Source: Anaerolineae bacterium (GTDB taxonomy: Bacteria > Chloroflexota > Anaerolineae > Aggregatilineales > Phototrophicaceae). Taken from it: a stretch of 64,000 nt of DNA. Below the pieces are notes generated by a model. That model was given only the letters and a program-made list of their open reading frames with translations. It was not told the DNA's origin and searched no databases. The position numbers and the translations under genes were made by a program. Each line of letters starts with the position of its first letter. The stretch's first letter is position 1. This document shows, piece by piece, positions 1 through 64,000 of this stretch. Location: assembly GCA_013360465.1 (NCBI GenBank), contig JABWBO010000005.1, positions 1 through 64,000 of the forward strand. Reading direction: 5' to 3'.

Positions 1-91
1 AGCCCCGCGCGCCGAGCGCCAGCGCGACTGCCCGCCCGATTCCCCGCGCTGCGCCGGTCACCAGCGCGACCCGCACTGCGCGCTCAGACAT
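1..91 (-). CDS. SDR family oxidoreductase, N-terminal fragment
   Basis: Reading from an ATG at 91 toward the left edge gives about 30 residues. They open with a beta strand and the Rossmann glycine motif VTGAARGIGRAVA, the TGxxxGxG signature of classical short-chain dehydrogenases. The rest lies outside the window, so substrate cannot be inferred. The start overlaps the end of the upstream GH88 gene by 8 bases (ATGTCTGA), which suggests translational coupling as the last visible gene of the minus-strand operon. Confidence 0.8.
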   Translation of the reverse strand, partial: MSERAVRVALVTGAARGIGRAVALALGARG

Positions 92-1187
92 CGTTGAGCG
101 CCTTGTCCAGCGCTTCCAGGAAGAAGTGATCGCCCCACATCACGCTTTCGTCCACCCCCAGCCCTTTGCGCTGGTGGTACATCCCGTGTTTGAGCAGCCC
201 TTCCCAGCCCGGCGTCTCTGCCGCCAGGAATTCCGGTTCGGTCAGCGTGTCCAGGATGCGATGCGCGTATTCGCGGTAGAAGCGCGCCCGCAGCGGATCG
301 GGCGTCAGGCGGGCGAGGTTGAACATGCCGCTGGCGGCGATTGCCGCCGCCGAACTCTCGTAGGGCAGGGCGGGGTTCGGCTCGCTCCAGTCGTTGGGCG
401 GCACGCCGTGATCGGGCGTGTGTTCGACGTAATAGGCGGCACAGTGTTCCGCCGTTTGCAGAAAACGCGGATCGCCCGTGAATTCGTAGACCGTGCCGAA
501 GCCATAAAGCGCCCAGCACAGCCCGCGCGCCCACGACGAATCATCACGCCAGCCCTGATGCGTGGACTGCCGAATGAACTCGCCCGTCTCGGTATTGAAC
601 AGCCCTTCATGCGACGTGCTGCCATCGCCGCGCACCAGATAGCGTCGGGTGGTCAGGCAGTGCTGCGTGGCGACGCGCAGCAGCGCCGGGTCGCCGGTTT
701 GCTGTGCGGCATAGAAGATGATGCCGACGTTCATCATGATGTCGATGAACAGGCTGTCGTCCGACACGAACGACCGCAGATAGCCGCCTTTTTCCTTGAA
801 GCGCAGCGCCAGCGTTTGCCCTGCCTCGACCACCACGCGGTGGATCGCCGGGTCGCCGGTGCGGTCATACCAGCGCTTCCAGGTGGACCAGAACAGGAAG
901 CCCAGATCGTGGACGGTGCGGTCCTGTTTGCGTTCTTCGAGCAGACGGGAGTAGTGTTCCGCCTTTTCGCGCCAGAACGGGTCGCTGTCCCGCCCGGCGA
1001 TCAGCCACAGCTGCCCGCCCAGGAAGCCTTCGCACCAGTTCGTCCAGCTTTCACCGCCGATCTTCCATTTCCCCCCCTCGGTGACCATCGGAAAGGCGTC
1101 GGGGTGGGCAGTGACCAGATGACGCAGCTGGGTTCTGGCGAAGTCAAAGGCGCGAAGATATTTTTCATGCAGTCGCTGCTTGTCCAT
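84..1187 (-). CDS. Unsaturated glucuronyl hydrolase (GH88)
   Basis: The 367-residue protein fits the GH88 (Ugl/YteR-like) family. These cytoplasmic alpha/alpha-barrel enzymes hydrolyse the unsaturated uronic acid left at the non-reducing end by polysaccharide lyases. The conserved Trp-rich start (ESWTNWCEGF), VHDLGFLF and LFIDIMMN carry the two Asp residues expected for the active site. It is the usual family length. GGAGAAT precedes the ATG. It sits between an aldehyde dehydrogenase and an SDR, so the operon may handle uronate-derived aldehydes. The exact oligosaccharide substrate is unknown. Confidence 0.88.
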   Translation of the reverse strand: MDKQRLHEKYLRAFDFARTQLRHLVTAHPDAFPMVTEGGKWKIGGESWTNWCEGFLGGQLWLIAGRDSDPFWREKAEHYSRLLEERKQDRTVHDLGFLFWSTWKRWYDRTGDPAIHRVVVEAGQTLALRFKEKGGYLRSFVSDDSLFIDIMMNVGIIFYAAQQTGDPALLRVATQHCLTTRRYLVRGDGSTSHEGLFNTETGEFIRQSTHQGWRDDSSWARGLCWALYGFGTVYEFTGDPRFLQTAEHCAAYYVEHTPDHGVPPNDWSEPNPALPYESSAAAIAASGMFNLARLTPDPLRARFYREYAHRILDTLTEPEFLAAETPGWEGLLKHGMYHQRKGLGVDESVMWGDHFFLEALDKALNDV

Positions 1188-1215
1188 GCGATATTCTCCG
1201 TTCAGCGGAAGGCGA

Positions 1216-2613
1216 TTAACCGGTTACGGTGCGCAGATGGAAGGACTTCGGTCGGGTCAGGCTTTCGTAGCCCAGCACTGAAAGCGTGCAGCCCCGTCCG
1301 CTGTCCTTCACGCCGGTCCAAGCCAGCTCAGGGTCGAGGTAGTCGCAGCGGTTCATGTACCAGGTCCCGGTCTCGACCTGATCGCCGATGTGAATGGCGG
1401 CGTCGGCATCCTGCGTCCAGATCGACGCCGTCAAACCGTAATGGCTGTCGTTCATGAGCGCGACGGCTTCGGCGTCGTCACGGACTTTCATGATGCCGAC
1501 GACCGGTCCGAAGCTCTCCTCGGTCATGACCTCCATACGATGATCGACATCAACCAGGATTTGCGGGGCGAGATAGGGCGTGCCTTCCTGATTCGCCGGG
1601 AAATGCGCCGGGTCGATCAGCGCTCGCGCGCCCTGCGCTGCCGCGTCGCGGATCTGCCGGCGGACCAGCTCGGCGGCGCTGGTCCGCACCATCGGACCGA
1701 GCGTCGTCGTCGGGTCGAGCGGGCTGCCCAGCACATACTGATTGGTGAGGGCAACTGCCCCTTCGACGAAAGCGTCGTAGACCGCTTCGTGGACGTACAC
1801 CCGCTCGATGCCGCAGCAGGACTGCCCGCTGTTGAACATCACGCCATCCATGACGTTTTCGATAGCATAGGCGAGATCGGCGTCCGCGCGGACATATGCC
1901 GGGTCCTTACCGCCCAGCTCCATGCCGGTGGCGATGAAGCGTCTGGCTGCCGCCTCCTGCACGGCATGACCGCCGGGGACCGAGCCGGTGAAGGCGACGA
2001 AGGCGACTCGATCATCGCCGATCATTTGGGCAGCGTCCTCATGGGTCATGTGAAGGTGCTGCACCACGCCTTCCGGCATCCCGGCGGCGCGAAACGCTTC
2101 GGTATAGCGTTCCGCCACCAGCGGCGTCTGGTTGGAGTGCTTGAGGATGACGCTGTTCCCCGCCATGACGGCGGGCACAATCGAATTGACCGAGGTCAGA
2201 TACGGATAGTTCCAGGGAGCCAGCACCAGGACCACGCCCAGCGGTTCGCGGCGGATGAAGCGCTGGAAGCCGTCTTTGGCGCGCGTTGGGATGTCCGCCA
2301 GCGCCGCCGGAGCGATGCTGACCATGTGGCGCGCCCGTTCCTGAAAGCCGCGCGTGATCTCCATCGGGCTGTAGCGGATGGGGCGTCCCATCTGCCAGCT
2401 GATCTCGACGGCGATGGCATCGGCCTGATCGAGCATAGCGCGGACCATGCGCTCGCAGATGGCAGCGCGTTCATCGATGGGCGTCTGCCGCCAGGCGCGC
2501 TGCGCCTCGACCGAGCGCGCCAGCGCCGCCTCGATCTGCGCGGGGCTGGCGAGTTCGCGTTCGACATAGACCGACCCGTCTACGGGGGAGATGGTCTTCT
2601 GGAGGTTCGCCAT
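1216..2613 (-). CDS. NAD(P)-dependent aldehyde dehydrogenase
   Basis: A 465-residue member of the aldehyde dehydrogenase superfamily. The general-base region (MELGGKDPAYV) and the nucleophile loop (NSGQSCC) are both present, as are the cofactor-binding segment LAPWNYPY and the late motif EESFGPVV. It oxidises an aldehyde to the acid. It starts 6 bases after the preceding SDR gene stops. With the PuuA-like ligase at the head of the operon it could act as a gamma-glutamyl-aminoaldehyde (PuuC-like) or sugar-aldehyde dehydrogenase; sequence alone does not decide. It is slightly shorter than typical 480-500-residue family members. Confidence 0.9.
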   Translation of the reverse strand: MANLQKTISPVDGSVYVERELASPAQIEAALARSVEAQRAWRQTPIDERAAICERMVRAMLDQADAIAVEISWQMGRPIRYSPMEITRGFQERARHMVSIAPAALADIPTRAKDGFQRFIRREPLGVVLVLAPWNYPYLTSVNSIVPAVMAGNSVILKHSNQTPLVAERYTEAFRAAGMPEGVVQHLHMTHEDAAQMIGDDRVAFVAFTGSVPGGHAVQEAAARRFIATGMELGGKDPAYVRADADLAYAIENVMDGVMFNSGQSCCGIERVYVHEAVYDAFVEGAVALTNQYVLGSPLDPTTTLGPMVRTSAAELVRRQIRDAAAQGARALIDPAHFPANQEGTPYLAPQILVDVDHRMEVMTEESFGPVVGIMKVRDDAEAVALMNDSHYGLTASIWTQDADAAIHIGDQVETGTWYMNRCDYLDPELAWTGVKDSGRGCTLSVLGYESLTRPKSFHLRTVTG

Positions 2614-2619
2614 GCCGAC

Positions 2620-3393
2620 CTACTCTGGCGTGGTGTAGGCGGAGGTGATGCCGCCATCGACCAGGAAATTCGCGCCGGTGACGAACGACGATTCGTCGGA
2701 GGCGAGGAAGAGTACGGCATTGGCGATTTCTTTCGCCTCGCCGAAGCGCCCCATCGGAATGTGGACGAGCCGGCGCTGCTTCTTGGCGTCGGTATTCAGA
2801 TATTTCATCAGCAGTTCGGTGCGCAGCGGACCCGGACACAGGGCGTTGACCCGGATGTTCTCACGGGCGTGAATCGCCGCCAGCTCGCGCGTCATCGAGA
2901 GTACCGCGCCCTTGCTGGCGGTGTACGCCAGCTGTGGAGTCGCCGCGCCCAGCGTCGCCACGAACGACGCCGTGTTGATGATGCTGCCGCCGCCCGCCCG
3001 CCGCAGCGCCGGGATGCCATACTTGCAGCCCAGGAAGACGCCTTTGACGTTGATCTGCATGGTCAGGTCCCAGACATCTTCGGTGGTGTTGATGGCGTCG
3101 TCGTCATCGGCGTGGCTGATCCCGGCGTTGTTGAACAGGACATGCAGCGCCCCGTACGTGCTTTCGGCTGTCTGGATCATGCGCTCGCAGTCGGCGGCTT
3201 TGGAGACATCGGCATGGACGTAGATCGCTTTGCCGCCCGCCGCCTCGATCTCCTGCACCGTCTTCTGCCCTGCCGCGTCGTTGATGTCCACCACCACGAC
3301 AGATGCCCCTTCCTGGGCGAAGCGCAGCGCCGTGTGATAGCCGATGCCGCTGCCGCCGCCCGTCACCAGTGCCGCTTTATTTTGCAAACGCAT
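2620..3393 (-). CDS. SDR family oxidoreductase
   Basis: A complete 257-residue classical short-chain dehydrogenase. It has the N-terminal cofactor motif TGGGSGIG, an acidic residue after strand 2 (VVVVDIND) that favours NAD over NADP, the structural NNAG, the catalytic Ser region (GGSIINTAS) and YTASK with the catalytic Tyr and Lys. FVTGANFLVDGG closes it as in glucose-1-dehydrogenase/FabG-like enzymes. GAGAGGA lies before the ATG. It is the second gene of the minus-strand operon. The specific alcohol substrate cannot be told. Confidence 0.9.
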   Translation of the reverse strand: MRLQNKAALVTGGGSGIGYHTALRFAQEGASVVVVDINDAAGQKTVQEIEAAGGKAIYVHADVSKAADCERMIQTAESTYGALHVLFNNAGISHADDDDAINTTEDVWDLTMQINVKGVFLGCKYGIPALRRAGGGSIINTASFVATLGAATPQLAYTASKGAVLSMTRELAAIHARENIRVNALCPGPLRTELLMKYLNTDAKKQRRLVHIPMGRFGEAKEIANAVLFLASDESSFVTGANFLVDGGITSAYTTPE

Positions 3394-3433
3394 GATTCGC
3401 AGTCCTCTCGGTGGTTGCGTGAAGTCTCACAGG

Positions 3434-4816
3434 TCAGATTTGCTCGAAATAGCGCCGGCGTTCCCAATCGGTCACCCAGCGATTGAAGCTGTCGATCTCG
3501 GTGCGGAAGAAGTGCGTATAGTGTTCGACGACATCCACGCCGAAGACCTGCTTGGTGAAGCTGCTGTTGGCGAAATGGTTGACGGCGTGTTCCAGGGTAT
3601 AGGGCACGCGCGGAAGCGTCTGGGCGGAATAGATGTCGCCTTCGAAGATCGCCGGCGGCTCGATATGGTTGGCGATCCCGTCCAAGCCGGAGGCGAGCGC
3701 CGCCGCATATGCCAGATACGGGTTGCAGTCCGCGCCGGGAATGCGGCATTCGATGCGCAGGCTGTTCCCGGTCCCGACGATTCTGAAGCCTGCCGTGCGG
3801 TTGTCATAACTCCAGGCGATGCGCGTCGGCGCCCAGGAGAAATCGACGTAGCGCTTGTAGGAATTGATGGTCGGTGCGTAAAAGACCATGACCTCCTGGA
3901 CGTGTGCCATCCAGCCGCCGAGGAACCAGCGGAAGGCGTCCGAGCCGCGCACCGGACCGATCTGCGAATCGCCGATGAAGGCGCTGCCGTCGGCGTTCCA
4001 CAGGCTCAGGTGGATGTGCGCGCTGGAGCCGGCGGTGGCGTCGGGGGTGGGCTTCGCCATGAAGCTGATGCTCATGCCCAACCGGTCGGCGATCTCTTTG
4101 AGGCACTGCTTGAAGACCACGTGCCGGTCTGCCATGCTCAGGGCGTCGGCATAGCGCACGTTCAGCTCATGCTGCCCGTGCCCCCACTCGCCTTTCGACG
4201 TTTCCACCGGGACGCCGGAACGCTTCAGGTGATTGCGGGCGTGGGCGGTGAATTTTTCCTGGCGTGTGCCTTGCAGCATGTGATAGTCTTCGATGTACCA
4301 GCCGAGCGGATCGAGGTGCGTGTAATCCTTCTGCGCCGCCGCCTTGTAGGAGTCCTCGTACACGTAATATTCGATTTCCGAAGCCGCCATGACCTGATAG
4401 CCGCCCCCCGTCGCGCGGTCGAGCTGCCGGCGCAGGATCGAGCGTGGCGCGACGGGCGTCAGGCGGTGGGTCTTTTCTTCCTGCACGTCGCAAAGCACCA
4501 TCGCCGTCTTGTCCAGCCAGGATGCCAGACGCAGGGTGTCCAGGTCGGGAACCATGTGAAAGTCGCCGTAACCGCGTTCCCAGTTGGCGTACTCGTAACC
4601 GCGTACCGGTTCCATTTCCATGTTGACCGTCAGCAGGTAGTTGCAGGCGTGCGTGCCGGCTTCGGCTGCCGAGTCCAGGAAGAACTCGGCGTCGATGCGC
4701 TTGCCCATCAGCCGCCCGTAGTGATCGGTGAAGCCGAGGACAACCGTGTCGATCTCGCCGCGCTCGACCCGCCCGGCAAGATCGTCTATCGTCAGCATCC
4801 CCTGTAATGTTGCCAT
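3434..4816 (-). CDS. Glutamine synthetase family protein (PuuA-like ligase)
   Basis: A 460-residue glutamine-synthetase-fold ligase, nearer to gamma-glutamylpolyamine/amine synthetases than to housekeeping GlnA. The beta-grasp N-terminus is followed by metal-binding segments EIEYYVYED and GQHELNVRYADAL, then SFMAKP, SSAHIHLSL, NSYKRY, and RIECRIPGADCNPYLAYAA. The adenylylation-loop Tyr motif of GlnA is not evident. As first gene of an operon with an aldehyde dehydrogenase and SDRs it resembles the gamma-glutamyl route for amine catabolism, which is an inference. A GGGAGAAA ribosome site precedes the ATG. Confidence 0.85.
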   Translation of the reverse strand: MATLQGMLTIDDLAGRVERGEIDTVVLGFTDHYGRLMGKRIDAEFFLDSAAEAGTHACNYLLTVNMEMEPVRGYEYANWERGYGDFHMVPDLDTLRLASWLDKTAMVLCDVQEEKTHRLTPVAPRSILRRQLDRATGGGYQVMAASEIEYYVYEDSYKAAAQKDYTHLDPLGWYIEDYHMLQGTRQEKFTAHARNHLKRSGVPVETSKGEWGHGQHELNVRYADALSMADRHVVFKQCLKEIADRLGMSISFMAKPTPDATAGSSAHIHLSLWNADGSAFIGDSQIGPVRGSDAFRWFLGGWMAHVQEVMVFYAPTINSYKRYVDFSWAPTRIAWSYDNRTAGFRIVGTGNSLRIECRIPGADCNPYLAYAAALASGLDGIANHIEPPAIFEGDIYSAQTLPRVPYTLEHAVNHFANSSFTKQVFGVDVVEHYTHFFRTEIDSFNRWVTDWERRRYFEQI

Positions 4817-4907
4817 CGATTTCTCCCGCAGGTGGGTTGAGATGAAGGTCTATAGACTTGCGTTTTAAGGATTCTGACTATCATATCAGGCTATCGCCGT
4901 CTGACAA
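4817..4907. promoter_or_regulatory. Divergent intergenic region
   Basis: The 91 bases separate the minus-strand PuuA-like operon from the plus-strand two-component system, so promoters for both must lie here or inside the first genes. It is more AT-rich than its surroundings (for example TTTTAAGGATTCTGACTATCATAT). No clear -35/-10 pair or operator stands out by eye. Confidence 0.4.
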
Positions 4908-5648
4908 TTGATCGACCGGGACGCCAAGTTGACCGAAACGCGCCAGACCATCCTGATCGTCGATGATGAAGAGAACATCCGCTCCGCGCTCCGCGCCTTT
5001 CTCACGCGCATCGGCTATGCGGTGCTGGCTGCTTCCGGCGGCGTCGAAGCGCTGGCGCTGGTGGATCGGCACTCGCCCGATCTGGTACTGCTGGATGTCG
5101 TCCTGGACGAGAGCGATCCGCAGCAGATGAGCGGGCTGGAAGTCTGCCGGCAGCTGCGCGCTCGTTCGCGCTTCGTGCCGATCATCATGCTCACTTCGTA
5201 CCCGGAATGGCAGGTCGAAAGCCTGGGGCAGGGGGCGATAGCCTTCGTCACCAAGCCCTGGGACAACAACGCGCTCGCCAGCCAGATTCGCGCCACCCTC
5301 AGCGCCGTGCAGCACATCCGCAAGGAGTCGACCGCCGGCACGCAGCCGCGCATCCTGACGGTGGGAGCGGAGATGCAGATCGACACCGAGCATTTCCGCG
5401 TCAGCGTCGGCGGCAGGCAGATCGACCTGACGCCTATCGAGTTCGCGCTGCTGGCATTTCTGGCGCGCCACCCGAACCGCCAGTGGACGCGCGAAGAGCT
5501 GCTGACCAACGTCTGGGATTACACCTGGGTGGGCTACGAACGCACCGTCGACCGCCACATCGCGGCGCTGCGCCGCAAGCTGGGGCTTCAGCGCGACGAA
5601 CTCATCGAGACGGTACACGGTGTCGGCTATCGCCTGGTCGCCCCGTGA
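4908..5648 (+). CDS. OmpR/PhoB-family response regulator
   Basis: The 246-residue protein has an N-terminal receiver (residues about 15-125). Its acidic pocket is VDDEEN, the phospho-acceptor Asp is in LVLLDVVLDE, a switch Thr/Ser is in MLTSY, and the conserved Lys is in TKPWD. A C-terminal winged-helix DNA-binding domain (about 155-243) ends in TVDRHIAALRRKLG and VHGVGYRLV. The receiver carries a small insertion after the phospho-Asp (ESDPQQMSG). Start is a TTG at 4908; a second in-frame TTG at 4929 is equally plausible because neither has a strong ribosome site. It overlaps the kinase gene by GTGA. Confidence 0.9.
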   Translation: MIDRDAKLTETRQTILIVDDEENIRSALRAFLTRIGYAVLAASGGVEALALVDRHSPDLVLLDVVLDESDPQQMSGLEVCRQLRARSRFVPIIMLTSYPEWQVESLGQGAIAFVTKPWDNNALASQIRATLSAVQHIRKESTAGTQPRILTVGAEMQIDTEHFRVSVGGRQIDLTPIEFALLAFLARHPNRQWTREELLTNVWDYTWVGYERTVDRHIAALRRKLGLQRDELIETVHGVGYRLVAP

Positions 5649-6847
5649 AAGGTCGCGCCATGCCGGGCAAACGGCTTACTCTGTACCGACTGATCTACGC
5701 CCTGGGGTTGATCCTGTGGGGAGCGCTGACCGTGTACCTGCTCAGCCTCGCCGATCAGTTCAGCCTGACGCTGATCTCCATCCGCTTCGCCTCGACGCTG
5801 GTCATCGTCTGGCTGATGAGCGGCGTCGGGCTGCTGCTGGTCGCCGTCCTCAACCTCGCCCGTTCGCGCCGCCTCGCCCGGCATCGCCTGCGCCAGTTCC
5901 AGGCGATGGCGTCGGCGCTCAACGAGGGGCTGATCTGGGTGAACAGTCGGGGCAAAGTGCTGTGGCACAGCGACCCCGCCGCCGACCTGCTGGACGCGCG
6001 CGGCGAACTTGACCCGCAGGCGGCGGACCTGCTGGATCGCGCCGGCGAGACCGGGCGGACGCTGCTGCAAACCATCCCCATCGGCGAAGCGGGGCGATCT
6101 CTCCAGGCGATCCCGCTGGAACGCGGGACCTACGCGCTGATCTGCCGCCCGGTGCAGGCGAGCGCTTCGCAGAACACCTTCTACGAGAACTTCATCCGCC
6201 GCATCGTCCATGACATGCGCAACCCGCTGGCGGCGATCATCGGGCACGCCTCCAACCTCAGCCAGTCGTCCGCCGATGACCCGGAGTCCTGGCGGCGGTC
6301 GGCGCGCACTATTGAAGACGAGGCGCAGCGCCTGACCCGCTTGGTGGACAGTATGCTCTTTGATGCCCGCCTGGCATATGTGCCGCTTCAGCTTCAGCCT
6401 CTTGACCTGGCGGACCTGCTGGAAGAGGCGGTCTATGCCCAGGACGAGCGGGCGCTGCGCGAGGGCAAGACGCTTCAGGTTGAAGCGCCTTCCAGCGGGC
6501 GAGTCGTGCGTGGCGACCGCGATCTGCTGGTACGCGCCTTCGAGAACCTGATCGACAACAGCCTGAAGTACTCTGGCGCAAACGGGCGCTTGCAGATACG
6601 GTTAGAGGATGTGAACGGCGTCTATCGCATTCAGTTCATGGACAACGGCGAGGGCATCCCCCCGGAATATCTGCCGGACCGCATCTTCGAGCCGCTGGTG
6701 CGGGCGCGCTCGCACGGCAGCGGCAGCGGGCTGGGGCTGTCGATTGTCCGCAAGATCATCGCAATGCACGGCGGGATGATCACTGTCCAGAGCCGGGTCG
6801 GCGTGGGCACGACGATGACCATCGATCTGCCGAAGTCGGAAGGGTGA
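5645..6847 (+). CDS. Membrane sensor histidine kinase
   Basis: Two N-terminal membrane helices (about residues 10-33 and 45-67) are followed by a short PAS-like segment (ALNEGLIWVNSRGKVLWHS). A HisKA domain with H-box IVHDMRNPLAAI follows, then an HATPase domain with the N-box ENLIDNSLKYSG, DNGEGIPPEYL and GSGLGLSIVRKI. GTG at 5645 overlaps the regulator's stop; an ATG five codons later (5660) could also be the start. It is the cognate partner of the adjacent response regulator. The short periplasmic loop suggests sensing within or near the membrane. Its signal is unknown. Confidence 0.9.
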   Translation: MKGRAMPGKRLTLYRLIYALGLILWGALTVYLLSLADQFSLTLISIRFASTLVIVWLMSGVGLLLVAVLNLARSRRLARHRLRQFQAMASALNEGLIWVNSRGKVLWHSDPAADLLDARGELDPQAADLLDRAGETGRTLLQTIPIGEAGRSLQAIPLERGTYALICRPVQASASQNTFYENFIRRIVHDMRNPLAAIIGHASNLSQSSADDPESWRRSARTIEDEAQRLTRLVDSMLFDARLAYVPLQLQPLDLADLLEEAVYAQDERALREGKTLQVEAPSSGRVVRGDRDLLVRAFENLIDNSLKYSGANGRLQIRLEDVNGVYRIQFMDNGEGIPPEYLPDRIFEPLVRARSHGSGSGLGLSIVRKIIAMHGGMITVQSRVGVGTTMTIDLPKSEG

Positions 6848-6851
6848 GTCT

Positions 6852-8159
6852 GTGCGCAGGCGGGAGCAGGTGAACGAAATTTGCCGGCACTGGGCGGCGC
6901 GAATCGTCCTGATCGTTATGGCGCTGTCTGCCGGCGCCGCCTGCACCGCCGTCGATGTGCAGGTGGCGGCGCTGACCACGCCGACCCCCGCGCCGCCGCC
7001 GACCGTCTACGTACCGCCGGTGACCGTGCAGGCGATCTCCGCCGCCGGCTATGTCGCCTATGACACGCCGGACGACAGCGAGGTCAGCGTGCTGAACATC
7101 GCCGATCCCTACCTGGTCTTCGCGTCGAGCGGCGTCCACATCGAGATGATGCCGGGCTGGAGCAGCGGGACCGAGTATTTCGTCGTCAACACCGGCAGGG
7201 GGATTCGCCTACGGGCGACCTGGCGCAGCCTGTGGACCGCCGACAGCAGCGGGGCAGGGAGCGTGGGACTCGAAGTGTGGCTGAAGGTGGCGGACGCCGA
7301 GGGCGATTACCAGTGGGTGGATTCGGCGGTGACGGCGGAATTCGAATCGGGCGGACCGGACCACCGCGAAGAGGTGCTGGACACGACGATCTATCTGCCG
7401 GGGGCGGGGCGTTATCAGCTGCGGGCGCGGACGACGGTTAGCGCCCGCGACCACACCGCCGGGGCGGAGAACGCCGGGGAGAGCGTTTACGAGACCGAGA
7501 TCATCGCCCTGAACCAGCCAGAGTCCTACCTGAACGCCGTCGAAGACCTGACGCCGCGCCTGGGCGACCTGGAAGCGGAGCAGCGGGCGATCCTCGACTG
7601 GCGCGGTTGGCGCTATGGACCCTGCTTCGCGCAGACCGAAGATACCCCGGACGTCACCCGTCTGCTGGACGATGCCTGTGTGGCGTCTGAAGCGGGCGAC
7701 TGGGAGACGGCGGCGAACGCCCTCCAGGATGCGCTGGGCGCGCTCGGCACGGATGCCGGGCGGCAGAACCGGCTGCGCCAGCAGCTCGGCACGCTGGCGG
7801 CGGTGAGCGGCAACTGGAACGTCGCCGTGCGCCATTTCCGCGAAGGGCTGAACGCCGCCTTCGCCACCGACGACGCCTTCGAGATCGCCATCGCCCTGCA
7901 CAACCTCGCCGTCGCGCTTCACTTTGCCGGCTTCGAGGAAGAGGTCGAGCCGCTGCTGTGGGCGTCGATCACCCTGCGCGATCAGATGGGCGACTACCCG
8001 GCGGCGCTGCTGAGCTACTTGCAGTTCGCCGTCTGGTGGGAATCGCCGGATACGTTCGCCTGGGTTGTGCCATCGCTCTACGAGAACGGTATGCCGCACG
8101 CGGGTCTAGCGCAGGCGTGGGCGGACGAACTGGCGGCGGAGGCGGAAGAGGGTGGGTAG
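6852..8159 (+). CDS. Putative lipoprotein with TPR-like C-terminus
   Basis: A GTG start 4 bases after the kinase gene opens a 435-residue exported protein. A hydrophobic stretch ending ALSAGAAC looks like a lipobox with the lipidated Cys near residue 31. A Pro/Thr-rich linker follows (TTPTPAPPPTVYVPP), then a beta-rich domain (about 60-225), then helical repeats (about 260-430: DWETAANALQDALGALG, GNWNVAVRHFREGL, EIAIALHNLAVALHFAGF) typical of TPRs. Tight linkage to the two-component genes suggests it is a sensor accessory or output. Family function is unknown. Confidence 0.7.
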   Translation: MRRREQVNEICRHWAARIVLIVMALSAGAACTAVDVQVAALTTPTPAPPPTVYVPPVTVQAISAAGYVAYDTPDDSEVSVLNIADPYLVFASSGVHIEMMPGWSSGTEYFVVNTGRGIRLRATWRSLWTADSSGAGSVGLEVWLKVADAEGDYQWVDSAVTAEFESGGPDHREEVLDTTIYLPGAGRYQLRARTTVSARDHTAGAENAGESVYETEIIALNQPESYLNAVEDLTPRLGDLEAEQRAILDWRGWRYGPCFAQTEDTPDVTRLLDDACVASEAGDWETAANALQDALGALGTDAGRQNRLRQQLGTLAAVSGNWNVAVRHFREGLNAAFATDDAFEIAIALHNLAVALHFAGFEEEVEPLLWASITLRDQMGDYPAALLSYLQFAVWWESPDTFAWVVPSLYENGMPHAGLAQAWADELAAEAEEGG

Positions 8160-8234
8160 GGGTGGGCGGCGTGGGAATCGAAGGATTTTGCGCTAGACTA
8201 TTACCAGGACCGACCATCCCTACGGACGCTGCCG

Positions 8235-11200
8235 ATGGATAAGCACCGCTTTGATCGCATTGTTCAAATCCTGCTCCCTGAAATGGGCGACACCGGCGCT
8301 CGCCAGGCGCTGGTCGAAAGCGCGCTCTATGGCGCATCGATCTTGCAGCGCATCGAGTGGGGGGGCGCGGCGCGGACGTTCACCGTCCGGTTAGTGCGTC
8401 TGCTCCACGACTATGGTGAGGTCGCCCCTGGCAAACCCGCGCTGGTCGCCCTGCTCGAAGAGGTGCGTGGACAGGTCGGCGCGGATAAGCAGACGCAGAT
8501 CGACGCGCTGATCGCCGAGATGAGCGCCCCGCCTGCCGCGCAGACGATCACCCCGCCGCCGAAGACTTTCACCGAGGGCGATCTGTACGTCTTCATCTCG
8601 TATGCCCGCCCGGATCAAGCCGTCGCCGAAAAGGTCGAGGCATTCCTCAAGGCGGCGGGGGTGCGTGTCTTCCGCGATACGAGCGAAATCCGCGAGGGCG
8701 CAAACTGGGACATGACTATCGAGGCGGCGCTGCGCGACTGCGGGCGGATGGTCCTGCTGCTCTCGGCGGCGTCGATGCCCTACCGTAAGGAAGTCCACCG
8801 CGAATGGTTCTACTTCGATCAGATGCGCAAGCCGATTTATCCGCTGTACATCCAGGCGTGCGACCTGCACAGCCGTCTGTACGCCTACAACTACATCGAC
8901 GCCCGCGCCGACCTGCAAACCGCGCTGGATCGCCTGCTCAAGGATCTGGGGCGCGATTTTGACCTGCCCGCTGCCGGCACGGGCGCAGATGTGATCGGCG
9001 TGTTCCCCGATGCCGACGTTGCGCCGCGCACCCTGCCCGAATCCCTACAAGCCCTGCTGGATGCGGTGCGCGACCCGGCGGGCAGTGTGGTGCTTTCGGT
9101 GGAGCAGGCGCGGGCGGTCGCTGATCATAAGCCGACCAGTCTGACCGAATACCGCCTCGGTCGCATCGCCGAATGGTCGCTGCCCCGCTACGCGCTGGAT
9201 GACCGCTTCGTCAACCTGACGCTGCTGCTGGACAAGGGCGAAACCGACCCGCAGCGCTGGCAGCGCGCCGAAGACTTCCGCTTCAGCGATCTGCGCGATG
9301 TGCTGGCGAAAGTACCTGATCCGGCGTTCGTGCTGCTCGGAGCGCCCGGATCGGGCAAGTCGACGCTGCTGCGCCGTTTGCAGCTGGATCACAGCATCGA
9401 CCGCCTGCGCGATGATGGCGAAACAGGCGATGCCATCACCTTTTTCATTCAACTTAACGGCTATCGCCCCCGCGCCGATGGCGTGCTGCTCGACCCGCGC
9501 GCCTGGCTGGAAGCGCGCTGGAGCGAGCGCTACCCGAATCTGCCGCCGCTCGATACCTATCTCAAGTCTGGCAAGGCGCTGCTGCTGCTGGATGCGCTCA
9601 ACGAGATGCCGCACCGCAGCGCCGCCGAGTATCACGCCCGCGTCGGCTTGTGGCGCAGCTTCGCCCAGGAGGCGGCGCAGTTGGACAATCGGTTGATCTT
9701 CTCCTGCCGCAGCCTCGACTACAGCGCCAGCCTGAGCAGCCCGGACCTGCGCGTGCCGCAGATCGAGGTTCAGCCGATGAGCGCCGAGCAGGTGCGCCGC
9801 TTCCTGAACGTCTACATCCCGGCGCACGAGGCGCTGATCTGGCGCGAACTGGATGGATCGCCGCAGTTCAGCCTGTTCCAGACGCCATATTTCCTCAAGC
9901 TGCTGTGCGAACAGGTCGAAGCGACGCGCGCCGTCCCCAAAGGGCGCGCGTCGCTGTTCACCGGCTTTGTCCGTCAGGTCCTCTACCGCGAGATCAACGG
10001 CGATCTGTTTGAGCCGGACACCCTGCTGACCGGGCATGATCACCAGAAGCTGAGCCTTGGCAAATGGCGCAGCCCCTTCGACCTGCCGGAACGCGGCGTG
10101 CTGATCCCCAGGCTGTCGGCGCTGGCGTTCACCATGCAGGTGAAAGGCTTGGAGACGGAAGGCGCGCAGGTGCGCATTGACTACGACGACGCCTGCGATC
10201 TTCTCGCCCATCCCCGCAGCGAGGACATCCTCAAGGCGGGGATCGCGCTCAACGTGCTGGACGAGGACATCACGCAGTACGAGATCGCCTTCTTCCACCA
10301 GCTGCTGCAGGAGTTCTTCGCGGCGCGCCAACTGGCAGAGAACCCGAACTCCGCGCTCGTCCACGTCGAATGGGCGGCGGATCAGGTCCGCCCGTCGCTG
10401 GATGAAACGCTCGCCGCCCTTGCCGATGGCGATCCGCTGCCGCCGCTGCCGCAGACCGGATGGGAAGAAACCACGCTGACCGCCGCCCCGATGGCGAAGG
10501 ACCCGAACGCCTTCATCCGCGCGCTCATCCCGCACAACCTGCCGCTGGCGGCGCGCTGTGCTGCCTCAGCGGAGGTCAAGGTCGATGCCGACCTCAAGCG
10601 CGAAATTCAAAATGCCCTCATCGCTCGCACGCACGATATGAGTGCCGACCTGCGGGCGCGCATCGCGGCGGGCGAGGCGCTCGGCACACTCGGCGATCCG
10701 CGCTTCGAGAGGCGAACGGGCGCGTATGGTGACTACCTGCTGCCGCCCCTGGTCAGCATCGACGGCGGGACGTACCCCATTGGCGAGGACGCAAGCGGAT
10801 ACGACGACGAAAAACCGGCGCATACCGTCGAACTCGCGCCGTTCCAGATCGGCAGGTTCCCGGTGACCAACGCCGAATACGCGCTGTTCGTGGCAGCGGG
10901 CGGGTATGAGGAAGAGCAGTGGTGGGACACCGACGAGGCGAAGGCGTGGCTCAGGGGTGAAGGATCGAATGAGGGCGGCAAACGTCAGTGGCGGGAGAAT
11001 CGCAAAACGCTGCAGGATTGGAGCGAAGATCATATCCGCAGCCTGGTAAGGCAGAATCGGATCACCTCAAAGCAGGCAGGTGACTGGATCACCATCCGTA
11101 ATTGGAGCGATGAGCGGTTTGAGCAGCAGCTTGATGAATGGTATCCCTCTGGCAAAGTTTTCCGCGAGCCTGAGTACTGGAACGATGCCCGCTTCAATCA

Positions 11201-11402
11201 CCCGGCACAGCCCGTCGTCGGCGTGACGTGGTTCGAGGCACGGGCGTACTGTGCGTGGCTGACGGCGAATGCTTTTCCTTCAACGCATCCCTCACCCCCG
11301 ACCCCTCTCCCACAGGGGGAGAGGGGAGAAGTGTTTACCCTTAACCCCTCTACGCCGGCTATGCATTACCCACAAGTCGGGGAGGGGTTGAAAGTGGGGT
11401 AG
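8235..11402 (+). CDS. EAD-TIR-NACHT protein with truncated FGE-like C-terminus
   Basis: 1055 residues in four parts. Residues 1-95 are a helical effector-associated-domain-like module ([13 protein letters not shown]). Residues 115-240 are a TIR domain ([22 protein letters not shown], and the conserved Glu region [10 protein letters not shown]). Residues 360-600 are a NACHT STAND ATPase with Walker [10 protein letters not shown] and Walker [10 protein letters not shown]. Residues 834-1012 are the first part of an FGE-sulfatase/C-type-lectin fold ([41 protein letters not shown]). The frame then runs into a palindromic repeat and ends in low-complexity sequence. The expected RLPTEAEWE and GFR motifs of the fold are missing. 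Architecture matches bacterial NLR-like conflict proteins: FGE as sensor or variable part, NACHT as oligomerising switch, TIR as probable NAD-consuming effector. Confidence 0.88.
11288..11330. repeat. Palindromic (REP-like) repeat inside the FGE domain
   Basis: CCCCTCTCCC (11302-11311) pairs perfectly with GGGAGAGGGG (11317-11326) across a 5-base loop. It is flanked by CTCACCCCCGA. The same design recurs around 12820-12848 and, degenerate, near 33050 and 37840. It sits in frame in the TIR-NACHT-FGE gene exactly where the FGE fold stops being recognisable. Confidence 0.75.
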
Positions 11403-11782
11403 AATAGGAGATGTTGAGGGAAGAATTATGAGCCAACCATCAAACGCTCTCCTAATGCTGCGCCCTGCATGGTCACTCCCCTCATCCTACGGGGTGTGTT
11501 CGTGCGAAAAATGTTCCTTTTTTCCCTCATCCCCCCTTCCAAAAAGATGTGGGTAATGCATAGCTCCAATTGGAGAGGGGCAGGAAACCGTCAGGTTTCC
11601 GGGGTGAGGTTGTGTGAAAACCGGCTTTGCAGACACGCTCTGAGGCGAAGGAAGAAGAATAGCGCCGGGTAGGTCTGGTCTGCACGGATGATGGGCATAT
11701 GCCCCGAAGGCAGCAGCTCTGCTTCAAACGCCGTCAGGCACATACAAAACCGGACACGGCAGCCAGCCTGCCGTGTTCCGCG
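11403..11782. other. Repeat-rich non-coding stretch after the truncated NLR gene
   Basis: No supported gene. It contains one arm (11549-11564, GTGGGTAATGCATAGC) of a 16-base inverted repeat. The other arm is at 11358-11373, inside the tail of the preceding gene. Immediately after lies the 65-base repeat shared with 22.35 kb, ending in TTTGCAGACAC. No remaining FGE coding sequence and no template-repeat-like or reverse-transcriptase sequence is recognisable. Confidence 0.6.
11564..11638 (+). repeat. Small inverted-repeat element, copy A (partial)
   Basis: Bases 11564-11628 are identical, in reverse orientation, to 22352-22416. The right end TTTGCAGACA matches the terminal inverted repeat of the complete copy at 48932-49036. 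The left terminal repeat is missing. An internal hairpin CTCCAATTGGAG and a second, GGAAACC-GTCA-GGTTTCC, are visible. No coding capacity. Confidence 0.8.
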
Positions 11783-12127
11783 TCAGCCGGCTGTCTGCTT
11801 GATCCAACCGCCGAGCAAGCGCCCGATTTCCGCGACCATCCGGCTGACATGTTCGTACTGACCATCGCTGAGCCAGCGCCAGCGGTGTACGAGCCGCAGA
11901 TACAGGCGCAGCTTGTTCAACAGCGCGTCGGCGCGCCGCAGATGAGCCTGGCGCTCCTTGCCCGTGTGGGCATTGGCGTCAAAGAGCGCTTCCTGAAAGT
12001 CGAGCGCGGCGTCTTGCAACCGCTTGGTTGTCACGAATCGCTGCCGCTGTGGAAAGCTCAGGCTCCGGGGCAGCAGCCAATCGAGCAGATCAAACGTTCG
12101 GGTGAAGATGCCCCACGCTTCGGACAT
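11783..12127 (-). CDS. avd: Avd-like accessory protein of diversity-generating retroelements
   Basis: 114 residues from an ATG at 12127; an in-frame upstream extension would run antisense through hicB and is rejected. All-helical, basic, with RFVTTKRLQDAALDF, ALLNKLRLYLRLVHRW, LSDGQYEHVSRMVAEIG and RLLGGWIK. The last two segments match the hallmark end of Avd (accessory variability determinant), the barrel-forming four-helix protein that binds DGR reverse transcriptase and cDNA template RNA. No reverse transcriptase or template repeat lies beside it. It converges on the truncated TIR-NACHT-FGE gene, whose FGE fold is a typical DGR target. A generic four-helix-bundle (S23-like) protein is the alternative, but I judge it less likely. 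Ribosome site is weak. Confidence 0.82.
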   Translation of the reverse strand: MSEAWGIFTRTFDLLDWLLPRSLSFPQRQRFVTTKRLQDAALDFQEALFDANAHTGKERQAHLRRADALLNKLRLYLRLVHRWRWLSDGQYEHVSRMVAEIGRLLGGWIKQTAG

Positions 12128-12181
12128 TGACAGGTTTCTTTTTGTGACATAATTGCGATCAGGAAAAGCGACGAGGAGATC

Positions 12182-12412
12182 ATGCGTAGAATTATCATTC
12201 ACCATACCGATCCGGATGAAGCAGCGGCTTACTGGGTGGAATGCCCCAGCCTGGGGATCGCCAGCATGGGGGACACCGTTGAGGAAGCAGTCCGCATGAT
12301 CCACGAGGCAATCGCGCTGCATCTTGAAGATCTGGCGGCGCATGGCGAACCCATCCCGCCTGAAGATATGGAGACGATTCCGAATGAACAGCAGCTGGTG
12401 CTGGATGTATGA
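12182..12412 (+). CDS. hicB: HicB-family antitoxin
   Basis: 76 residues with the small HicB partial-RNase-H fold: RIIIHHTDPDEAAAYWVECP, then ASMGDTVEEAVRMIHEAIAL and a polar tail (HGEPIPPEDMETIP). The protein lacks an obvious separate DNA-binding domain. GAGGAG lies 4 bases before the ATG. Its stop overlaps the hicA start by ATGA. In the family, HicB binds and inhibits the HicA mRNA interferase and often represses the operon. Antitoxin-first order is less common than hicA-first but known. It diverges from avd with only 54 bases between them. Confidence 0.88.
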   Translation: MRRIIIHHTDPDEAAAYWVECPSLGIASMGDTVEEAVRMIHEAIALHLEDLAAHGEPIPPEDMETIPNEQQLVLDV

Positions 12413-12642
12413 TCGGCGTTCCTTCAGTCAATCCTGAAGCCTGCATCAAAGCCCTGCAAAGAGCGGGGTTCTACATCTCCCGGCAAAAAGGCAGTCATAT
12501 CCAGATGCGCCGGGATGAACCACAGCCGGCGCGCACCGTCCCTGTTCCGATCAGCCGAAAACCCCTGCCGCGTGGGACACTGCGCTCAATCATTCGGCAA
12601 GCCGGGTTAACCGTTGATGAGTTTGCAGCGCTGCTGGACTGA
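12409..12642 (+). CDS. hicA: HicA-family mRNA interferase toxin
   Basis: 77 residues of double-stranded-RNA-binding-like HicA fold: a helix (PEACIKALQRAGF) followed by SRQKGSHIQMRR with the catalytic His, then PVPISRKPLPRGTLRSIIRQAG. HicA cleaves mRNAs independently of ribosomes when HicB is depleted. The gene overlaps hicB by 4 bases, ensuring coupled translation. Intact, with no missing key residue. Its location next to a conflict protein and avd fits a defence island. Confidence 0.9.
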   Translation: MIGVPSVNPEACIKALQRAGFYISRQKGSHIQMRRDEPQPARTVPVPISRKPLPRGTLRSIIRQAGLTVDEFAALLD

Positions 12643-12990
12643 AAATCAACCCCATTCGCGCGCCCCAAAAACCGAGCTTCGACAGTCACGCCGGTCAACG
12701 CCTGAAGGGTTCCACGAAAGGATAGCATCATGGGCAAGGAGCAGCTCGAGGGCAGCAGCCACAACCCACGCGCCGCGCCGGGCGCTTGAACGGATGACCG
12801 GGGCGTAAAGGAGTCACGTCCCCTCGCCCCGTGCGTGTGGGAGAGGGGATACAGGGATGAGGGGAACCCCCTAAAAAAGTCCCGGCTCGAAACCGGCGTT
12901 CTTGACGGAATCGTCACATCTTCGTCAACTTCTGGCACAGGTCCTCCGCTATGCTCAGGATGTGTTGTAAGAGCATGTGAGGGAGGGCTT
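12643..12990. other. Intergenic stretch with a REP-like hairpin
   Basis: 348 bases without a supported gene. CCCCTCGCCC (12820-12829) and GGGAGAGGGG (12839-12848) form a hairpin related to the repeat at 11302-11326. A 19-codon frame at 12730-12789 has no family resemblance. The Tat-substrate gene downstream has GAGGGAGG as ribosome site. Confidence 0.5.
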
Positions 12991-14484
12991 ATGCCGACCA
13001 GCAGACGTGATTTTCTCAGGTTTTCGACGAGCGCGCTGATCGCCGCTGCGGCGGGGAGCGGCTACGCCTCGGCGGTCGCCGCCCAGCAGGGGGCAGAGAC
13101 TCTGCCCGCCGCCCGCGACCCGGCACTGCACTTTTTGAACCGCATCACCTACGGTCCGCGCCCGGAAGAGGTCGAGCGCATCCGCCAGATCGGCATCGAG
13201 GCGTATCTCGACGAACAGCTCCACCCGGAAAGCATCGACGACTCGGCGATGGACGAGCGCCTGCGGCAGTTCCCCATCCTGTTCATGGACCGCCGCGCCA
13301 TCCACATCCTGGGGACCGATGGACGGGTCTGGTTCGCCCTGATTCGCGGCATGATCGAGCGCGCCGCCTACAGCAAACGCCAGTTGTTCGAGCGCATGGT
13401 CGAGTTCTGGACGGACCACTTCAACGTCTCTGGTGACGACTACGTGCCGGACATGGCGCTGATGCACCGCGAGGTCATTCGCCGGCACGCGCTCGGAAAA
13501 TTCCGCGATCTGGTCATCGGCACGGCGCAGCACCCGGCGATGCTCTACTACCTGGATCAGGCGTACAGCGATAAGGAACACCCGAACGAGAATTATGCTC
13601 GCGAACTGCTGGAGCTGCACACGCTCGGCGTCGATGGCGGCTACAGCGAGGCGGATGTCAAGGAAGCCGCCCGCGCGCTGACCGGCTGGACGGTCCACGA
13701 CGGCACGGAGACCGGCTTCTTCTTCGACGCCGAGATGCACGACTTCGACGACAAATTCATCCTCGGTCACGAAATGCCGGAAGGGCGCGGCATTGAGGAC
13801 GGGCTGCACCTGATCAGCATCGCCGCCAATCATCCCTCGACGGCGCACTTCGTCTGCCGCAAGCTGTGCGTGCGCTTCGTCAGCGACGATCCGCCGGAAA
13901 ACCTGGTGGAAAGCGCCGCCCAGGTCTTCCGCGAGACGGGCGGCGAGATCGCGCCGGTGCTGCGCCACATCCTGCTCTCGGCGGAATTCCAGGCGTCGGC
14001 GGGGCAGAAGCTGCGCCGCCCGCTGGAATTCTTCATCGGCGCGATCCGCGCCACCGGCACGACGGTGCGCGACGACTGGTTCTACCTGAGCCTGCTGGAA
14101 GACCTCGCCCAGGTCCCGTATCAGTGGAGTCCGCCCAACGGCTACCCGGATGCCGCCGGGGCGTGGCTGGGGTCGAGCAGCCTGCTGGCGCGCTGGAACA
14201 CCGCCATGACCCTGACTCATGCGGCGTACAGCGAGCAGGACAGCGGCATGACGACGCAGCTTCGCCAGCGCCTCGGCAGCCCGGAGAGCATCGGGCAGAT
14301 GGTCGATGCCGCCGCCGCCCAGGTCTTCGGCGCGCCTCTGCCACAGGCGGAACGCGCCCAGTTCGTCGCCTATGCCTCGGACGGCGGCGGCGAGCAGGCT
14401 GCGGCGTCGCCGCGCGTGATCGCCGACAAGCTGGGCACGCTCACCGGGCTGATGCTGGCATCGCCGCTTTTCCAGTGGAGGTGA
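12991..14484 (+). CDS. Tat-exported DUF1800 family protein
   Basis: 497 residues from the ATG at 12991, preceded by GAGGGAGG. The N-terminus (SRRDFLRF plus a hydrophobic Ala-rich stretch ending ASAVAA) is a twin-arginine signal. The mature part has family landmarks: FLNRITYGPR, EFWTDHFNVS, HPAMLYYLDQ, NENYARELLELHTLGVDGGY, EAARALTGWT. DUF1800 proteins are commonly encoded next to DUF1501 proteins, as here. Their reaction is unproven. It is likely folded with a cofactor before export to the cell surface. Confidence 0.9.
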   Translation: MPTSRRDFLRFSTSALIAAAAGSGYASAVAAQQGAETLPAARDPALHFLNRITYGPRPEEVERIRQIGIEAYLDEQLHPESIDDSAMDERLRQFPILFMDRRAIHILGTDGRVWFALIRGMIERAAYSKRQLFERMVEFWTDHFNVSGDDYVPDMALMHREVIRRHALGKFRDLVIGTAQHPAMLYYLDQAYSDKEHPNENYARELLELHTLGVDGGYSEADVKEAARALTGWTVHDGTETGFFFDAEMHDFDDKFILGHEMPEGRGIEDGLHLISIAANHPSTAHFVCRKLCVRFVSDDPPENLVESAAQVFRETGGEIAPVLRHILLSAEFQASAGQKLRRPLEFFIGAIRATGTTVRDDWFYLSLLEDLAQVPYQWSPPNGYPDAAGAWLGSSSLLARWNTAMTLTHAAYSEQDSGMTTQLRQRLGSPESIGQMVDAAAAQVFGAPLPQAERAQFVAYASDGGGEQAAASPRVIADKLGTLTGLMLASPLFQWR

Positions 14485-14556
14485 ACCCGATGCGGCGGAT
14501 GCCGCTCTGCACCACCGATGATCTGACACGAGTCGCAGCTATGGGAGCATCTGCAT

Positions 14557-15822
14557 ATGCCTACACGACGTGATTTTCTGCGTGGAGCCGGCGCATTGGG
14601 CGCTGTCGGGGTCAGCAAGCGTTTCTTCCCGGCGTGGATGCCGCGCCTCGCCTTTCGCCAGGCAAGCCAGGCGAGCCGGGGGGATGTGCTGGTCGCCATC
14701 TTCCTGCGCGGCGGCATCGACGGCTTGAGCGTGGTCGTGCCCTATGGCGATGGCGCACACTACTACGACGCCCGCCCTACCCAGGCGGTCGCCGAACCGG
14801 GTTCGGGGAGCAGCGCCGCGCTCGATCTTGACGGCTACTTCGGGTTTCATCCGGCGTTCGCCCCGCTGATCGATATCTACCAGGGCGGCGCGCTGAGCGT
14901 CGTCCACGCCACCGGGTCGATTGACCCCAGCCGGTCGCACTTCGACGCCATGCAGTTCATGGAATATGGCACGCCGGGCAGCAAGACGACCGGGACCGGC
15001 TGGATCGGGCGGCATTTGCAGACCGCGTCCTGGCAGAACGACTCGCCGTTCCGGGCGGTCGGCATGGGGGCGATGTCGCCAGCGTCGCTGCGCGGTGCGA
15101 CGCCCCTGTCGCTGCGCTCGATTGCCGATTTCCACCTGCGCGGGCGGGAAGGTGAGCTGCGGCGCGCCCAGCAGTCGCTCATGCATCTGTATTCCGTCAG
15201 CGCGCCGCAGGATGCCCTGCAGTCGCAGGCGGGGCTGGTCTTCGAGACCATCGACCTGCTGCAAGCGCTGAATGCCGTCACCTACCAGCCGGCGAACGGC
15301 GCGGTTTACCCGGAAGACGAAGAAGGCTTTGGCATGGGGCTGCGCCAGATCGCCCAGTTGATCAAAGCCAATGTCGGCTTGGAGGTCGCCTGTCTGGACC
15401 TGGGCGGCTGGGACACGCACGAGAACCAGGGCACGCATGACGGCTATTTCCAGAGCCAGCTTGCCGTGCTGGCGCAGGGCTTGAGCGCCTTCTATGCCGA
15501 CATGCAGGACCTCATGCCGGGCGTCACAGTGGTGACGATGAGCGAGTTCGGGCGGCGGGTGGCGGAAAACGGCAGCGCCGGCACCGATCACGGACATGGC
15601 AACTTCATGCTGGTCATGGGCGGCGGGGCGCAGGGGGGGCGGGTCTATGCCGATTGGCCCACGCTCGCGCCGGAAGTCCTGAACGATGGCGATCTCGCCA
15701 TCACCACCGACTACCGCGACGTGCTGGCGGAGATTCTGACCTACCGGCTGAACAACCCGGCGCTTGACCAGGTTTTCCCGAATTTCACGCCGACACCGCG
15801 CGGCATTGTCACCGCTCGCTGA
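14557..15822 (+). CDS. Tat-exported DUF1501 family protein
   Basis: 421 residues with the Tat signal TRRDFLRGAG at the N-terminus. Landmarks of DUF1501, an alkaline-phosphatase-superfamily-like fold, include FLRGGIDGLSVVVPYGD, HPAFAPL, HATGSIDPSRSHFDAMQFME, DLGGWDTHENQG, MSEFGRRVAENGSAGTDHGHG and VLAEIL. The His/Asp-rich motifs suggest metal binding. It follows the DUF1800 gene after 72 bases, the recurrent pairing of these families. Function remains unassigned, with proposals centred on cell-surface or sulfated-polymer metabolism. Confidence 0.9.
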   Translation: MPTRRDFLRGAGALGAVGVSKRFFPAWMPRLAFRQASQASRGDVLVAIFLRGGIDGLSVVVPYGDGAHYYDARPTQAVAEPGSGSSAALDLDGYFGFHPAFAPLIDIYQGGALSVVHATGSIDPSRSHFDAMQFMEYGTPGSKTTGTGWIGRHLQTASWQNDSPFRAVGMGAMSPASLRGATPLSLRSIADFHLRGREGELRRAQQSLMHLYSVSAPQDALQSQAGLVFETIDLLQALNAVTYQPANGAVYPEDEEGFGMGLRQIAQLIKANVGLEVACLDLGGWDTHENQGTHDGYFQSQLAVLAQGLSAFYADMQDLMPGVTVVTMSEFGRRVAENGSAGTDHGHGNFMLVMGGGAQGGRVYADWPTLAPEVLNDGDLAITTDYRDVLAEILTYRLNNPALDQVFPNFTPTPRGIVTAR

Positions 15823-15856
15823 GGGCATGATCACCGAAGAGAGGAAGCAGATCACC

Positions 15857-16636
15857 ATGCGAACGCGATTCACCCGTCTGATCCTGTGCATCCTGGCTGC
15901 CGCGCTGCTGGCGCTGGCGGCGGGCGGCGCTGCTGCCCAGACCGACGATCTCAAAGCCAACGCGATCATCCTGATCGTCGCCAATTCGGACCTGTTCGCC
16001 GACTGGCTGCCGAATTATCCTGACTATCAGGTCAACGCCAGCGGACCTGACGAGGATGGCAACTGGTACATCGAGTTCCACGACTCCGCCTGGGAAGAAT
16101 GGCTCGGCTACGCCGTGATCAACGAGACGAGCGGCGAAATTGTCGACTCTTTCGCGCCGAAGCCGCTGCCGGCGGATGTCTATCAGCAGCAGCTCGAACG
16201 GGTCACGCAGAAGATCATGAACGACCCGGAGGTGCTGGGCTGGCTCGATAATCAGCCGGAGCTGTGGGATACCTACATCGATTTCAACCGCTGGGACCGC
16301 GTCTGGCAGGCGTGGTTCAGCCGGGGGATCATCGGCGTGGTGGTCTCGGCGGGAGTCGACGAACAGAACGGCAGCGTCTGGATCAGCGACATTTCCGACC
16401 CGAACGCGCTCGATGAGGAAGACGCCCTGAACGACGCCCGCAGCAGCGCCATCAACCTGGCATACAGCGCGCCCGGCATCGACGTGGCGCTGGAGGGACA
16501 TGACCGCTGGATGAGCTACGCCGAATGGCAGTACGACCAGGTGTGGAGCGTGACCTTCGCCGCCGACGATACGCGCCTGTTTTACGCGCTGGTGGACCTG
16601 GCTGAAGAAGAAGTCCTGGACTCTTCCGTCGGTTGA
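15857..16636 (+). CDS. Secreted protein with PepSY-like repeats
   Basis: 259 residues starting at an ATG preceded by GAGGAAG. A clear Sec signal peptide (LILCILAAALLALAAGGAAAQ) is followed by alternating beta/helix units. These resemble PepSY-type modules: WYIEFHDSAWEEWLGYAVINETSGEIVDS and WSVTFAADDTRLFYALVDLAEEEV are a strand pair with a turn. No enzyme motif is visible. It lies 34 bases after the DUF1501 gene and probably belongs to the same unit, which ends at a strong hairpin. PepSY assignment is by pattern only. Confidence 0.6.
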   Translation: MRTRFTRLILCILAAALLALAAGGAAAQTDDLKANAIILIVANSDLFADWLPNYPDYQVNASGPDEDGNWYIEFHDSAWEEWLGYAVINETSGEIVDSFAPKPLPADVYQQQLERVTQKIMNDPEVLGWLDNQPELWDTYIDFNRWDRVWQAWFSRGIIGVVVSAGVDEQNGSVWISDISDPNALDEEDALNDARSSAINLAYSAPGIDVALEGHDRWMSYAEWQYDQVWSVTFAADDTRLFYALVDLAEEEVLDSSVG

Positions 16637-16669
16637 TCGGTTCGTGGTCGAACGGTCTCCGCTCAGCAT

Positions 16670-16703
16670 CAGGAGAGCCATGTGCCGGCACATGGCTCTC
16701 CTG
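16670..16703. terminator. Perfect 34-base palindrome, likely terminator
   Basis: CAGGAGAGCCATGTGCC is followed directly by its exact reverse complement, with no spacer. It lies 34 bases after the secreted-protein gene and before the next promoter. There is no T-tract, so it may be a Rho-independent-like hairpin of weak efficiency, an mRNA 3' stabiliser, or a protein-binding site. Confidence 0.6.
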
Positions 16704-16720
16704 ACATCTTGGCTGCACAG

Positions 16721-16750
16721 TTGGTCCCCCTTCTTGCCGCGCGCTATACT
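16721..16750 (+). promoter_or_regulatory. Candidate sigma-70-type promoter of the aldo/keto reductase
   Basis: TTGGTC (16721-16726) and TATACT (16745-16750) are 18 bases apart. The -10 box ends 70 bases upstream of the ATG at 16821, which has GAGGAGG as ribosome site. Confidence 0.5.
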
Positions 16751-16820
16751 GTTCACAAGCCCCCGTACCGTGCGCCTGACGGCGACGCCTGGACGGCTTC
16801 CCTGACTCGAGGAGGACACA

Positions 16821-17816
16821 ATGGCATACCTTCCCGCGGAAACGCGCTATGACTCGATGCAGTACCGGCGCACCGGACGCAGCGGCTTGCTGCTCCCGGC
16901 GGTGTCGCTGGGCATCTGGTATAACTTCGGCGGCGTCGATCCGCTGGAGAACGCTCGCGCCATGCTGCGCCGGGCGTTCGATCTGGGGATCACCCACATT
17001 GACATCGCTAACAACTATGGACCGCCTCCCGGCTCGGCGGAAGAGACTTTCGGGCGTGTGCTGCGCGAAGACCTTGCCGCCTATCGCGACGAGCTGGTCA
17101 TCTCCAACAAGGCGGGCTATTTCATGTGGCCCGGTCCTTACGGCGAATGGGGGTCGCGCAAATACCTGATCGCCAGCTGCGATCAAAGTCTGAAGCGCAC
17201 TGGGCTGGAATACTTCGACATCTTCTACAGCCACCGCCCCGACCCGAATACGCCGCTGGAAGAGACGATGGGCGCGCTCGATTATCTGGTGCGCAGCGGG
17301 CGGGCGCTCTATGCCGGCGTCTCCACCTACAGCCCGGAGCAGACGCGCCAGGCGGCGAAGATTCTGCGCGACCTGGGGACCCCCTGCCTGATCCACCAGC
17401 CGCGCTACAACATGTTCGACCGCTGGATCGAAGACGGTTTGCTCGACGTGCTGCACGAAGAGGGCATCGGCTGTATTGCCTTTTCGCCGCTCTGTCAGGG
17501 GCTTCTGACCAACAAGTACATCCGCGCGGTTCCCGACGACTCGCGTGCCGCCAAGCTGAGTGGTCGCTTTCATTGGGGCGACGAAGTGAGCCAGGAGCGC
17601 ATCGAGAAGGTGCGCAGGCTCAATCAGATCGCCCTGGACCGGGGGCAGGACATGGCGCAGATGGCGGTGGCGTGGGTGCTGCGGCATCGCGGCATGACCT
17701 CGGCGCTGATCGGCGCGAGCCGACCGGAGCAGATCGACGATATCGTCGCTTCGCTCAGTAAGCTGGAATTCAGCGCCGACGAGCTGACCGCAATCGACAC
17801 CCTCCTGGCGGGGTAG
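16821..17816 (+). CDS. Aldo/keto reductase, YghZ/Gpr-like
   Basis: 331 residues, a TIM-barrel NADPH-dependent reductase. The catalytic tetrad is visible: Asp in HIDIANNYGPPPGSAEE, the Tyr of that segment, Lys in VISNKAGYF, and His in YSHRPDPNTP. The cofactor-binding end LIGASRPEQIDDIVASL is present. Motifs match the AKR14 group, of which E. coli YghZ reduces L-glyceraldehyde 3-phosphate and methylglyoxal. A detoxification role is likely. It is monocistronic, between a palindromic terminator upstream and its own promoter. Confidence 0.88.
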   Translation: MAYLPAETRYDSMQYRRTGRSGLLLPAVSLGIWYNFGGVDPLENARAMLRRAFDLGITHIDIANNYGPPPGSAEETFGRVLREDLAAYRDELVISNKAGYFMWPGPYGEWGSRKYLIASCDQSLKRTGLEYFDIFYSHRPDPNTPLEETMGALDYLVRSGRALYAGVSTYSPEQTRQAAKILRDLGTPCLIHQPRYNMFDRWIEDGLLDVLHEEGIGCIAFSPLCQGLLTNKYIRAVPDDSRAAKLSGRFHWGDEVSQERIEKVRRLNQIALDRGQDMAQMAVAWVLRHRGMTSALIGASRPEQIDDIVASLSKLEFSADELTAIDTLLAG

Positions 17817-17831
17817 ACGTGAAGTTCACAG

Positions 17832-17859
17832 TTCCAGCGCGGCAAAGAACGGTTATAAT
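17832..17859 (+). promoter_or_regulatory. Candidate promoter with consensus -10
   Basis: A perfect TATAAT at 17854-17859 follows TTCCAG (17832-17837) after 16 bases. It ends 49 bases before the ATG of the secreted protein at 17909, which has AAGGGGC upstream. Confidence 0.55.
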
Positions 17860-17908
17860 AATCGTAAGAATTTTCTCTGGCGAGCCATTCGCCTGAAGGG
17901 GCAATCCG

Positions 17909-18595
17909 ATGCGACGTTTTCTTCCGCTTATACTGCTGATCCTGCTTGCGCTCGTGGTTCCGGCTGCGTCGGCAGAAGCGGTACCCGGCGACATCATCGA
18001 CGCTGGATTCGATGGATGCAATGCCTATGTTACCTTCATCATGCCTTATCCGCCGGGCGATACATCGCCGCAGGTCGTTGGTCCAACCAATACGGTTTAC
18101 GTGGTCGTGTTCGATAATGGGCTGGTTGTGGACTTCTATGAAGTGACTGGTCCCGCCGGCGACACTTTCACGGTCCTGCATCCCATCACACAGTTGTACG
18201 ACAACGAAGATTTCGTATTCAACCTCAACTACAACAGCGATGACGATGGTTCGGACTACTATGACTACGTACTCGTCAATGTGCCGAATTCGGTCGCCGA
18301 AGGCTGCATGACGCAGACGGGGAACTGCCCATATCCGCTGACGGGCGCTCTGGGACAGGGGCGGGTGCTTGTATCAACAGCGGTCTACTACGGTCCATCG
18401 TACGATACCCTGACCGGCATCGTGCTGCCGGTCGGCACATCCTGGTGGATCATCGGCGCGCGCGATGGCTTCTACAAGCTGTTCATCGCCTGCCAGGCGA
18501 ATTACGTCTGGGTCCCTGCCGAGACGCTGGGATCCAACTTCGATGTCGTCTGGGGCGGCGCGCCTCTCCCTGAGTCGGGGAGCGCCTCCGACTAG
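17909..18595 (+). CDS. Secreted protein of unknown function, SH3-like C-terminus
   Basis: 228 residues with a signal peptide (PLILLILLALVVPAASA). The mature part is acidic, aromatic and beta-rich (NLNYNSDDDGSDYYDYVLV) with Cys pairs. It ends in a segment resembling bacterial SH3 repeats (GTSWWIIGARDGFYKLFIA, NYVWVPAETLG). Such modules bind cell wall or extracellular polymer. No catalytic motif seen. Own promoter with consensus -10; no obvious operon partner. Confidence 0.6.
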   Translation: MRRFLPLILLILLALVVPAASAEAVPGDIIDAGFDGCNAYVTFIMPYPPGDTSPQVVGPTNTVYVVVFDNGLVVDFYEVTGPAGDTFTVLHPITQLYDNEDFVFNLNYNSDDDGSDYYDYVLVNVPNSVAEGCMTQTGNCPYPLTGALGQGRVLVSTAVYYGPSYDTLTGIVLPVGTSWWIIGARDGFYKLFIACQANYVWVPAETLGSNFDVVWGGAPLPESGSASD

Positions 18596-18971
18596 AGTCT
18601 GTTTATGATTGCCGCCGCGCCTGCTTCTTTTCGCAGTCCTTGTGCTGTGGATATGTGGCGCGGCGGTGGTTGTGCATCGCTCATGGCAGGTGTCAGCCAT
18701 CGATACCCAATGGATATCCTTCGCCCCTCCCATCAGCCAATAGTGCTTCCGCTTCAGCCGAATTGTTGATCACTTTTTTGCCTGGTTCAGCTTCTTGTTC
18801 TGTTCCCGTGATTTAGCGTCAGAACGGCGGAATCAGCACGCATGATTCGTCAGACGCTTGCGGAGCAGACTTCTGGCTAACCCACGTGTCGGGCTGTATA
18901 CTCAAATTGAGGGATCGAATCGGTTTGAGAACTGCGCACGGAACGCCCATTCTGCGATAGGTTATCCGTTC
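18596..18971. other. AT-richer intergenic region upstream of the TIR-FGE operon
   Basis: 376 bases where base composition visibly drops in GC relative to the flanks. It holds one doubtful short frame (18609-18743) and presumably the promoter of the TIR operon, but no clear -35/-10 pair. No RNA gene recognised. Confidence 0.45.
18609..18743 (+). CDS. Possible small membrane peptide
   Basis: A TTG-initiated frame of 44 codons begins 13 bases after the preceding gene. It reads PPRLLLFAVLVLWICGAAVVVH, with one convincing transmembrane helix and a short polar tail. No good ribosome site is present. It could be a real small membrane protein or the remnant of a longer gene. Confidence 0.2.
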   Translation: MPPRLLLFAVLVLWICGAAVVVHRSWQVSAIDTQWISFAPPISQ

Positions 18972-20096
18972 ATGTCAGCGTACCCACGCCTCCTGTTTCT
19001 CAGCTACGCCCATGCGGACTCTCTTGCCGTACGGCGCTCGTTCGTGAAGCTGCTTCGCGGCGCTGGCTATGCCGTATGGATTGACAGGACGGGATTACGG
19101 GTTGGGCACGACTGGGCGGTCGAGATACGGAGCGCGATAGCCTCAAGCGATGCATTCCTGGTGTTTTTGTCGCCCAACTCAGTGCGCGAAGAGTCTTACG
19201 TCAATCAAGAAATCAAATGGGCGCTCCAGAATCGAAAGGTGATCTTTCCTCTTTTGATCGCGCCTTTCCCCAACAGCGATTTGCCCGAAAACCTGGAGGG
19301 ACTCCAATGGGTAGACTTCACCGACCCGGACGATGCTATCTGGGAACAGCGCTCCACAGACCTGCTTGATCACCTGAGCCGGCTTGACGAACGACAAAGC
19401 CCGCTCCCCGCTGACTTGAATATCCTCCTGCCGGATGCTCCTCCTTCCTCGCCTCCAATTTTTGACGCACCCCTGGCTTTACCGATCCCTGCCCCACCCA
19501 GTGACGATTGGGTGGAGATCAAGCCGGGCAGCGGCAGTGCGCGCGGTGCATCAAGAAGTGAGAACTATTCTGTTTCGCGTCTGATAGGCATCAGAGACAT
19601 CAGTGTCTTTCGAAAAAGCGACGACTATGATGCCCGTCTCTGGTGGACGACGATGGGATGGGATTGGATAGCTAAGTCAAGGGGAACGATTGCATCAGGG
19701 GATGCCGGCGGGGTGGTGAACTCCGCTCATGTCAGTTGGTACGAGGCGGTCGCTTTTGCGAGATGGCTGTCCTTCCATCACTTCGGCTCACCCGATCTGA
19801 TCCGTTTGCTGAGCGTACACGAGTGGATGAGGTGTATTCATCAGGTGAAGGAGAAAGGGTTTCTGTCTTATGGAGATGAGTGGTGTCTGACCGCCTACGC
19901 CGGCGAGTATGATGCAGCCCTTGAAGCCCTTGAACAGCGTGATAGCGCTTCAACCAATTACTTGTTTGACGTTCTGCGCACGGTGTGTTCCTGGAGCGGC
20001 ACACCAGCCGACATCAGCCGCAGAGCGATGAAACCTGAATTCCCCGGGGCGGGCTTTCGGCTGGCTTGTTTCCCCGACTTGTCGTCAAACCGTTGA
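18972..20096 (+). CDS. TIR domain protein with divergent FGE-like C-terminus
   Basis: 374 residues from the ATG at 18972; an in-frame upstream extension adds only junk before the TIR start. Residues 4-135 are a TIR domain (RLLFLSYAHADS, GYAVWIDRTGLRVG, conserved Glu in YVNQEIKWAL, KVIFPLLIAPF). A Pro-rich linker (155-180) follows. Residues 185-374 resemble a degenerate FGE-sulfatase/C-type-lectin fold: VSWYEAVAFARWLSF, LIRLLSVHEWMR in place of RLPTEAEWE, and terminal GAGFRLACF in place of GFR. FGE catalytic cysteines are not evident, so binding rather than catalysis is likely. First gene of a three-gene operon. Confidence 0.82.
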   Translation: MSAYPRLLFLSYAHADSLAVRRSFVKLLRGAGYAVWIDRTGLRVGHDWAVEIRSAIASSDAFLVFLSPNSVREESYVNQEIKWALQNRKVIFPLLIAPFPNSDLPENLEGLQWVDFTDPDDAIWEQRSTDLLDHLSRLDERQSPLPADLNILLPDAPPSSPPIFDAPLALPIPAPPSDDWVEIKPGSGSARGASRSENYSVSRLIGIRDISVFRKSDDYDARLWWTTMGWDWIAKSRGTIASGDAGGVVNSAHVSWYEAVAFARWLSFHHFGSPDLIRLLSVHEWMRCIHQVKEKGFLSYGDEWCLTAYAGEYDAALEALEQRDSASTNYLFDVLRTVCSWSGTPADISRRAMKPEFPGAGFRLACFPDLSSNR

Positions 20097-20108
20097 GGGG
20101 GTGAAGCG

Positions 20109-20726
20109 ATGTACATGCTTTGGCTAACCCAAACTGCTCCAGTTCTGGAGGAACTGATCAACGCGAAGCGCATAGCTTTCCGGGAAACCTTCGATCTGTC
20201 GGCGATCAAGAAGCTCGACGACGCCGGGGGACGGCAGAATCCGAGCGGCTACTGGACGAATCTGCACATGAAATATGGCGCATTGGGCGACATTGCGCTG
20301 CCCACTCAAAATGCACTGCGCCGCATCGCTTCTCTGTATTCACAGTGTATCCCGCCGATGCGTATTCGAGAGCTAAAAGCCATCCCGGCAGAGATGATCT
20401 GGACGACGAACAGCTCAGACGACGATGACGGACATGCCTTTATCAGGCAGTTCGCCGCCCAACTGGGAATCGAATTCGCCGCCGATTTGCCCAACCCCAA
20501 AACGCAGCTGATCCTGATCAGTCCGGAACACAGCGCAAACCTCGTCTCTATCTGGCGACAGTATCTCTCCCAGGTGAGTCTCGTGATCGTGCTGTTAGGG
20601 ACATCTTACCGCCACGTTCGAGAGGACCTGCACCTTCCGGCGGAATGTTATGCGCCACTCCTCAGTACCGACACGTTGACGACAGTCGATGAGAATATCC
20701 GCAAGAAGATGATCCCGGAAAGGTGA
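20109..20726 (+). CDS. Unknown protein of the TIR-FGE operon
   Basis: 205 residues that I do not recognise. GAGGGGGTGAAG lies before the ATG, 12 bases after the TIR-FGE stop, so it is cotranscribed. The N-terminal half is helical (APVLEELINAKRIAFRETFD, NALRRIASLYSQCIPP) with NPSGYWTNLHMKYG between. The C-terminal half alternates strands and helices (TQLILISPE, SLVIVLLGTSY). No signal peptide or membrane segment. Conserved-looking Trp, His and Glu residues could form an active site but no family motif supports this. Confidence 0.75.
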   Translation: MYMLWLTQTAPVLEELINAKRIAFRETFDLSAIKKLDDAGGRQNPSGYWTNLHMKYGALGDIALPTQNALRRIASLYSQCIPPMRIRELKAIPAEMIWTTNSSDDDDGHAFIRQFAAQLGIEFAADLPNPKTQLILISPEHSANLVSIWRQYLSQVSLVIVLLGTSYRHVREDLHLPAECYAPLLSTDTLTTVDENIRKKMIPER

Positions 20727-20732
20727 GATGCG

Positions 20733-22340
20733 ATGTCGTCTGCCCAATCAGAACCGGCTGTGAATGAAATCCTGGACCGAGCCAGTGCGCTGGTTGACAA
20801 AGCAATCTATAAAGGCGATTTCTGGCTGTCGGTCGATAAGCCGACGAACTACTGGATTTTCCTGGATGATCTGAATACCAGCGCTTTTGTCGATCCGTTG
20901 ACTGCCGTGTTTGAGACAGTCTTCAAACAGTTCCTGGCTGCCAACCCCGGGGAATGGAATGTACTCTACTGTCGTCAGTTTCTCTCTCATGTGACCGAAC
21001 TTGGCGATTTGATTATGCCGCTGGCACTTGGCATAGAAGCACTTCAGAAAGCCGGCTATGAGGATCGCCTGCGATTGATTCCCATAGGGATTAGCGAACG
21101 GCGGACTCTCACCCAGATCAGCGATGAACAGCGCGCTCAACTCGCTTCCGGCTCCTGCCTGATCGTCATCGCGCTCTCGGTGCATGTCAATCTGATAGAA
21201 CATATGGCTGCCGATGTCGCCCGGTTGGGCGGAAAAGTCACGCACGTATTGACCGTCGTGGAGCGTGAGGAAAAAGGACGCCCGATTCTTCAGCGGATGG
21301 GGCTTAGCCTCATACCAATGATGGTCTGGCAGCAGACAGAGGATGCGCTGGCGGTCTCCAGCGTCCTCAGGAGTTTTGACGCGGTTTATGAGCCATATCA
21401 TCGCTATTTCCAGGAAGACTTCGTCGACCTGGATGAAATCCTCAAGCTCAGCCCGCCCAAAGAGACTTCCAAACTGCGCAACAAACTGCGCGACCTTCAG
21501 AGCCAATTGCCGCCGCCGCTCTATGCCAAGGCGGAAAAAATCATTCGCGGGGTTGATGCCCTCTATGAACGAAATCAGGGCATTACCCATGCCGATACAG
21601 AGACGATTCAGCGCTGGCTGCTGAAGAGCCTTTCAGCGGATGACTTCAAAGCGATGGCGAGAGTGGCTTTTGCCGCCTGGGCAACCCCGGAACGCCTGAC
21701 CGGCGAAGGCGTTCAGCACATCAATCTGGCAAATGACATCATGGGGCGTGAAATCGCCGAGACATCACAACGCCTCAAGCTTCAGATGCTGCGGATTCTT
21801 GATCTGGGGGCGGGAGCGTTGGGGACAGTCGGACGGGTTGTGCGCAAGCTTGCCGAGACCAACACCCCGGTGAGTATCGATGCGGTCGAATTCACCCACG
21901 AGCTGCTGGCAGCCGCTTATGCAAGGCGTCTCGAACTGGAGAAATCGTATCCCAATTGCAGTATTGTCGTGCATGATCAGGAAATGCTGACCTACGTGCG
22001 CGCTTTGCCGAATGACAGTTATCACTTCATCACCATTTCCTATGCCATTCATCACCTGCACCCTGATGAACAAGGTGCGCTGGTACAGGAGATGCACCGA
22101 TGCTTGCGCCCCGGCGGCGTCTGCTTCATTGCTGATCCTCAGGAAGGCAAGTCGGACTTCAACCGCAATGTGCTTCTTCGGGAAGAGCCAGAAGGCGTTT
22201 TCGCGATCTTCTCATCTCCAGAGAAGATGATTATGTCCATGGAGAAAGCAGGATTCACGCGAACGCAGATTCTGGAAAAGGATCAGGAATACAAGGGATT
22301 TCTCGTCTGCGGTACAAAGCAGACGCAGGACCCGGCTTAG
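20733..22340 (+). CDS. Degenerate PRTase fused to a SAM-dependent methyltransferase
   Basis: 535 residues, 6 bases after the previous stop, with AAGGTGAG as ribosome site. Residues 20-215 follow the orotate-phosphoribosyltransferase pattern (YKGDFWLSVDKPTNYW, VTHVLTVVEREEKGRP, MGLSLIPMM). The PRPP loop normally reading VVEDVITTGGS is replaced by IVIALSVHVNL, so catalysis is doubtful. A helical linker (225-330) precedes a class I methyltransferase (350-525): LDLGAGALGTVGRVV for SAM binding, an acidic residue at the end of strand 2 (SIDAVEFT), HFITISYAIHHLHP and CLRPGGVCFIADP. Third gene of the TIR-FGE operon. Methyl acceptor unknown. Confidence 0.82.
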   Translation: MSSAQSEPAVNEILDRASALVDKAIYKGDFWLSVDKPTNYWIFLDDLNTSAFVDPLTAVFETVFKQFLAANPGEWNVLYCRQFLSHVTELGDLIMPLALGIEALQKAGYEDRLRLIPIGISERRTLTQISDEQRAQLASGSCLIVIALSVHVNLIEHMAADVARLGGKVTHVLTVVEREEKGRPILQRMGLSLIPMMVWQQTEDALAVSSVLRSFDAVYEPYHRYFQEDFVDLDEILKLSPPKETSKLRNKLRDLQSQLPPPLYAKAEKIIRGVDALYERNQGITHADTETIQRWLLKSLSADDFKAMARVAFAAWATPERLTGEGVQHINLANDIMGREIAETSQRLKLQMLRILDLGAGALGTVGRVVRKLAETNTPVSIDAVEFTHELLAAAYARRLELEKSYPNCSIVVHDQEMLTYVRALPNDSYHFITISYAIHHLHPDEQGALVQEMHRCLRPGGVCFIADPQEGKSDFNRNVLLREEPEGVFAIFSSPEKMIMSMEKAGFTRTQILEKDQEYKGFLVCGTKQTQDPA

Positions 22341-22425
22341 AGACTGTTTGAAAAGCCGGTTTTCACACAACCTCACCCCGGAAACCTGACGGTTTCCTGC
22401 CCCTCTCCAATTGGAGAGGGGCGGT
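22341..22425 (-). repeat. Small inverted-repeat element, copy B (truncated)
   Basis: Bases 22352-22416 are the reverse complement of 11564-11628 (65 identical bases). CGGTTGAGCGCA at the right edge matches the complete copy at 48932-49036. The element begins one base after the methyltransferase stop and runs up to the purC ribosome site, GGAGGTGG. It contains CCCTCTCCAATTGGAGAGGG, a perfect 20-base palindrome able to act as a terminator hairpin. Confidence 0.8.
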
Positions 22426-22446
22426 TGAGCGCACAGGAGGTGGAAC

Positions 22447-23427
22447 ATGCTTGACCGCAATCAGCTCGTCAGCCTCATCCCATCTGCGATTCAGTCGGTC
22501 GAACTTGGGGCATGGGGCGAGAGGGTCGCCGGCAAGGTCCGCGACATCTACCCATATGGCGAGGACCTCGTCTTGATCGCCACCGACCGGATGTCAGTCT
22601 TTGACCGAGTGGTGTGCGCTGTCCCCTATAAGGGGCAGGTCCTCAACCAGCTCAGCCTGTGGTGGTTCGATCAAGTACGCGATCTGGCGGCGAATCACGT
22701 TGTCGCCGCGCTCGACCCGAACGTCGTTGTCGCTCGGCGTGCCGAAGCGCTGCCCATCGAGGTTGTCGTGCGCGGCTACATCACCGGGGTGACCGCCACC
22801 GCGCTGTGGACCCTCTACTGCGCCGGGGACCGCCAGCCCTACGGCATCCCTCTGCCGGAGGGCATGAAGAAGAACGATAAGCTTCCGACGCCGATCATCA
22901 CGCCGACCACCAAAGCGCTGGTCGGGAGCCGCGACGAGCGGCTGACCCGCGAGGCGATCCTCGAACGCCGCATCGTCCCGCCGGCGCTCTGGGAAGAGAT
23001 CGAACACGTGGCGCTGAAGCTTTTCGAACGGGGACAGGCGGTCGCCTCTCGCGCCGGGCTGATCCTGGTCGATACCAAGTATGAATTCGGGCTGGTCGAT
23101 GGCAGGCTAACCTTGATCGACGAGGTACACACGCCGGACAGCAGCCGCTACTGGACTCAAGAATCCTATCAGGCGTCGCACGGTGCTGCGCCGCGAAACT
23201 TCGACAAGGAATTCCTGAGGGAATGGTATGTCGCCAACGGCTATCGGGGGGAAGGGACGCCGCCCCGCCTGCCCAAGGACGTGATCGCCCAGGTGGCGGA
23301 GCGCTACATCGCCGCCTACGAAAGACTGACCCGCAGCACCTTTGCGCCAGAGGCTTACGATCCGCCGCCGGCGCTGCGCATCGCCGGCACGCTGCGCGAC
23401 TACGTGGAACACAGCCGGCAGGGATAG
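22447..23427 (+). CDS. purC: Phosphoribosylaminoimidazole-succinocarboxamide synthase
   Basis: 326 residues, the long form of SAICAR synthetase, which ligates aspartate to CAIR in de novo purine synthesis. Family motifs: GKVRDIYPYGEDLVLIATDR, SVFDRVV, VLNQLSLWWFDQ, VVVRGYITG, LPTPIITPTTKA, ILVDTKYEFGLVDG and LIDEVHTPDSSRYW. Start supported by CAGGAGGTGG. It stands alone, with no other pur gene in the window, directly behind repeat copy B and ahead of a bidirectional hairpin. Confidence 0.96.
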   Translation: MLDRNQLVSLIPSAIQSVELGAWGERVAGKVRDIYPYGEDLVLIATDRMSVFDRVVCAVPYKGQVLNQLSLWWFDQVRDLAANHVVAALDPNVVVARRAEALPIEVVVRGYITGVTATALWTLYCAGDRQPYGIPLPEGMKKNDKLPTPIITPTTKALVGSRDERLTREAILERRIVPPALWEEIEHVALKLFERGQAVASRAGLILVDTKYEFGLVDGRLTLIDEVHTPDSSRYWTQESYQASHGAAPRNFDKEFLREWYVANGYRGEGTPPRLPKDVIAQVAERYIAAYERLTRSTFAPEAYDPPPALRIAGTLRDYVEHSRQG

Positions 23428-23429
23428 GG

Positions 23430-23464
23430 CGATGGCGGGTGCAGAACGACACCACCCGCCATCG
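23430..23464. terminator. Bidirectional terminator hairpin
   Basis: CGATGGCGGGTG (23430-23441) pairs perfectly with CACCCGCCATCG (23453-23464) around an 11-base loop. It lies between the convergent purC and GH4 genes. No T-tract on either side. Confidence 0.65.
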
Positions 23465-23490
23465 TCGGAATGCCGTGAGAAGCGGCGGGG

Positions 23491-24963
23491 CTACTGCCGC
23501 CTTCTCGCTGCGCCGCGCGCCGCGCTCAGCGCGACGCGAGTCCCGTTGGCTTCCGCCTGTGCCAGCCGGTCGCGCGCGCCCTGGATGGCGTCGGGGCTGT
23601 AATTCGGCAGCCAGCGCGCCTGTGCCACCAGCATGTCGTCGGTCATCTGCCAGACCTCTTCAGGATTGCAGACCGCGCCGACCAGTGGATCATGCAGCAT
23701 CGCCTGTTTGAGCAGCGTCACGTCGCCGTGAACTGCCGCCTCCATCGCCATCTCCTGCACGCGGACGCTCGCCGAGCAGGTTGCCGCGCACGCCAGCGGC
23801 AGAGCGCCTACGACGGGCATGTTGATCCCGTTCGCATCCACATAGCCGGGGATTTCGATGACGCAGCCCTCCGGCAGGTTGGTGATCTGCCCGTGATTGA
23901 CGATGTTGAAGTGTCCGCGATAGATGCGCCCGGTCTCCAGCGATTCGATGATGTACGAGCCGTGTTCCAGGCTTCGCTCTTCCGCTGTGATCTTCGTCGG
24001 TTCGCCCGCCATCCAGCGCGGGAATTCCGTCTCGAACCAGCGGCGTCCTTCGGTGCAGACGCGCAGATAGCCGCCGGTCTCGCCGTGAATCCAGTCGGAC
24101 ATGTCGATCCAACGGGGGATTTCGTCGAGGCGCTTGCGATACCAGGGCAGGTATTCGCTCAGATGCCCATTGGATTCGGTGCTGTAATAGCCGAAGCGGC
24201 GCAGCACATCGATACGCACTTTTTCTGTCTGTCGGTAGGTCGGATGCGCTTCAAACAGGCTCAGCAGGTGGGGAATCATATCCATGCCGCGCCATTGGAC
24301 TTTGACGTACCAGGTCTGATGGTTGATGCCCGCCGCTGCGATATCCACATCGCGGTGCGTGACCGTTTCGTCCGGCGCGATCCTGCCTTCGCTGCGCGCC
24401 CACAGGGTGATGCAGTCGGCGATCTGCTGATGCCCATGCTGGATGCCGTGACATAAGCCGATGGTCGGCACGCCGCCGTACTTGTTACACGCCCAGGTGT
24501 TCATCGCCATCGGGTTGGAATAGTTCAGGAACAGCGCATCCGGTTTGGCGGCAGCGCGGATGTCGTCACAGATCGCCAGCAGTTCGGGGATCGTCCGCTG
24601 TCCGTACATGATGCCGCCCGCGCACAGCGTATCGCCCACGCACTGATCGACGCCATATTTCAGCGGGATGTCGATATCCAGGGCGAACGCTTCCAGCCCA
24701 CCCTGGCGGATGGTGGAGATGACGTAATCGGCGCCTTCGAGCGCTTCCAGCCGGTTCGTCGTCGGCAGCACCTGGGCGGGCAGGGCGTTGGCGGCGATGT
24801 CGCGCCGGCAAAGCTGAGTGACCATATCGAGGTTGTGTTCGGAAATATCCATCAGCGCGAAGGTCGTGGCTTGCAGTTCCGGCACGGACAGGATGTCGTA
24901 CATCAGCCGCCGGGTGAAGCCCACCGATCCTGCGCCGATCATGGCGATCTTGACTGCGTTCAT
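23491..24963 (-). CDS. GH4 family glycosidase (alpha-galactosidase-like)
   Basis: 490 residues from the ATG at 24963, which has AGAAGGTGGG before it. GH4 enzymes use NAD and Mn for redox-elimination hydrolysis. Rossmann start KIAMIGAGSVGFTRRLMYD, NYSNPMAMNTWA, the metal-Cys motif LCHGIQHG, AAGINHQTWYV and the late VEIPGYVD-like segment (CVIEIPGYVDANGIN) fit the MelA/AglA branch. It cleaves alpha-galactosides or alpha-glucuronides in the cytoplasm; the branch is not decidable by eye. Convergent with purC and divergent from nothing obvious; single-gene unit. Confidence 0.9.
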   Translation of the reverse strand: MNAVKIAMIGAGSVGFTRRLMYDILSVPELQATTFALMDISEHNLDMVTQLCRRDIAANALPAQVLPTTNRLEALEGADYVISTIRQGGLEAFALDIDIPLKYGVDQCVGDTLCAGGIMYGQRTIPELLAICDDIRAAAKPDALFLNYSNPMAMNTWACNKYGGVPTIGLCHGIQHGHQQIADCITLWARSEGRIAPDETVTHRDVDIAAAGINHQTWYVKVQWRGMDMIPHLLSLFEAHPTYRQTEKVRIDVLRRFGYYSTESNGHLSEYLPWYRKRLDEIPRWIDMSDWIHGETGGYLRVCTEGRRWFETEFPRWMAGEPTKITAEERSLEHGSYIIESLETGRIYRGHFNIVNHGQITNLPEGCVIEIPGYVDANGINMPVVGALPLACAATCSASVRVQEMAMEAAVHGDVTLLKQAMLHDPLVGAVCNPEEVWQMTDDMLVAQARWLPNYSPDAIQGARDRLAQAEANGTRVALSAARGAARRRQ

Positions 24964-25045
24964 AACCCACCTTCTCTGTGCAGCGCATAAAACGCCCATA
25001 GTGTAGCGCGCGCGCCGCAGAATGGTGGGCTGGTTCCTCAGTCGA

Positions 25046-28000
25046 TTACGGCGCTGTGTCAGCGGGTTTGACCGGCAGGATCACGGTGAAGGTCGTCCCC
25101 CTGCCTTCTTCGCTCTCGACCATGATCACCCCGCCGTGCATCTCCATCGCCTGTCTGGTGATGCTCATGCCCAGCCCGGTTCCCGATATGGCTCCGACGT
25201 TCGATGCACGGTGAAAGGGTTCGAACAGATGCGCCAGGTCCTTAGTCGGGATGCCGATGCCTTCATCCTTGACGGAAAGCACCTGTTCTTCGCCGTCGTC
25301 GGAGAGGCGGACGAGTACCGGTTTCTCGATGGGCGAATACTTGAGGGCATTGGAGATCAGATTGCCGATGACCTGGCGCATCAGACGCACATCGACATCG
25401 GCGTTCACCGGGGGGGCGTCGCAGGTGTAATGAAGTCTGCCCTGATGTTGGACGCTGCTGTCGAATTCTTCGATGATCTCGCGACACAGGTCATCCAGAT
25501 TGTGCTGGGCAGGTCTGAACTCGACGCGCCCCGCCTGGATGCGCGCCAGATGCAGGACATCCTCCATCACATCTTTCATGTAGATGACCTGCTGACGTAT
25601 CTTGACGAGGCGCGCCTCGATCTGATCTTCGCTCATCCTTGACCGATATGCGGCGAGCGTTTCAGCCGCCGCCAGGATGGTCGCCAGCGGGGTACGAAAC
25701 TCGTGCGACGCCATCGAGACAAAGCGTGATTTCAGTTCACCCAGCTCTTTCTCTTTGCGCAGCGCCTGCCGCAGTGTCTCCTCGCTGTGCTTCAGGTCCG
25801 TGATATCCCAGTTGACGCCGACCATCTTCAGGGGATCGCCCGCCGCATCGTACAGAGTGATCCCGTTGGCTTTGAGATGGCGGATTTCGCCCGTCGGACG
25901 GACGATGCGATACTCGGTGTCGTACGGCACACCTTCGTTGAGCGCCGCCAGCGATAAACTCAGCACACGGGTCAGATCTGCCGGGTGAATATATCTGTTG
26001 GCGGCTCCTGGCGGCAGCGGAGTCTCCTGTGCCGGCAGCCCGTGAAGCACGAACATGCGCTCGTCCCAGATCAGCCGGTCGGTCTGAAAATCCCACTCCC
26101 AGGTGCCGATGCCACCTGACCGGGTCGCCAGATCGAGATGCTGCGATAGGGAGAACGTCCGTTGTTCGGCGCGCTTACGCGCCAGCAGCGAACCCGCCGT
26201 CAGCGCATACAGCGTCAGGATATCGATCTGCGGTTGGGTGATCGGGCGGCGCTCAAGCGCATTGTCGATCACCAGCCAGCCCAGCAGCTCGCCATCCCAC
26301 AGGGCTGCCGCCGCGCTGCTGCCGCCGCCGATCGGTTGGAAATCGACGTAGAGCATGGTCTCTTCATCGAAAACGAAGCGCTCGCTACGTTCCGAGGCAC
26401 GTTTCAGGATTCCCGTCAGGCTGGCGGGGTCCCGGCGGGTTGGGCGACCGTCGACGACTCTGCCGTTCATGTCGGTGACGTAAGTCCCGACGGCTGCATC
26501 GTGTGCCGGATCATAAAGCAGGAGTTCCAGCCGCTCAAAGTCGAAGCGCGCCAGCCCTTGCTCGACGATCACCCGGTAGAAGTCGTCCAGCATTTCCGTC
26601 CGAGCGAGCTGGATGCTGATGTCGTGCAGCGCCTTGAGGTACGCCTGGAATTGAAGTTCCTGGTGGAGCGTCTGTTCCAGTGCCCGCTCGGTCTGCTTGC
26701 GTTCGGTGATGTCGCGGATGATACACACCAGACTTGTCACAGAAGGTTGGGTTCGGTTCACCGGCGCAATGCTGATCTCCGCGTCGAACGAGGAGCCGTC
26801 GGCGCGCCAGAAGCGCGTTTCAAGACGCTGTCGGCTGTGCGACGCTGCTGCGCTTTGCACGATGGCATTGACGGTGCCGGCGCTCGCCGGTTCGACGAAA
26901 GCGTCCAGCTTTCGCCCCAGGGTATTCTGCGCGGGGAGACCGGACTGCATACCAAAAGTATAGTTCGCCTGTTGAATGCCGTTGTCCACGTCCAGCAGCA
27001 GGATGCCATCGCCGCTGTGGTCGAAGATCGCTTCGATGCGGTTCTTCACACGTTCCAGTTCGGCAGTCCGCTCGATCACCCGCGCTTCGAGTCGATCATT
27101 GGCTTCTTCAAGCGCTACTTTTGCCAGGTGCTTGTCGGTGATGTCGGTCGCATGGATCATGGCAGCGTAAGTTCTGCCCGCGCCATCCCGTACCGGCTGG
27201 ATGCTGGTTTTGAACCAGCACTGTCTTCCGCCAAGAAGCACGCTGGTTTCCAGAGTGAGTCCCTTCTCCGCGTCCATACAGCGCCGAACGTCGGCGAGGA
27301 TGCTGTTCGCCTGATCCTGAGGAAACAGATCGTAGACGCTTTTGCCCACCAGCGCTCCCGGAGCCACACCGAAAGGGTGTGCTGAAATCCCATTGAGATA
27401 GAGATAGCGCCCGCCGTAATCGACCATCGAGATCGCCGCGTCCGAGCTTTCCAGCAGGCTGCGATACCTTTCCTCGCTGGCACGCAGCGCATTGTTGAAG
27501 TGCTGACGGCGTATGATGGGAGCGATTTGTCCCAAGGCGACCTTCAGGAAATCGAGCGTCGATTCGTCGTGAGGCATCACCTCAAACTTCATGAAGACCA
27601 GCACCGCCAGGACCTCACCCGCTTCGACCACCGGGATAGACACAGACCCATGCAGTCCCGCCTGACGCGCCGCATCAAGACGAGGCATAAAGGCTGAAGA
27701 CCCCTCTTCTACATCGGGTATCCAGATCGCCGCCTGACTTTCCCAGGTGCGACCGGGTATGCCTTCGCCCAGACGAAAGACTGTCGCCTGGGTGATGGCA
27801 TAGAACGGCGACAGCAGGGTGGTGTGATCGGGATGGATGCAGTGCGCCGGCGCGCAGCGCAGCAGGTGCGCCTCACGATCCAGCAGCCATACCTCGCTGT
27901 AGATGAAGGCGAATTCCGCACAGATCAACCTGAGCGTGGTGCGCAGAACATCGTCCAATTCGACGGACACGTACGTCTCGTTCAAGAGTCGGTACAGAAA

Positions 28001-28816
28001 ATGGAGTCGTTCCTGTGCTGCCCGACTTTCGGTGATGTCGCGCCCAACCCCCTGATATTCGATGAAACTACCATCGGCGTCGAAGAGCGCGCGATCCGTC
28101 CACTCGATCCAGCGCCGGCTCAGGTTTGTCATGATAGACCGATGCACGGACACCGAGACCGGATTGTCGTGCGTCAGCGCCCGGACATGAGCAAGCGCGC
28201 GATCACGGTCTTCGACGGGAATCTGCTGCAAAAGGTTTGCCCCCAGCAGGTCCTCACGCGTCTGACCGCGCCACTCACAGTAGGCGCGATTGACAAACGT
28301 CAGAATGAAGTCGGTGTTATAGCGGCAGATCAGTTCTGTTTGATGCTCAACAATACTCTCATAGCCGGCTTCGCTGGCGCGCAGGGCGGCTTTCATCGCC
28401 TGAACGGTTCGACGCAGTCGGCTGGTCTCCAGTTCACGCTCAATCAACTGGGCAAGGCGCGGCAGATCGCTCGCCTCGACGGCGGCGCGCGCGCCGGCAC
28501 GAATCAGCGCCGCTGCTTCTCCATTCAGTGCCGGCATGATGATGATGACCGGCGCGGCGGATTCCAGCGCCTGCGCAGTCTTCAGAATGTCATAGGGGCT
28601 GGTGAATGTCACCACTGAATCGCATAGGACGAGATCCCAGGAATGCTCCGCCAGCGCTGTTTGCAGCGCCGAGAAGGATGTGACGCGATGAATACCGGGG
28701 TCGGCACCCTCTTCGCCGGCATACAGTAAAAACATCAACTGAGCTTCATCGAGGGGGGAATCGCCGATGAAAAGGATGCGTTCGCGCGTGGAGATCGGAT
28801 CTGACAGCAGGCTCAT
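25046..28816 (-). CDS. Multi-PAS/GAF sensor histidine kinase with degenerate receiver
   Basis: 1256 residues with no membrane helix, so cytoplasmic. Order: receiver-like domain (about 14-135; the acceptor-type Asp in DLVLCDS is present but the conserved Lys is replaced), PAS (145-270), GAF (285-430), PAS (440-560), coiled coil, PAS (595-705), GAF (735-885), PAS (910-1020), HisKA with FVSMASHEFRTPLATI (about 1037), HATPase with NLISNALKYSP, DEGIGIPTKDL and GTGLGMSITRQA. It likely integrates several small-molecule or redox cues. No partner regulator is adjacent. Translational start has only a weak ribosome site. Confidence 0.9.
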   Translation of the reverse strand: MSLLSDPISTRERILFIGDSPLDEAQLMFLLYAGEEGADPGIHRVTSFSALQTALAEHSWDLVLCDSVVTFTSPYDILKTAQALESAAPVIIIMPALNGEAAALIRAGARAAVEASDLPRLAQLIERELETSRLRRTVQAMKAALRASEAGYESIVEHQTELICRYNTDFILTFVNRAYCEWRGQTREDLLGANLLQQIPVEDRDRALAHVRALTHDNPVSVSVHRSIMTNLSRRWIEWTDRALFDADGSFIEYQGVGRDITESRAAQERLHFLYRLLNETYVSVELDDVLRTTLRLICAEFAFIYSEVWLLDREAHLLRCAPAHCIHPDHTTLLSPFYAITQATVFRLGEGIPGRTWESQAAIWIPDVEEGSSAFMPRLDAARQAGLHGSVSIPVVEAGEVLAVLVFMKFEVMPHDESTLDFLKVALGQIAPIIRRQHFNNALRASEERYRSLLESSDAAISMVDYGGRYLYLNGISAHPFGVAPGALVGKSVYDLFPQDQANSILADVRRCMDAEKGLTLETSVLLGGRQCWFKTSIQPVRDGAGRTYAAMIHATDITDKHLAKVALEEANDRLEARVIERTAELERVKNRIEAIFDHSGDGILLLDVDNGIQQANYTFGMQSGLPAQNTLGRKLDAFVEPASAGTVNAIVQSAAASHSRQRLETRFWRADGSSFDAEISIAPVNRTQPSVTSLVCIIRDITERKQTERALEQTLHQELQFQAYLKALHDISIQLARTEMLDDFYRVIVEQGLARFDFERLELLLYDPAHDAAVGTYVTDMNGRVVDGRPTRRDPASLTGILKRASERSERFVFDEETMLYVDFQPIGGGSSAAAALWDGELLGWLVIDNALERRPITQPQIDILTLYALTAGSLLARKRAEQRTFSLSQHLDLATRSGGIGTWEWDFQTDRLIWDERMFVLHGLPAQETPLPPGAANRYIHPADLTRVLSLSLAALNEGVPYDTEYRIVRPTGEIRHLKANGITLYDAAGDPLKMVGVNWDITDLKHSEETLRQALRKEKELGELKSRFVSMASHEFRTPLATILAAAETLAAYRSRMSEDQIEARLVKIRQQVIYMKDVMEDVLHLARIQAGRVEFRPAQHNLDDLCREIIEEFDSSVQHQGRLHYTCDAPPVNADVDVRLMRQVIGNLISNALKYSPIEKPVLVRLSDDGEEQVLSVKDEGIGIPTKDLAHLFEPFHRASNVGAISGTGLGMSITRQAMEMHGGVIMVESEEGRGTTFTVILPVKPADTAP

Positions 28817-29061
28817 GGCTCTTGTTTTCCATGAATTGGCGGCTACGCTTCGGGGGATTACCCAACCGACAATCTTGAACCTTCAATGAATTTTAGCACC
28901 AATGACGACTGTCCGATCATTAGCCTTTGCCCGACTGGCTATCGAATTTCACATGATGCGCTAAAATCATGGGTGGATGATCTGGACGCCGGATCATCCG
29001 CTGTCCTCTTTGAGTCAATCGCACTTTGCGATCACGCAGGATGTGGAAGGGAGATTCCCCA
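28817..29061. promoter_or_regulatory. Divergent promoter region, kinase / phosphonate transporter
   Basis: 245 bases, AT-richer than coding sequence. A TAAAAT box at 28962-28967 is a possible -10 for the transporter operon, 95 bases before its start, but no good -35 accompanies it. The transporter gene has GGAAGGGAG upstream of the ATG. Confidence 0.4.
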
Positions 29062-30084
29062 ATGCAGAAAAGGCTGTTGTTCGTGCTTCTCGTCGTACTC
29101 GCCCTGATGGTCTCGGTCGGCGTCGCCGGCGCGCAGGATGGCGATCTCGGCAGCGAAGCAAACCCGATTCAGGTGTATTTCGTGCCCTCCGTAGAGGCGC
29201 AGACCATCACCACCGGCGGCGAAATCATGGCGGCGGCGCTGGAAGAGGCGACCGGGCTGAAGTTCGAAGTATTCGTCCCGACTTCCTACGCTGCGACCGT
29301 CGAAGCGATGTGCGCCGCGCCGGGCAGCTCGATGGGCTTCATCCCGGCTGCCGGCTACGTCATCGCCAACAACCGCTGCGGCGTCGAAGTTTCGGCGGCT
29401 GCGGTACGGCGCGGTTGGAACGTTTACTGGGCAGCCTACATCGTGCGCCGCGACAGCGACATCTATACCTTCGGCGATCTCGCTGGCCGCACCTGGGCGT
29501 ATCCTGACGCCGGCTCGACCTCCGGTTTTATCATGCCGTCGGTCGAACTACAGGCGGCGGGCATTGTCACCGGTGAAGGCGTCGAAGCCGGCGGACACAA
29601 CCAGGTGGTTCAGGCGGTCTACAGCGGTGAAGCCGATTTCGGCACGACCTTCTTCAGCCCGCCGCTCGTTCCCGGCGTGCCCTGGGCTATTGGCGATCTG
29701 CCCGAACCGTATGATTTGACGGTGGATGAATCGCGCATTGCGGAAGATGGCAATCTGTTTGTCGGCGATGTGCGCATCCTCGATGCGCGCGCCAACATCC
29801 GCGAGACCGCGCCGGATGTCATCGACCAGGTGCGCATCCTGCGCCTCAGCGCACCTATCCCGAATGACACGCTGAGCTTTGGTCCCGAATTCTCGCCGGA
29901 ACTGAAGGCGCAGATCCTAGACGCGCTGTATGCCTTCGCTGAGACCGAAGCCTGGGATGAGTCCATCGGCAGCGAGGATTTCTACGGGTGGAGTGGGCTG
30001 TCGGAGATCTCCAACAGCGCTTATGACCCGGTGCGTCTGCAGTTTGAAATCCTTGGGCTGACCGAAGAAGACGTCTTCAACTAG
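29062..30084 (+). CDS. phnD: Phosphonate/phosphite-type ABC transporter substrate-binding protein
   Basis: 340 residues with a signal peptide (LLFVLLVVLALMVSVGVAGAQ). The mature protein matches the PhnD-like binding fold: IQVYFVPSVEAQTITTGGEIMA, FVPTSYAATVEAMCAAPGSSMGFIPAAGYV, then DLAGRTWAYPDAGSTSGFIMP and VYSGEADFGTTFF. These are the loops that hold phosphonate or phosphite oxyanions. It leads an operon with an ATPase and a permease. No C-P lyase or phosphite dehydrogenase genes are visible, so the substrate could also be another oxyanion. Confidence 0.88.
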   Translation: MQKRLLFVLLVVLALMVSVGVAGAQDGDLGSEANPIQVYFVPSVEAQTITTGGEIMAAALEEATGLKFEVFVPTSYAATVEAMCAAPGSSMGFIPAAGYVIANNRCGVEVSAAAVRRGWNVYWAAYIVRRDSDIYTFGDLAGRTWAYPDAGSTSGFIMPSVELQAAGIVTGEGVEAGGHNQVVQAVYSGEADFGTTFFSPPLVPGVPWAIGDLPEPYDLTVDESRIAEDGNLFVGDVRILDARANIRETAPDVIDQVRILRLSAPIPNDTLSFGPEFSPELKAQILDALYAFAETEAWDESIGSEDFYGWSGLSEISNSAYDPVRLQFEILGLTEEDVFN

Positions 30085-30111
30085 GTCCATCCCTCCCCAC
30101 GTGAGTCTTGA

Positions 30112-30146
30112 GACGGGCAGAGGCGAAAGCCTCCGCCCGTCCTTTT
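30112..30146 (+). terminator. Hairpin with T-run between phnD and phnC
   Basis: GACGGGCAGAGGC and GCCTCCGCCCGTC form a 13-base stem with one mismatch around a GAAA tetraloop, followed by CTTTT. It has the form of an intrinsic terminator. Placed between the binding-protein and ATPase genes it probably attenuates distal expression, giving excess binding protein. Confidence 0.75.
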
Positions 30147-30165
30147 GGAGGCGTCTGCCAGTCCT

Positions 30166-30924
30166 ATGCTGATTATCGAAAACCTGACTAAGACTTACGA
30201 CAACGGTTTCACTGCACTGCGCAACATCAACCTGGAAATTCCCGATGGGCAGTTCGTCTCCATCATCGGCTTGAGCGGTTCCGGCAAATCGACCCTGCTG
30301 CGCTGCATCAACCGCCTGATCGATCCAACCGATGGGCGGATCCTCTGGAACGGACTGGACATCACCCGCGCCACCGACGACGAGCTGCGGCAGATTCGGC
30401 GGCGCATCGGCATGATCTTTCAGCAGTTCAACCTGGTCAAGCGTTCCAGCGTCCTGACCAACGTACTTTCCGGGCGTCTGGGCTATATGAACCCGGTCTA
30501 CAGCCTGATCAACTACTTCCCCAATTCCGAAAAAGAGCGGGCGGTCGCCGCGCTTCAGCGTGTGGGCATCGCCGATAAAGCCAACAACCGCGCCAGCGCC
30601 TTGAGCGGCGGACAGCAGCAGCGCGTGGGCATCGCCCGCGCCCTCATGCAGGAACCGGAGATGCTCCTGGCGGACGAACCGGTCGCCAGCCTGGACCCGG
30701 CGACCTCGCATTCGGTCATGAAATATCTCCAGCTGCTCAACGAGGAAGACGGCATCACCGTGCTGTGCAGCCTCCACTTCCTCAGCCTGGCACGGGCATA
30801 TGCCGACCGGGTGATCGCGCTCAAGGATGGGCGGCTGGAATTCGATGGACTGCCGAAGGACATCGATAACGAGCGCTTCAAGCAGATCTACGGCGAAGAC
30901 GCCGTCGAAGTCGAGATTCACTAG
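30166..30924 (+). CDS. phnC: Phosphonate-type ABC transporter ATP-binding protein
   Basis: 252 residues from the ATG at 30166; a TTG at 30145 is possible but would overlap the ribosome site GGAGG. Full ATPase set: Walker A GLSGSGKST, Q-loop FQQFNLVKRSSVLTNVL, signature LSGGQQQRVGIARAL, Walker B MLLADEPVASLDP and H-loop LCSLHFLSLA. The Q-loop wording and GYMNPVYSLINYF are typical of PhnC. It energises the adjacent permease. The stop is 10 bases before the permease start. Confidence 0.92.
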   Translation: MLIIENLTKTYDNGFTALRNINLEIPDGQFVSIIGLSGSGKSTLLRCINRLIDPTDGRILWNGLDITRATDDELRQIRRRIGMIFQQFNLVKRSSVLTNVLSGRLGYMNPVYSLINYFPNSEKERAVAALQRVGIADKANNRASALSGGQQQRVGIARALMQEPEMLLADEPVASLDPATSHSVMKYLQLLNEEDGITVLCSLHFLSLARAYADRVIALKDGRLEFDGLPKDIDNERFKQIYGEDAVEVEIH

Positions 30925-30934
30925 GAGACCGGAT

Positions 30935-33031
30935 ATGAATGCTTCCGCTTCCGCTTCATCCGGTTCTCGCGCCGCGTTCCGTCGCCTGCTGTTCGTAGGA
31001 GGGGCGGTGCTTCTGCTGATCATCTTCGCCTATGGCTGGACCGTCACCGACATCGATTTTTCCGTGCCGCAGCAGCCCCAGCGCCAGGAAAACGTCGGCA
31101 ACGCCCTGCGAGAGCTGCTCTCGCCGCGCGTCTTTGACCAGGACTACGAGATCCTGAACACCACGACGAGCTTCGGCATGAGCTGTTCTGACGGCTGGTC
31201 GGCATCCGCGCCGGCGGTGGACGGAGACCAACCGTACATCATCATCACGCCAACGTGCGCTGAAAGCGGCGAGGTTGTCACCATCGACGGCTACAACTTC
31301 GCGCCGGACTCTCTGGCGCGCGTGAACTGGATCGGTTCAGACGGCGAACGTCGTATTCGTCAGGTGATCGGCGCGAGCGAAGACAACTTCGTCACCGAAA
31401 ACGACGGGACGTTTCAGGTGCAGATCGACGTGCCGCGCATTCGCGGCAGCGCCGGCGAAACGCACACCATCGAAGTTCAGGGACGTTTCCCGATTGGCTC
31501 GCCGCGCCTGAGCGAGACGACGCTGCTGGTCCTGGAGAAGATGAGCGAGACGATCTTCCTGGCACTGATCGCCACCGCGGTGTCCATCCTGCCCTCGGCG
31601 ATCCTGAGCTTCCTTGCCGCCCACAACCTGATGCGCCCGATCAAGATTCCGCTCGGCAATCTGCTGGTCACCTTCATCCTGTTTCCGGTGGGCGCTGTTA
31701 TCGGCGCGCTGATCCTGGGCGGGGTTGGCAAGTTCGCCTTCAACCTGGTCGGTGCGCCGGCGTCCACCGCCTCCGCCGGAGTGATTCTCCTGTTCGGCAC
31801 AGCGGCGGCGACTCGGCGGTTGGGGGCGAACGCGCTCAACGACCATCCCTCGATCCCTCGTACACTGCTCAATGCTGCTCTTGGGGCGGTCGCCGTGACC
31901 GCCGGCATAGGGCTGCTGGGCGGCGTCAGCGCCTTGATCGGACGATACACCAGCGAAGGTGATTTTGGCTTCATCGGTGTGTTCCTCTCGTCCGTCGGTC
32001 AGCTCATCGATCTGATCATCGTGCTGATTGCCGCCGTAGTCGGCGCGTTCACCCTGTCGTCGATGGGCACGACGCTGACGCGCGATGCCTTGAAGGAGGT
32101 TTCGCTGCCGCTGAGCCGCATACTCGGCGCGGTACTCGGCGGTGTGGCGGGGATTATCCTGCTCGGCGCTGCTGCGACCGTCAGCCTTGGCGCGGCGTGG
32201 ATGGGACTGCTCCCGCCGATCATCGCCGCGGCTCTGGGCGCATCGGTCCTGCCGTCGCTCTTCCAGCGTTTTTTCCGGGGAGGGCAGCGGCAGATCGTCC
32301 TTTCCAGGACGGAGCGACTGCTGAACATGGCGCTGTCCTGGATCGGGGCGCTGACGGCGTTCGTCGTCACGTTTGCTGTGCTGAATGTCGGACGCGCGCT
32401 GGTGGAAGGATCGGCTCCGCCTCGCCTCGTGCTGTTCAACGTGTTGGGGGTGGACCTCTACCTCTATGTCGCCGAGGCGATGCTGATCGGCGCGGTGCTG
32501 GGCGCAGTGACCGGCGGGATCGCCGGCACGCGGTCGAGTTTTCCGGCGGGCAGCGTGCTTTACACCGCGACCCGCACCATCCTGAACGCGCTGCGCTCGA
32601 TTGAGCCGCTGATCATGGGGCTGGTCTTCGTGATCTGGGTGGGCATCGGCCCGTTCGCCGGGGTACTGGCGCTGGCGCTGCACTCCATCGCCAGCCTGGG
32701 CAAACTCTATTCCGAGCAGATCGAGAGCATCGACAGCGGTCCTATCGAAGCGCTGGAAAGCACCGGGGCGAATCGCTTGCAGACCATCATGTACGCGGTG
32801 GTGCCGCAGATCATCCCGCCCTATATCGCCTTCACCATGTACCGCTGGGACATCAATGTTCGTATGTCCACGATCATCGGGTTCGTCGGCGGCGGCGGCA
32901 TCGGCTTCGTGCTTCAGCAGCAGATCAACCTGCTGCGCTACCGTGACGCCGGCGTGGCAGTCCTGGCGATTGCTATCGTCGTGTCGATCCTGGATTATGC
33001 CAGCGCCGCCATCCGCGAGCGGTATACCTGA
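30935..33031 (+). CDS. phnE: Phosphonate-type ABC permease with large insertion
   Basis: 698 residues against about 270 for ordinary PhnE. After one membrane helix (15-35), residues about 95-170 form an IPT/TIG-like extracytoplasmic domain (IITPTCAESGEVVTIDGYNF). The PhnE core begins near 200 (MSETIFLALIATAVSILPSA). Residues about 235-530 are then a membrane-rich insertion with several Gly/Ala-rich helices. The core resumes near 545 with ALRSIEPLIMGLVFVIWVG and the coupling EAA loop IEALESTGANRLQTIMYAV, ending GGGGIGFVLQQQ. AGGAGA precedes the ATG. The insertion may add transport helices or an accessory sensor. Confidence 0.85.
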   Translation: MNASASASSGSRAAFRRLLFVGGAVLLLIIFAYGWTVTDIDFSVPQQPQRQENVGNALRELLSPRVFDQDYEILNTTTSFGMSCSDGWSASAPAVDGDQPYIIITPTCAESGEVVTIDGYNFAPDSLARVNWIGSDGERRIRQVIGASEDNFVTENDGTFQVQIDVPRIRGSAGETHTIEVQGRFPIGSPRLSETTLLVLEKMSETIFLALIATAVSILPSAILSFLAAHNLMRPIKIPLGNLLVTFILFPVGAVIGALILGGVGKFAFNLVGAPASTASAGVILLFGTAAATRRLGANALNDHPSIPRTLLNAALGAVAVTAGIGLLGGVSALIGRYTSEGDFGFIGVFLSSVGQLIDLIIVLIAAVVGAFTLSSMGTTLTRDALKEVSLPLSRILGAVLGGVAGIILLGAAATVSLGAAWMGLLPPIIAAALGASVLPSLFQRFFRGGQRQIVLSRTERLLNMALSWIGALTAFVVTFAVLNVGRALVEGSAPPRLVLFNVLGVDLYLYVAEAMLIGAVLGAVTGGIAGTRSSFPAGSVLYTATRTILNALRSIEPLIMGLVFVIWVGIGPFAGVLALALHSIASLGKLYSEQIESIDSGPIEALESTGANRLQTIMYAVVPQIIPPYIAFTMYRWDINVRMSTIIGFVGGGGIGFVLQQQINLLRYRDAGVAVLAIAIVVSILDYASAAIRERYT

Positions 33032-33048
33032 CGCCTGTTATGAACTTC

Positions 33049-33102
33049 TCTCACCTCAACCCTCCAGCCCTGTTCTCCCACAAAAACGGGAAGAAGGGGG
33101 AC
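33049..33102. repeat. Degenerate REP-like repeat
   Basis: CTCACCTCAACCCTCCAGCC...TTCTCCCACAAAAACGGGAAGAAGGGGG resembles the C-rich/G-rich palindromic repeats at 11.3 and 12.8 kb. It lies in the 72-base gap between the permease and the kinase gene. Confidence 0.4.
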
Positions 33103-33103
33103 T

Positions 33104-34126
33104 ATGCTTGAGCAGCCCGATCTCGCAGAAGTGGTCATTGCCGACTTTCTGCGCGATGCCTACGATGTGCCCGTGTCAGCGCTGACCTTCCTGCCGCTCG
33201 GCGCTGACCGGAACACCGCCGTCTATCGCGCGGACGCCGCTTCGGGAGCGCGCTACTTCGTCAAACTACGGCGCGGCGCGTTCGATGAAACATCGGTCCT
33301 CGTACCAACGCGCCTGCACAAACAGGGCGTGACGGCGATCATCGCCCCGATCCCGACCACCGCCGGACGGCTGTACGCCGACCTCGGCGAGTTTCGAGTC
33401 ATCCTCTCCCCGTTCATCGATGGGCGGGATGGCTGGCAGGTCGATCTGTCGGATCGGCAGTGGACGGAGTTTGGACGGGCGCTGCGCAGCATTCATGCGG
33501 CGGCGCTCCCCGCCGAAGTTCTGATGCAGATCGGGCGTGAGCGCTACGCTTCGGAGTGGCGCGATCAAGTCCGCCGCTTTCTGGTCCGTGCGGCGGCGGA
33601 ATCCTTTGCCGATCCGGTGTCGGCTGAACTGGCGGCGCTCCTTCGCGGCAGGCACGCCGAGATCGCCCGATTGATCGCCTGCGCCGAGGCGCTCGGTTCG
33701 GCGCTTTCCCGGCGCGCACTGCCTTTCATCCTGTGTCATGCCGATATTCACGTGGGCAATCTGCTGATCGCGCCGGAGGGGACCGTCTATATGGTGGACT
33801 GGGATACCCTGATGCTTGCGCCGCGCGAACGCGACCTGATGTTCATCGGCGGCGGGTTGAACGGCGCGAAGTCCGACGCCGATCGCGAGATGCGCTGCTT
33901 TTATGAGGGATACGGCGCGGTGCAGATCGACACGGCGGCGCTGGCGTACTACCGCTGCGAACGAATCGTGCAGGATGTCGCCGCCTACTGCGAGCAAATC
34001 CTGCTGACGGCAGGCGACAGCGCCGACCGACCGGAAGGACTGCGGCAGCTGCGCAGCCAGTTCGAGCCGGGCGCGGTGGTGGAGTACGCCTTTCGGGCGG
34101 CATCGGCTGCCGGGTGCGGCGGATGA
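33104..34126 (+). CDS. APH-fold phosphotransferase, APH(9)-like
   Basis: 340 residues of aminoglycoside-phosphotransferase/choline-kinase fold. The N-lobe carries LPLGADRNTAVYRAD and an ATP-binding Lys in RYFVKLRRG. The catalytic loop LCHADIHVGNLLI holds Asp and Asn, and VDWDTLMLAPRERDL is the metal-binding DFG-equivalent. Overall pattern is closest to spectinomycin phosphotransferases, but such proteins in environmental genomes often phosphorylate metabolites. Resistance is not implied. It may be transcribed with the transporter. A terminator follows. Confidence 0.82.
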   Translation: MLEQPDLAEVVIADFLRDAYDVPVSALTFLPLGADRNTAVYRADAASGARYFVKLRRGAFDETSVLVPTRLHKQGVTAIIAPIPTTAGRLYADLGEFRVILSPFIDGRDGWQVDLSDRQWTEFGRALRSIHAAALPAEVLMQIGRERYASEWRDQVRRFLVRAAAESFADPVSAELAALLRGRHAEIARLIACAEALGSALSRRALPFILCHADIHVGNLLIAPEGTVYMVDWDTLMLAPRERDLMFIGGGLNGAKSDADREMRCFYEGYGAVQIDTAALAYYRCERIVQDVAAYCEQILLTAGDSADRPEGLRQLRSQFEPGAVVEYAFRAASAAGCGG

Positions 34127-34131
34127 AGCTC

Positions 34132-34167
34132 CGCGCCCCGCCGGCATGTACGCGCCGGCGGGGCGCG
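34132..34167. terminator. Strong bidirectional hairpin
   Basis: CGCGCCCCGCCGGC (34132-34145) pairs perfectly with GCCGGCGGGGCGCG (34154-34167) around an 8-base loop, between two convergent genes. No T-tract. Confidence 0.7.
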
Positions 34168-34182
34168 GTTATCTGGCGTGCC

Positions 34183-35619
34183 TTACAAGCCGAGCTTGCC
34201 CGGCGCGCAGATTCCGCTGGGGTCGAGCGCCAACTTGATGCGCCGCATGGCGTCCATGCCGGCATCGCCATACTGCGCCTGCATGTACGGCGCGAGGCGT
34301 ATGCCGACGCCGTGATGGTCGTTGATCACCGCGCCGGCGCGCAGCGAGGCTTCTACCCCTGCCTTGAAGATGGCGTCGTGCAGCGCTTTCGCCTCCGCCA
34401 GGTGTGATGGACCGACCGGCACTTTCATGCGGGCGTAGATCATGCTGCCCCACTCATACCAGTGCGAGAAGTGCGTTGTCAGCGACAGGTTGTATTCCGG
34501 CGGGCAGGCGGCGTGAATCGCCCGGGTGGTCTCGTGGTAGACGGCTTCGATGTGGGCGAAATCTGCCACCGTGTCGATAGTCCCCCAGATCGACGGGAGT
34601 TCCGGCGCATAGGGGGGATAGTAGAAGACGTAGCGCCGATCCCACCACACTTCGCCGATGCGCCCCGACAGCTCGCGCCCGCCGTGTTCGCGGCAGATGC
34701 GCGCCGCGATCTGCGCCTCCATCTCGACCAGTTCGGGATACTCGCCGTCGAACATCATCACGAAGGTGGGATGTTCCAGCGGCGTCTCGACGGCGCGGGC
34801 GAGGCTGTGTGAGGCGGCGTGATGATCGTACAGGCGCATGACCGGCGGCTTCAGCCCGGTCGTCATGATGATCCGCCCGGCTTCGATGCCGTCGCTCAGG
34901 CTTTCGAAGGCGCAGACCACGAACGCCCGCCGTTTCGGCAGCAGATGCAGCTTGACGGTGGCGGCGGTGATCACGCCGAGCGTCCCTTCCGCCCCGACGA
35001 GCAGCTGAGTCAGCTCAGGACCGGCGGCGTGGCGCGGCACGTTCGGCGTGTTGACGATCTCGCCGGTCGGCAGCACCCATTCGACGCTCAGGACATGTTC
35101 TTCGATCTTGCCGTACTTGCCGGACAGCACGCCCGACCCGCGCGCAGCGATGCTGCCGCCGACGGTCGCCCATTCGGCAGAGGCGGGGTAGTGGGTGAAG
35201 GAGTAACCCTGTGGGTTGAGCCACGCCTCGAAGTCGCGGCAGGCGATGCCCGCCTCGACCGTACAGGTCAGCGACCTGGCGTCGAGATGACGGACACCCT
35301 GCATCCCCTTCAGATCAAGGATGATGCCGCCCCGGTCGGCGTTCGCCGCGCCCTGCACCCCGCTGCCACCGCCCCAGGCGGTCAGCGGGATACCATAGAG
35401 GTTGGCGAAGCGCAGCACGGCGGCGACCTGTTCGGTCGTCTGCGGGCGTACGGCGACATCCGGGCGGCTGACGGGCTGATCGGCGGCGGCGGCGGCGATG
35501 GCGTACCACCACTGGTCGTTGGCGTACTGCACGCGGGCATCCTTCGCCGGAATGACGTTCTCTCGTCCGACCAGCGCCGCCAGTTCACCGGCGAGGGCGG
35601 ATACCTCAAGCGGATTCAT
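34183..35619 (-). CDS. FAD-binding oxidase (GlcD-like)
   Basis: 478 residues, vanillyl-alcohol-oxidase-type flavoprotein. The FAD domain shows RPQTTEQVAAVLRFAN, LTAWGGGSGVQGAA, IACRDFEAWLNPQG and ATVGGSIAARGSGVLSGKYG. A C-terminal cap domain with LTTHFSHWYEWGSMIYARM and AVINDHHGVGIRLAPYM follows, ending in CAPGKLGL. Such enzymes oxidise 2-hydroxy acids such as glycolate or lactate, or alkyl ethers. Last gene of a minus-strand operon with creatininase-family, UPF0261 and epimerase genes, which points to hydroxy-acid or sugar-acid breakdown. Confidence 0.87.
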   Translation of the reverse strand: MNPLEVSALAGELAALVGRENVIPAKDARVQYANDQWWYAIAAAAADQPVSRPDVAVRPQTTEQVAAVLRFANLYGIPLTAWGGGSGVQGAANADRGGIILDLKGMQGVRHLDARSLTCTVEAGIACRDFEAWLNPQGYSFTHYPASAEWATVGGSIAARGSGVLSGKYGKIEEHVLSVEWVLPTGEIVNTPNVPRHAAGPELTQLLVGAEGTLGVITAATVKLHLLPKRRAFVVCAFESLSDGIEAGRIIMTTGLKPPVMRLYDHHAASHSLARAVETPLEHPTFVMMFDGEYPELVEMEAQIAARICREHGGRELSGRIGEVWWDRRYVFYYPPYAPELPSIWGTIDTVADFAHIEAVYHETTRAIHAACPPEYNLSLTTHFSHWYEWGSMIYARMKVPVGPSHLAEAKALHDAIFKAGVEASLRAGAVINDHHGVGIRLAPYMQAQYGDAGMDAMRRIKLALDPSGICAPGKLGL

Positions 35620-35688
35620 TCCTCACCCCCCGTCGTATGTCCCATTGTGTGTCGCAGCGCATGATGGCGGCATCCCTGCCGAAACTGC

Positions 35689-36579
35689 TCAGGGCAGCCA
35701 TGCCTTACCTTCTGTGAAGTCGCGATTCTTGATCGTGACCTCGACCTTTTCCAACTCGGCGACCGCATCAATGAGATGCTGCGAGAAGCGGCTGAAGGCG
35801 ACTTCGCCCTTCTCCGCCGTGCCCCTGTGCGGGTTGCCCATCGTCCCGCTGTCGGTGAATTCCTCGTGGTCGAAGGGGAAGTTGAAGTACTGGTAGCCCT
35901 GAAATTCAGCATCGGGCATACCATCTTTTTTCGCCCAGGCTTCGCCAAGCCAGCGCGGCGCGTGCGCCTTATCGACATGCGCTCGGTCCAGCCGCACCAA
36001 TCGGGGATCGTGGGCGAGGCACTGGCTGGTCTCCAGTTCGCCGGCGTGCCAACCGGGCGTTTCCTCGACCGGTCCTTCCAGCACATCCTTCAACATGCCG
36101 ATGTAGCGTTCGGCATACGGTTTGTAGTAGGCGATCAGCGCGCCGGTTTCATAGCGCAGGCGGCGCAGCACCGGGTCGATGACCTTGACGTTCGAGCCGT
36201 GCCCATTGACGAAGATCAGGCGGTTGAAGCCGTGATGAATGAGCGACCGCCCGATGTCGTAGATCAGATTCAGGTAGGTATCGGCGCGCAGGGTGATCGT
36301 CCCCGCGCCGAAGCCGGGCGCGCGCATGTGCTGCGGCGAATAGCCGAGCCAGAGGGTGGGTGTGTACAGGATACCCGCCTGTTCGCCGGCGCGGCTGGCG
36401 ACTTCTTCGGCGGTGATGGTGTCACAGTACAGCGGCAGATGAGGTCCGTGCTGTTCCAGGCTGGCTTTGGGGATGAGAATGGTATCGGAGTGTTTGAGGT
36501 ACTCCTGCACATCGACGTAGCTCAGGTCGCCCAGGCAGAAGGAGGGAAAGCCGAGTGATTTGGTGGCGCGTTCTGACAT
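35689..36579 (-). CDS. Creatininase family amidohydrolase
   Basis: 296 residues from the ATG at 36579 with AAAGGA upstream. Metal-binding motifs of the creatininase/MftE fold are present: IPKASLEQHGPHLPLYCDT, GFNRLIFVNGHGSNV and GWHAGELETSQCLAHDP. The family includes creatinine amidohydrolase and enzymes hydrolysing cyclic amides; bacteria with no creatinine pathway carry many paralogues. It follows the UPF0261 gene after 4 bases, so coupled translation is likely. Exact substrate unknown. Confidence 0.87.
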   Translation of the reverse strand: MSERATKSLGFPSFCLGDLSYVDVQEYLKHSDTILIPKASLEQHGPHLPLYCDTITAEEVASRAGEQAGILYTPTLWLGYSPQHMRAPGFGAGTITLRADTYLNLIYDIGRSLIHHGFNRLIFVNGHGSNVKVIDPVLRRLRYETGALIAYYKPYAERYIGMLKDVLEGPVEETPGWHAGELETSQCLAHDPRLVRLDRAHVDKAHAPRWLGEAWAKKDGMPDAEFQGYQYFNFPFDHEEFTDSGTMGNPHRGTAEKGEVAFSRFSQHLIDAVAELEKVEVTIKNRDFTEGKAWLP

Positions 36580-36583
36580 GAGA

Positions 36584-37819
36584 TTATCCTTTGAGTATTC
36601 CTTGCAGCGCGTCAAGCGCCGCGTCGGCGAAGGCGTCGTCGTTGATGTGCGCGTCGATCTCCTCGTAGACGATGTCTCCACGCAGCCCGCTGCGCAGCCG
36701 CTCCCGCCGCCGGCGATCCCATTCCGCGTCCCAGAACGTCCCACCGCCGGCGTTGTCCATGACCGATATGCCCCGCAGGGGGACGAGCATCCGCACTGGA
36801 GCGGTCGCCTGATTCAGCTTTTCGACGACGAAATCGACCGCCTTCAGCTGCTCTTCCAGGGTCAGCCGGACGAGCGTGAATTCCGGGTTGTGGTAGTACA
36901 TCAGCCGGTCGTGAAACTGCTCCGGGACTTCGTGCCGCGCCCCGAAGACCATGAAGTCCAGACAGCCGGGCACGATCACCTGCGGTAGTCCGGCGCGCAG
37001 GGCGGCGTCCATACGGGTCGGACCGCCGTTGTGAAAACCGCCGGCGATGAAGCCGGCAACTTCGCTCAGGGTGTAATCCAGCACGGCGGAAAATGCGCCG
37101 CCGTCGATCAGTGCTTCCATCGCCGCCCCGCCGACGCCGTTGGCGTGAAAAATCACGAAGTCGCAGCCTTCGGCTTCGATCTGGGGACGGATGCGCATCA
37201 GCGGTCGGGTGGTGTTGCCGAGCATCGTCGCCGCCAGCGATCGACGTCCGGCAGGGTGAGCCATGCTCTCCGGGCGATCGACGTAGGCTTTCGCCATCCC
37301 GGCTATCGCCGCCGCCGCGCTGTCGAAGATGGGCATACTCACGGCGTTCAAACCGAGGATGTCCACCACCGAGTGCATGACCAGCACATCTTTTGTGCCG
37401 ACGAACGGCGCGAACTTACGATGCCCGCTGGCGATGGGCGAGACGATCAGCTTGGGAAAGCCGACCGGCAGCACCTTCATCGCCGCCGCCGCCAGCACCG
37501 ATCCTTCTGCTCCGCCAAGCGCCGCCGCGCCGTGAATCCTACCTGCCTGAAACAGATCGAGCGCGATGGTGCGCACGCCCTTGAGCATCTCCTCGACGGC
37601 TTTGCCGCGCGTCCCGGCGTTCCGCAGGCTGTCGATGTCGCTGCCGGCGGCGTGGGCGACCACTTCACGGGGGAAGTCGGCGGTGATGCCCTGCGCTTCC
37701 CCCAGTATGCCCGAATCCAGCACCAGCGTCTCGCAGCCAAAGGCGCGCACGCGGTCACGCAGAAATGCCGTCTCCGGTCCCTTGGTGTCCAGCGTACCGA
37801 TCAGGAGTACGGTTGGCAT
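36584..37819 (-). CDS. UPF0261 / Tm-1-like ATP-binding protein
   Basis: 411 residues matching the UPF0261 family related to the plant Tm-1 N-terminal domain: VLLIGTLDTKGPETAFLRD at the start, LGGAEGSVLAAAAMKVLPVGFPKLIVS, VVDILGLN, FHANGVGGAAMEALI, and IVPGCLDFMVFG. The glycine-rich loops suggest nucleotide binding. These genes often sit with TIM-barrel hydrolases and sugar-catabolic operons. No Shine-Dalgarno is visible before the ATG (the sequence there is CTCCTC), so translation may rely on other signals. Confidence 0.85.
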   Translation of the reverse strand: MPTVLLIGTLDTKGPETAFLRDRVRAFGCETLVLDSGILGEAQGITADFPREVVAHAAGSDIDSLRNAGTRGKAVEEMLKGVRTIALDLFQAGRIHGAAALGGAEGSVLAAAAMKVLPVGFPKLIVSPIASGHRKFAPFVGTKDVLVMHSVVDILGLNAVSMPIFDSAAAAIAGMAKAYVDRPESMAHPAGRRSLAATMLGNTTRPLMRIRPQIEAEGCDFVIFHANGVGGAAMEALIDGGAFSAVLDYTLSEVAGFIAGGFHNGGPTRMDAALRAGLPQVIVPGCLDFMVFGARHEVPEQFHDRLMYYHNPEFTLVRLTLEEQLKAVDFVVEKLNQATAPVRMLVPLRGISVMDNAGGGTFWDAEWDRRRRERLRSGLRGDIVYEEIDAHINDDAFADAALDALQGILKG

Positions 37820-37831
37820 GAGGAGATAAGA

Positions 37832-37882
37832 CTCTCACCCCCACCCACCGCTGTTCGACAGCAGCAGGGCAGGGGGAGGGCG
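37832..37882. repeat. Degenerate REP-like repeat
   Basis: CTCACCCCCACCCACC followed by GCTGTTCGACAGC and GGGCAGGGGGAGGG: the same C-rich/G-rich layout as at 11.3 kb with an internal small hairpin. It lies between two minus-strand genes of one operon. Confidence 0.4.
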
Positions 37883-37888
37883 CTTCTC

Positions 37889-38773
37889 TTACGCCCCGCA
37901 GGCGCGCAGATGCTTGATGGCGGCGTCGCAGTGTTTGGTATACTGCGCGTCACTCATCAGATCGCTGCCGTGATCGCGGATGAACTTCAGCTCCTCGGCG
38001 CTGGCTTCCGTCCCGGCGTCTTCCATCTGAGCGCCGAGCGGCGACCGGTCAAACGGTACGACGAATTCGGCGGTCAGCGGACCTTCGGTATAGCCGGACT
38101 CTTTCAGCGTGGTGATCAGTTTCGCCCAGTCCCAGGTCCCCTCACCGGGCGGGCGGCGGTTGTTGTCGGCGACGTGGAAATCGACCAGATTCTTGCCGGT
38201 AGCGCGAATCGCCTGGTAGGGGTCGGCTTCCTCGATGTTGATGTGGAAGGCGTCGAGGCAGACGCCGACGTTCGGTTCGTTGACATCCTGCATCATCTTG
38301 ATCGCCTGATCGTGGCGGTTCAGGAAATTGGTCTCGAAGCGGTTGAGCGGTTCCAGCCCGATGCGGATGCCGTACTGCTGGGCGTGCTTGGCGCAGGCGC
38401 GCACGCCTTCGACCGCCCATTCCCACTCCAGTTCGGGGGTGGCGCGCGGCGTCACCCGCCCAACTTCGTTGGGGACCAGCGTGAACATGTTGCCGCCGAG
38501 CGCGCCCACCATGTCGAGACATTCCTTGACGTAGGCGATGCTCATCTGGCGGTAGTAGTAGTCCTGATGAATGAGGTCGCGCCCCGCCAGCATGATGCTG
38601 ACCGCGCCGAAGCACTTCAGGTGATGCTTGTCGAGCTGCGCCTTGACCGCCTGCCAGTCATACTTGCGCGGCTCGCCCATGATTTGAATGCCGTCGTATC
38701 CAAGGCTGGATAGACGCTCGATGGTCCGCTCGATGGGTTCGGGACGCATCCAGTTGTGCATGCAAACATACAT
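37889..38773 (-). CDS. Sugar 3-epimerase/isomerase family TIM barrel
   Basis: 294 residues from the ATG at 38773, preceded by GGGAGAGA; longer in-frame forms lack a ribosome site. Xylose-isomerase-like barrel with the metal and substrate residues of D-psicose/D-tagatose 3-epimerases: IGLEPLNRFETNFLN, CLDAFHINIEEADP, VDFHVADNNRRPPGEG and LTAEFV. First gene of the minus-strand operon ending with the GlcD-like oxidase. A paralogue with the same motifs lies at 44911. Confidence 0.88.
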   Translation of the reverse strand: MYVCMHNWMRPEPIERTIERLSSLGYDGIQIMGEPRKYDWQAVKAQLDKHHLKCFGAVSIMLAGRDLIHQDYYYRQMSIAYVKECLDMVGALGGNMFTLVPNEVGRVTPRATPELEWEWAVEGVRACAKHAQQYGIRIGLEPLNRFETNFLNRHDQAIKMMQDVNEPNVGVCLDAFHINIEEADPYQAIRATGKNLVDFHVADNNRRPPGEGTWDWAKLITTLKESGYTEGPLTAEFVVPFDRSPLGAQMEDAGTEASAEELKFIRDHGSDLMSDAQYTKHCDAAIKHLRACGA

Positions 38774-38831
38774 ACAAATCTCTCCCGTAAGTATTGCCCA
38801 AGAATGGTGATGAAGGACGAGAACTGACCGC

Positions 38832-38847
38832 TGTGAAACGATACACA
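38832..38847. promoter_or_regulatory. LacI-type operator candidate 1
   Basis: TGTGAAACGATACACA is symmetrical at 12 of 16 positions around a central CG, the layout of LacI/GalR-family operators. It lies 59 bases upstream of the epimerase start on the minus strand. Confidence 0.5.
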
Positions 38848-39084
38848 AGGCTCAGTTGAGTATACTTCAGGTCTGTTTCAAGATGCAATCACTCAGGCGA
38901 ATTGCCAATTTATGAACGATGACGCGCGGTTGTCTAGATCACTCGGATGCCGGACGCCGATGAATCGGGTGGATTGTTCAGCGAGTCGGCGCATTCTGTT
39001 GACACCTGAAACACCCTTATGTTACATTCTGTTTCGATGCGGTTATTTTTACACGCATATCCCATTTCGTAAAAAAAGTGCTGG

Positions 39085-39100
39085 TGTGAAACGTTTTATG
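39085..39100. promoter_or_regulatory. LacI-type operator candidate 2
   Basis: TGTGAAACGTTTTATG has the perfect core AAACGTTT around CG and shares its first nine bases with candidate 1. It is located upstream of the plus-strand transporter operon. Confidence 0.5.
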
Positions 39101-39328
39101 ATGTGTACCGTTGGAACGCTGGCGTTCGCGCCTTCCGTCCAATCGCTGTAACTGATGAGGAATGCGTAATCCGTCCAGAACACGGGTTGTGGATGGATCA
39201 TTTTGTTTACGCAGAGTGCGATATGAACATTGGAGGAGGCTCACAGCAACAGGATCAGCGGAACAGAGCTATCGTTTCCACCGCTCGTAACCTTTTACAA
39301 GAGTGTTTACACGACAGGGAGAAACATC

Positions 39329-40654
39329 GTGCACAAGAAGTCTTTCCTGATCCTCGCCTTGGTGGCGCTGCTGACGCTGACCCTCGGCGCTCCAGCCGGG
39401 GCGCAGGGTGTCACTGAACTCAATATCTGGTGGGCAGAGTGGGACCCGGCGAACTATCTCCAGCAGATCGGCAACGACTACGAAGCAGCGACCGGCATCA
39501 AGGTCAACGTCGTTCAGACGCCTTGGGGCGGCTACTTTGATCGCGTGGCGACCGAATGGGCTGCGCAGGGCACCGCCTTCGACATGGTGGTCGGCGACAG
39601 CCAGTGGTTAGGTCAGGCGATCACCGAAGGGCACTACGTCGATATGACCGAGTTCCTGACCAGCACCGGCATCAAGGATACGGTCACCCCGGCGACGCTC
39701 ACCTACTACGGTGAATATCCGTCGGGCAGCGGCAGCTACTATGCCTACCCGACCGAAGGTGACGCCAACGGTTGGGCATATCGCAAAGACCTGTTCGAGA
39801 ACCCCGACAACATGGCGGCGTTTGAGGCGGAATTTGGCTATCCGCTGGCGATCCCGCAGACCTGGGAACAGCTGCGCGACATCGCCAAGTTCTTCACCCG
39901 TCCCGACGAGGGACTGTACGGCATCGGCGTCTACACGCAGATCGACTACGACGGCATCACGATGGGCTTCCAGAATCCCTTCTTCGCCTATGGCGGCGAC
40001 TGGTATGACGCTGAATTCAATGCCCTCGGCGTGGTAGACACTCCCGAAACCGTCGCGGCGCTGGAACTCTATAAGGAACTGTACTCCTACGCGCCTCCCG
40101 GCACGAACAACGCCTTCTTCGCCGAGATGAACGACGTATTCGTCAACGGACAGGCGGCGATGATCATGAATTACTTCGCCTTCTTCCCGGCGCTGGCGAA
40201 CTCTGAAATCAACCCGTTCGCGGAATCTACCGGCTACTTCTCCATGCCGGCGGGTCCCAGCGGCGAGCGCTACGCGGCGCTCGGCGGTCAGGGCATCAGC
40301 ATCAACGCCTACATTGATGATGTGCGCAAGCAGGCATCGTTCGACTTCATCACCTGGTTCGCGACTCAGGAAGTTCAGGCGAGCTGGGCGGCGCTGGGCG
40401 GCTATACCTGCAACATCGCCGTCCTGGAATCGCCGGAATTCCTCGCCGTTGCGCCGTTCAACGCCGCATTTGCCGAGACGATGACCTTCGTCAAAGACTT
40501 CTCGAATATCCCAGAATTCGGTCAGCTCCTCGCTGTGGTTCAGCAGTACCTGCACGCCTATGTCGTCGGCGGCGAGGGCACGGCTGAAGAGGCGATGACG
40601 AGCATCGCCGAAGGCATGGACGAGATCCTGGTCGAAGCCGGGTACGTCGGCTAA
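39329..40654 (+). CDS. Carbohydrate ABC transporter substrate-binding protein
   Basis: 441 residues from a GTG at 39329 with AGGGAGAAA upstream. A Sec signal (SFLILALVALLTLTLGAPAGAQ) precedes a type-1 solute-binding fold: ELNIWWAEWDPANYLQQI, YEAATGIKVNVVQTPWGGY, FDMVVGDSQWLGQAI, AYPTEGDANGWAYRKDLF. Aromatic residues are plentiful, as expected for sugar or polyol ligands. No lipobox Cys is evident, so retention at the cell surface is unclear. Leads the CUT1-type operon. Confidence 0.9.
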   Translation: MHKKSFLILALVALLTLTLGAPAGAQGVTELNIWWAEWDPANYLQQIGNDYEAATGIKVNVVQTPWGGYFDRVATEWAAQGTAFDMVVGDSQWLGQAITEGHYVDMTEFLTSTGIKDTVTPATLTYYGEYPSGSGSYYAYPTEGDANGWAYRKDLFENPDNMAAFEAEFGYPLAIPQTWEQLRDIAKFFTRPDEGLYGIGVYTQIDYDGITMGFQNPFFAYGGDWYDAEFNALGVVDTPETVAALELYKELYSYAPPGTNNAFFAEMNDVFVNGQAAMIMNYFAFFPALANSEINPFAESTGYFSMPAGPSGERYAALGGQGISINAYIDDVRKQASFDFITWFATQEVQASWAALGGYTCNIAVLESPEFLAVAPFNAAFAETMTFVKDFSNIPEFGQLLAVVQQYLHAYVVGGEGTAEEAMTSIAEGMDEILVEAGYVG

Positions 40655-40679
40655 CATCGCGCTGCATCGCTTCTGATCT

Positions 40680-40712
40680 CCCCATCCTGCCCACTCATGC
40701 GGCGGGATGGGG
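40680..40712 (+). terminator. Hairpin between binding protein and first permease
   Basis: CCCCATCCTGCC (40680-40691) pairs with GGCGGGATGGGG (40701-40712), one wobble, 9-base loop, 25 bases after the binding-protein stop. It probably protects or attenuates so that the binding protein is made in excess. Confidence 0.55.
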
Positions 40713-40751
40713 AATGGTCCTGAACATCCATCCAACGTGAAGGGGCGACCC

Positions 40752-41696
40752 GTGTCTCAGGTCAACGCGCAGCGCGGACTTTCCAGCCGACAGGAGACTG
40801 CGCCGCCGACGGGGCGGCGGCAGCTCAGCGACATGCGGATCGTGCAGTTGTTCATCCTGCCGACGATCATCCTGCTGATCCTGATGAACATCTTCCCGCT
40901 GATCTACAGCCTGTTCCTCAGCTTCACCAACTATTCCGTCATTTCGTCCGATCCGCCGGTGTGGGTCGGGCTGGATAATTACACGCATATCCTGAGCGAC
41001 CCGGATTTCTGGCATAACTTCGCTACCACCGGAACCTATGCCTTGCTGTCCGTCTCACTGCAAACCATCGTCGGTTTCGCCCTGGCGATGCTCCTCCGTT
41101 CGAAATTTGCCGGCAGCGGCATCATCACGACCCTTGTCCTGGTCCCCATGATGCTTTCGCCGATTGTCGTCGCCGTCTTCTGGCGGCTGATCTTCAACCC
41201 CAGTTACGGCATTCTGAACCCGATCCTGGGCTTCACCGACATCAACACCTCACCGGAATGGCTGGGCGACCCGGCGCTGGCGCTGTGGGCGATTGTCATC
41301 GTCGATGTCTGGCAGTGGAGTCCGTTCGTGATGCTCCTGTGCCTCGCCGGTTTGAGCGCTATTCCGGAGTATCTCTACGAAGCGGCGGCTATCGACCGGG
41401 CGAGCGTCTGGTTTCAGTTCCGCCGCATCACGCTGCCCCAGGTCATGCCGCTGCTCTTGATCGCCGTCTTGTTCAGGACCATTGAAGCCTTTAAACAGTT
41501 CGATCTGGTGCAGGGGCTGACCTTCGGCGGACCCGGTGACGCCACCGAGACTGTTTCGGTAGAGCTGTACCGTCTGGCGTTTCAGGGACAGTTCGAAACA
41601 GGTCTTTCAAGCGCGCTGGCGTATATCGTGCTGGTCGTCATCGTCGCGATCAGCAATCTGTATATTCGGGCGCTCAACCGCTTGAGGGAAGGGTAA
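40752..41696 (+). CDS. Sugar ABC transporter permease (MalF/UgpA type)
   Basis: 314 residues from the GTG at 40752, which has AAGGGGC upstream. Six membrane helices, first at about 35-60 (FILPTIILLILMNIFPLIYS). FTNYSV and GLDNYTHIL follow as in CUT1 permeases. The coupling EAA loop reads YLYEAAAIDRASVWFQFRRI, with LPQVMPLLLIAVLF after it. It forms the inner-membrane channel with the next gene's product. An upstream in-frame extension to 40707 lies within the hairpin region and is less likely. Confidence 0.92.
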   Translation: MSQVNAQRGLSSRQETAPPTGRRQLSDMRIVQLFILPTIILLILMNIFPLIYSLFLSFTNYSVISSDPPVWVGLDNYTHILSDPDFWHNFATTGTYALLSVSLQTIVGFALAMLLRSKFAGSGIITTLVLVPMMLSPIVVAVFWRLIFNPSYGILNPILGFTDINTSPEWLGDPALALWAIVIVDVWQWSPFVMLLCLAGLSAIPEYLYEAAAIDRASVWFQFRRITLPQVMPLLLIAVLFRTIEAFKQFDLVQGLTFGGPGDATETVSVELYRLAFQGQFETGLSSALAYIVLVVIVAISNLYIRALNRLREG

Positions 41697-41701
41697 CGGA
41701 A

Positions 41702-42697
41702 ATGGCAAACGTCGCTAACGCGCCGCGCCAGAAAGTTGTCATTTCAACCCGTGTGGATAAAGTCAGCACCGGGGCACGGGTCACCAGCAGCGTCCGCGCC
41801 GCCATCGCCGTCATCGTCGCCCTGATCATGCTGATTCCGGTGGCGTGGATGGCGATGACCGCCTTCAAGACTCGCCCGGACGCCGTCGCCGTGCCGCCGA
41901 AAGTATTCTTTGAACCGTCGTTTGAAGGTTTCGTCAGCCTGCTGACCTCGCGCCGGCAGCTGACCAATGACGAGATTGCCGTGTATCAGCAGCGCACCGA
42001 CCTGGGATGGGCAGATCAGATCGCCCTGATCCGAGGACAGGCGATCACCGGTCCGAGCGCTTTCCCGCGCCAGCTTCTCAATTCGCTCATCATCTCCGGG
42101 GTTTCGACAGTGTTCTCGGTCGGCTTCGGAGTGCTTTCGGCATATGCCTTCAGCCGTTTTCCGGTTCCGGGCAAGGATGATCTGCTCTTTTTCATCCTCA
42201 GCCAGCGTATGCTGCCGCCGGTGGTGGTGACCATCCCGATCTTCCTGATGTACCGGCAGGTCGGGCTGCATGACACCCACATCGGCATGGTTTTGCTCTA
42301 CACCGCCTTCAACCTGTCCTTCAGCGTGTGGCTGCTGAAGGGCTTCATCGATGAAATCCCGCGCGAATATGAAGAAGCGGCGATGGTCGACGGCTATACT
42401 CGCCTTCAGGCATTCCGCAGAATCGTCCTGCCGCAGGCGACCACCGGCATCGCCGCGACCACCGTCTTCTCGCTGATCTTCTCCTGGAACGAATACGCTT
42501 TCGCCCTGATGCTGACGTCGGACGCGGCGCGCACCGCCCCGCCGAGCATTCCGCTGGTGCTGGGGACGGGGGGGATCGAGTGGGCGGCGATTGCCGCCGG
42601 GTCGCTGGCATTCCTCATCCCGGTGGTGATCATCACCTTCCTCCTGCGTAAGCACCTCCTGCGCGGCGTGACCTTCGGCGCCATCCGAAAGGGTTAA
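41702..42697 (+). CDS. Sugar ABC transporter permease (MalG/UgpE type)
   Basis: 331 residues, 5 bases after the previous stop. Membrane helices begin near residue 35 (AAIAVIVALIMLIPVAWMA). The family segment RQLLNSLIISGVSTVFSVGFGVLSAYAFSRF is split between helices. The EAA loop is IPREYEEAAMVDGYTRLQ, followed by LPQATTGIAATTVFSLIFSWNEY. A long periplasmic insertion between helices 1 and 2 (DEIAVYQQRTDLGWADQIAL) is typical of some polyol-type systems. Partner of the preceding permease. Confidence 0.92.
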   Translation: MANVANAPRQKVVISTRVDKVSTGARVTSSVRAAIAVIVALIMLIPVAWMAMTAFKTRPDAVAVPPKVFFEPSFEGFVSLLTSRRQLTNDEIAVYQQRTDLGWADQIALIRGQAITGPSAFPRQLLNSLIISGVSTVFSVGFGVLSAYAFSRFPVPGKDDLLFFILSQRMLPPVVVTIPIFLMYRQVGLHDTHIGMVLLYTAFNLSFSVWLLKGFIDEIPREYEEAAMVDGYTRLQAFRRIVLPQATTGIAATTVFSLIFSWNEYAFALMLTSDAARTAPPSIPLVLGTGGIEWAAIAAGSLAFLIPVVIITFLLRKHLLRGVTFGAIRKG

Positions 42698-42707
42698 TGA
42701 CGAGGCT

Positions 42708-43790
42708 ATGGCAAACATTGAACTACGCGGAGTCGAGAAGAAATTCGGCGACGTGTTCGCCGTCAAACCCCTCGACTTGACCATCAAGGATGGCGAATTC
42801 ATCGTCCTGTTAGGACCTTCCGGGTGCGGCAAGACGACCACGCTGCGCATGATCAGCGGCTTGGAGGCGGTGACCGTCGGGCAAATCCTGCTGGATGGGC
42901 GCGACGTGACCTGGTTGCATCCCAGCGAGCGCGATATCGCCTTCGTCTTTCAGTTCTTTGCGCTCTACTCGCATATGAGCGCGCGCGACAACATCGCCTT
43001 TCCGCTGCAAGCGGCAGGCATGGCGCGCCACGAGGTCAAAGAACGGGTGGCGCAGGTGGCGGCGCTGCTGCGCATCGACCATATCCTGGATCGCAAGCCC
43101 GGTGCGCTGAGCGGCGGCGATCAGCAGCGCGTCGCGCTGGCGCGGGCGCTGGTGCGTCGCCCGGCGGCGTTCCTGATGGACGAACCGCTGGGCGCGCTGG
43201 ACGCTGAATTCCGCGAGACGATGCGCGCGGAGATCAAAAAGCTGCATCTGGCGCAGCATGCTACGACGGTTTATGTCACTCACGATCAGATCGAGGCGAT
43301 GGCGATGGGCGACCGCATCGTCATCATGTCGGCGGCGGTCGTCCAGCAGGTGGGGACGCCGACCGAGGTCTATCACAACCCGGCGAATCTGTTCGTCGCG
43401 CGATTCATCGGCAGTCCCGGCATGAACCTGGTCAAGGCGAAGGTCGAGCCGGATGGAGCGCGGCTGCCCGGCGGCGGTCTTGCCCCTATCTCGGATCGCT
43501 GGCGGCGCGCCCTGGAGGGAAGCGGCTTGGAGGATGGCAGCGTCGTACTCGGTTTCCGCCCGGAAGCCGTCCAGGTGCATGACGGCGGCGCGCTTCGCGC
43601 CGGCGTCTACGCCGACGATCTGCACGGCGGGTATACCATGCTGCATCTCGAACTCGCCGACGGTGAGATCATTCATGGACGGGCGGCGCGCGATGCCATG
43701 AACGCCCTGGGCAGCGCTGTGCGTTTCGACCTGGACCCGGACATGATGCGTTTCTTCAACCCGGAGACAGAAATGGCGATCCTATCATGA
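42708..43790 (+). CDS. Sugar ABC transporter ATPase 1 (MalK/UgpC type)
   Basis: 360 residues. Walker A GPSGCGKTT, Q-loop FVFQFFALYSHMSARDNIAF, a signature reading LSGGDQQRVALARAL, Walker B FLMDEPLGALD and H-loop VTHDQIEAMAMGDR. A C-terminal OB-fold (TOBE-like) regulatory domain spans about 240-360 (VLGFRPEAVQVHDGG). The following ATPase gene overlaps its end by ATGA, so the two are made in equal amounts and probably form a heterodimer. Confidence 0.92.
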   Translation: MANIELRGVEKKFGDVFAVKPLDLTIKDGEFIVLLGPSGCGKTTTLRMISGLEAVTVGQILLDGRDVTWLHPSERDIAFVFQFFALYSHMSARDNIAFPLQAAGMARHEVKERVAQVAALLRIDHILDRKPGALSGGDQQRVALARALVRRPAAFLMDEPLGALDAEFRETMRAEIKKLHLAQHATTVYVTHDQIEAMAMGDRIVIMSAAVVQQVGTPTEVYHNPANLFVARFIGSPGMNLVKAKVEPDGARLPGGGLAPISDRWRRALEGSGLEDGSVVLGFRPEAVQVHDGGALRAGVYADDLHGGYTMLHLELADGEIIHGRAARDAMNALGSAVRFDLDPDMMRFFNPETEMAILS

Positions 43791-44836
43791 GCGACGTTCG
43801 CCTGGAAAACATCAGCAAGCGCTTCGGCGATACGCTGGCGCTTGAGGGGATCAGCCTGCACATTCACGACGACGAGTTTTTCGTCCTGCTGGGACCGACC
43901 GGCGCAGGCAAGACGACCACGCTGCGGGTCATCGCCGGTCTGGAAAAGCAGGATGACGGGCACGTCTATCTGGATGACAGGTTGATGGACGGGGCACAGC
44001 CCGCCGACCGGGATGTCGCCTTCGTCTTTCAGCAGTACTCGCTTTACCCGAACATGAGCGTCTATGACAACCTGGCGTTTCCGCTGCGCTCGCCGCTGCG
44101 CCGCCTGCCCGAAGGCGAGATCCGCCAGCGGGTGACCGGAGCCGCCGAAAAACTACGCATCACCCACCTGCTGGAACGCAAGACGGCGCGGCTTTCCGGC
44201 GGCGAAATGCAGCGCGTCAGCATCGGGCGCGCCATCGTCCGCCAGCCGCGCATCTTCCTGATGGACGAGCCGCTGAGCAACCTGGATGCCAAACTGCGCG
44301 AATCGCTGCGTGTTGAACTCAAGCATTTGCAGAAGACTCAGGGCAGCACGACGCTGTTCGTCACCCACGATCAGATCGAGGCGCTGACGATGGCGGACCG
44401 CATTGCCGTCCTGGATCAGGGGAAGATCATCCAGAACGGCACACCCTTTGACATCTACGACCGCCCGGCGACGACTTTCGTGGCGCAGATGGTCGGGACG
44501 CCGCGCATCAACCTGATCGCGGCGGAGTGGCAGGACGGCGCTTACCGTACGCCGGGCGCTGCCCTGTCGTTCGCGCGGCAGAACGGCGCGGCGGCGGAAA
44601 AAGTGCTGGTCGGCGTGCGCCCTGAAGATGTGCGCCCCGGCGCGGGCGATTTTCGCGGCGAAGTCATGCTGGTCGAACCGCTCGGCGTGGAGACCATCCT
44701 GCACATCAGGACCGGCGAAATTACGCTGCTGTGCGTCGTCTCCGGTCTGTCGTCGATTCAATTGGGCGAAGTCCTGTCGTTCGGGTTCGCCGTCGAACGC
44801 CTGCACTTCTTCGATATGAATGGCAGGCGCTTGTAG
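43787..44836 (+). CDS. Sugar ABC transporter ATPase 2 (MalK/UgpC type)
   Basis: 349 residues with Walker A GPTGAGKTT, Q-loop FVFQQYSLYPNMSVYDNLAF, signature LSGGEMQRVSIGRAI, Walker B FLMDEPLSNLDAKLRE and H-loop VTHDQIEALTMADR. A TOBE-like C-terminus is present (LVGVRPEDVRPGAG). It differs clearly from ATPase 1, and so is not a recent duplication. Two distinct ATPases for one CUT1 permease pair recall rhizobial glycerol/polyol transporters of the GlpST type. A hairpin follows at 44842-44882. Confidence 0.92.
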   Translation: MSDVRLENISKRFGDTLALEGISLHIHDDEFFVLLGPTGAGKTTTLRVIAGLEKQDDGHVYLDDRLMDGAQPADRDVAFVFQQYSLYPNMSVYDNLAFPLRSPLRRLPEGEIRQRVTGAAEKLRITHLLERKTARLSGGEMQRVSIGRAIVRQPRIFLMDEPLSNLDAKLRESLRVELKHLQKTQGSTTLFVTHDQIEALTMADRIAVLDQGKIIQNGTPFDIYDRPATTFVAQMVGTPRINLIAAEWQDGAYRTPGAALSFARQNGAAAEKVLVGVRPEDVRPGAGDFRGEVMLVEPLGVETILHIRTGEITLLCVVSGLSSIQLGEVLSFGFAVERLHFFDMNGRRL

Positions 44837-44841
44837 CGACG

Positions 44842-44882
44842 CGGCAGTCTCGCAGACAGCAAGCCTGTCATCGAGGCTGCCG
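44842..44882 (+). terminator. Hairpin after the transporter genes
   Basis: CGGCAGTCTCG (44842-44852) and CGAGGCTGCCG (44872-44882) pair with one mismatch over a 19-base loop, 5 bases after the ATPase stop. No T-run; may be a processing or partial termination site. Confidence 0.4.
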
Positions 44883-44910
44883 ATAAGATTGATGGAAGAA
44901 AGAGCAGGTC

Positions 44911-45759
44911 ATGCGATTCGGAGTCAATACCTGGGTATGGGCAAGCCCGCTGACCCTCGATGAACTGCGGGCGCTCGCGCCGAAGGTGCGCGCGATGGGG
45001 TTCGACTGGATCGAACTGCCGATTGAAGGACTGAACGATTTTGATCCCCAGGAGGCAGCGGCGTTCCTCCAGGCGCACGGGCTGGGAGTCAGCACGTGCG
45101 CCGCGATGGGACCGGACCGCGATCTGGTGCATCCAGAGGCGTCCATTCGCGAGAACGGTGCGGCGTACATTCGCGCCTGCATCGACATCACAGCAGGCGT
45201 CGGCGCGACCAACCTGGTCGGTCCGATCTACTCGGCGGTCGGGCGGGTGTGGCAGCAGACGCCGGAAGAACGGGCGCGCGACATCGATACGCTGGTCGCC
45301 GGGCTGAAGGCGCTCAGCGCTTACGCCGCCGACAAGGGCGTCGTCATGGGCATCGAGCCGCTCAACCGCTTCGAGACCAGCTTCCTGAACACCGCCGTTC
45401 AGATGATCGAGGTGATCGACCGGGTGGATCATCCCGCCTGCCGCATCATGCTCGACACTTTCCACATGAATATCGAAGAGAAGTCGCTGGGCGACGCCAT
45501 TCGGGCTGCCGGTTCGCGCATGGTGCATCTGCACGCCTGCGAGAATGACCGAGGCGCGCCGGGCAGCGGCAACGTCACCTGGAACGACATGGCGCAGGCG
45601 GTCCGCGATGTCGGCTTTGACGGACCGGTCGTGATCGAATCATTCACCAATAAGGTTAAGACCATCGCGCGGGCGGCGGCGATCTGGCGGGCGTTCGAGC
45701 CGAGCCAGGACGCGCTGGCGCAGAATGGTCTGCATTTCCTGAAGCGGCTGCTGGCATGA
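44911..45759 (+). CDS. Sugar 3-epimerase family TIM barrel
   Basis: 282 residues, the normal length for D-psicose/D-tagatose 3-epimerases. The metal-binding residues lie in VMGIEPLNRFETSFL, IMLDTFHMNIEEKS, MVHLHACENDRGAPGSG and VVIESF. These enzymes epimerise ketoses at C3 using Mn or Co. Encoded immediately after the transporter, it probably handles the imported sugar or polyol-derived ketose. Similar to the minus-strand paralogue at 37889-38773. Cytoplasmic. Confidence 0.88.
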   Translation: MRFGVNTWVWASPLTLDELRALAPKVRAMGFDWIELPIEGLNDFDPQEAAAFLQAHGLGVSTCAAMGPDRDLVHPEASIRENGAAYIRACIDITAGVGATNLVGPIYSAVGRVWQQTPEERARDIDTLVAGLKALSAYAADKGVVMGIEPLNRFETSFLNTAVQMIEVIDRVDHPACRIMLDTFHMNIEEKSLGDAIRAAGSRMVHLHACENDRGAPGSGNVTWNDMAQAVRDVGFDGPVVIESFTNKVKTIARAAAIWRAFEPSQDALAQNGLHFLKRLLA

Positions 45760-45796
45760 TGCGGCGGGGTTTCTTGCCCTCAAAAAGGAGCGACTG

Positions 45797-46537
45797 ATGC
45801 GCTACTGGGGACCTATTCGGGCATTAGGGGGATGGGCGGCGATCATGGGGATCATCGGCTTTCTTTTCCCCTCCCTTCGCGAAAGCATCACCGATGAGAC
45901 CGCGCGCAACGGCGTGCTGCTGCAGGCGGTCCCGTTCGTCGCTTTCTTCATCGCCTTTCTGCTGCTGTATGCGCTGCTGATCGTACTCGTTGCCCGGACC
46001 TACAACGGTCGCATCCCTAACCGGGCGCATAACCCGATCCTTTCGGTGTTGATCGCCGGAATCCTGCTCGGAGTGGTCCTGCTGTTTCAACCCCTACACA
46101 TCGTCGGCTATCGCTACGGCTTCCTGCTGCTGCTGGTCTCCACCTTCGGCTTCATCCTGTGGAGCCATGTCGTGCCGAAGAGCGCCCGGTTGGACATGAA
46201 TCTGCCGAAGATCGCCGTGCTTCAGCATGTCGCGGGCTTGATCGCCGGCGCAGCGATCCTGATAGTGCTGACGACCAGCGCCATCAGCGCCAATACGCCG
46301 GTCGAACCTTATGGCGTTCGCCAGCGCGTCTGGGATCGCTACGATGACGCCAGGAAAGCCGAGATACGCGATCTGGCGACGAGCGACTTCAATAACGTCG
46401 AAATTCCTTTCCTGATCCTGCTGAACCTCTTCCCCGCTGTGCTGATCTACTTCGCGGTGCGCGAGGCGTCGGGCGCGTTTGTCGGGAATCCCGGTAGGAT
46501 CGGTGGAGGGATGACCTCGGCGCGCGAAAGCGCCTGA
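45797..46537 (+). CDS. Six-helix membrane protein of unknown function
   Basis: 246 residues with about six hydrophobic helices: about 9-28, 44-67 ([20 protein letters not shown]), 80-98, 105-125 ([19 protein letters not shown]), 145-165 and 205-222. No recognised family. AAAAGGAG precedes the ATG, 37 bases after the epimerase stop, so it is probably cotranscribed. Its insertion inside a sugar operon hints at an accessory transport or redox role, but nothing in the sequence proves it. Confidence 0.65.
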
Positions 46538-46595
46538 GCCGCGAGACGGTGTTTTACTTGAACGAGAGATCGTTGGTGCAAGGAGATTTCAGAAC

Positions 46596-47594
46596 ATGGC
46601 GAGACCGATCACATTATTCACCGGGCAGTGGGCGGACCTGACGCTCGACACCCTGGCGGGAAAGGCGAAGTCTTTCGGCTTCGATGGTTTGGAACTGGCG
46701 TGCTGGGGCGATCACTTCGAGGTTGACAAGGCGAGCAGCGACGCCTATATCCGTTCGCGCCGCGATCTGCTGGAAAAGCACGGGCTGAAATCGTGGGCGA
46801 TCAGCACTCATCTCGTCGGGCAGTGCGTCGCCGACGCCCACATCGACGAGCGGCACAAGAGCATCCTGCCGCCGCGTCTGTGGGGCGATGGCGACCCTGA
46901 AGGCGTGCGCCAGCGCTGCGCCGAGGATGTGATGAATACCGCCCGCGCCGCCAGGGCATTTGGCGTGAAGGTAGTCAACGGCTTCACCGGCAGCCCGGTC
47001 TGGCATCTGATCTACCGCTTCCCGCCCACCAGCGACGCCATGATCGATGCCGGCTACCGCGAGTTTGCCGACCGCTGGAAGCCGATCCTCGACGTTTTCC
47101 AGCAGGAGGGCGTCCGCTTCGGTTTGGAAGCGCATCCGGCGGAGATCGCCTACGACCTCTACACGGCGGAAAGAGCCGTCGCCGCGCTGGACAACCATCC
47201 GGCGTTCGGCTTCAACTTCGACCCCAGCCATTTCATTCATCAGCTCTTCGACCCGTCGGAGTTCCTGGCGCACTTCCCAGATCGCATCTTCCATGTCCAT
47301 GTCAAGGATTCCAAAGTCAACCTGAACGGGCGCAGCAGCATCCTGGGGTCGCATCTCCAGTTCGGCGACCCGCGTCGGGGCTGGGACTTCGTCTCGCCGG
47401 GGCGCGGCGACATGAACCTGGAGAAGATCATCCGCCTGCTCAACCGCATCGGCTATCAGGGACCGCTCTCGGTGGAGTGGGAAGACAGCGGCATGGACCG
47501 GGAACACGGGGCGCGCGAAGCCGTCGAGTTCATCCGCAAGACCGACTTTGCCCCGTCTAACGTCGCCTTTGACGCGGCGTTCGCTTCGGAATAA
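46596..47594 (+). CDS. Sugar phosphate isomerase/epimerase family protein
   Basis: 332 residues of AP-endonuclease-2/xylose-isomerase-like barrel: [56 protein letters not shown] and [12 protein letters not shown] supply the His, Asp and Glu metal ligands. It resembles IolE/IolI-like and Gfo/Idh-linked epimerases, and indeed a Gfo/Idh gene follows. GCAAGGAGA precedes the ATG. Substrate unassigned. Confidence 0.87.
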
Positions 47595-47603
47595 TGCGAG
47601 TGT

Positions 47604-47627
47604 TGGGGCATGATGCGTCATGCCCCA
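47604..47627. terminator. Intra-operon hairpin
   Basis: TGGGGCATGA and TCATGCCCCA form a perfect 10-base stem with a TGCG loop, ending 24 bases before the next ATG. No T-run; more likely an RNA stability element than a terminator. Confidence 0.4.
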
Positions 47628-47651
47628 GCCTGATTGAAAGGATCACACCTT

Positions 47652-48845
47652 ATGGCTGAAGAAGTCGGTTTCACCAGTATGGCGGGCGCGCGTGCGGAAG
47701 GCGCAGCGCCCGAAATCGGCATCGGCATGCTCGGCTACGCCTTCATGGGCAAGGCGCACACTAACGCGCTTAAGAAACTGCCCTACATGATGTATCCCCC
47801 GGTCGCCCGCCCGACTCTGGCGGCGATCTGCGGGCGCAACGAAGAGGCGACCCGCGCGGCGGCGGAGCGCTACGGCTATGCCAGGGTCTATACCGACTGG
47901 CGGCAGATGATCGACGACCCGACGGTGCAGGTCTTCGACAACGGCGGACCCAACGATGCCCATGCCGAGCCGTGCATCGCCGCTGCTGCCGCCGGCAAGC
48001 ACGTCTTCTGTGAGAAGCCGTTGGCGCGCACTGCCGAAGAGGCGAAGGCGATGCTGGACGCGGTGCAGAAAGCCGGCGTCCAGCACATGGTCGCCTTCAA
48101 CTACCGTTTCGTGCCGGCGATTGTCCAGGCGAAGCGGCTGATCGAGAGCGGCGCGCTGGGGCGCATCTTCCACTTCCGCGCGGTCTACCTGCAAGAGTGG
48201 ATCATCGACCCGAATTTCCCGAAGATCTGGCGGCTGGACAAGCGGGTCGCGGGCAGCGGCGCGCTCGGCGATCTGGGTGCGCATGTCCTGGACCTGGCGC
48301 GCTACCTGGTTGGCGAGCCGAGGAGCGTCATGGGCATGACCAAGACGTTCGTCGAGGAGCGCCCGCTCCCCGATGGCGGCGGCAGGGGCAGGGTCGATGT
48401 CGATGACGCCTTTGTGGCGCTGCTCGACTTCGAGAACGGCGCGGTCGGCACGGTCGAGGCGTCGCGCTTCTGCCAGGGACGCAAGAATTACAACAGCCTG
48501 GAGATCAACGGCGAGAACGGGACGATCCAGTTCAACCTGGAGCGGATGAACGAGCTGAACGTCTTCTGGGCGGGCGACGAGCCGAAAGAGACGCGCGGCT
48601 TCCACAACGTGCTGATCAGCGAGAGCTATCATCCCTACTGGGAGAACTGGTGGCCTCACGGGCACATCATCGGCTGGGAGCATACCTTCGTCCATGAGTT
48701 CCACCACTTCTTCAGCGCTATCGTCAAGGGCGTGGAGGTTGCTCCGTATGGCGCGACCTTTGAAGATGGCTATCGCAATGCGGTGATCTGCGACGCCATT
48801 GTCGCCTCGTCGGAAAGCCGCCGCGCGGTGGATATTCGCTACTAG
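47652..48845 (+). CDS. Gfo/Idh/MocA family oxidoreductase
   Basis: 397 residues from the ATG at 47652 (GAAAGGA upstream); a TTG six codons earlier overlaps that site. N-terminal Rossmann domain IGIGMLGYAFMGKAHTNAL, VFCEKPLARTAEEAKAML with the conserved EKP Lys, FNYRFVPAIVQAK, then a C-terminal alpha/beta domain with GALGDLGAHVLDLARYL providing the His-Asp pair. It oxidises a hydroxyl of a sugar or cyclitol with NAD(P). Together with the preceding epimerase it likely carries the imported compound through keto intermediates. Confidence 0.9.
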   Translation: MAEEVGFTSMAGARAEGAAPEIGIGMLGYAFMGKAHTNALKKLPYMMYPPVARPTLAAICGRNEEATRAAAERYGYARVYTDWRQMIDDPTVQVFDNGGPNDAHAEPCIAAAAAGKHVFCEKPLARTAEEAKAMLDAVQKAGVQHMVAFNYRFVPAIVQAKRLIESGALGRIFHFRAVYLQEWIIDPNFPKIWRLDKRVAGSGALGDLGAHVLDLARYLVGEPRSVMGMTKTFVEERPLPDGGGRGRVDVDDAFVALLDFENGAVGTVEASRFCQGRKNYNSLEINGENGTIQFNLERMNELNVFWAGDEPKETRGFHNVLISESYHPYWENWWPHGHIIGWEHTFVHEFHHFFSAIVKGVEVAPYGATFEDGYRNAVICDAIVASSESRRAVDIRY

Positions 48846-48848
48846 AAA

Positions 48849-48920
48849 GTGTCTGAGAAGTAGCATTTTCTCCCTCAGGTAGTTTCTGCATTGAGGGAAG
48901 GATCGAGACTTTCCAGACAC
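48849..48920. repeat. 72-base inverted-repeat element
   Basis: GTGTCTGAGAAG (48849-48860) and CTTTCCAGACAC (48909-48920) are terminal inverted repeats matching at 10 of 12 positions. Between them CTCCCTCA and TTGAGGGAAG form an inner hairpin. It starts four bases after the oxidoreductase stop. The GTGTCTG ends resemble those of the neighbouring 105-base element. No coding capacity. Confidence 0.55.
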
Positions 48921-48931
48921 ATTTTAGGGTC

Positions 48932-49036
48932 TGTCTGCAAACTGCTCACCTCACCCCGTTTCGCTGCGCTCAACCGCCCCTCGCCAATTGGCGAGGGGCA
49001 GGGGGTGAGGTTGTGTGAAAATCGGGTTTGCAGACA
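48932..49036. mobile_element. 105-base MITE-like element, complete copy C
   Basis: Perfect 11-base terminal inverted repeats TGTCTGCAAAC (48932-48942) and GTTTGCAGACA (49026-49036). The inside holds CCCCTCGCCAATTGGCGAGGGG (perfect palindrome) and GGTGAGGTTGTGTGAAAA, shared with the partial copies at 11.56 and 22.35 kb. Too short to encode a transposase, so non-autonomous if mobile. Confidence 0.75.
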
Positions 49037-49127
49037 CGCGCTAATCAGCGCGTGATGAGGGATGATCGGTGATGGACGAGGCGGTTCTCGTCCCTCTGAT
49101 TTAGGTCACGCCTCGTCGTGAGACTCG

Positions 49128-49682
49128 TCATGAACCTCGCAGCGACCACCGGGTCTCGCTCTCGCCCGCCTGGGCGTTGACCCAACGCGCCAGCGTGAAC
49201 AGCCAGTCGGACAGCCGGTTCAGGTAGACGATCACCTGTGGGTTGATGGCGATCCCGCCATCCAGCGCGTCCACGCATTCGCGTTCGGCGCGCCGGCACA
49301 CCGTCCGGGCGACGTGCAGGGCGGCGGCGGCGGGCACGCCGGCGGGCAGGATGAAGTTCTTGAGCGGCGGGAGATCGGCGTCCATCACATCGATCTCGCC
49401 TTCCAGCCGGCTGATCGGCGCGTCGGTCAGGCGCGTCAGCCACTCCGGGCTGGCGTCCGTCGGCGTCGCCAGGTCTGCGCCGACCGTGAACAACTCGTTC
49501 TGCACAACTTCCAGCCAATCATCGGCTTGCGCCGGGACGCCCTGCGCCCGCGCCAGACCCAGGAACGAGTTCAGCTCATCGACCGTGCCATAGGCGTGGA
49601 CGCGGGCATCGGTCTTGCGGACGCGCCGCCCGGAAAACAGGCTGGTCTCACCGGTATCGCCGGTTCGGGTGTAAATCTTCAA
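49128..49682 (-). CDS. PduO-type cob(I)alamin adenosyltransferase
   Basis: 184 residues. The N-terminal ATP-binding motif is KIYTRTGDTGETSLFSGRRV, with KTDARVHAYGTVDELNSFLG next. CRRAERECVDAL and YLNRLSDWLFTLAR are the C-terminal helices of the trimeric PduO fold. It transfers adenosyl from ATP to cob(I)alamin, making adenosylcobalamin. No B12-dependent enzyme is adjacent. It is the usual family length. Start ATG at 49682. Confidence 0.94.
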   Translation of the reverse strand: MKIYTRTGDTGETSLFSGRRVRKTDARVHAYGTVDELNSFLGLARAQGVPAQADDWLEVVQNELFTVGADLATPTDASPEWLTRLTDAPISRLEGEIDVMDADLPPLKNFILPAGVPAAAALHVARTVCRRAERECVDALDGGIAINPQVIVYLNRLSDWLFTLARWVNAQAGESETRWSLRGS

Positions 49683-49772
49683 TAGAGGATTCCTCGCTCG
49701 GTCGGCATGCGTTAGCGCAATCTTACACCGCGCCGCGCAGGACCGGAAACCCCCGACGATCCGCGCCGGTCC

Positions 49773-50842
49773 TCAGCAGATGCGCGGCAGCAGCTCCCCG
49801 GCGGGCAGATCGACCACACGGGTCGCGCCGATGCCGGTGCGCGCCAGCACCATGCCGGGATGCGATTCGACCACCTGACCGATGATCGCCGCATCTCTGC
49901 CGAGTGGATGCGCCCGCAGCGCCGCCAGCGCCGCCTCGGCATGTTCCGCCGGCAGGATCGCCACCAGCTTGCCCTCGTTGGCGACGTAGAGCGGGTCCAT
50001 CCCCAGCATCTCGCAGGCGGCATGGACGGCGGGCTTGACCGGCACGCGCTGCTCCTCGAAGGTGATGCCGACGCGGGACGCCGCCGCCAGTTCGTTGAGG
50101 ACCGCCGCCAGCCCGCCGCGCGTGGCGTCGCGCAGGACATGGATGTCGCGAGTCACGCCGAGCAGGGCGGCGACCAGCCCATGCAGCGGGGCGGTATCGC
50201 TGACGATCTCCGCCTCGAAACCCAGCCCCTCGCGCACCGACATGATGGCGATGCCGTGATCGCCCATCGTCCCGCTGACCAGCACGGCGTCGCCGGGGCG
50301 CGCCCGGTCGGCGGCGATGTTCACCCCGGCGGGGACGACGCCGATGCCGGTGGTGTTGATGAATACGCCGTCGCCATGTCCCCGGTTGACCACCTTGGTA
50401 TCGCCGGCGATCACCTGCACGTTCGCCGCCTGTGCCGCCGCCCCGAAGGCGCTGACGATGCGCCCCAGGTCGTCCAGCGGCAGCCCCTCTTCCAGGATGA
50501 ACCCGGCGCTCAAGTAAAGCGGAGTCGCCCCGCTCATGGCGACATCATTGACCGTGCCGTAGACCGCCAGCTCGCCGATGCTGCCGCCGGGGAAGAAGAG
50601 CGGATTGACCACGAAGCTGTCGGTGCTGATCGCTAGACGGCTGCCGTTCAGGTCGAACAGTGTGGAATCGCCCACCTGCGCCAGCAGATCATTGGCGATC
50701 AGCGGCACGAACAAATGCTGAATCAGGTCGGACATCATCTTGCCGCCGCTGCCGTGCCCCATGACGATGGTCGGGTAGCTGCGCAGCGGCAGAGGGCAGG
50801 TCCAGCCGGCGAGGTTGAGCGGTTCGGCGGGTGTGGTCGTGG

Positions 50843-50846
<4 letters not shown>
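49773..50846 (-). CDS. hypE: Hydrogenase maturation protein HypE
   Basis: 357 residues from the ATG at 50846, overlapping the hypD stop by ATGA. HypE dehydrates a C-terminal thiocarboxamide to thiocyanate, the source of the Fe-bound cyanide in [NiFe] hydrogenases. The ATP site [12 protein letters not shown], the PurM-like [19 protein letters not shown] and [13 protein letters not shown], and the essential C-terminal Cys (LPRIC) are all present. A N-terminal extension of about 25 residues precedes the core. Last gene of hypC-F-D-E. Confidence 0.95.
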
Positions 50847-51957
<1,111 letters not shown>

Positions 51958-51961
<4 letters not shown>

Positions 51962-54303
51962 CCGTACATCCTCTCGTCCGGTTTGAGTCCCCTCAGGGAC
52001 GATCTTTCAAGCTTCCGTGCCGCGATCACCGCCTGACCCAGCGCCAGCCCGCCGTCATTGGGCGGCACGATCTGGTGGGTGTAGACGGTCAGCCCGGCGT
52101 TGCGCAGCAGGGGCAGCGCCCGTTCCAACAGGCTCACGTTCTGAAAGACGCCGCCGCTCAGGGCGACTTCACTCAGTCCGTAGCGTTCGGCGAGACGCAG
52201 GCAGAGATCGCGCACCAGCGCCGCCGTTCCGTTGTGGAAACGCGCCGCGATCACCCCCGCCGGGACGCCGCGCCGCACATCTTCCGCCGCCGCTCGAATC
52301 GCTGGGGCAGGGTCGATCTGCTCGCCAGGCGCGAAGGGGTAAGCGTCGCGCTCGTCGGGGTCGATTAGCGCTTCCAGTTCAATTGCCGCCTGCCCTTCAT
52401 AGGTCGCCGTCTGACACACCCCTGCCAGCGCCGAGATGGCATCGAACAGCCGCCCCATGCTGGAGGTGTACGGCGCGTTGACGCCGCGTTCCATCTGGAT
52501 TCCGATGGTGCGCGCTTCGGCGGGGCTGAGCGCCGCCATGAACGGCAGCCCTTCAGGATCGACGCCCGCCGCCAGCGCATACGCCAGCGCGACGCGGGCG
52601 GGTTTACGGGTGGCGGCGTCGCCGCCCGGCAGGCGGATCGGGCGCAGATGGGCGGCGCGCTGGAAGTCGGCGTAGTCGGTGATCAGGAATTCACCGCCCC
52701 AGATCGTGCCATCTGTGCCGTAACCAGAGCCGTCGAAGCACACGCCGATCACCGGCTGACCGCCGTCGTGCCCGTGTTCGGCGAGGACGGCGGCGATGTG
52801 CGCGTGATGATGCTGCACCGCTAGCGCCGGGAGACCCTCCGCTGCCGCCCGCTGCAAGGCGTAGCGCGTCGCCAGGTAGTCCGGGTGCAGATCGTGGACG
52901 AGGCACGCCGGCGCGATGCGGAACAGCCGCTCGAAGTGAGCGGCGCTCTCCTCGAAGGCGACCAGCGTCTCGTGGTTATCCATGCTGCCGATGTGCTGGC
53001 TCATGAAGGCGTAGCCGTCGCGGGTGACGCAGAAGGTGTTCTTCATCTCTCCGCCGACCGCCAGGAGCGGCGGCAGGTTGAACGGCAGACGCACCGGGAA
53101 GGGCGCGTAGCCCCGCGACCGGCGGATGGGCAGTTCGCGTCCCTCGAAGATGCGCATCACCGAGTCGTCGGCGCGGACGTGGATGTCGCGATCATGCATC
53201 AAGGCAGCATCTGCCAGCGGCGACAGACGGGTGCGTGCGTCGTCATTGGCGATCACGATCGGTTCTTCGGAATGGTTGCCGCTGGTCATCACCAGCGGCG
53301 GCAGTCCTTCGTCGAAGAGCAGAGCGTGCAGCGGCGTATAGGGCAGCATCACGCCGAGCGCCGACTGCCCCGGCGCGATGCCGCCGGCGTCCGTGCCGTC
53401 GGCGCGGCGCAGCAGGACGATTGGACTGGCGGGCGATGCCAGCAGCTTCGCCTCTTCTTCCGAAACGCAGCACCAGCGCCGGATCGTCTCCAGGTCCGGC
53501 ATCATCAGCGCGAAAGGCTTGGCGACGCGGTGCTTGCGGCGGCGCAGCTCGGCGACGACGGCGGGATTTGTCGCGTCGCAGGCGAGATGAAAGCCGCCCA
53601 CGCCCTTGATCGCCACGATCTTCCCGGCGCGCAGCAGATCGGCGGTCGCCCGCAGGGCGTTGTCGCCTTGCAGCGCCGTGCCGGTGGGGTCTGGCGCGGC
53701 GTCGTCATGCCAGCTTTCCAGCCAGATATGCGGTCCACAATCCGAGCAGGCGACCGGCTGGGCGTGAAAGCGGCGGTCCGCCGGGTCCTGATAGTCGGCG
53801 GCGCAGTCGGCGCACAGTGGAAATGCCGCCATCGTAGTCAGCGGGCGGTCGTAAGGGATGTCCTTAATCAGGGTGAAGCGGGGTCCGCAGTTGGTGCAGT
53901 TGATGAAAGGGTAGCGATAGCGCCGGTCTGCCGGATCGCGCAGTTCGCGCAGACAGTCGGAGCAGAGGGCGATATCCGGCGAGATCGGTTGGAATGCGCC
54001 ATCCTTCGCCAGGCTTTCACGAATCTCGAAGCTGACGAAGGCTTCCGGGGGACATGCCGCCACCGTCAGCGTGTCGATGTGCGCCAGCGCCGGCGCTTCG
54101 GTTTGCAGGGCGCTCACGAAGGCGCGCAGCGCCTCTGCCGAGCCGTCGGCGCGGATGAACACCCCTTCTGAGGTATTGCGCACCCACCCGGTCAGCCCAT
54201 GCCGGCGCGCCAGGGTGTACACGAAGGGACGAAAACCGACTCCCTGGACGACCCCGGTGATGTGGATCTCCGTACCTGTGATGATCTGTTGGTCGAGGCG
54301 CAT
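51958..54303 (-). CDS. hypF: Carbamoyltransferase HypF
   Basis: 781 residues in the full HypF order. Acylphosphatase domain (about 10-95: [19 protein letters not shown]). Two zinc fingers ([31 protein letters not shown]). YrdC-like domain (about 205-390). Kae1-like nucleotide-binding domain with [16 protein letters not shown] and [10 protein letters not shown]. It uses carbamoyl phosphate and ATP to carbamoylate the HypE C-terminal Cys. Intact; start ATG overlaps nothing upstream, with 43 bases to hypC. Confidence 0.96.
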
Positions 54304-54346
54304 CGTTCACCGCCGCCGGCGCATTAACCCGCCGGAGCCACTGTCC

Positions 54347-54628
54347 TCACGCGCTTCCTGGCGGCTGAAGGATATCCGCCTCATCGGACTCAAGTTCGGC
54401 TGCCAGCTCGCCCATCTCGCGCAGGGCGTCCAGCGTGCGCAGCGCCTCCTCTTCGTCCACCTTGCTGATGGCGAAGCCAACATGAACGAGGATATAGTCG
54501 CCGATCTGCGCTTCCGGCAGGTAGGCGAGGCAGACTTCTTTCATCACGCCGTCGAAATCGATCCTGCCCATGTGCAGACCCGCGCTGTCATAGACCTCGA
54601 CAATTCTGCCGGGAATCGCCAAACACAT
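54347..54628 (-). CDS. hypC: Hydrogenase assembly chaperone HypC/HybG
   Basis: 93 residues from the ATG at 54628 with GAGGA upstream; an in-frame start seven codons earlier is rejected because family members begin MCLAIPG with the essential Cys2. The OB-like body (IDFDGVMKEVCLAYLPEAQIGDYILVHVGFAISKVDEEEA) is typical when split into strands. HypC shuttles iron with HypD to the hydrogenase large subunit precursor. First gene of the cluster. Its C-terminal extension after residue 75 is slightly longer than usual. Confidence 0.95.
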   Translation of the reverse strand: MCLAIPGRIVEVYDSAGLHMGRIDFDGVMKEVCLAYLPEAQIGDYILVHVGFAISKVDEEEALRTLDALREMGELAAELESDEADILQPPGSA

Positions 54629-54768
54629 GATGTGCTGTTCCTCGCTCATTCTCAGCCAACGTATTACCTCTACTCTAGCGGGTATCGGCGCGGATGTCGG
54701 CTGATCAATGGCATTTTTGTCGTCTGGCGTTTGTCACTCTTTCGCGCTGCTCCGTCGGGCTGGATCGG

Positions 54769-55917
54769 CTACCATTCGGCAATCGAACCGTCTTCGCGCC
54801 GCCAGACCGGGTTGCGCCAGCGATGTCCGCGCTGCGCCGCTTCGCGCACCTTCTCTTCGTTGATGGTGATGCCCAACCCCGGCGCTGTTGGCAGCGGCAC
54901 GAAACCGTCAGCATAGGCGAATACGCCCGGATCGGTGAGATAGTCGAGCAGATCGTTGCCGACGTTGTAATGGATGCCGAGGCTCTGTTCCTGAATGAAG
55001 GCGTTGTAGGCAACGGCGTCGATTTGCAGACAGGCTGCCAGGGCAATCGGTCCGAGCGGGCAGTGCGGCGCAATCGCCACGTCATAGGCTTCTGCCATCG
55101 CGGCGATTTTGAAGACCTCGGTGATGCCGCCGGCGTGCGACAGATCGGGCTGAAGGACATCGACGACGCCCTCCGCCAGCAGGTTCTTGAAATCCCAGCG
55201 CGAATACATGCGCTCGCCGGTGGCGATGGGGATCGATGTATGCGCGGCGATCTCGCGCAGCGCCTCGTTGTGTTCCGGCAGCACCGGCTCCTCGATGAAC
55301 ATCAGGTGGAAAGGCTCCAGTTCGCGCCCCAACACCTTCGCCATCGGTTTATGCACCCGCCCATGAAAATCGACGCCGATGCCGACCGCCGACCCGACTG
55401 CCTCGCGGACCGAGGCAACCCGTTCCAGCACCCGTTCCAGCTTGTCGAAGCTGTCGATGAAATGCGTCTCGTCGGTGGCATTCATCTTGACGGCGGTGAA
55501 ACCCTGCGCCACGCGGTCTTTCGCCTGCTGTGCCACATCGGCGGGGCGGTCGCCGCCGATCCACGAATAGACGCGCATCCTGTCGCGCACCGCGCCGCCG
55601 AGCAGATCGTAGATCGGCACGCTCAGCGCCTTCCCCTTGATGTCCCACAACGCCTGATCGATGCCGGCGATGGCGCTCATCATGACCGCGCCGCCGCGAT
55701 AGAAGCGCGCTCGGTAGAGCATCTGCCAGAGGTCCTGGATGCGCGACGGGTCTTTGCCGACGATGAAATCCTCGATTTCGCGCACCGCCGAGGCGACTGT
55801 CTCGGCATGACCTTCGACAACCGGTTCGCCCCAGCCGACCAGCCCCGCGTCCGTTGAGACTTTCACGAACAACCATCTTGGAGGCACGACAAAAAGCTCA
55901 ATCTGGGTGATCTTCAT
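54769..55917 (-). CDS. dgoD: D-galactonate dehydratase
   Basis: 382 residues, enolase superfamily. Diagnostic segments: [14 protein letters not shown] with the catalytic His, [14 protein letters not shown] with a metal Glu, [27 protein letters not shown], and [16 protein letters not shown] with the second catalytic His. These match the galactonate dehydratase subgroup, which makes 2-dehydro-3-deoxy-galactonate. No DgoK/DgoA partner is in the window. Start ATG at 55917. Confidence 0.92.
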
Positions 55918-56033
55918 AAGGTGAAACCTGACCCTGGGATGTGCTATTGTTGAGAAGGTAAATTGTAGCCCGACTCGCCCCGTATGGCTTCAGGCAATCG
56001 GGGCGGGGAAGGATTTGCATCAGGAGTCTACTT
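55918..56033. promoter_or_regulatory. Divergent region dgoD / kbl
   Basis: 116 bases separating two divergent genes; must hold both promoters. AGGAGT precedes the kbl ATG. I see no convincing -35/-10 pair. Confidence 0.35.
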
Positions 56034-57227
<1,194 letters not shown>

Positions 57228-57230
57228 ATC

Positions 57231-58280
57231 ATGTTCGTCAGAAGAAGACCGCACTTACGCGAAAAAGTTACGCTCATCACCGGGGCGAACGGAGAAGTCG
57301 GGCATGGGCTGATTCAGCACCTCTATGCCTTGCAAGATGCCTCCGATGTCGTCGTGCTGGACCTGCGCGGGTTGGACGACTCCATGCGCGGGATGGTCAA
57401 CCGGGTGATCGTCGGCGACATCCTTGACAACGAGCTGATCAACCTGCTGCTGAATGAGTACGAGATCGACACCATCATCCATCTGGCGGCGCTGCTCTCC
57501 ACCCATTCCGAGTTCAACCCGGAGACGGCGCACCGGGTCAACGTGCAGGGGACAATCAACCTGCTCAAACTGGCGATTGAACAGGGCAAGTCACGCGGGC
57601 TGCCGGTGAAGTTCATTTTCCCCAGTTCCATCGCCGTCTACGGAATGCCTGATCTGGAGACGAAGGCGCGCGTCACGGCGGTGAAGGAAGAGGACTTTCT
57701 GTACCCGATCACCATGTACGGCTGCAACAAGCTTTACTGCGAGCATCTGGGGCGCTACTACGCCCAGTACTACCAGCAGCTTTCCGCCTCGCGCTCGCTG
57801 GGCGTCGATTTCCGCTGCGTGCGTTTTCCCGGCTTGATCAGCGCGCAGACGCTGCCGACGGGCGGGACCAGCGATTACGCGCCGGAGATGCTTCACGCGG
57901 CGATTCGCGGTAAACCCTACGCCTGCTTCGTGCGCGAAGATGCCCGCATCCCGTTCATGATGATGCCCGACGCCATCAAATCGCTGCTGATGCTGGCGGA
58001 TGCGCCGCAGGAACAGCTGAATCACTACGTCTACAACGTGACCAGCTTCTCGCTGACTGCACAGGAGATCGCCGAACGGGTGCAGCAGAACTTCCCCGAC
58101 GCACAGATCACCTTCGAGCCGGACACGGCGCGCCAGGCGATTGTCGACAGCTGGCCCGCCGACATCGACGACAGCGCGGCGCGTCGGGAATGGAACTGGT
58201 CGCCGGAATACGACGCCGATCGAGCCTTCAGCGAATATTTGATTCCGATCATCACGGAACTGGCGTCACACGAGAAATGA
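57231..58280 (+). CDS. SDR-type L-threonine 3-dehydrogenase
   Basis: 349 residues of the extended SDR/UDP-galactose-4-epimerase-like fold. Cofactor motif TGANGEVGHGLIQHL, FIFPSSIAVYG with the active Ser, YGCNKLYCEH with Tyr and Lys, and the Thr-dehydrogenase-like tail IPFMMMPDAIKSLL, RQAIVDSWPADIDDSAAR. It oxidises L-threonine to 2-amino-3-oxobutanoate with NAD, feeding kbl. This SDR type replaces the more familiar zinc enzyme. D-erythronate dehydrogenase is an alternative of similar sequence, but the kbl neighbour favours threonine. Confidence 0.88.
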   Translation: MFVRRRPHLREKVTLITGANGEVGHGLIQHLYALQDASDVVVLDLRGLDDSMRGMVNRVIVGDILDNELINLLLNEYEIDTIIHLAALLSTHSEFNPETAHRVNVQGTINLLKLAIEQGKSRGLPVKFIFPSSIAVYGMPDLETKARVTAVKEEDFLYPITMYGCNKLYCEHLGRYYAQYYQQLSASRSLGVDFRCVRFPGLISAQTLPTGGTSDYAPEMLHAAIRGKPYACFVREDARIPFMMMPDAIKSLLMLADAPQEQLNHYVYNVTSFSLTAQEIAERVQQNFPDAQITFEPDTARQAIVDSWPADIDDSAARREWNWSPEYDADRAFSEYLIPIITELASHEK

Positions 58281-58302
58281 GACGCTGCCGGCGTGCGTCT
58301 CA
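58278..58302. terminator. Hairpin joining two convergent stop codons
   Basis: TGAGACGC (58278-58285) and GCGTCTCA (58295-58302) pair perfectly; each arm begins with the stop codon of one of the two convergent genes. Probable shared terminator with a 9-base loop. Confidence 0.55.
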
Positions 58303-60531
58303 TGCCTTCTGCTGCCACCCGGCAAGCAGGGTGAGCGCCAGCAGCACATATTCCCGCCGATCCATCCCGAATTCCATCAGGCGCGCCGAACATTCGCGCA
58401 GCGCCTGATGGAAGGCGTCATCTGCCGGAAGCAGCCCCGTACACTGGTCGAGGATATGCACCAATTCCGTGACCGCGGTGGCGAAATGCTCGTGTGCGAA
58501 GGATGCCGCGCAGGTTTCGAGCGGAGTGGGCAGATCCTCATGGACGCGGCGCATCGGACGGCGGAGCGACCGGACCGCTTGAGAGAGCGACGTTCCGGGG
58601 TCGGCGTGGGTGCTGCGGAATAACCGGACGAAGTGCGGCTCGCCTTCGTAGAGCCGCGCCAATGCCAGCGCCAGTTCCAGGCGCGCCCCTGGATTCTCCG
58701 TCTCGTACAGCACATCGAACAGCGCCGGCTGCGCCGGGGCGAAGCGCATCTGTCCCAGCGCCGAGGCGAACGCAATGCGCAGCCCCTTGTCGGTCTCATT
58801 GGGCATTCGTTCCAGCACCACCTCGCCGACGCTGGTATCGCCCAGCATGCCGAGTGCGCGGGTGGCGTGTGATTGGATAGACCGCCAGGGGGAATCCAGG
58901 CAGCGGCGCAGCGAAGGCAGCGCCGCCGGGTCGCCCATGCGCCCCAATCCCCAGGCGGCGATGGCGCTGAGCGCCAGTTCGGTGCCGTCGTCCAGCAGAT
59001 CACACAGCGCCTCGACCAGGCGCGGATCGGGCGAGGCGGTGTGTGAAATGGCATAGATCGCCTCGAAGCGCACATTGAAGCGCGGATCATGCAGCGCTGC
59101 CAGCAGCTCATCCACCGCCAGCGGGCTGTTGGTGTGTCCCATGCTCTCGGTGACGGCGACCATCGTTCGCTCGTCCTTGGCGCGGTGATAGCGCATGACG
59201 TTTTGCAGCGCCAGTACCGGGTTGCCGTGTAGGAACATGCCTGCGAAGTCGATCACCGAGACGCTGCTGTCGGCGCGCACGCTGCGGAAGATCAGGGCGC
59301 TGACGATGCTCAGCACGCTGCTGCCGATGAACAGCGGGGTGAACTGGTCCAGCGAGAAGCCCAGCAGGCTGCCAGAGATGCCCGCCGTCGCGTCGAGCAG
59401 CGCCCCGCTGCCGATCTGGCTGATGCCGCCGATCAAGCCGATCAGCGAGTAGAACACCGCCATATATGCGCCGCGATCTTCGCGCGGGACAACCCGCGTG
59501 AAGAGCAGCCGACCGGAGCCGAGCGCCCAGGCGATCTCCACGACGCCCCAGAGGAAGGCGATGACGACGGCGAAGAAGAGGCTGAGTTCTGAATGGCGCG
59601 GCATGAGCAGCCAGCCAACGGGCAGCGCCGCTTTGGCGATCAAACCAGTCAGCATGATCGGTTTGCTGCCGTAGCGGTCGGCAGCCCAACCGAGCAGATA
59701 GGTCACGGAAAGCCCGCCGGCGATGCTGCCGATTTGCAGCCAGACGACGCTGCTGTCGCTCAAGCCGACTTCCTGACTCATGAAGATCGGGATGAATGCC
59801 AGCGGCGCGCCGGCGAGGGCGCTCACGCCTAACCCCGTCACGTAGCGCGTGAAATTGCGGTCGCGCAGCACCTGACCAAAGCGGCGGAAGCTGACCCGCT
59901 GCGTCGGGCTGGGCGCGCCGCCGGGCAGCTGCGCCACCGCCCAGACCCCTCCAAGACCGAAGAAGAGACCGACCAGAAAAGCCAGCATGAAGCGGTCGAT
60001 CCCGGTCGAGAGACCGAGGATATAGCCGCCGAAGGCGACGGCGGCGGCACTGGTCAGGCGCGAAACCATATCGTTGACCGCCGCATGTTTGCCGCGCACC
60101 GAGTCCGGGATGATCTCCTGCATCCAGGGATAGAACCCCGTCTCAGCGATGGAGCGGCAGAGCGCGAAGCCGAAGGTCACCAGCGACGCCAGCGCCAGCG
60201 CCGCGCTCAGCCCGAACTGGCTGATCACCCAGGGCATGAGCAGCAGCGCCGCCGTGACCACCTTGCGCAGACCGAAGAATGTCACGTAGGTGCGCTTATA
60301 TCCGTAGCGCCCGACGAGCGGCGCGATGAACACGGCGACGATGCCGGTGAAGGGCAGAAGCGCCAGCAGCAGACCGATGTGGGTGTTGGATGCCCCCAGT
60401 TCGTCGCTCAGGAACAGCACAAAGCCGGAACCGAAGAATGTGAGCTGCGCGTAGATGGCGTTGAGCGCGTGAAACGTCGTGTTCCAGGGAAGACGCCGGA
60501 GCTTATCGGCGGTGGTGATCTCGACCGTCAT
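58300..60531 (-). CDS. MFS transporter fused to HEAT repeats
   Basis: 743 residues. Residues 1-415 form a 12-helix major facilitator (SNTHIGLLLALLPFTGIVAV, GRYGYKRTYVTFFGLRKV, SLVTFGFALCRSIAETGFYP, GWAADRYGSKPIMLTGLIA). A short linker is followed by about five PBS-lyase-type HEAT repeats (about 465-620: LAVDELLAALHDPRFNVRFE, ALCDLLDDGTELALSAIAAW, SLRRCLDSPWRSIQSHATRA). A helical tail closes it. The HEAT part should lie in the cytoplasm and could bind a protein partner. Substrate unknown. Fusion of these domains is uncommon. Confidence 0.85.
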   Translation of the reverse strand: MTVEITTADKLRRLPWNTTFHALNAIYAQLTFFGSGFVLFLSDELGASNTHIGLLLALLPFTGIVAVFIAPLVGRYGYKRTYVTFFGLRKVVTAALLLMPWVISQFGLSAALALASLVTFGFALCRSIAETGFYPWMQEIIPDSVRGKHAAVNDMVSRLTSAAAVAFGGYILGLSTGIDRFMLAFLVGLFFGLGGVWAVAQLPGGAPSPTQRVSFRRFGQVLRDRNFTRYVTGLGVSALAGAPLAFIPIFMSQEVGLSDSSVVWLQIGSIAGGLSVTYLLGWAADRYGSKPIMLTGLIAKAALPVGWLLMPRHSELSLFFAVVIAFLWGVVEIAWALGSGRLLFTRVVPREDRGAYMAVFYSLIGLIGGISQIGSGALLDATAGISGSLLGFSLDQFTPLFIGSSVLSIVSALIFRSVRADSSVSVIDFAGMFLHGNPVLALQNVMRYHRAKDERTMVAVTESMGHTNSPLAVDELLAALHDPRFNVRFEAIYAISHTASPDPRLVEALCDLLDDGTELALSAIAAWGLGRMGDPAALPSLRRCLDSPWRSIQSHATRALGMLGDTSVGEVVLERMPNETDKGLRIAFASALGQMRFAPAQPALFDVLYETENPGARLELALALARLYEGEPHFVRLFRSTHADPGTSLSQAVRSLRRPMRRVHEDLPTPLETCAASFAHEHFATAVTELVHILDQCTGLLPADDAFHQALRECSARLMEFGMDRREYVLLALTLLAGWQQKA

Positions 60532-60716
60532 GGAGTGACCTGCTGCACGTGTGGATATATCCCCATGATACTCCCAGATTATCGAACCGCGCTCATGCCA
60601 AACGGGTAAACGGGTATTGTGTTTGATCTTGCGCCATAGGGGCAGGGTCCATTAGACTCACGGCGCTGACGGACGCCGCGCCTTTCGCAGCGCCCCGCCT
60701 TGAGAGAAGCGACAGT
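60532..60716. promoter_or_regulatory. Divergent region, MFS-HEAT / glycosyltransferase
   Basis: 185 bases between divergent genes. GAGAGAAG precedes the glycosyltransferase ATG. Two short direct repeats of AAACGGGTA-like sequence (60599-60617) are visible; no clear promoter boxes. Confidence 0.35.
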
Positions 60717-61469
60717 ATGAACGATGTGATGGTGGTACTGCCCACCTACAACGAGGCGGAAAACCTGCCCCTGATGCTGGATGCGCTGCTGAACCTGCCC
60801 GAAGTGGCGCTGCGCGTCCTGGTTGTTGACGACAACTCCCCGGATGGAACCGGCAGGATCGCCGATGAAGCCGCTCAGCGTAACCCTCAGCGCGTCGCCG
60901 TTCTGCACCGCACCGAAAAGAACGGACTGGGACCGGCGTACATCGCCGGATTCCGCCGCGCCATCGAGCTGGGCGCGCAGTACATCATCCAGATGGATGC
61001 CGACTTTTCGCATCAGCCGAGCTACATCCCGCAGCTGATCGCCAAGCTGGAGTCCGGTTACGATCTGGTGATCGGTTCGCGTTTTGTGCAGGGCGGCGGC
61101 GTGGATAAGACCTGGTCTTTCTTCCGCAAGCTGCTGAGCTGGTTCGCCAACGGCGTATACGTCCGCCTTCTGCTCGGCATCCCCATCTCCGATTCGACCG
61201 CCGGCTATCGCATCTGGCGGCGCGAGACGCTGATCGGCATGGGCTTGGAACGAATCAGCGCCAATGGCTATGTATTTCAGGTCGAGATGGCGTATGTTGC
61301 CCAGCGATTGGGCTACCGCCTGACCGAGATCCCGATCTATTTTCCAGATCGCGAACGCGGCAAGTCCAAGATGGGATCGCACATCATCTTCGAGGCTGCC
61401 GTGCGCGTCTGGCAGCTCCTTCTGCGTCATCATGGATTGACCCCATCGCAGCGCAAGCCCTTATCCTGA
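60717..61469 (+). CDS. Polyprenol monophosphomannose synthase-like GT2
   Basis: 250 residues of GT2 glycosyltransferase related to dolichol-phosphate mannosyltransferase DPM1. Strands and motifs in order: VVLPTYNEAENLP, LVVDDNSPDGTGRIAD, GLGPAYIAGFRRA, IIQMDADFSHQPSYIP with the metal-binding DAD, VIGSRFVQGG, and DSTAGYRIWRRETL. FPDRERGKSKMG closes the core. There is no C-terminal membrane anchor, as in short bacterial Ppm1 types. It transfers a sugar from a nucleotide to a polyprenyl phosphate on the cytoplasmic membrane face. Confidence 0.92.
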   Translation: MNDVMVVLPTYNEAENLPLMLDALLNLPEVALRVLVVDDNSPDGTGRIADEAAQRNPQRVAVLHRTEKNGLGPAYIAGFRRAIELGAQYIIQMDADFSHQPSYIPQLIAKLESGYDLVIGSRFVQGGGVDKTWSFFRKLLSWFANGVYVRLLLGIPISDSTAGYRIWRRETLIGMGLERISANGYVFQVEMAYVAQRLGYRLTEIPIYFPDRERGKSKMGSHIIFEAAVRVWQLLLRHHGLTPSQRKPLS

Positions 61470-61484
61470 GAGGCATCCTGCGCG

Positions 61485-62123
61485 ATGCAGACCACGCTCG
61501 ACCATGCGCGCGTCATCCAGCTGACCAGCCGCTACGCGCCCTTTGACCCCCCGCGCGAACCGCTGGATGTCGGCGATCTGTGGTCGCTGCTGTGGCGGTT
61601 GGACCAGGCAGTGGGCAGCGCCAACCAGGAACGCTATTATCGCCGCTGCGCGCTGGCGCTCTGTCGGGGGCTTCGCCTCGATAATCATGCGCTTTACCGC
61701 TTCATCGACCAGACTCCATCTGGCGACCTGTATCGTCTGCTGCCCACGCTGGTCTATCGCAGCCGGGGGAAATCCCTGGACGCCCACGATCAGAAGGCAG
61801 CGGTGGAACAACTGCTGAAACTGCGCGCCGATATCATGCGCATGGGTGCTTACCAGGAATCATGGGTCAGCACATGGCCCGGCAGCGGAATGCAGGATGT
61901 CGAACTGCGTGAGCGGGTCTTCGCGGTCCTGTTCACCGCGCTTCAGGGGCAGTATGCCGGCTTCGCGCGGCTCTTGCTGGTGATCGACATCGTGATCGCC
62001 AATCTGCTGCTTGGACTGCATCTCCCCGAAGAGATCGCGCTGATGCGCCTGGTGACCACCTTCAACTACCCGGACCCGGCGGACGCCCAGGTGCGCGATT
62101 TGTTTTTCGCCGAAGAGGGTTAA
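61485..62123 (+). CDS. Hypothetical helical protein
   Basis: 212 residues beginning 15 bases after the glycosyltransferase stop, so likely in one transcript. Mainly helical (LWSLLWRLDQAVGSANQERYYRR split over two helices) with one long hydrophobic stretch near 165-185 (FARLLLVIDIVIANLLLGL). That could be a buried helix or membrane association. No family recognised and no catalytic motif. GAGAGGC lies upstream of the ATG. Confidence 0.65.
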   Translation: MQTTLDHARVIQLTSRYAPFDPPREPLDVGDLWSLLWRLDQAVGSANQERYYRRCALALCRGLRLDNHALYRFIDQTPSGDLYRLLPTLVYRSRGKSLDAHDQKAAVEQLLKLRADIMRMGAYQESWVSTWPGSGMQDVELRERVFAVLFTALQGQYAGFARLLLVIDIVIANLLLGLHLPEEIALMRLVTTFNYPDPADAQVRDLFFAEEG

Positions 62124-62133
62124 TTCCTGCCCC

Positions 62134-62547
62134 TTAACCGGCAGCGATGATGCGGACCACGCCCGGTACAGAGGCGACCAGGGCGGCGATGTCCCTCATC
62201 GCTTCTTCGCCAGGAAGCGCGCCTGAAAGCGTCACCGTGCCGCGCCGAACGTTGGCAACCAAGCCCTTGGGAAGCCGCCGACCGACCTCCAGGCGAATCA
62301 TCTCGTCGTCGAAGAGCTGCGTGCCGTCCACCGACTGCACGCCCGCCACTCGGGGAATCTGGTTGATCAGATAGCGGCGGTTGATCGGCGTCAGGACATG
62401 CCCGCTGAGGACGACGACCCCCGCCTGGACGCTGACGCGAATGTGGAAGCGGTCGGCGGCGGTTGGCGGGTACTGCGTGATGATTGAGACGATTTCGTTA
62501 TGGATGTCGATATCAGGGCGTTGAACGATTACACTGGGTTCTGTCAT
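62134..62547 (-). CDS. BON domain protein
   Basis: 137 residues from the ATG at 62547 with GGAGAAATGG upstream. Two BON units: about 15-75 (FHIRVSVQAGVVVLSGHVLT, INQIPRVAGVQSV) and about 80-135 (VEVGRRL-like RLEVGRRLPKGL, GTVTLSGALPGEEAMRDI, VASVPGVVRII). BON modules bind phospholipid or other ligands, usually in the envelope. This copy has no signal peptide, so it may act in the cytoplasm. Convergent with the preceding hypothetical gene. Confidence 0.85.
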   Translation of the reverse strand: MTEPSVIVQRPDIDIHNEIVSIITQYPPTAADRFHIRVSVQAGVVVLSGHVLTPINRRYLINQIPRVAGVQSVDGTQLFDDEMIRLEVGRRLPKGLVANVRRGTVTLSGALPGEEAMRDIAALVASVPGVVRIIAAG

Positions 62548-62713
62548 AATCCATTTCTCCAAAAGAGCGCCATGCAGCGAGCGCTCGGCAGCATCTCTCA
62601 TCTGTCAGGGCAGCGCGCTGCTGCTACCTTAATTGTGACCCATCCGGTCGTTCATTGCCACCTGATCTTGTGTAGAATAAGCCCGATGTTGAGCCGGTCA
62701 TGGACAGACGTAT

Positions 62714-63529
62714 ATGTTGGAACAGTGGGTGGTTGATCTCCGAAGCGCTGATGCAGGCGTGCGCTTCTACGCTGCGCAGCAGCTTGGCGCGCTGAACGAC
62801 GACAGCGCGGTCGATGCGCTGATCGCCGCGCTGCCCGATGCCCACGCCAAGGTGCAGTATGCGGCGCTGTCTTCGCTGATCAAGTTGGGCGCTTTCCGGG
62901 CGCTCCAGCCGGTCATCGACATGCTGCTGGACGATCTGCACAGCCGGGTGTGGGAACTGCTCAAGCTGAGCATCGGCACGCGCCTGCGCGCCGGGTTGAT
63001 CGATATGGTACAACGCGATGATCTCGTCATGTCAGATCGTCTTCACGACGCCCTGACGGCACATCTCCTCGACGAACATCAGAAAGCGCTCTTCCTGCGC
63101 ATGATTGGGCGCACCGGCGACAGCCGCCGCCTCGAAGGACTGGTCGTGCTTATCGACTCCGGCGCGGCGGAAGTTCCACCTGCGGTGCAGGCTGCCGCTG
63201 CCGAAGCGCTGGGGATGCTTGGCGACCGTGAGGCGGTGCGTGCGCTGATTGCGGTGGCGGGCAGCCCCAACGACGCCGTCCGCGAGACCGCCGTCGAAGC
63301 CCTGGGACGCCTGGGCGACGCACGGGCGTTCGAGACCGTGCTGGCGGCGCTGAACGACGAGAACGAATGGGTCCGCCGTGCTTCTGCCGAGGCGCTAGGG
63401 GGGATCGGCGACGCCCGCGCTCTTGATGCGCTGACCGCCGCGCTGGCAGACGAGTCCGGTATGGTGCAGGATGCCGCTTTCGACGCGATCAAGAAGCTCA
63501 GCGGCGATCCTTTCACGGCGCTGTTGTGA
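62714..63529 (+). CDS. HEAT-repeat protein
   Basis: 271 residues made almost wholly of HEAT units: RFYAAQQLGALNDDSAVDAL, VQYAALSSLIKLGAF, then QAAAAEALGMLGDREAVRAL, VRETAVEALGRLGDARAFE, VRRASAEALGGIGDARALDAL and a last unit ending IKKLSGDPF. Probable protein-interaction scaffold, cytoplasmic. Its repeats resemble those fused to the MFS protein 2 kb upstream, so the two could act together; this is inference. The start lacks a strong ribosome site. Confidence 0.85.
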   Translation: MLEQWVVDLRSADAGVRFYAAQQLGALNDDSAVDALIAALPDAHAKVQYAALSSLIKLGAFRALQPVIDMLLDDLHSRVWELLKLSIGTRLRAGLIDMVQRDDLVMSDRLHDALTAHLLDEHQKALFLRMIGRTGDSRRLEGLVVLIDSGAAEVPPAVQAAAAEALGMLGDREAVRALIAVAGSPNDAVRETAVEALGRLGDARAFETVLAALNDENEWVRRASAEALGGIGDARALDALTAALADESGMVQDAAFDAIKKLSGDPFTALL

Positions 63530-63556
63530 GCATCTATCTTAGAAACAGGAGCGGCG

Positions 63557-64000
63557 ATGACTGCTAGGCTCATCATCACGCTGTCGCTGATCCTCTTCGG
63601 CGCGGCGTGCAGCGCAGAACCGACCGAAGTGGCGTTCCAGGCGACCGAACCGCTGGTCACGGTCACTGCGCCGGTATACACCGTCACGCCCACGCGCACC
63701 CCGACCTTCACGTATACGCCGCCGCCGACGGCGACTCTGACGCCCTCGGCGACGAACACGCCGCTGCCCACCTTCACCGTCACGCCGCCGGATACCGATA
63801 CCCCCGCGCCCGCCGCGACACAGCTTTCGAGCGAGGCGGCGTCCGCATCGGCGGCGTCCGCATTGGCGGCGTCCGCATCGGCGGCGGCGCTGTCGGTGAT
63901 GCTGGCGGCAGAGACCGCCTCCGCCACGTTCAGCACCCGATCTTCGGGTGCGCCAACTTCGACCGAGACGCCGAACGGCGTGGCGGGGACTTCCGCGCTG
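63557..64000 (+). CDS. Putative lipoprotein, truncated by window end
   Basis: 148 codons open to the right edge from the ATG at 63557, with CAGGAGCGG upstream. A lipoprotein signal (LIITLSLILFGAAC) puts the lipidated Cys at residue 18. A long Thr/Pro-rich tether follows (TVTPTRTPTFTYTPPP), then an Ala/Ser-rich stretch coded by three tandem copies of a 15-base unit (63841-63885, TCCGCATCGGCGGCG-like). The functional domain lies outside the window. It begins 27 bases after the HEAT gene. Confidence 0.75.
   Translation, partial: MTARLIITLSLILFGAACSAEPTEVAFQATEPLVTVTAPVYTVTPTRTPTFTYTPPPTATLTPSATNTPLPTFTVTPPDTDTPAPAATQLSSEAASASAASALAASASAAALSVMLAAETASATFSTRSSGAPTSTETPNGVAGTSAL
63841..63885 (+). 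repeat. 15-base tandem repeat in the lipoprotein tether
   Basis: Three copies of TCCGCA(T)TGGCGGCG-type units, in frame, encode SA(S/L)AA repeats. One copy differs by a single base (C to T), so the array is recent or homogenised. Confidence 0.7.

What the first reader, a model, noticed from the sequence alone, without database searches (positions are those of the whole stretch)
18972..22340. Candidate undescribed system: TIR-FGE, unknown protein, degenerate PRTase-methyltransferase
Three genes with gaps of 12 and 6 bases, lower GC than both flanks, bounded by a gene-poor region and a mobile-type repeat. A TIR domain (known NAD-cleaving fold) joined to an FGE-like binding domain is encoded with an OPRT-like/methyltransferase fusion and a protein of no known family. 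One speculative link is NAD or nicotinamide chemistry: TIR releases nicotinamide, and a PRTase fold and methyltransferase could sense or modify a base or nucleotide product.
Basis: partly seen in the sequence, partly recalled or inferred. Interest (0 to 1): 0.88.

Follow-up and report, generated by a model that had tools for sequence, protein, structure and literature searches.

The report
TIR operon with loop-less phosphoribosyltransferase-like core
Three tightly packed bacterial genes look like a rare immune-type operon: a probable NAD-cutting TIR protein is encoded beside a phosphoribosyltransferase-shaped domain that has lost its catalytic loop and is fused to a methyltransferase, a core that turns up again in a distant relative beside different conflict-type proteins.

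Summary
Three same-strand genes (18972-20096, 20109-20726, 20733-22340; gaps 12 and 6 bases, low GC) encode a TIR + diverged FGE-like protein, a protein of no known family, and a PRTase-like domain fused to a methyltransferase. A dispersed hairpin repeat follows; it is absent in a sister MAG. The PRTase call rests on a low-confidence AlphaFold model whose best PDB matches are PRTases and on a profile match to OPRTs (E 8.9e-5; 0 of 200 shuffles reach it). The PRPP loop is gone; LS[VI]HV[ND]L stands there, also in a distant relative.

Recurrence: of 400 phylum genomes, only this one and G398 (another class) match strongly with the PRTase-like and the methyltransferase queries. G398 fuses gene 2 to the PRTase-like domain while the window fuses PRTase-like to methyltransferase, so the three modules form a linked core. 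But G398 has no TIR-FGE; its operon holds EAD7-CHAT, TPR, radical-SAM and EAD7 proteins. The full trio is known only here and in the sister MAG.

Best reading: a rare conflict-type operon with an undescribed core and exchangeable effectors (0.45). The nicotinamide idea has no support. No function was tested; three loci are known, two of them sister orthologs.

The parts
18972..20096 (+). Gene 1, 374 aa: TIR domain (residues 9-121, 18996-19334) and FGE-like C-terminal domain (best stretch residues 222-301, 19635-19874); Glu80 pairs with the conserved TIR glutamate of 7uwg
20109..20726 (+). Gene 2, 205 aa, no known family; homologous to the N-terminal part of a 439-aa PRTase-like protein in G398
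20733..22340 (+). Gene 3, 535 aa: degenerate PRTase-like domain + linker + class I methyltransferase
20733..21422 (+). PRTase-like domain (residues 1-230)
   Evidence: AlphaFold model with Foldseek and VIA-align; hhalign to OPRTs over residues 159-201
21171..21194 (+). place of the lost PRPP loop (residues 147-154, ALSVHVNL); LS[VI]HV[ND]L also in G398
21795..22280 (+). methyltransferase domain (residues 355-516) with SAM-binding DLGAG at residue 357
22345..22433 (.). dispersed REP/MITE-like hairpin repeat, absent in the sister MAG; marks the right border, probably not part of the function

Best explanation
A conflict (immune-type) operon. Shown: three co-directional genes under purifying selection; a core of gene 2, a PRTase-like domain without its PRPP loop, and a methyltransferase, whose pieces are fused in different pairs in two classes of one phylum; each copy sits beside conflict-type proteins (TIR-FGE here; EAD7-CHAT and TPR proteins in G398). 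Inferred: the gene 2 and gene 3 proteins form one complex that senses invasion or sets the threshold; the PRTase fold binds a nucleotide-like or protein ligand rather than catalysing; the methyltransferase, whose SAM motif is intact, modifies a partner or ligand; the complex then releases the TIR protein, whose FGE-like domain recognises the invader or the partner, and NAD+ is broken down, stopping growth of the infected cell.
For: PRTase-like and MTase queries were strongly matched in the same 2 of 400 phylum genomes (equal tallies suggest the same 400). Fusions: G398's 439-aa protein = gene 2 (44% over 70 aa, E 7e-17) + PRTase-like (24% over 220 aa, E 9e-17); its 307-aa MTase is 42% identical over 299 aa, E 9e-80 (pairwise BLASTP). 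G398's operon of six genes has gaps 14, -4, 19, 43, -4 and carries EAD7 twice (1.3e-13, 1.1e-16), CHAT (1.8e-10), TPR (2.1e-11) and a radical-SAM protein (1.7e-12). TIR Pfam E 3.6e-24 with the conserved Glu. The PRTase-like part has dN/dS 0.067: kept, though the loop is lost. FGS and EAD domains are read in print as sensing and recruiting parts of counter-invader systems (PMC8195603 and PMC7159879, passages seen).
Against: TIR-FGE is tied to the core in one lineage only (this genome and its sister G064). The genome has 36 TIR_2 matches, 35 over the cut-off, so adjacency could be chance. The direct flanks are metabolic genes, not a defence island, though an EAD8-TIR-NACHT-FGE gene lies at 8235-11402. 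The PRTase model has mean pLDDT 52. The P-loop NTPase reading of the two large G398 proteins is below Pfam's cut-offs (AAA_16 21.2 and 27.4 bits of 32.6). Nothing shows that the three proteins bind one another.
Confidence: 0.45

Rival explanations
1. Genes 2-3 are a modification module (peptide, protein or small-molecule tailoring): the PRTase fold is a substrate-binding domain, the methyltransferase does the chemistry, and in G398 a radical-SAM/SPASM maturase adds a second step; TIR or CHAT proteins are the modified targets or the guards.
For: G398's operon encodes a radical-SAM/SPASM protein closest to PapB (E 5.9e-40) beside the MTase, and a TPR protein with a weak match to the FxSxx-COOH system TPR protein (E 4.7e-7); the MTase stretch ADPQEGKSDFN is identical in both.
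Against: No radical-SAM gene among genes 1-3; the NCBIfam scores are far below their cut-offs (137.5 of 340; 28.7 of 300). Small ORFs of the G398 operon were listed and looked at by eye only, with no clear peptide precursor.
Confidence: 0.25
2. Chance neighbours: TIR-FGE is one of many TIR proteins of this genome and genes 2-3 are a separate unit, transcribed together only by position.
For: 36 TIR_2 and 20 FGE matches in the genome; TIR-FGE not found in the G398 operon; the TIR gene evolves faster (dN/dS 0.18 against 0.06-0.07).
Against: 12-base gap with a good ribosome-binding-like site; same order kept in the sister MAG; the G398 core also sits in a conflict-type operon.
Confidence: 0.25
3. 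The PRTase-like domain is still an enzyme with an altered PRPP or nucleotide site, working with the methyltransferase in one pathway.
For: Strong purifying selection (0.067); LS[VI]HV[ND]L kept across classes.
Against: No acidic PRPP loop at the expected place in gene 3 or G398 (a motif-like IFLDDLNTSA at residues 42-51 lies in the wrong strand and has no counterpart in G398). The acidic pair [ED]D of that loop is in 16 of 16 aligned OPRT-type sequences and the strict motif in 14 of 17 loci.
Confidence: 0.05

Closest known systems
STAND NTPase-FGS / EAD counter-invader systems (eLife 2020 PMC7159879, eLife 2021 PMC8195603)
   Same: TIR effectors, FGS lectin-fold domains and, in G398, EAD7. A full EAD8-TIR-NACHT-FGE protein lies in this window at 8235-11402.
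   Different: The window operon has no NTPase and no EAD match. The 2020 paper has no occurrence of phosphoribosyl, PRTase, methylase or methyltransferase; the 2021 paper none of PRTase or radical SAM and one unrelated methylase.
Type III retron PRTase-like effector (PMC12548924, passages)
   Same: PRTase-like protein in an anti-phage operon with a second protein.
   Different: No reverse transcriptase in the 12 neighbouring ORFs scanned and no PADLOC retron match; here the PRTase fold is fused to a methyltransferase. The two PRTase families were not compared directly.
Thoeris / other TIR NADases
   Same: TIR domain with the conserved glutamate.
   Different: No ThsA match in genes 2-3; ThsB models match gene 1 only weakly (Pfam 13.8 of 21.2 bits; PADLOC 20.9 bits).
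MADS (mad2 methyltransferase)
   Same: Best PADLOC hit of the methyltransferase (E 3.4e-11; 4.1e-16 in G398).
   Different: Only profile positions 291-425 of 492 align for gene 3; genes 1-2 match no mad model.
PyrE and other type I phosphoribosyltransferases
   Same: Fold of the model (VIA-align Z 11.8, 2.9 A over 151 residues to UPRT 1i5e) and a 43-column profile match to OPRTs.
   Different: PRPP loop lost.
FxSxx-COOH / radical-SAM peptide systems (for the G398 relative)
   Same: A TPR protein and a radical-SAM protein; the known system also has a TIR-like component by its NCBIfam name.
   Different: All scores far below family cut-offs; no FxSxx peptide was searched for.

Membership tests
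TIR NAD hydrolase | TIR domain | tested here: met
   TIR_2 E 3.6e-24, 86 bits, cut-off 28
TIR NAD hydrolase | conserved glutamate (catalytic role recalled) | tested here: met
   Glu80 pairs with the Glu of NYEL in the phmmer alignment to 7uwg; the alignment to 7uxr places its gap elsewhere and does not pair it
TIR NAD hydrolase | NAD+ cleavage | not testable with these tools
   needs an assay
FGE/FGS domain | Pfam FGE-sulfatase above cut-off | tested here: not met
   21.5 bits against 23.3, 21.9; own-genome FGE profile hhalign E 8.6e-4, probability 23.6%, supports a diverged member
Type I phosphoribosyltransferase (OPRT) | PRTase fold | tested here: met
   Of the 50 PDB rows shown 47 are titled as PRTases or OMP synthase; 2dy0 (two rows) and 7f06 have uninformative titles; E 1.1e-6 to 1.4e-4. 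Model mean pLDDT 52
Type I phosphoribosyltransferase (OPRT) | sequence-profile similarity to OPRT | tested here: met
   hhalign with 16 OPRT-type sequences: E 8.9e-5, probability 59.6%, 43 columns; 0 of 200 column shuffles reach it, best 0.0069. Negative earlier: 7-sequence profile E 0.077; hmmsearch ranks 43 and 93 among 226 reported, mostly shuffles; no PRTase by HMMER in PDB
Type I phosphoribosyltransferase (OPRT) | PRPP-binding loop | tested here: not met
   absent at the expected place in gene 3 and G398; acidic pair in 16 of 16 aligned OPRT-type sequences
Thoeris | ThsB-type TIR above cut-off | tested here: not met
   ThsB_TIR 13.8 of 21.2 bits; ThcB4 24.3 of 220
Thoeris | ThsA beside the TIR gene | tested here: not met
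   no ThsA among the matches of genes 1-3 at E <= 1; other neighbours not scanned with PADLOC
Type III retron | reverse transcriptase beside the PRTase | tested here: not met
   no RT family in 12 neighbouring ORFs between 5207 and 33031 scanned with Pfam; the ORFs at 23491-28816 were not scanned
Type III retron | retron ncRNA | tested here: inconclusive
   no Rfam match 17500-23500; Rfam may not hold the relevant RNA
MADS | set of mad genes around mad2 | tested here: inconclusive
   MTase domain only; genes 1-2 match no mad model; wider neighbours not scanned with PADLOC
STAND NTPase-FGS counter-invader system | STAND/NACHT NTPase joined to FGS | tested here: not met
   no NTPase match in genes 1-3 at E <= 1
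FxSxx-COOH system | FxsB, FxsC, TPR protein above cut-offs | tested here: not met
   FxsC 15.3 of 130 for gene 1; in G398 TPR 28.7 of 300, FxsB 58 of 370
FxSxx-COOH system | FxSxx precursor peptide | not tested
   no pattern search was made
SAM-dependent class I methyltransferase | domain above cut-off with SAM motif | tested here: met
   Methyltransf_25 43.7 bits of 27; DLGAG at 357

The most novel reading that the evidence does not exclude
Gene 2, the loop-less PRTase fold and the methyltransferase are an undescribed signalling core that makes or reads a methylated nucleotide-like or peptide signal and switches on interchangeable death effectors (TIR here, a CHAT protease in G398).
Probability: 0.2. 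Interest if true: 0.85.

Novelty: new variant of a known kind. Interest (0 to 1): 0.58.

Why it matters
TIR and CHAT effectors are usually described with known sensors or switches (STAND NTPases, nucleotide cyclases, EADs; recalled and from the passages cited). Here a core of unknown logic, built from a PRTase fold stripped of its catalytic loop, a protein of no known family and a methyltransferase, stands beside both kinds of effector. If it is a sensor it would be a new way to gate NAD-depleting and protease effectors, and a further case, after type III retrons, of a PRTase fold in anti-phage operons.

Tried and rejected
Recent exchange of the three genes as a block: rejected. The block is 95.1% identical to the sister MAG G064 while its direct flanks are 84.8% and 88.6%, which first looked like exchange. 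But other parts of the two genomes are 92-96% identical (three pieces, one), with dS 0.19-0.34 for eight genes against 0.12-0.21 in the block and 0.44-0.62 in the short flank pieces. The ninth row (37031-38713) gave an impossible ratio, probably a wrong frame, and was dropped.

OPRT by sequence: first negative. One search used only 7 of 17 OPRT loci, chosen by the loop motif itself, so a count of the loop in those (9 loci) is biased and is not used.

FGE profile: the seed and 10 of 16 own-genome loci passed my length rule; a first try caught only one. hmmsearch with it gave gene 1 only 5.2 bits.

Gene 2 fold: model pLDDT 39.6; Foldseek 0 matches at E <= 0.001, so no fold is claimed. It is a loose contrast to the PRTase model (110 matches), not a matched control. 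No useful PDB sequence match.

Relatives elsewhere: none in plasmids (E limits 0.01, 0.01, 1e-10, 1e-5; also none for the G398 CHAT and radical-SAM proteins) or viral contigs. Genome contigs gave one locus, the sister MAG. Six weak hits (E 9.8e-4 to 9.9e-3) and a partial MTase hit in G399 (E 1.1e-14, profile positions 126-243) were not counted as relatives and not followed. Gene 2 alone was searched in 154 order genomes only (2 hits, itself and G064). (2 of 400: G398 and G399) seems largely to repeat the genomes. Other phyla were not reached. The plasmid search with gene 1 gave 4 records, all on the TIR part.

DGR-type hypervariation of the FGE-like domain: the 19 differences to the sister MAG are spread, not clustered at the C-terminus. 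Rfam: nothing. Tandem repeats: none. Repeats inside 17.8-23 kb: none of note; the dispersed repeat appeared on comparison across loci. A viral-library fold search also led with PRTases among mixed weak matches.

Literature: the searches listed no paper that I recognised as describing a PRTase-methyltransferase fusion with TIR or CHAT; this covers only those searches of the open library and only titles, abstract starts and passages. PMC7159879, PMC8195603, PMC10907252 and PMC12548924 were seen as passages only.
Full report
What is there. Three + strand genes, gaps 12 and 6 bases, sit between an aldo/keto reductase (16821-17816) with a 228-aa protein after it (17909-18595) and purC (22447-23427). 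Their GC is about 0.55 against 0.64 in the two metabolic neighbours. The related MAG G064, whose contig is identical to JAEURA010000070.1 titled 'Anaerolineae bacterium' (hence the phylum Chloroflexota, by recall), keeps the same three genes in the same order between the same two metabolic genes, at 95-98% protein identity, but lacks the 228-aa gene there. dN/dS is 0.18 (gene 1), 0.064 (gene 2), 0.072 (gene 3) and 0.067 for the PRTase-like part alone, within or near the 0.03-0.15 of eight other genes. So these are real, maintained genes.

Gene 1. A TIR domain (E 3.6e-24) is followed by an FGE-like region below Pfam's cut-off. The region carries VSWYEA...RLLSVHEW...YGDEW, which lines up with the FGE pattern; a profile of FGE domains from this genome finds it better than the five other alignments tested (E 8.6e-4 against 0.26-0.74), though at a probability of only 23.6%. 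Glu80 pairs with the conserved TIR glutamate in the alignment to 7uwg, not in that to 7uxr. In published conflict systems FGS domains are read as lectin-like sensing parts (PMC8195603, passages).

Gene 3. The C-terminal domain is a class I methyltransferase with a DLGAG motif. The N-terminal 230 aa matched no family in Pfam, PADLOC, NCBIfam or PHROGs. An AlphaFold model from a three-sequence alignment has mean pLDDT 52.4 and pTM 0.53. Even so, of the 50 best PDB rows shown 47 are titled as phosphoribosyltransferases or OMP synthase and the other three have uninformative titles (110 matches at E <= 0.001). VIA-align gives Z 11.8 at 2.9 A over 151 residues with UPRT. A profile comparison with 16 OPRT-type sequences gives E 8.9e-5 over 43 columns (residues 159-201), with 0 of 200 column shuffles reaching it (best 0.0069) and the reversed profile at 0.34; smaller or single-sided searches had missed it. 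At the place of the PRPP loop the family reads LS[VI]HV[ND]L in the window and in G398, while all 16 aligned OPRT-type sequences have the acidic pair there. I therefore call it an OPRT-like PRTase fold that has lost its catalytic loop and kept another, conserved, motif.

Recurrence. In 400 genomes of the phylum, the N-terminal query (326 aa) gave 8 matches at E <= 0.01, of which two are convincing, this genome and G398. The MTase profile gave 2 of 400 at E <= 1e-15, the same two. In the class of the window the MTase profile rang in 1 of 396 (itself), and in the class of G398 the PRTase-like profile in 1 of 158 (G398). In the window's order gene 2 rang in 2 of 154, this genome and G064. G398 carries a six-gene operon (L014, - strand, gaps 14, -4, 19, 43, -4): a 439-aa protein that is gene 2 fused to the PRTase-like domain; a 926-aa EAD7-CHAT protein with a P-loop region below Pfam's cut-offs; a 924-aa TPR protein with a similar sub-threshold NTPase match; the methyltransferase; a radical-SAM/SPASM protein; and a 201-aa EAD7 protein. 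Two transposase-like genes lie upstream (my reading of the translations). The three modules are thus fused as 2+PRTase in one class and PRTase+MTase in another, which argues that they work together, and both copies stand beside conflict-type proteins. TIR-FGE was not found in the G398 operon, so the full trio is known only from two sister genomes.

How it may work (inferred). The gene 2/gene 3 complex senses or sets a threshold, using the PRTase fold as a binding site and the methyltransferase to mark a partner or ligand; it gates the effector; TIR then breaks NAD+. Confidence 0.45. Rivals: a modification module, suggested by the radical-SAM neighbour in G398 (0.25); chance adjacency in a genome with 36 TIR_2 matches (0.25); a still active PRTase (0.05).

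Place among known systems. By the tests listed it is not Thoeris, not an FxSxx-COOH system and not a STAND-FGS system; a type III retron is not met on the reverse transcriptase, and MADS is left inconclusive. It shares single parts with each. Nine literature searches (listed under Tried and rejected) showed no description of this core. I file it as a new variant of a known kind, effector operons of the conflict type, with an undescribed core, on three loci of which two are sister orthologs.

The repeat. Just after gene 3 lies a hairpin-forming dispersed element (fold z-score -4.06) with copies at 11564-11635 and 48965-49036 and in four other fetched loci of the genome, missing at the same place in the sister MAG.

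Noticed in passing
window 8235-11402 (+): EAD8-TIR-NACHT-FGE protein of 1055 aa, an architecture like published STAND-FGS conflict systems, 7.5 kb upstream of the finding; followed by a copy of the same hairpin repeat at 11564-11635.
   Followed up: partly
window 22345-22433, 11564-11635, 48965-49036; also L027, L040, L043, L046 and, in the sister genome, L082: Dispersed REP/MITE-like hairpin repeat, with ACCTCACCCC...GGGGTGAGGT ends in some copies, absent at the orthologous place in a sister MAG.
   Followed up: partly
L014 (G398:C24) 4962-14962, - strand: Six-gene operon with gene 2/PRTase-like fusion, EAD7-CHAT protein, TPR protein, methyltransferase, radical-SAM/SPASM (PapB-like) and EAD7 protein: perhaps an undescribed system of its own.
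   Followed up: partly
whole genome G000: 36 TIR_2 matches (35 over the cut-off) and 20 FGE-sulfatase matches (19 over the cut-off) in 5.9 Mb: a TIR-rich genome.
   Followed up: no
window 17909-18595 (+): 228-aa protein with a signal-peptide-like start (by eye) and no Pfam family over the cut-off, present beside the operon here but not found at that place in the sister MAG.
   Followed up: no
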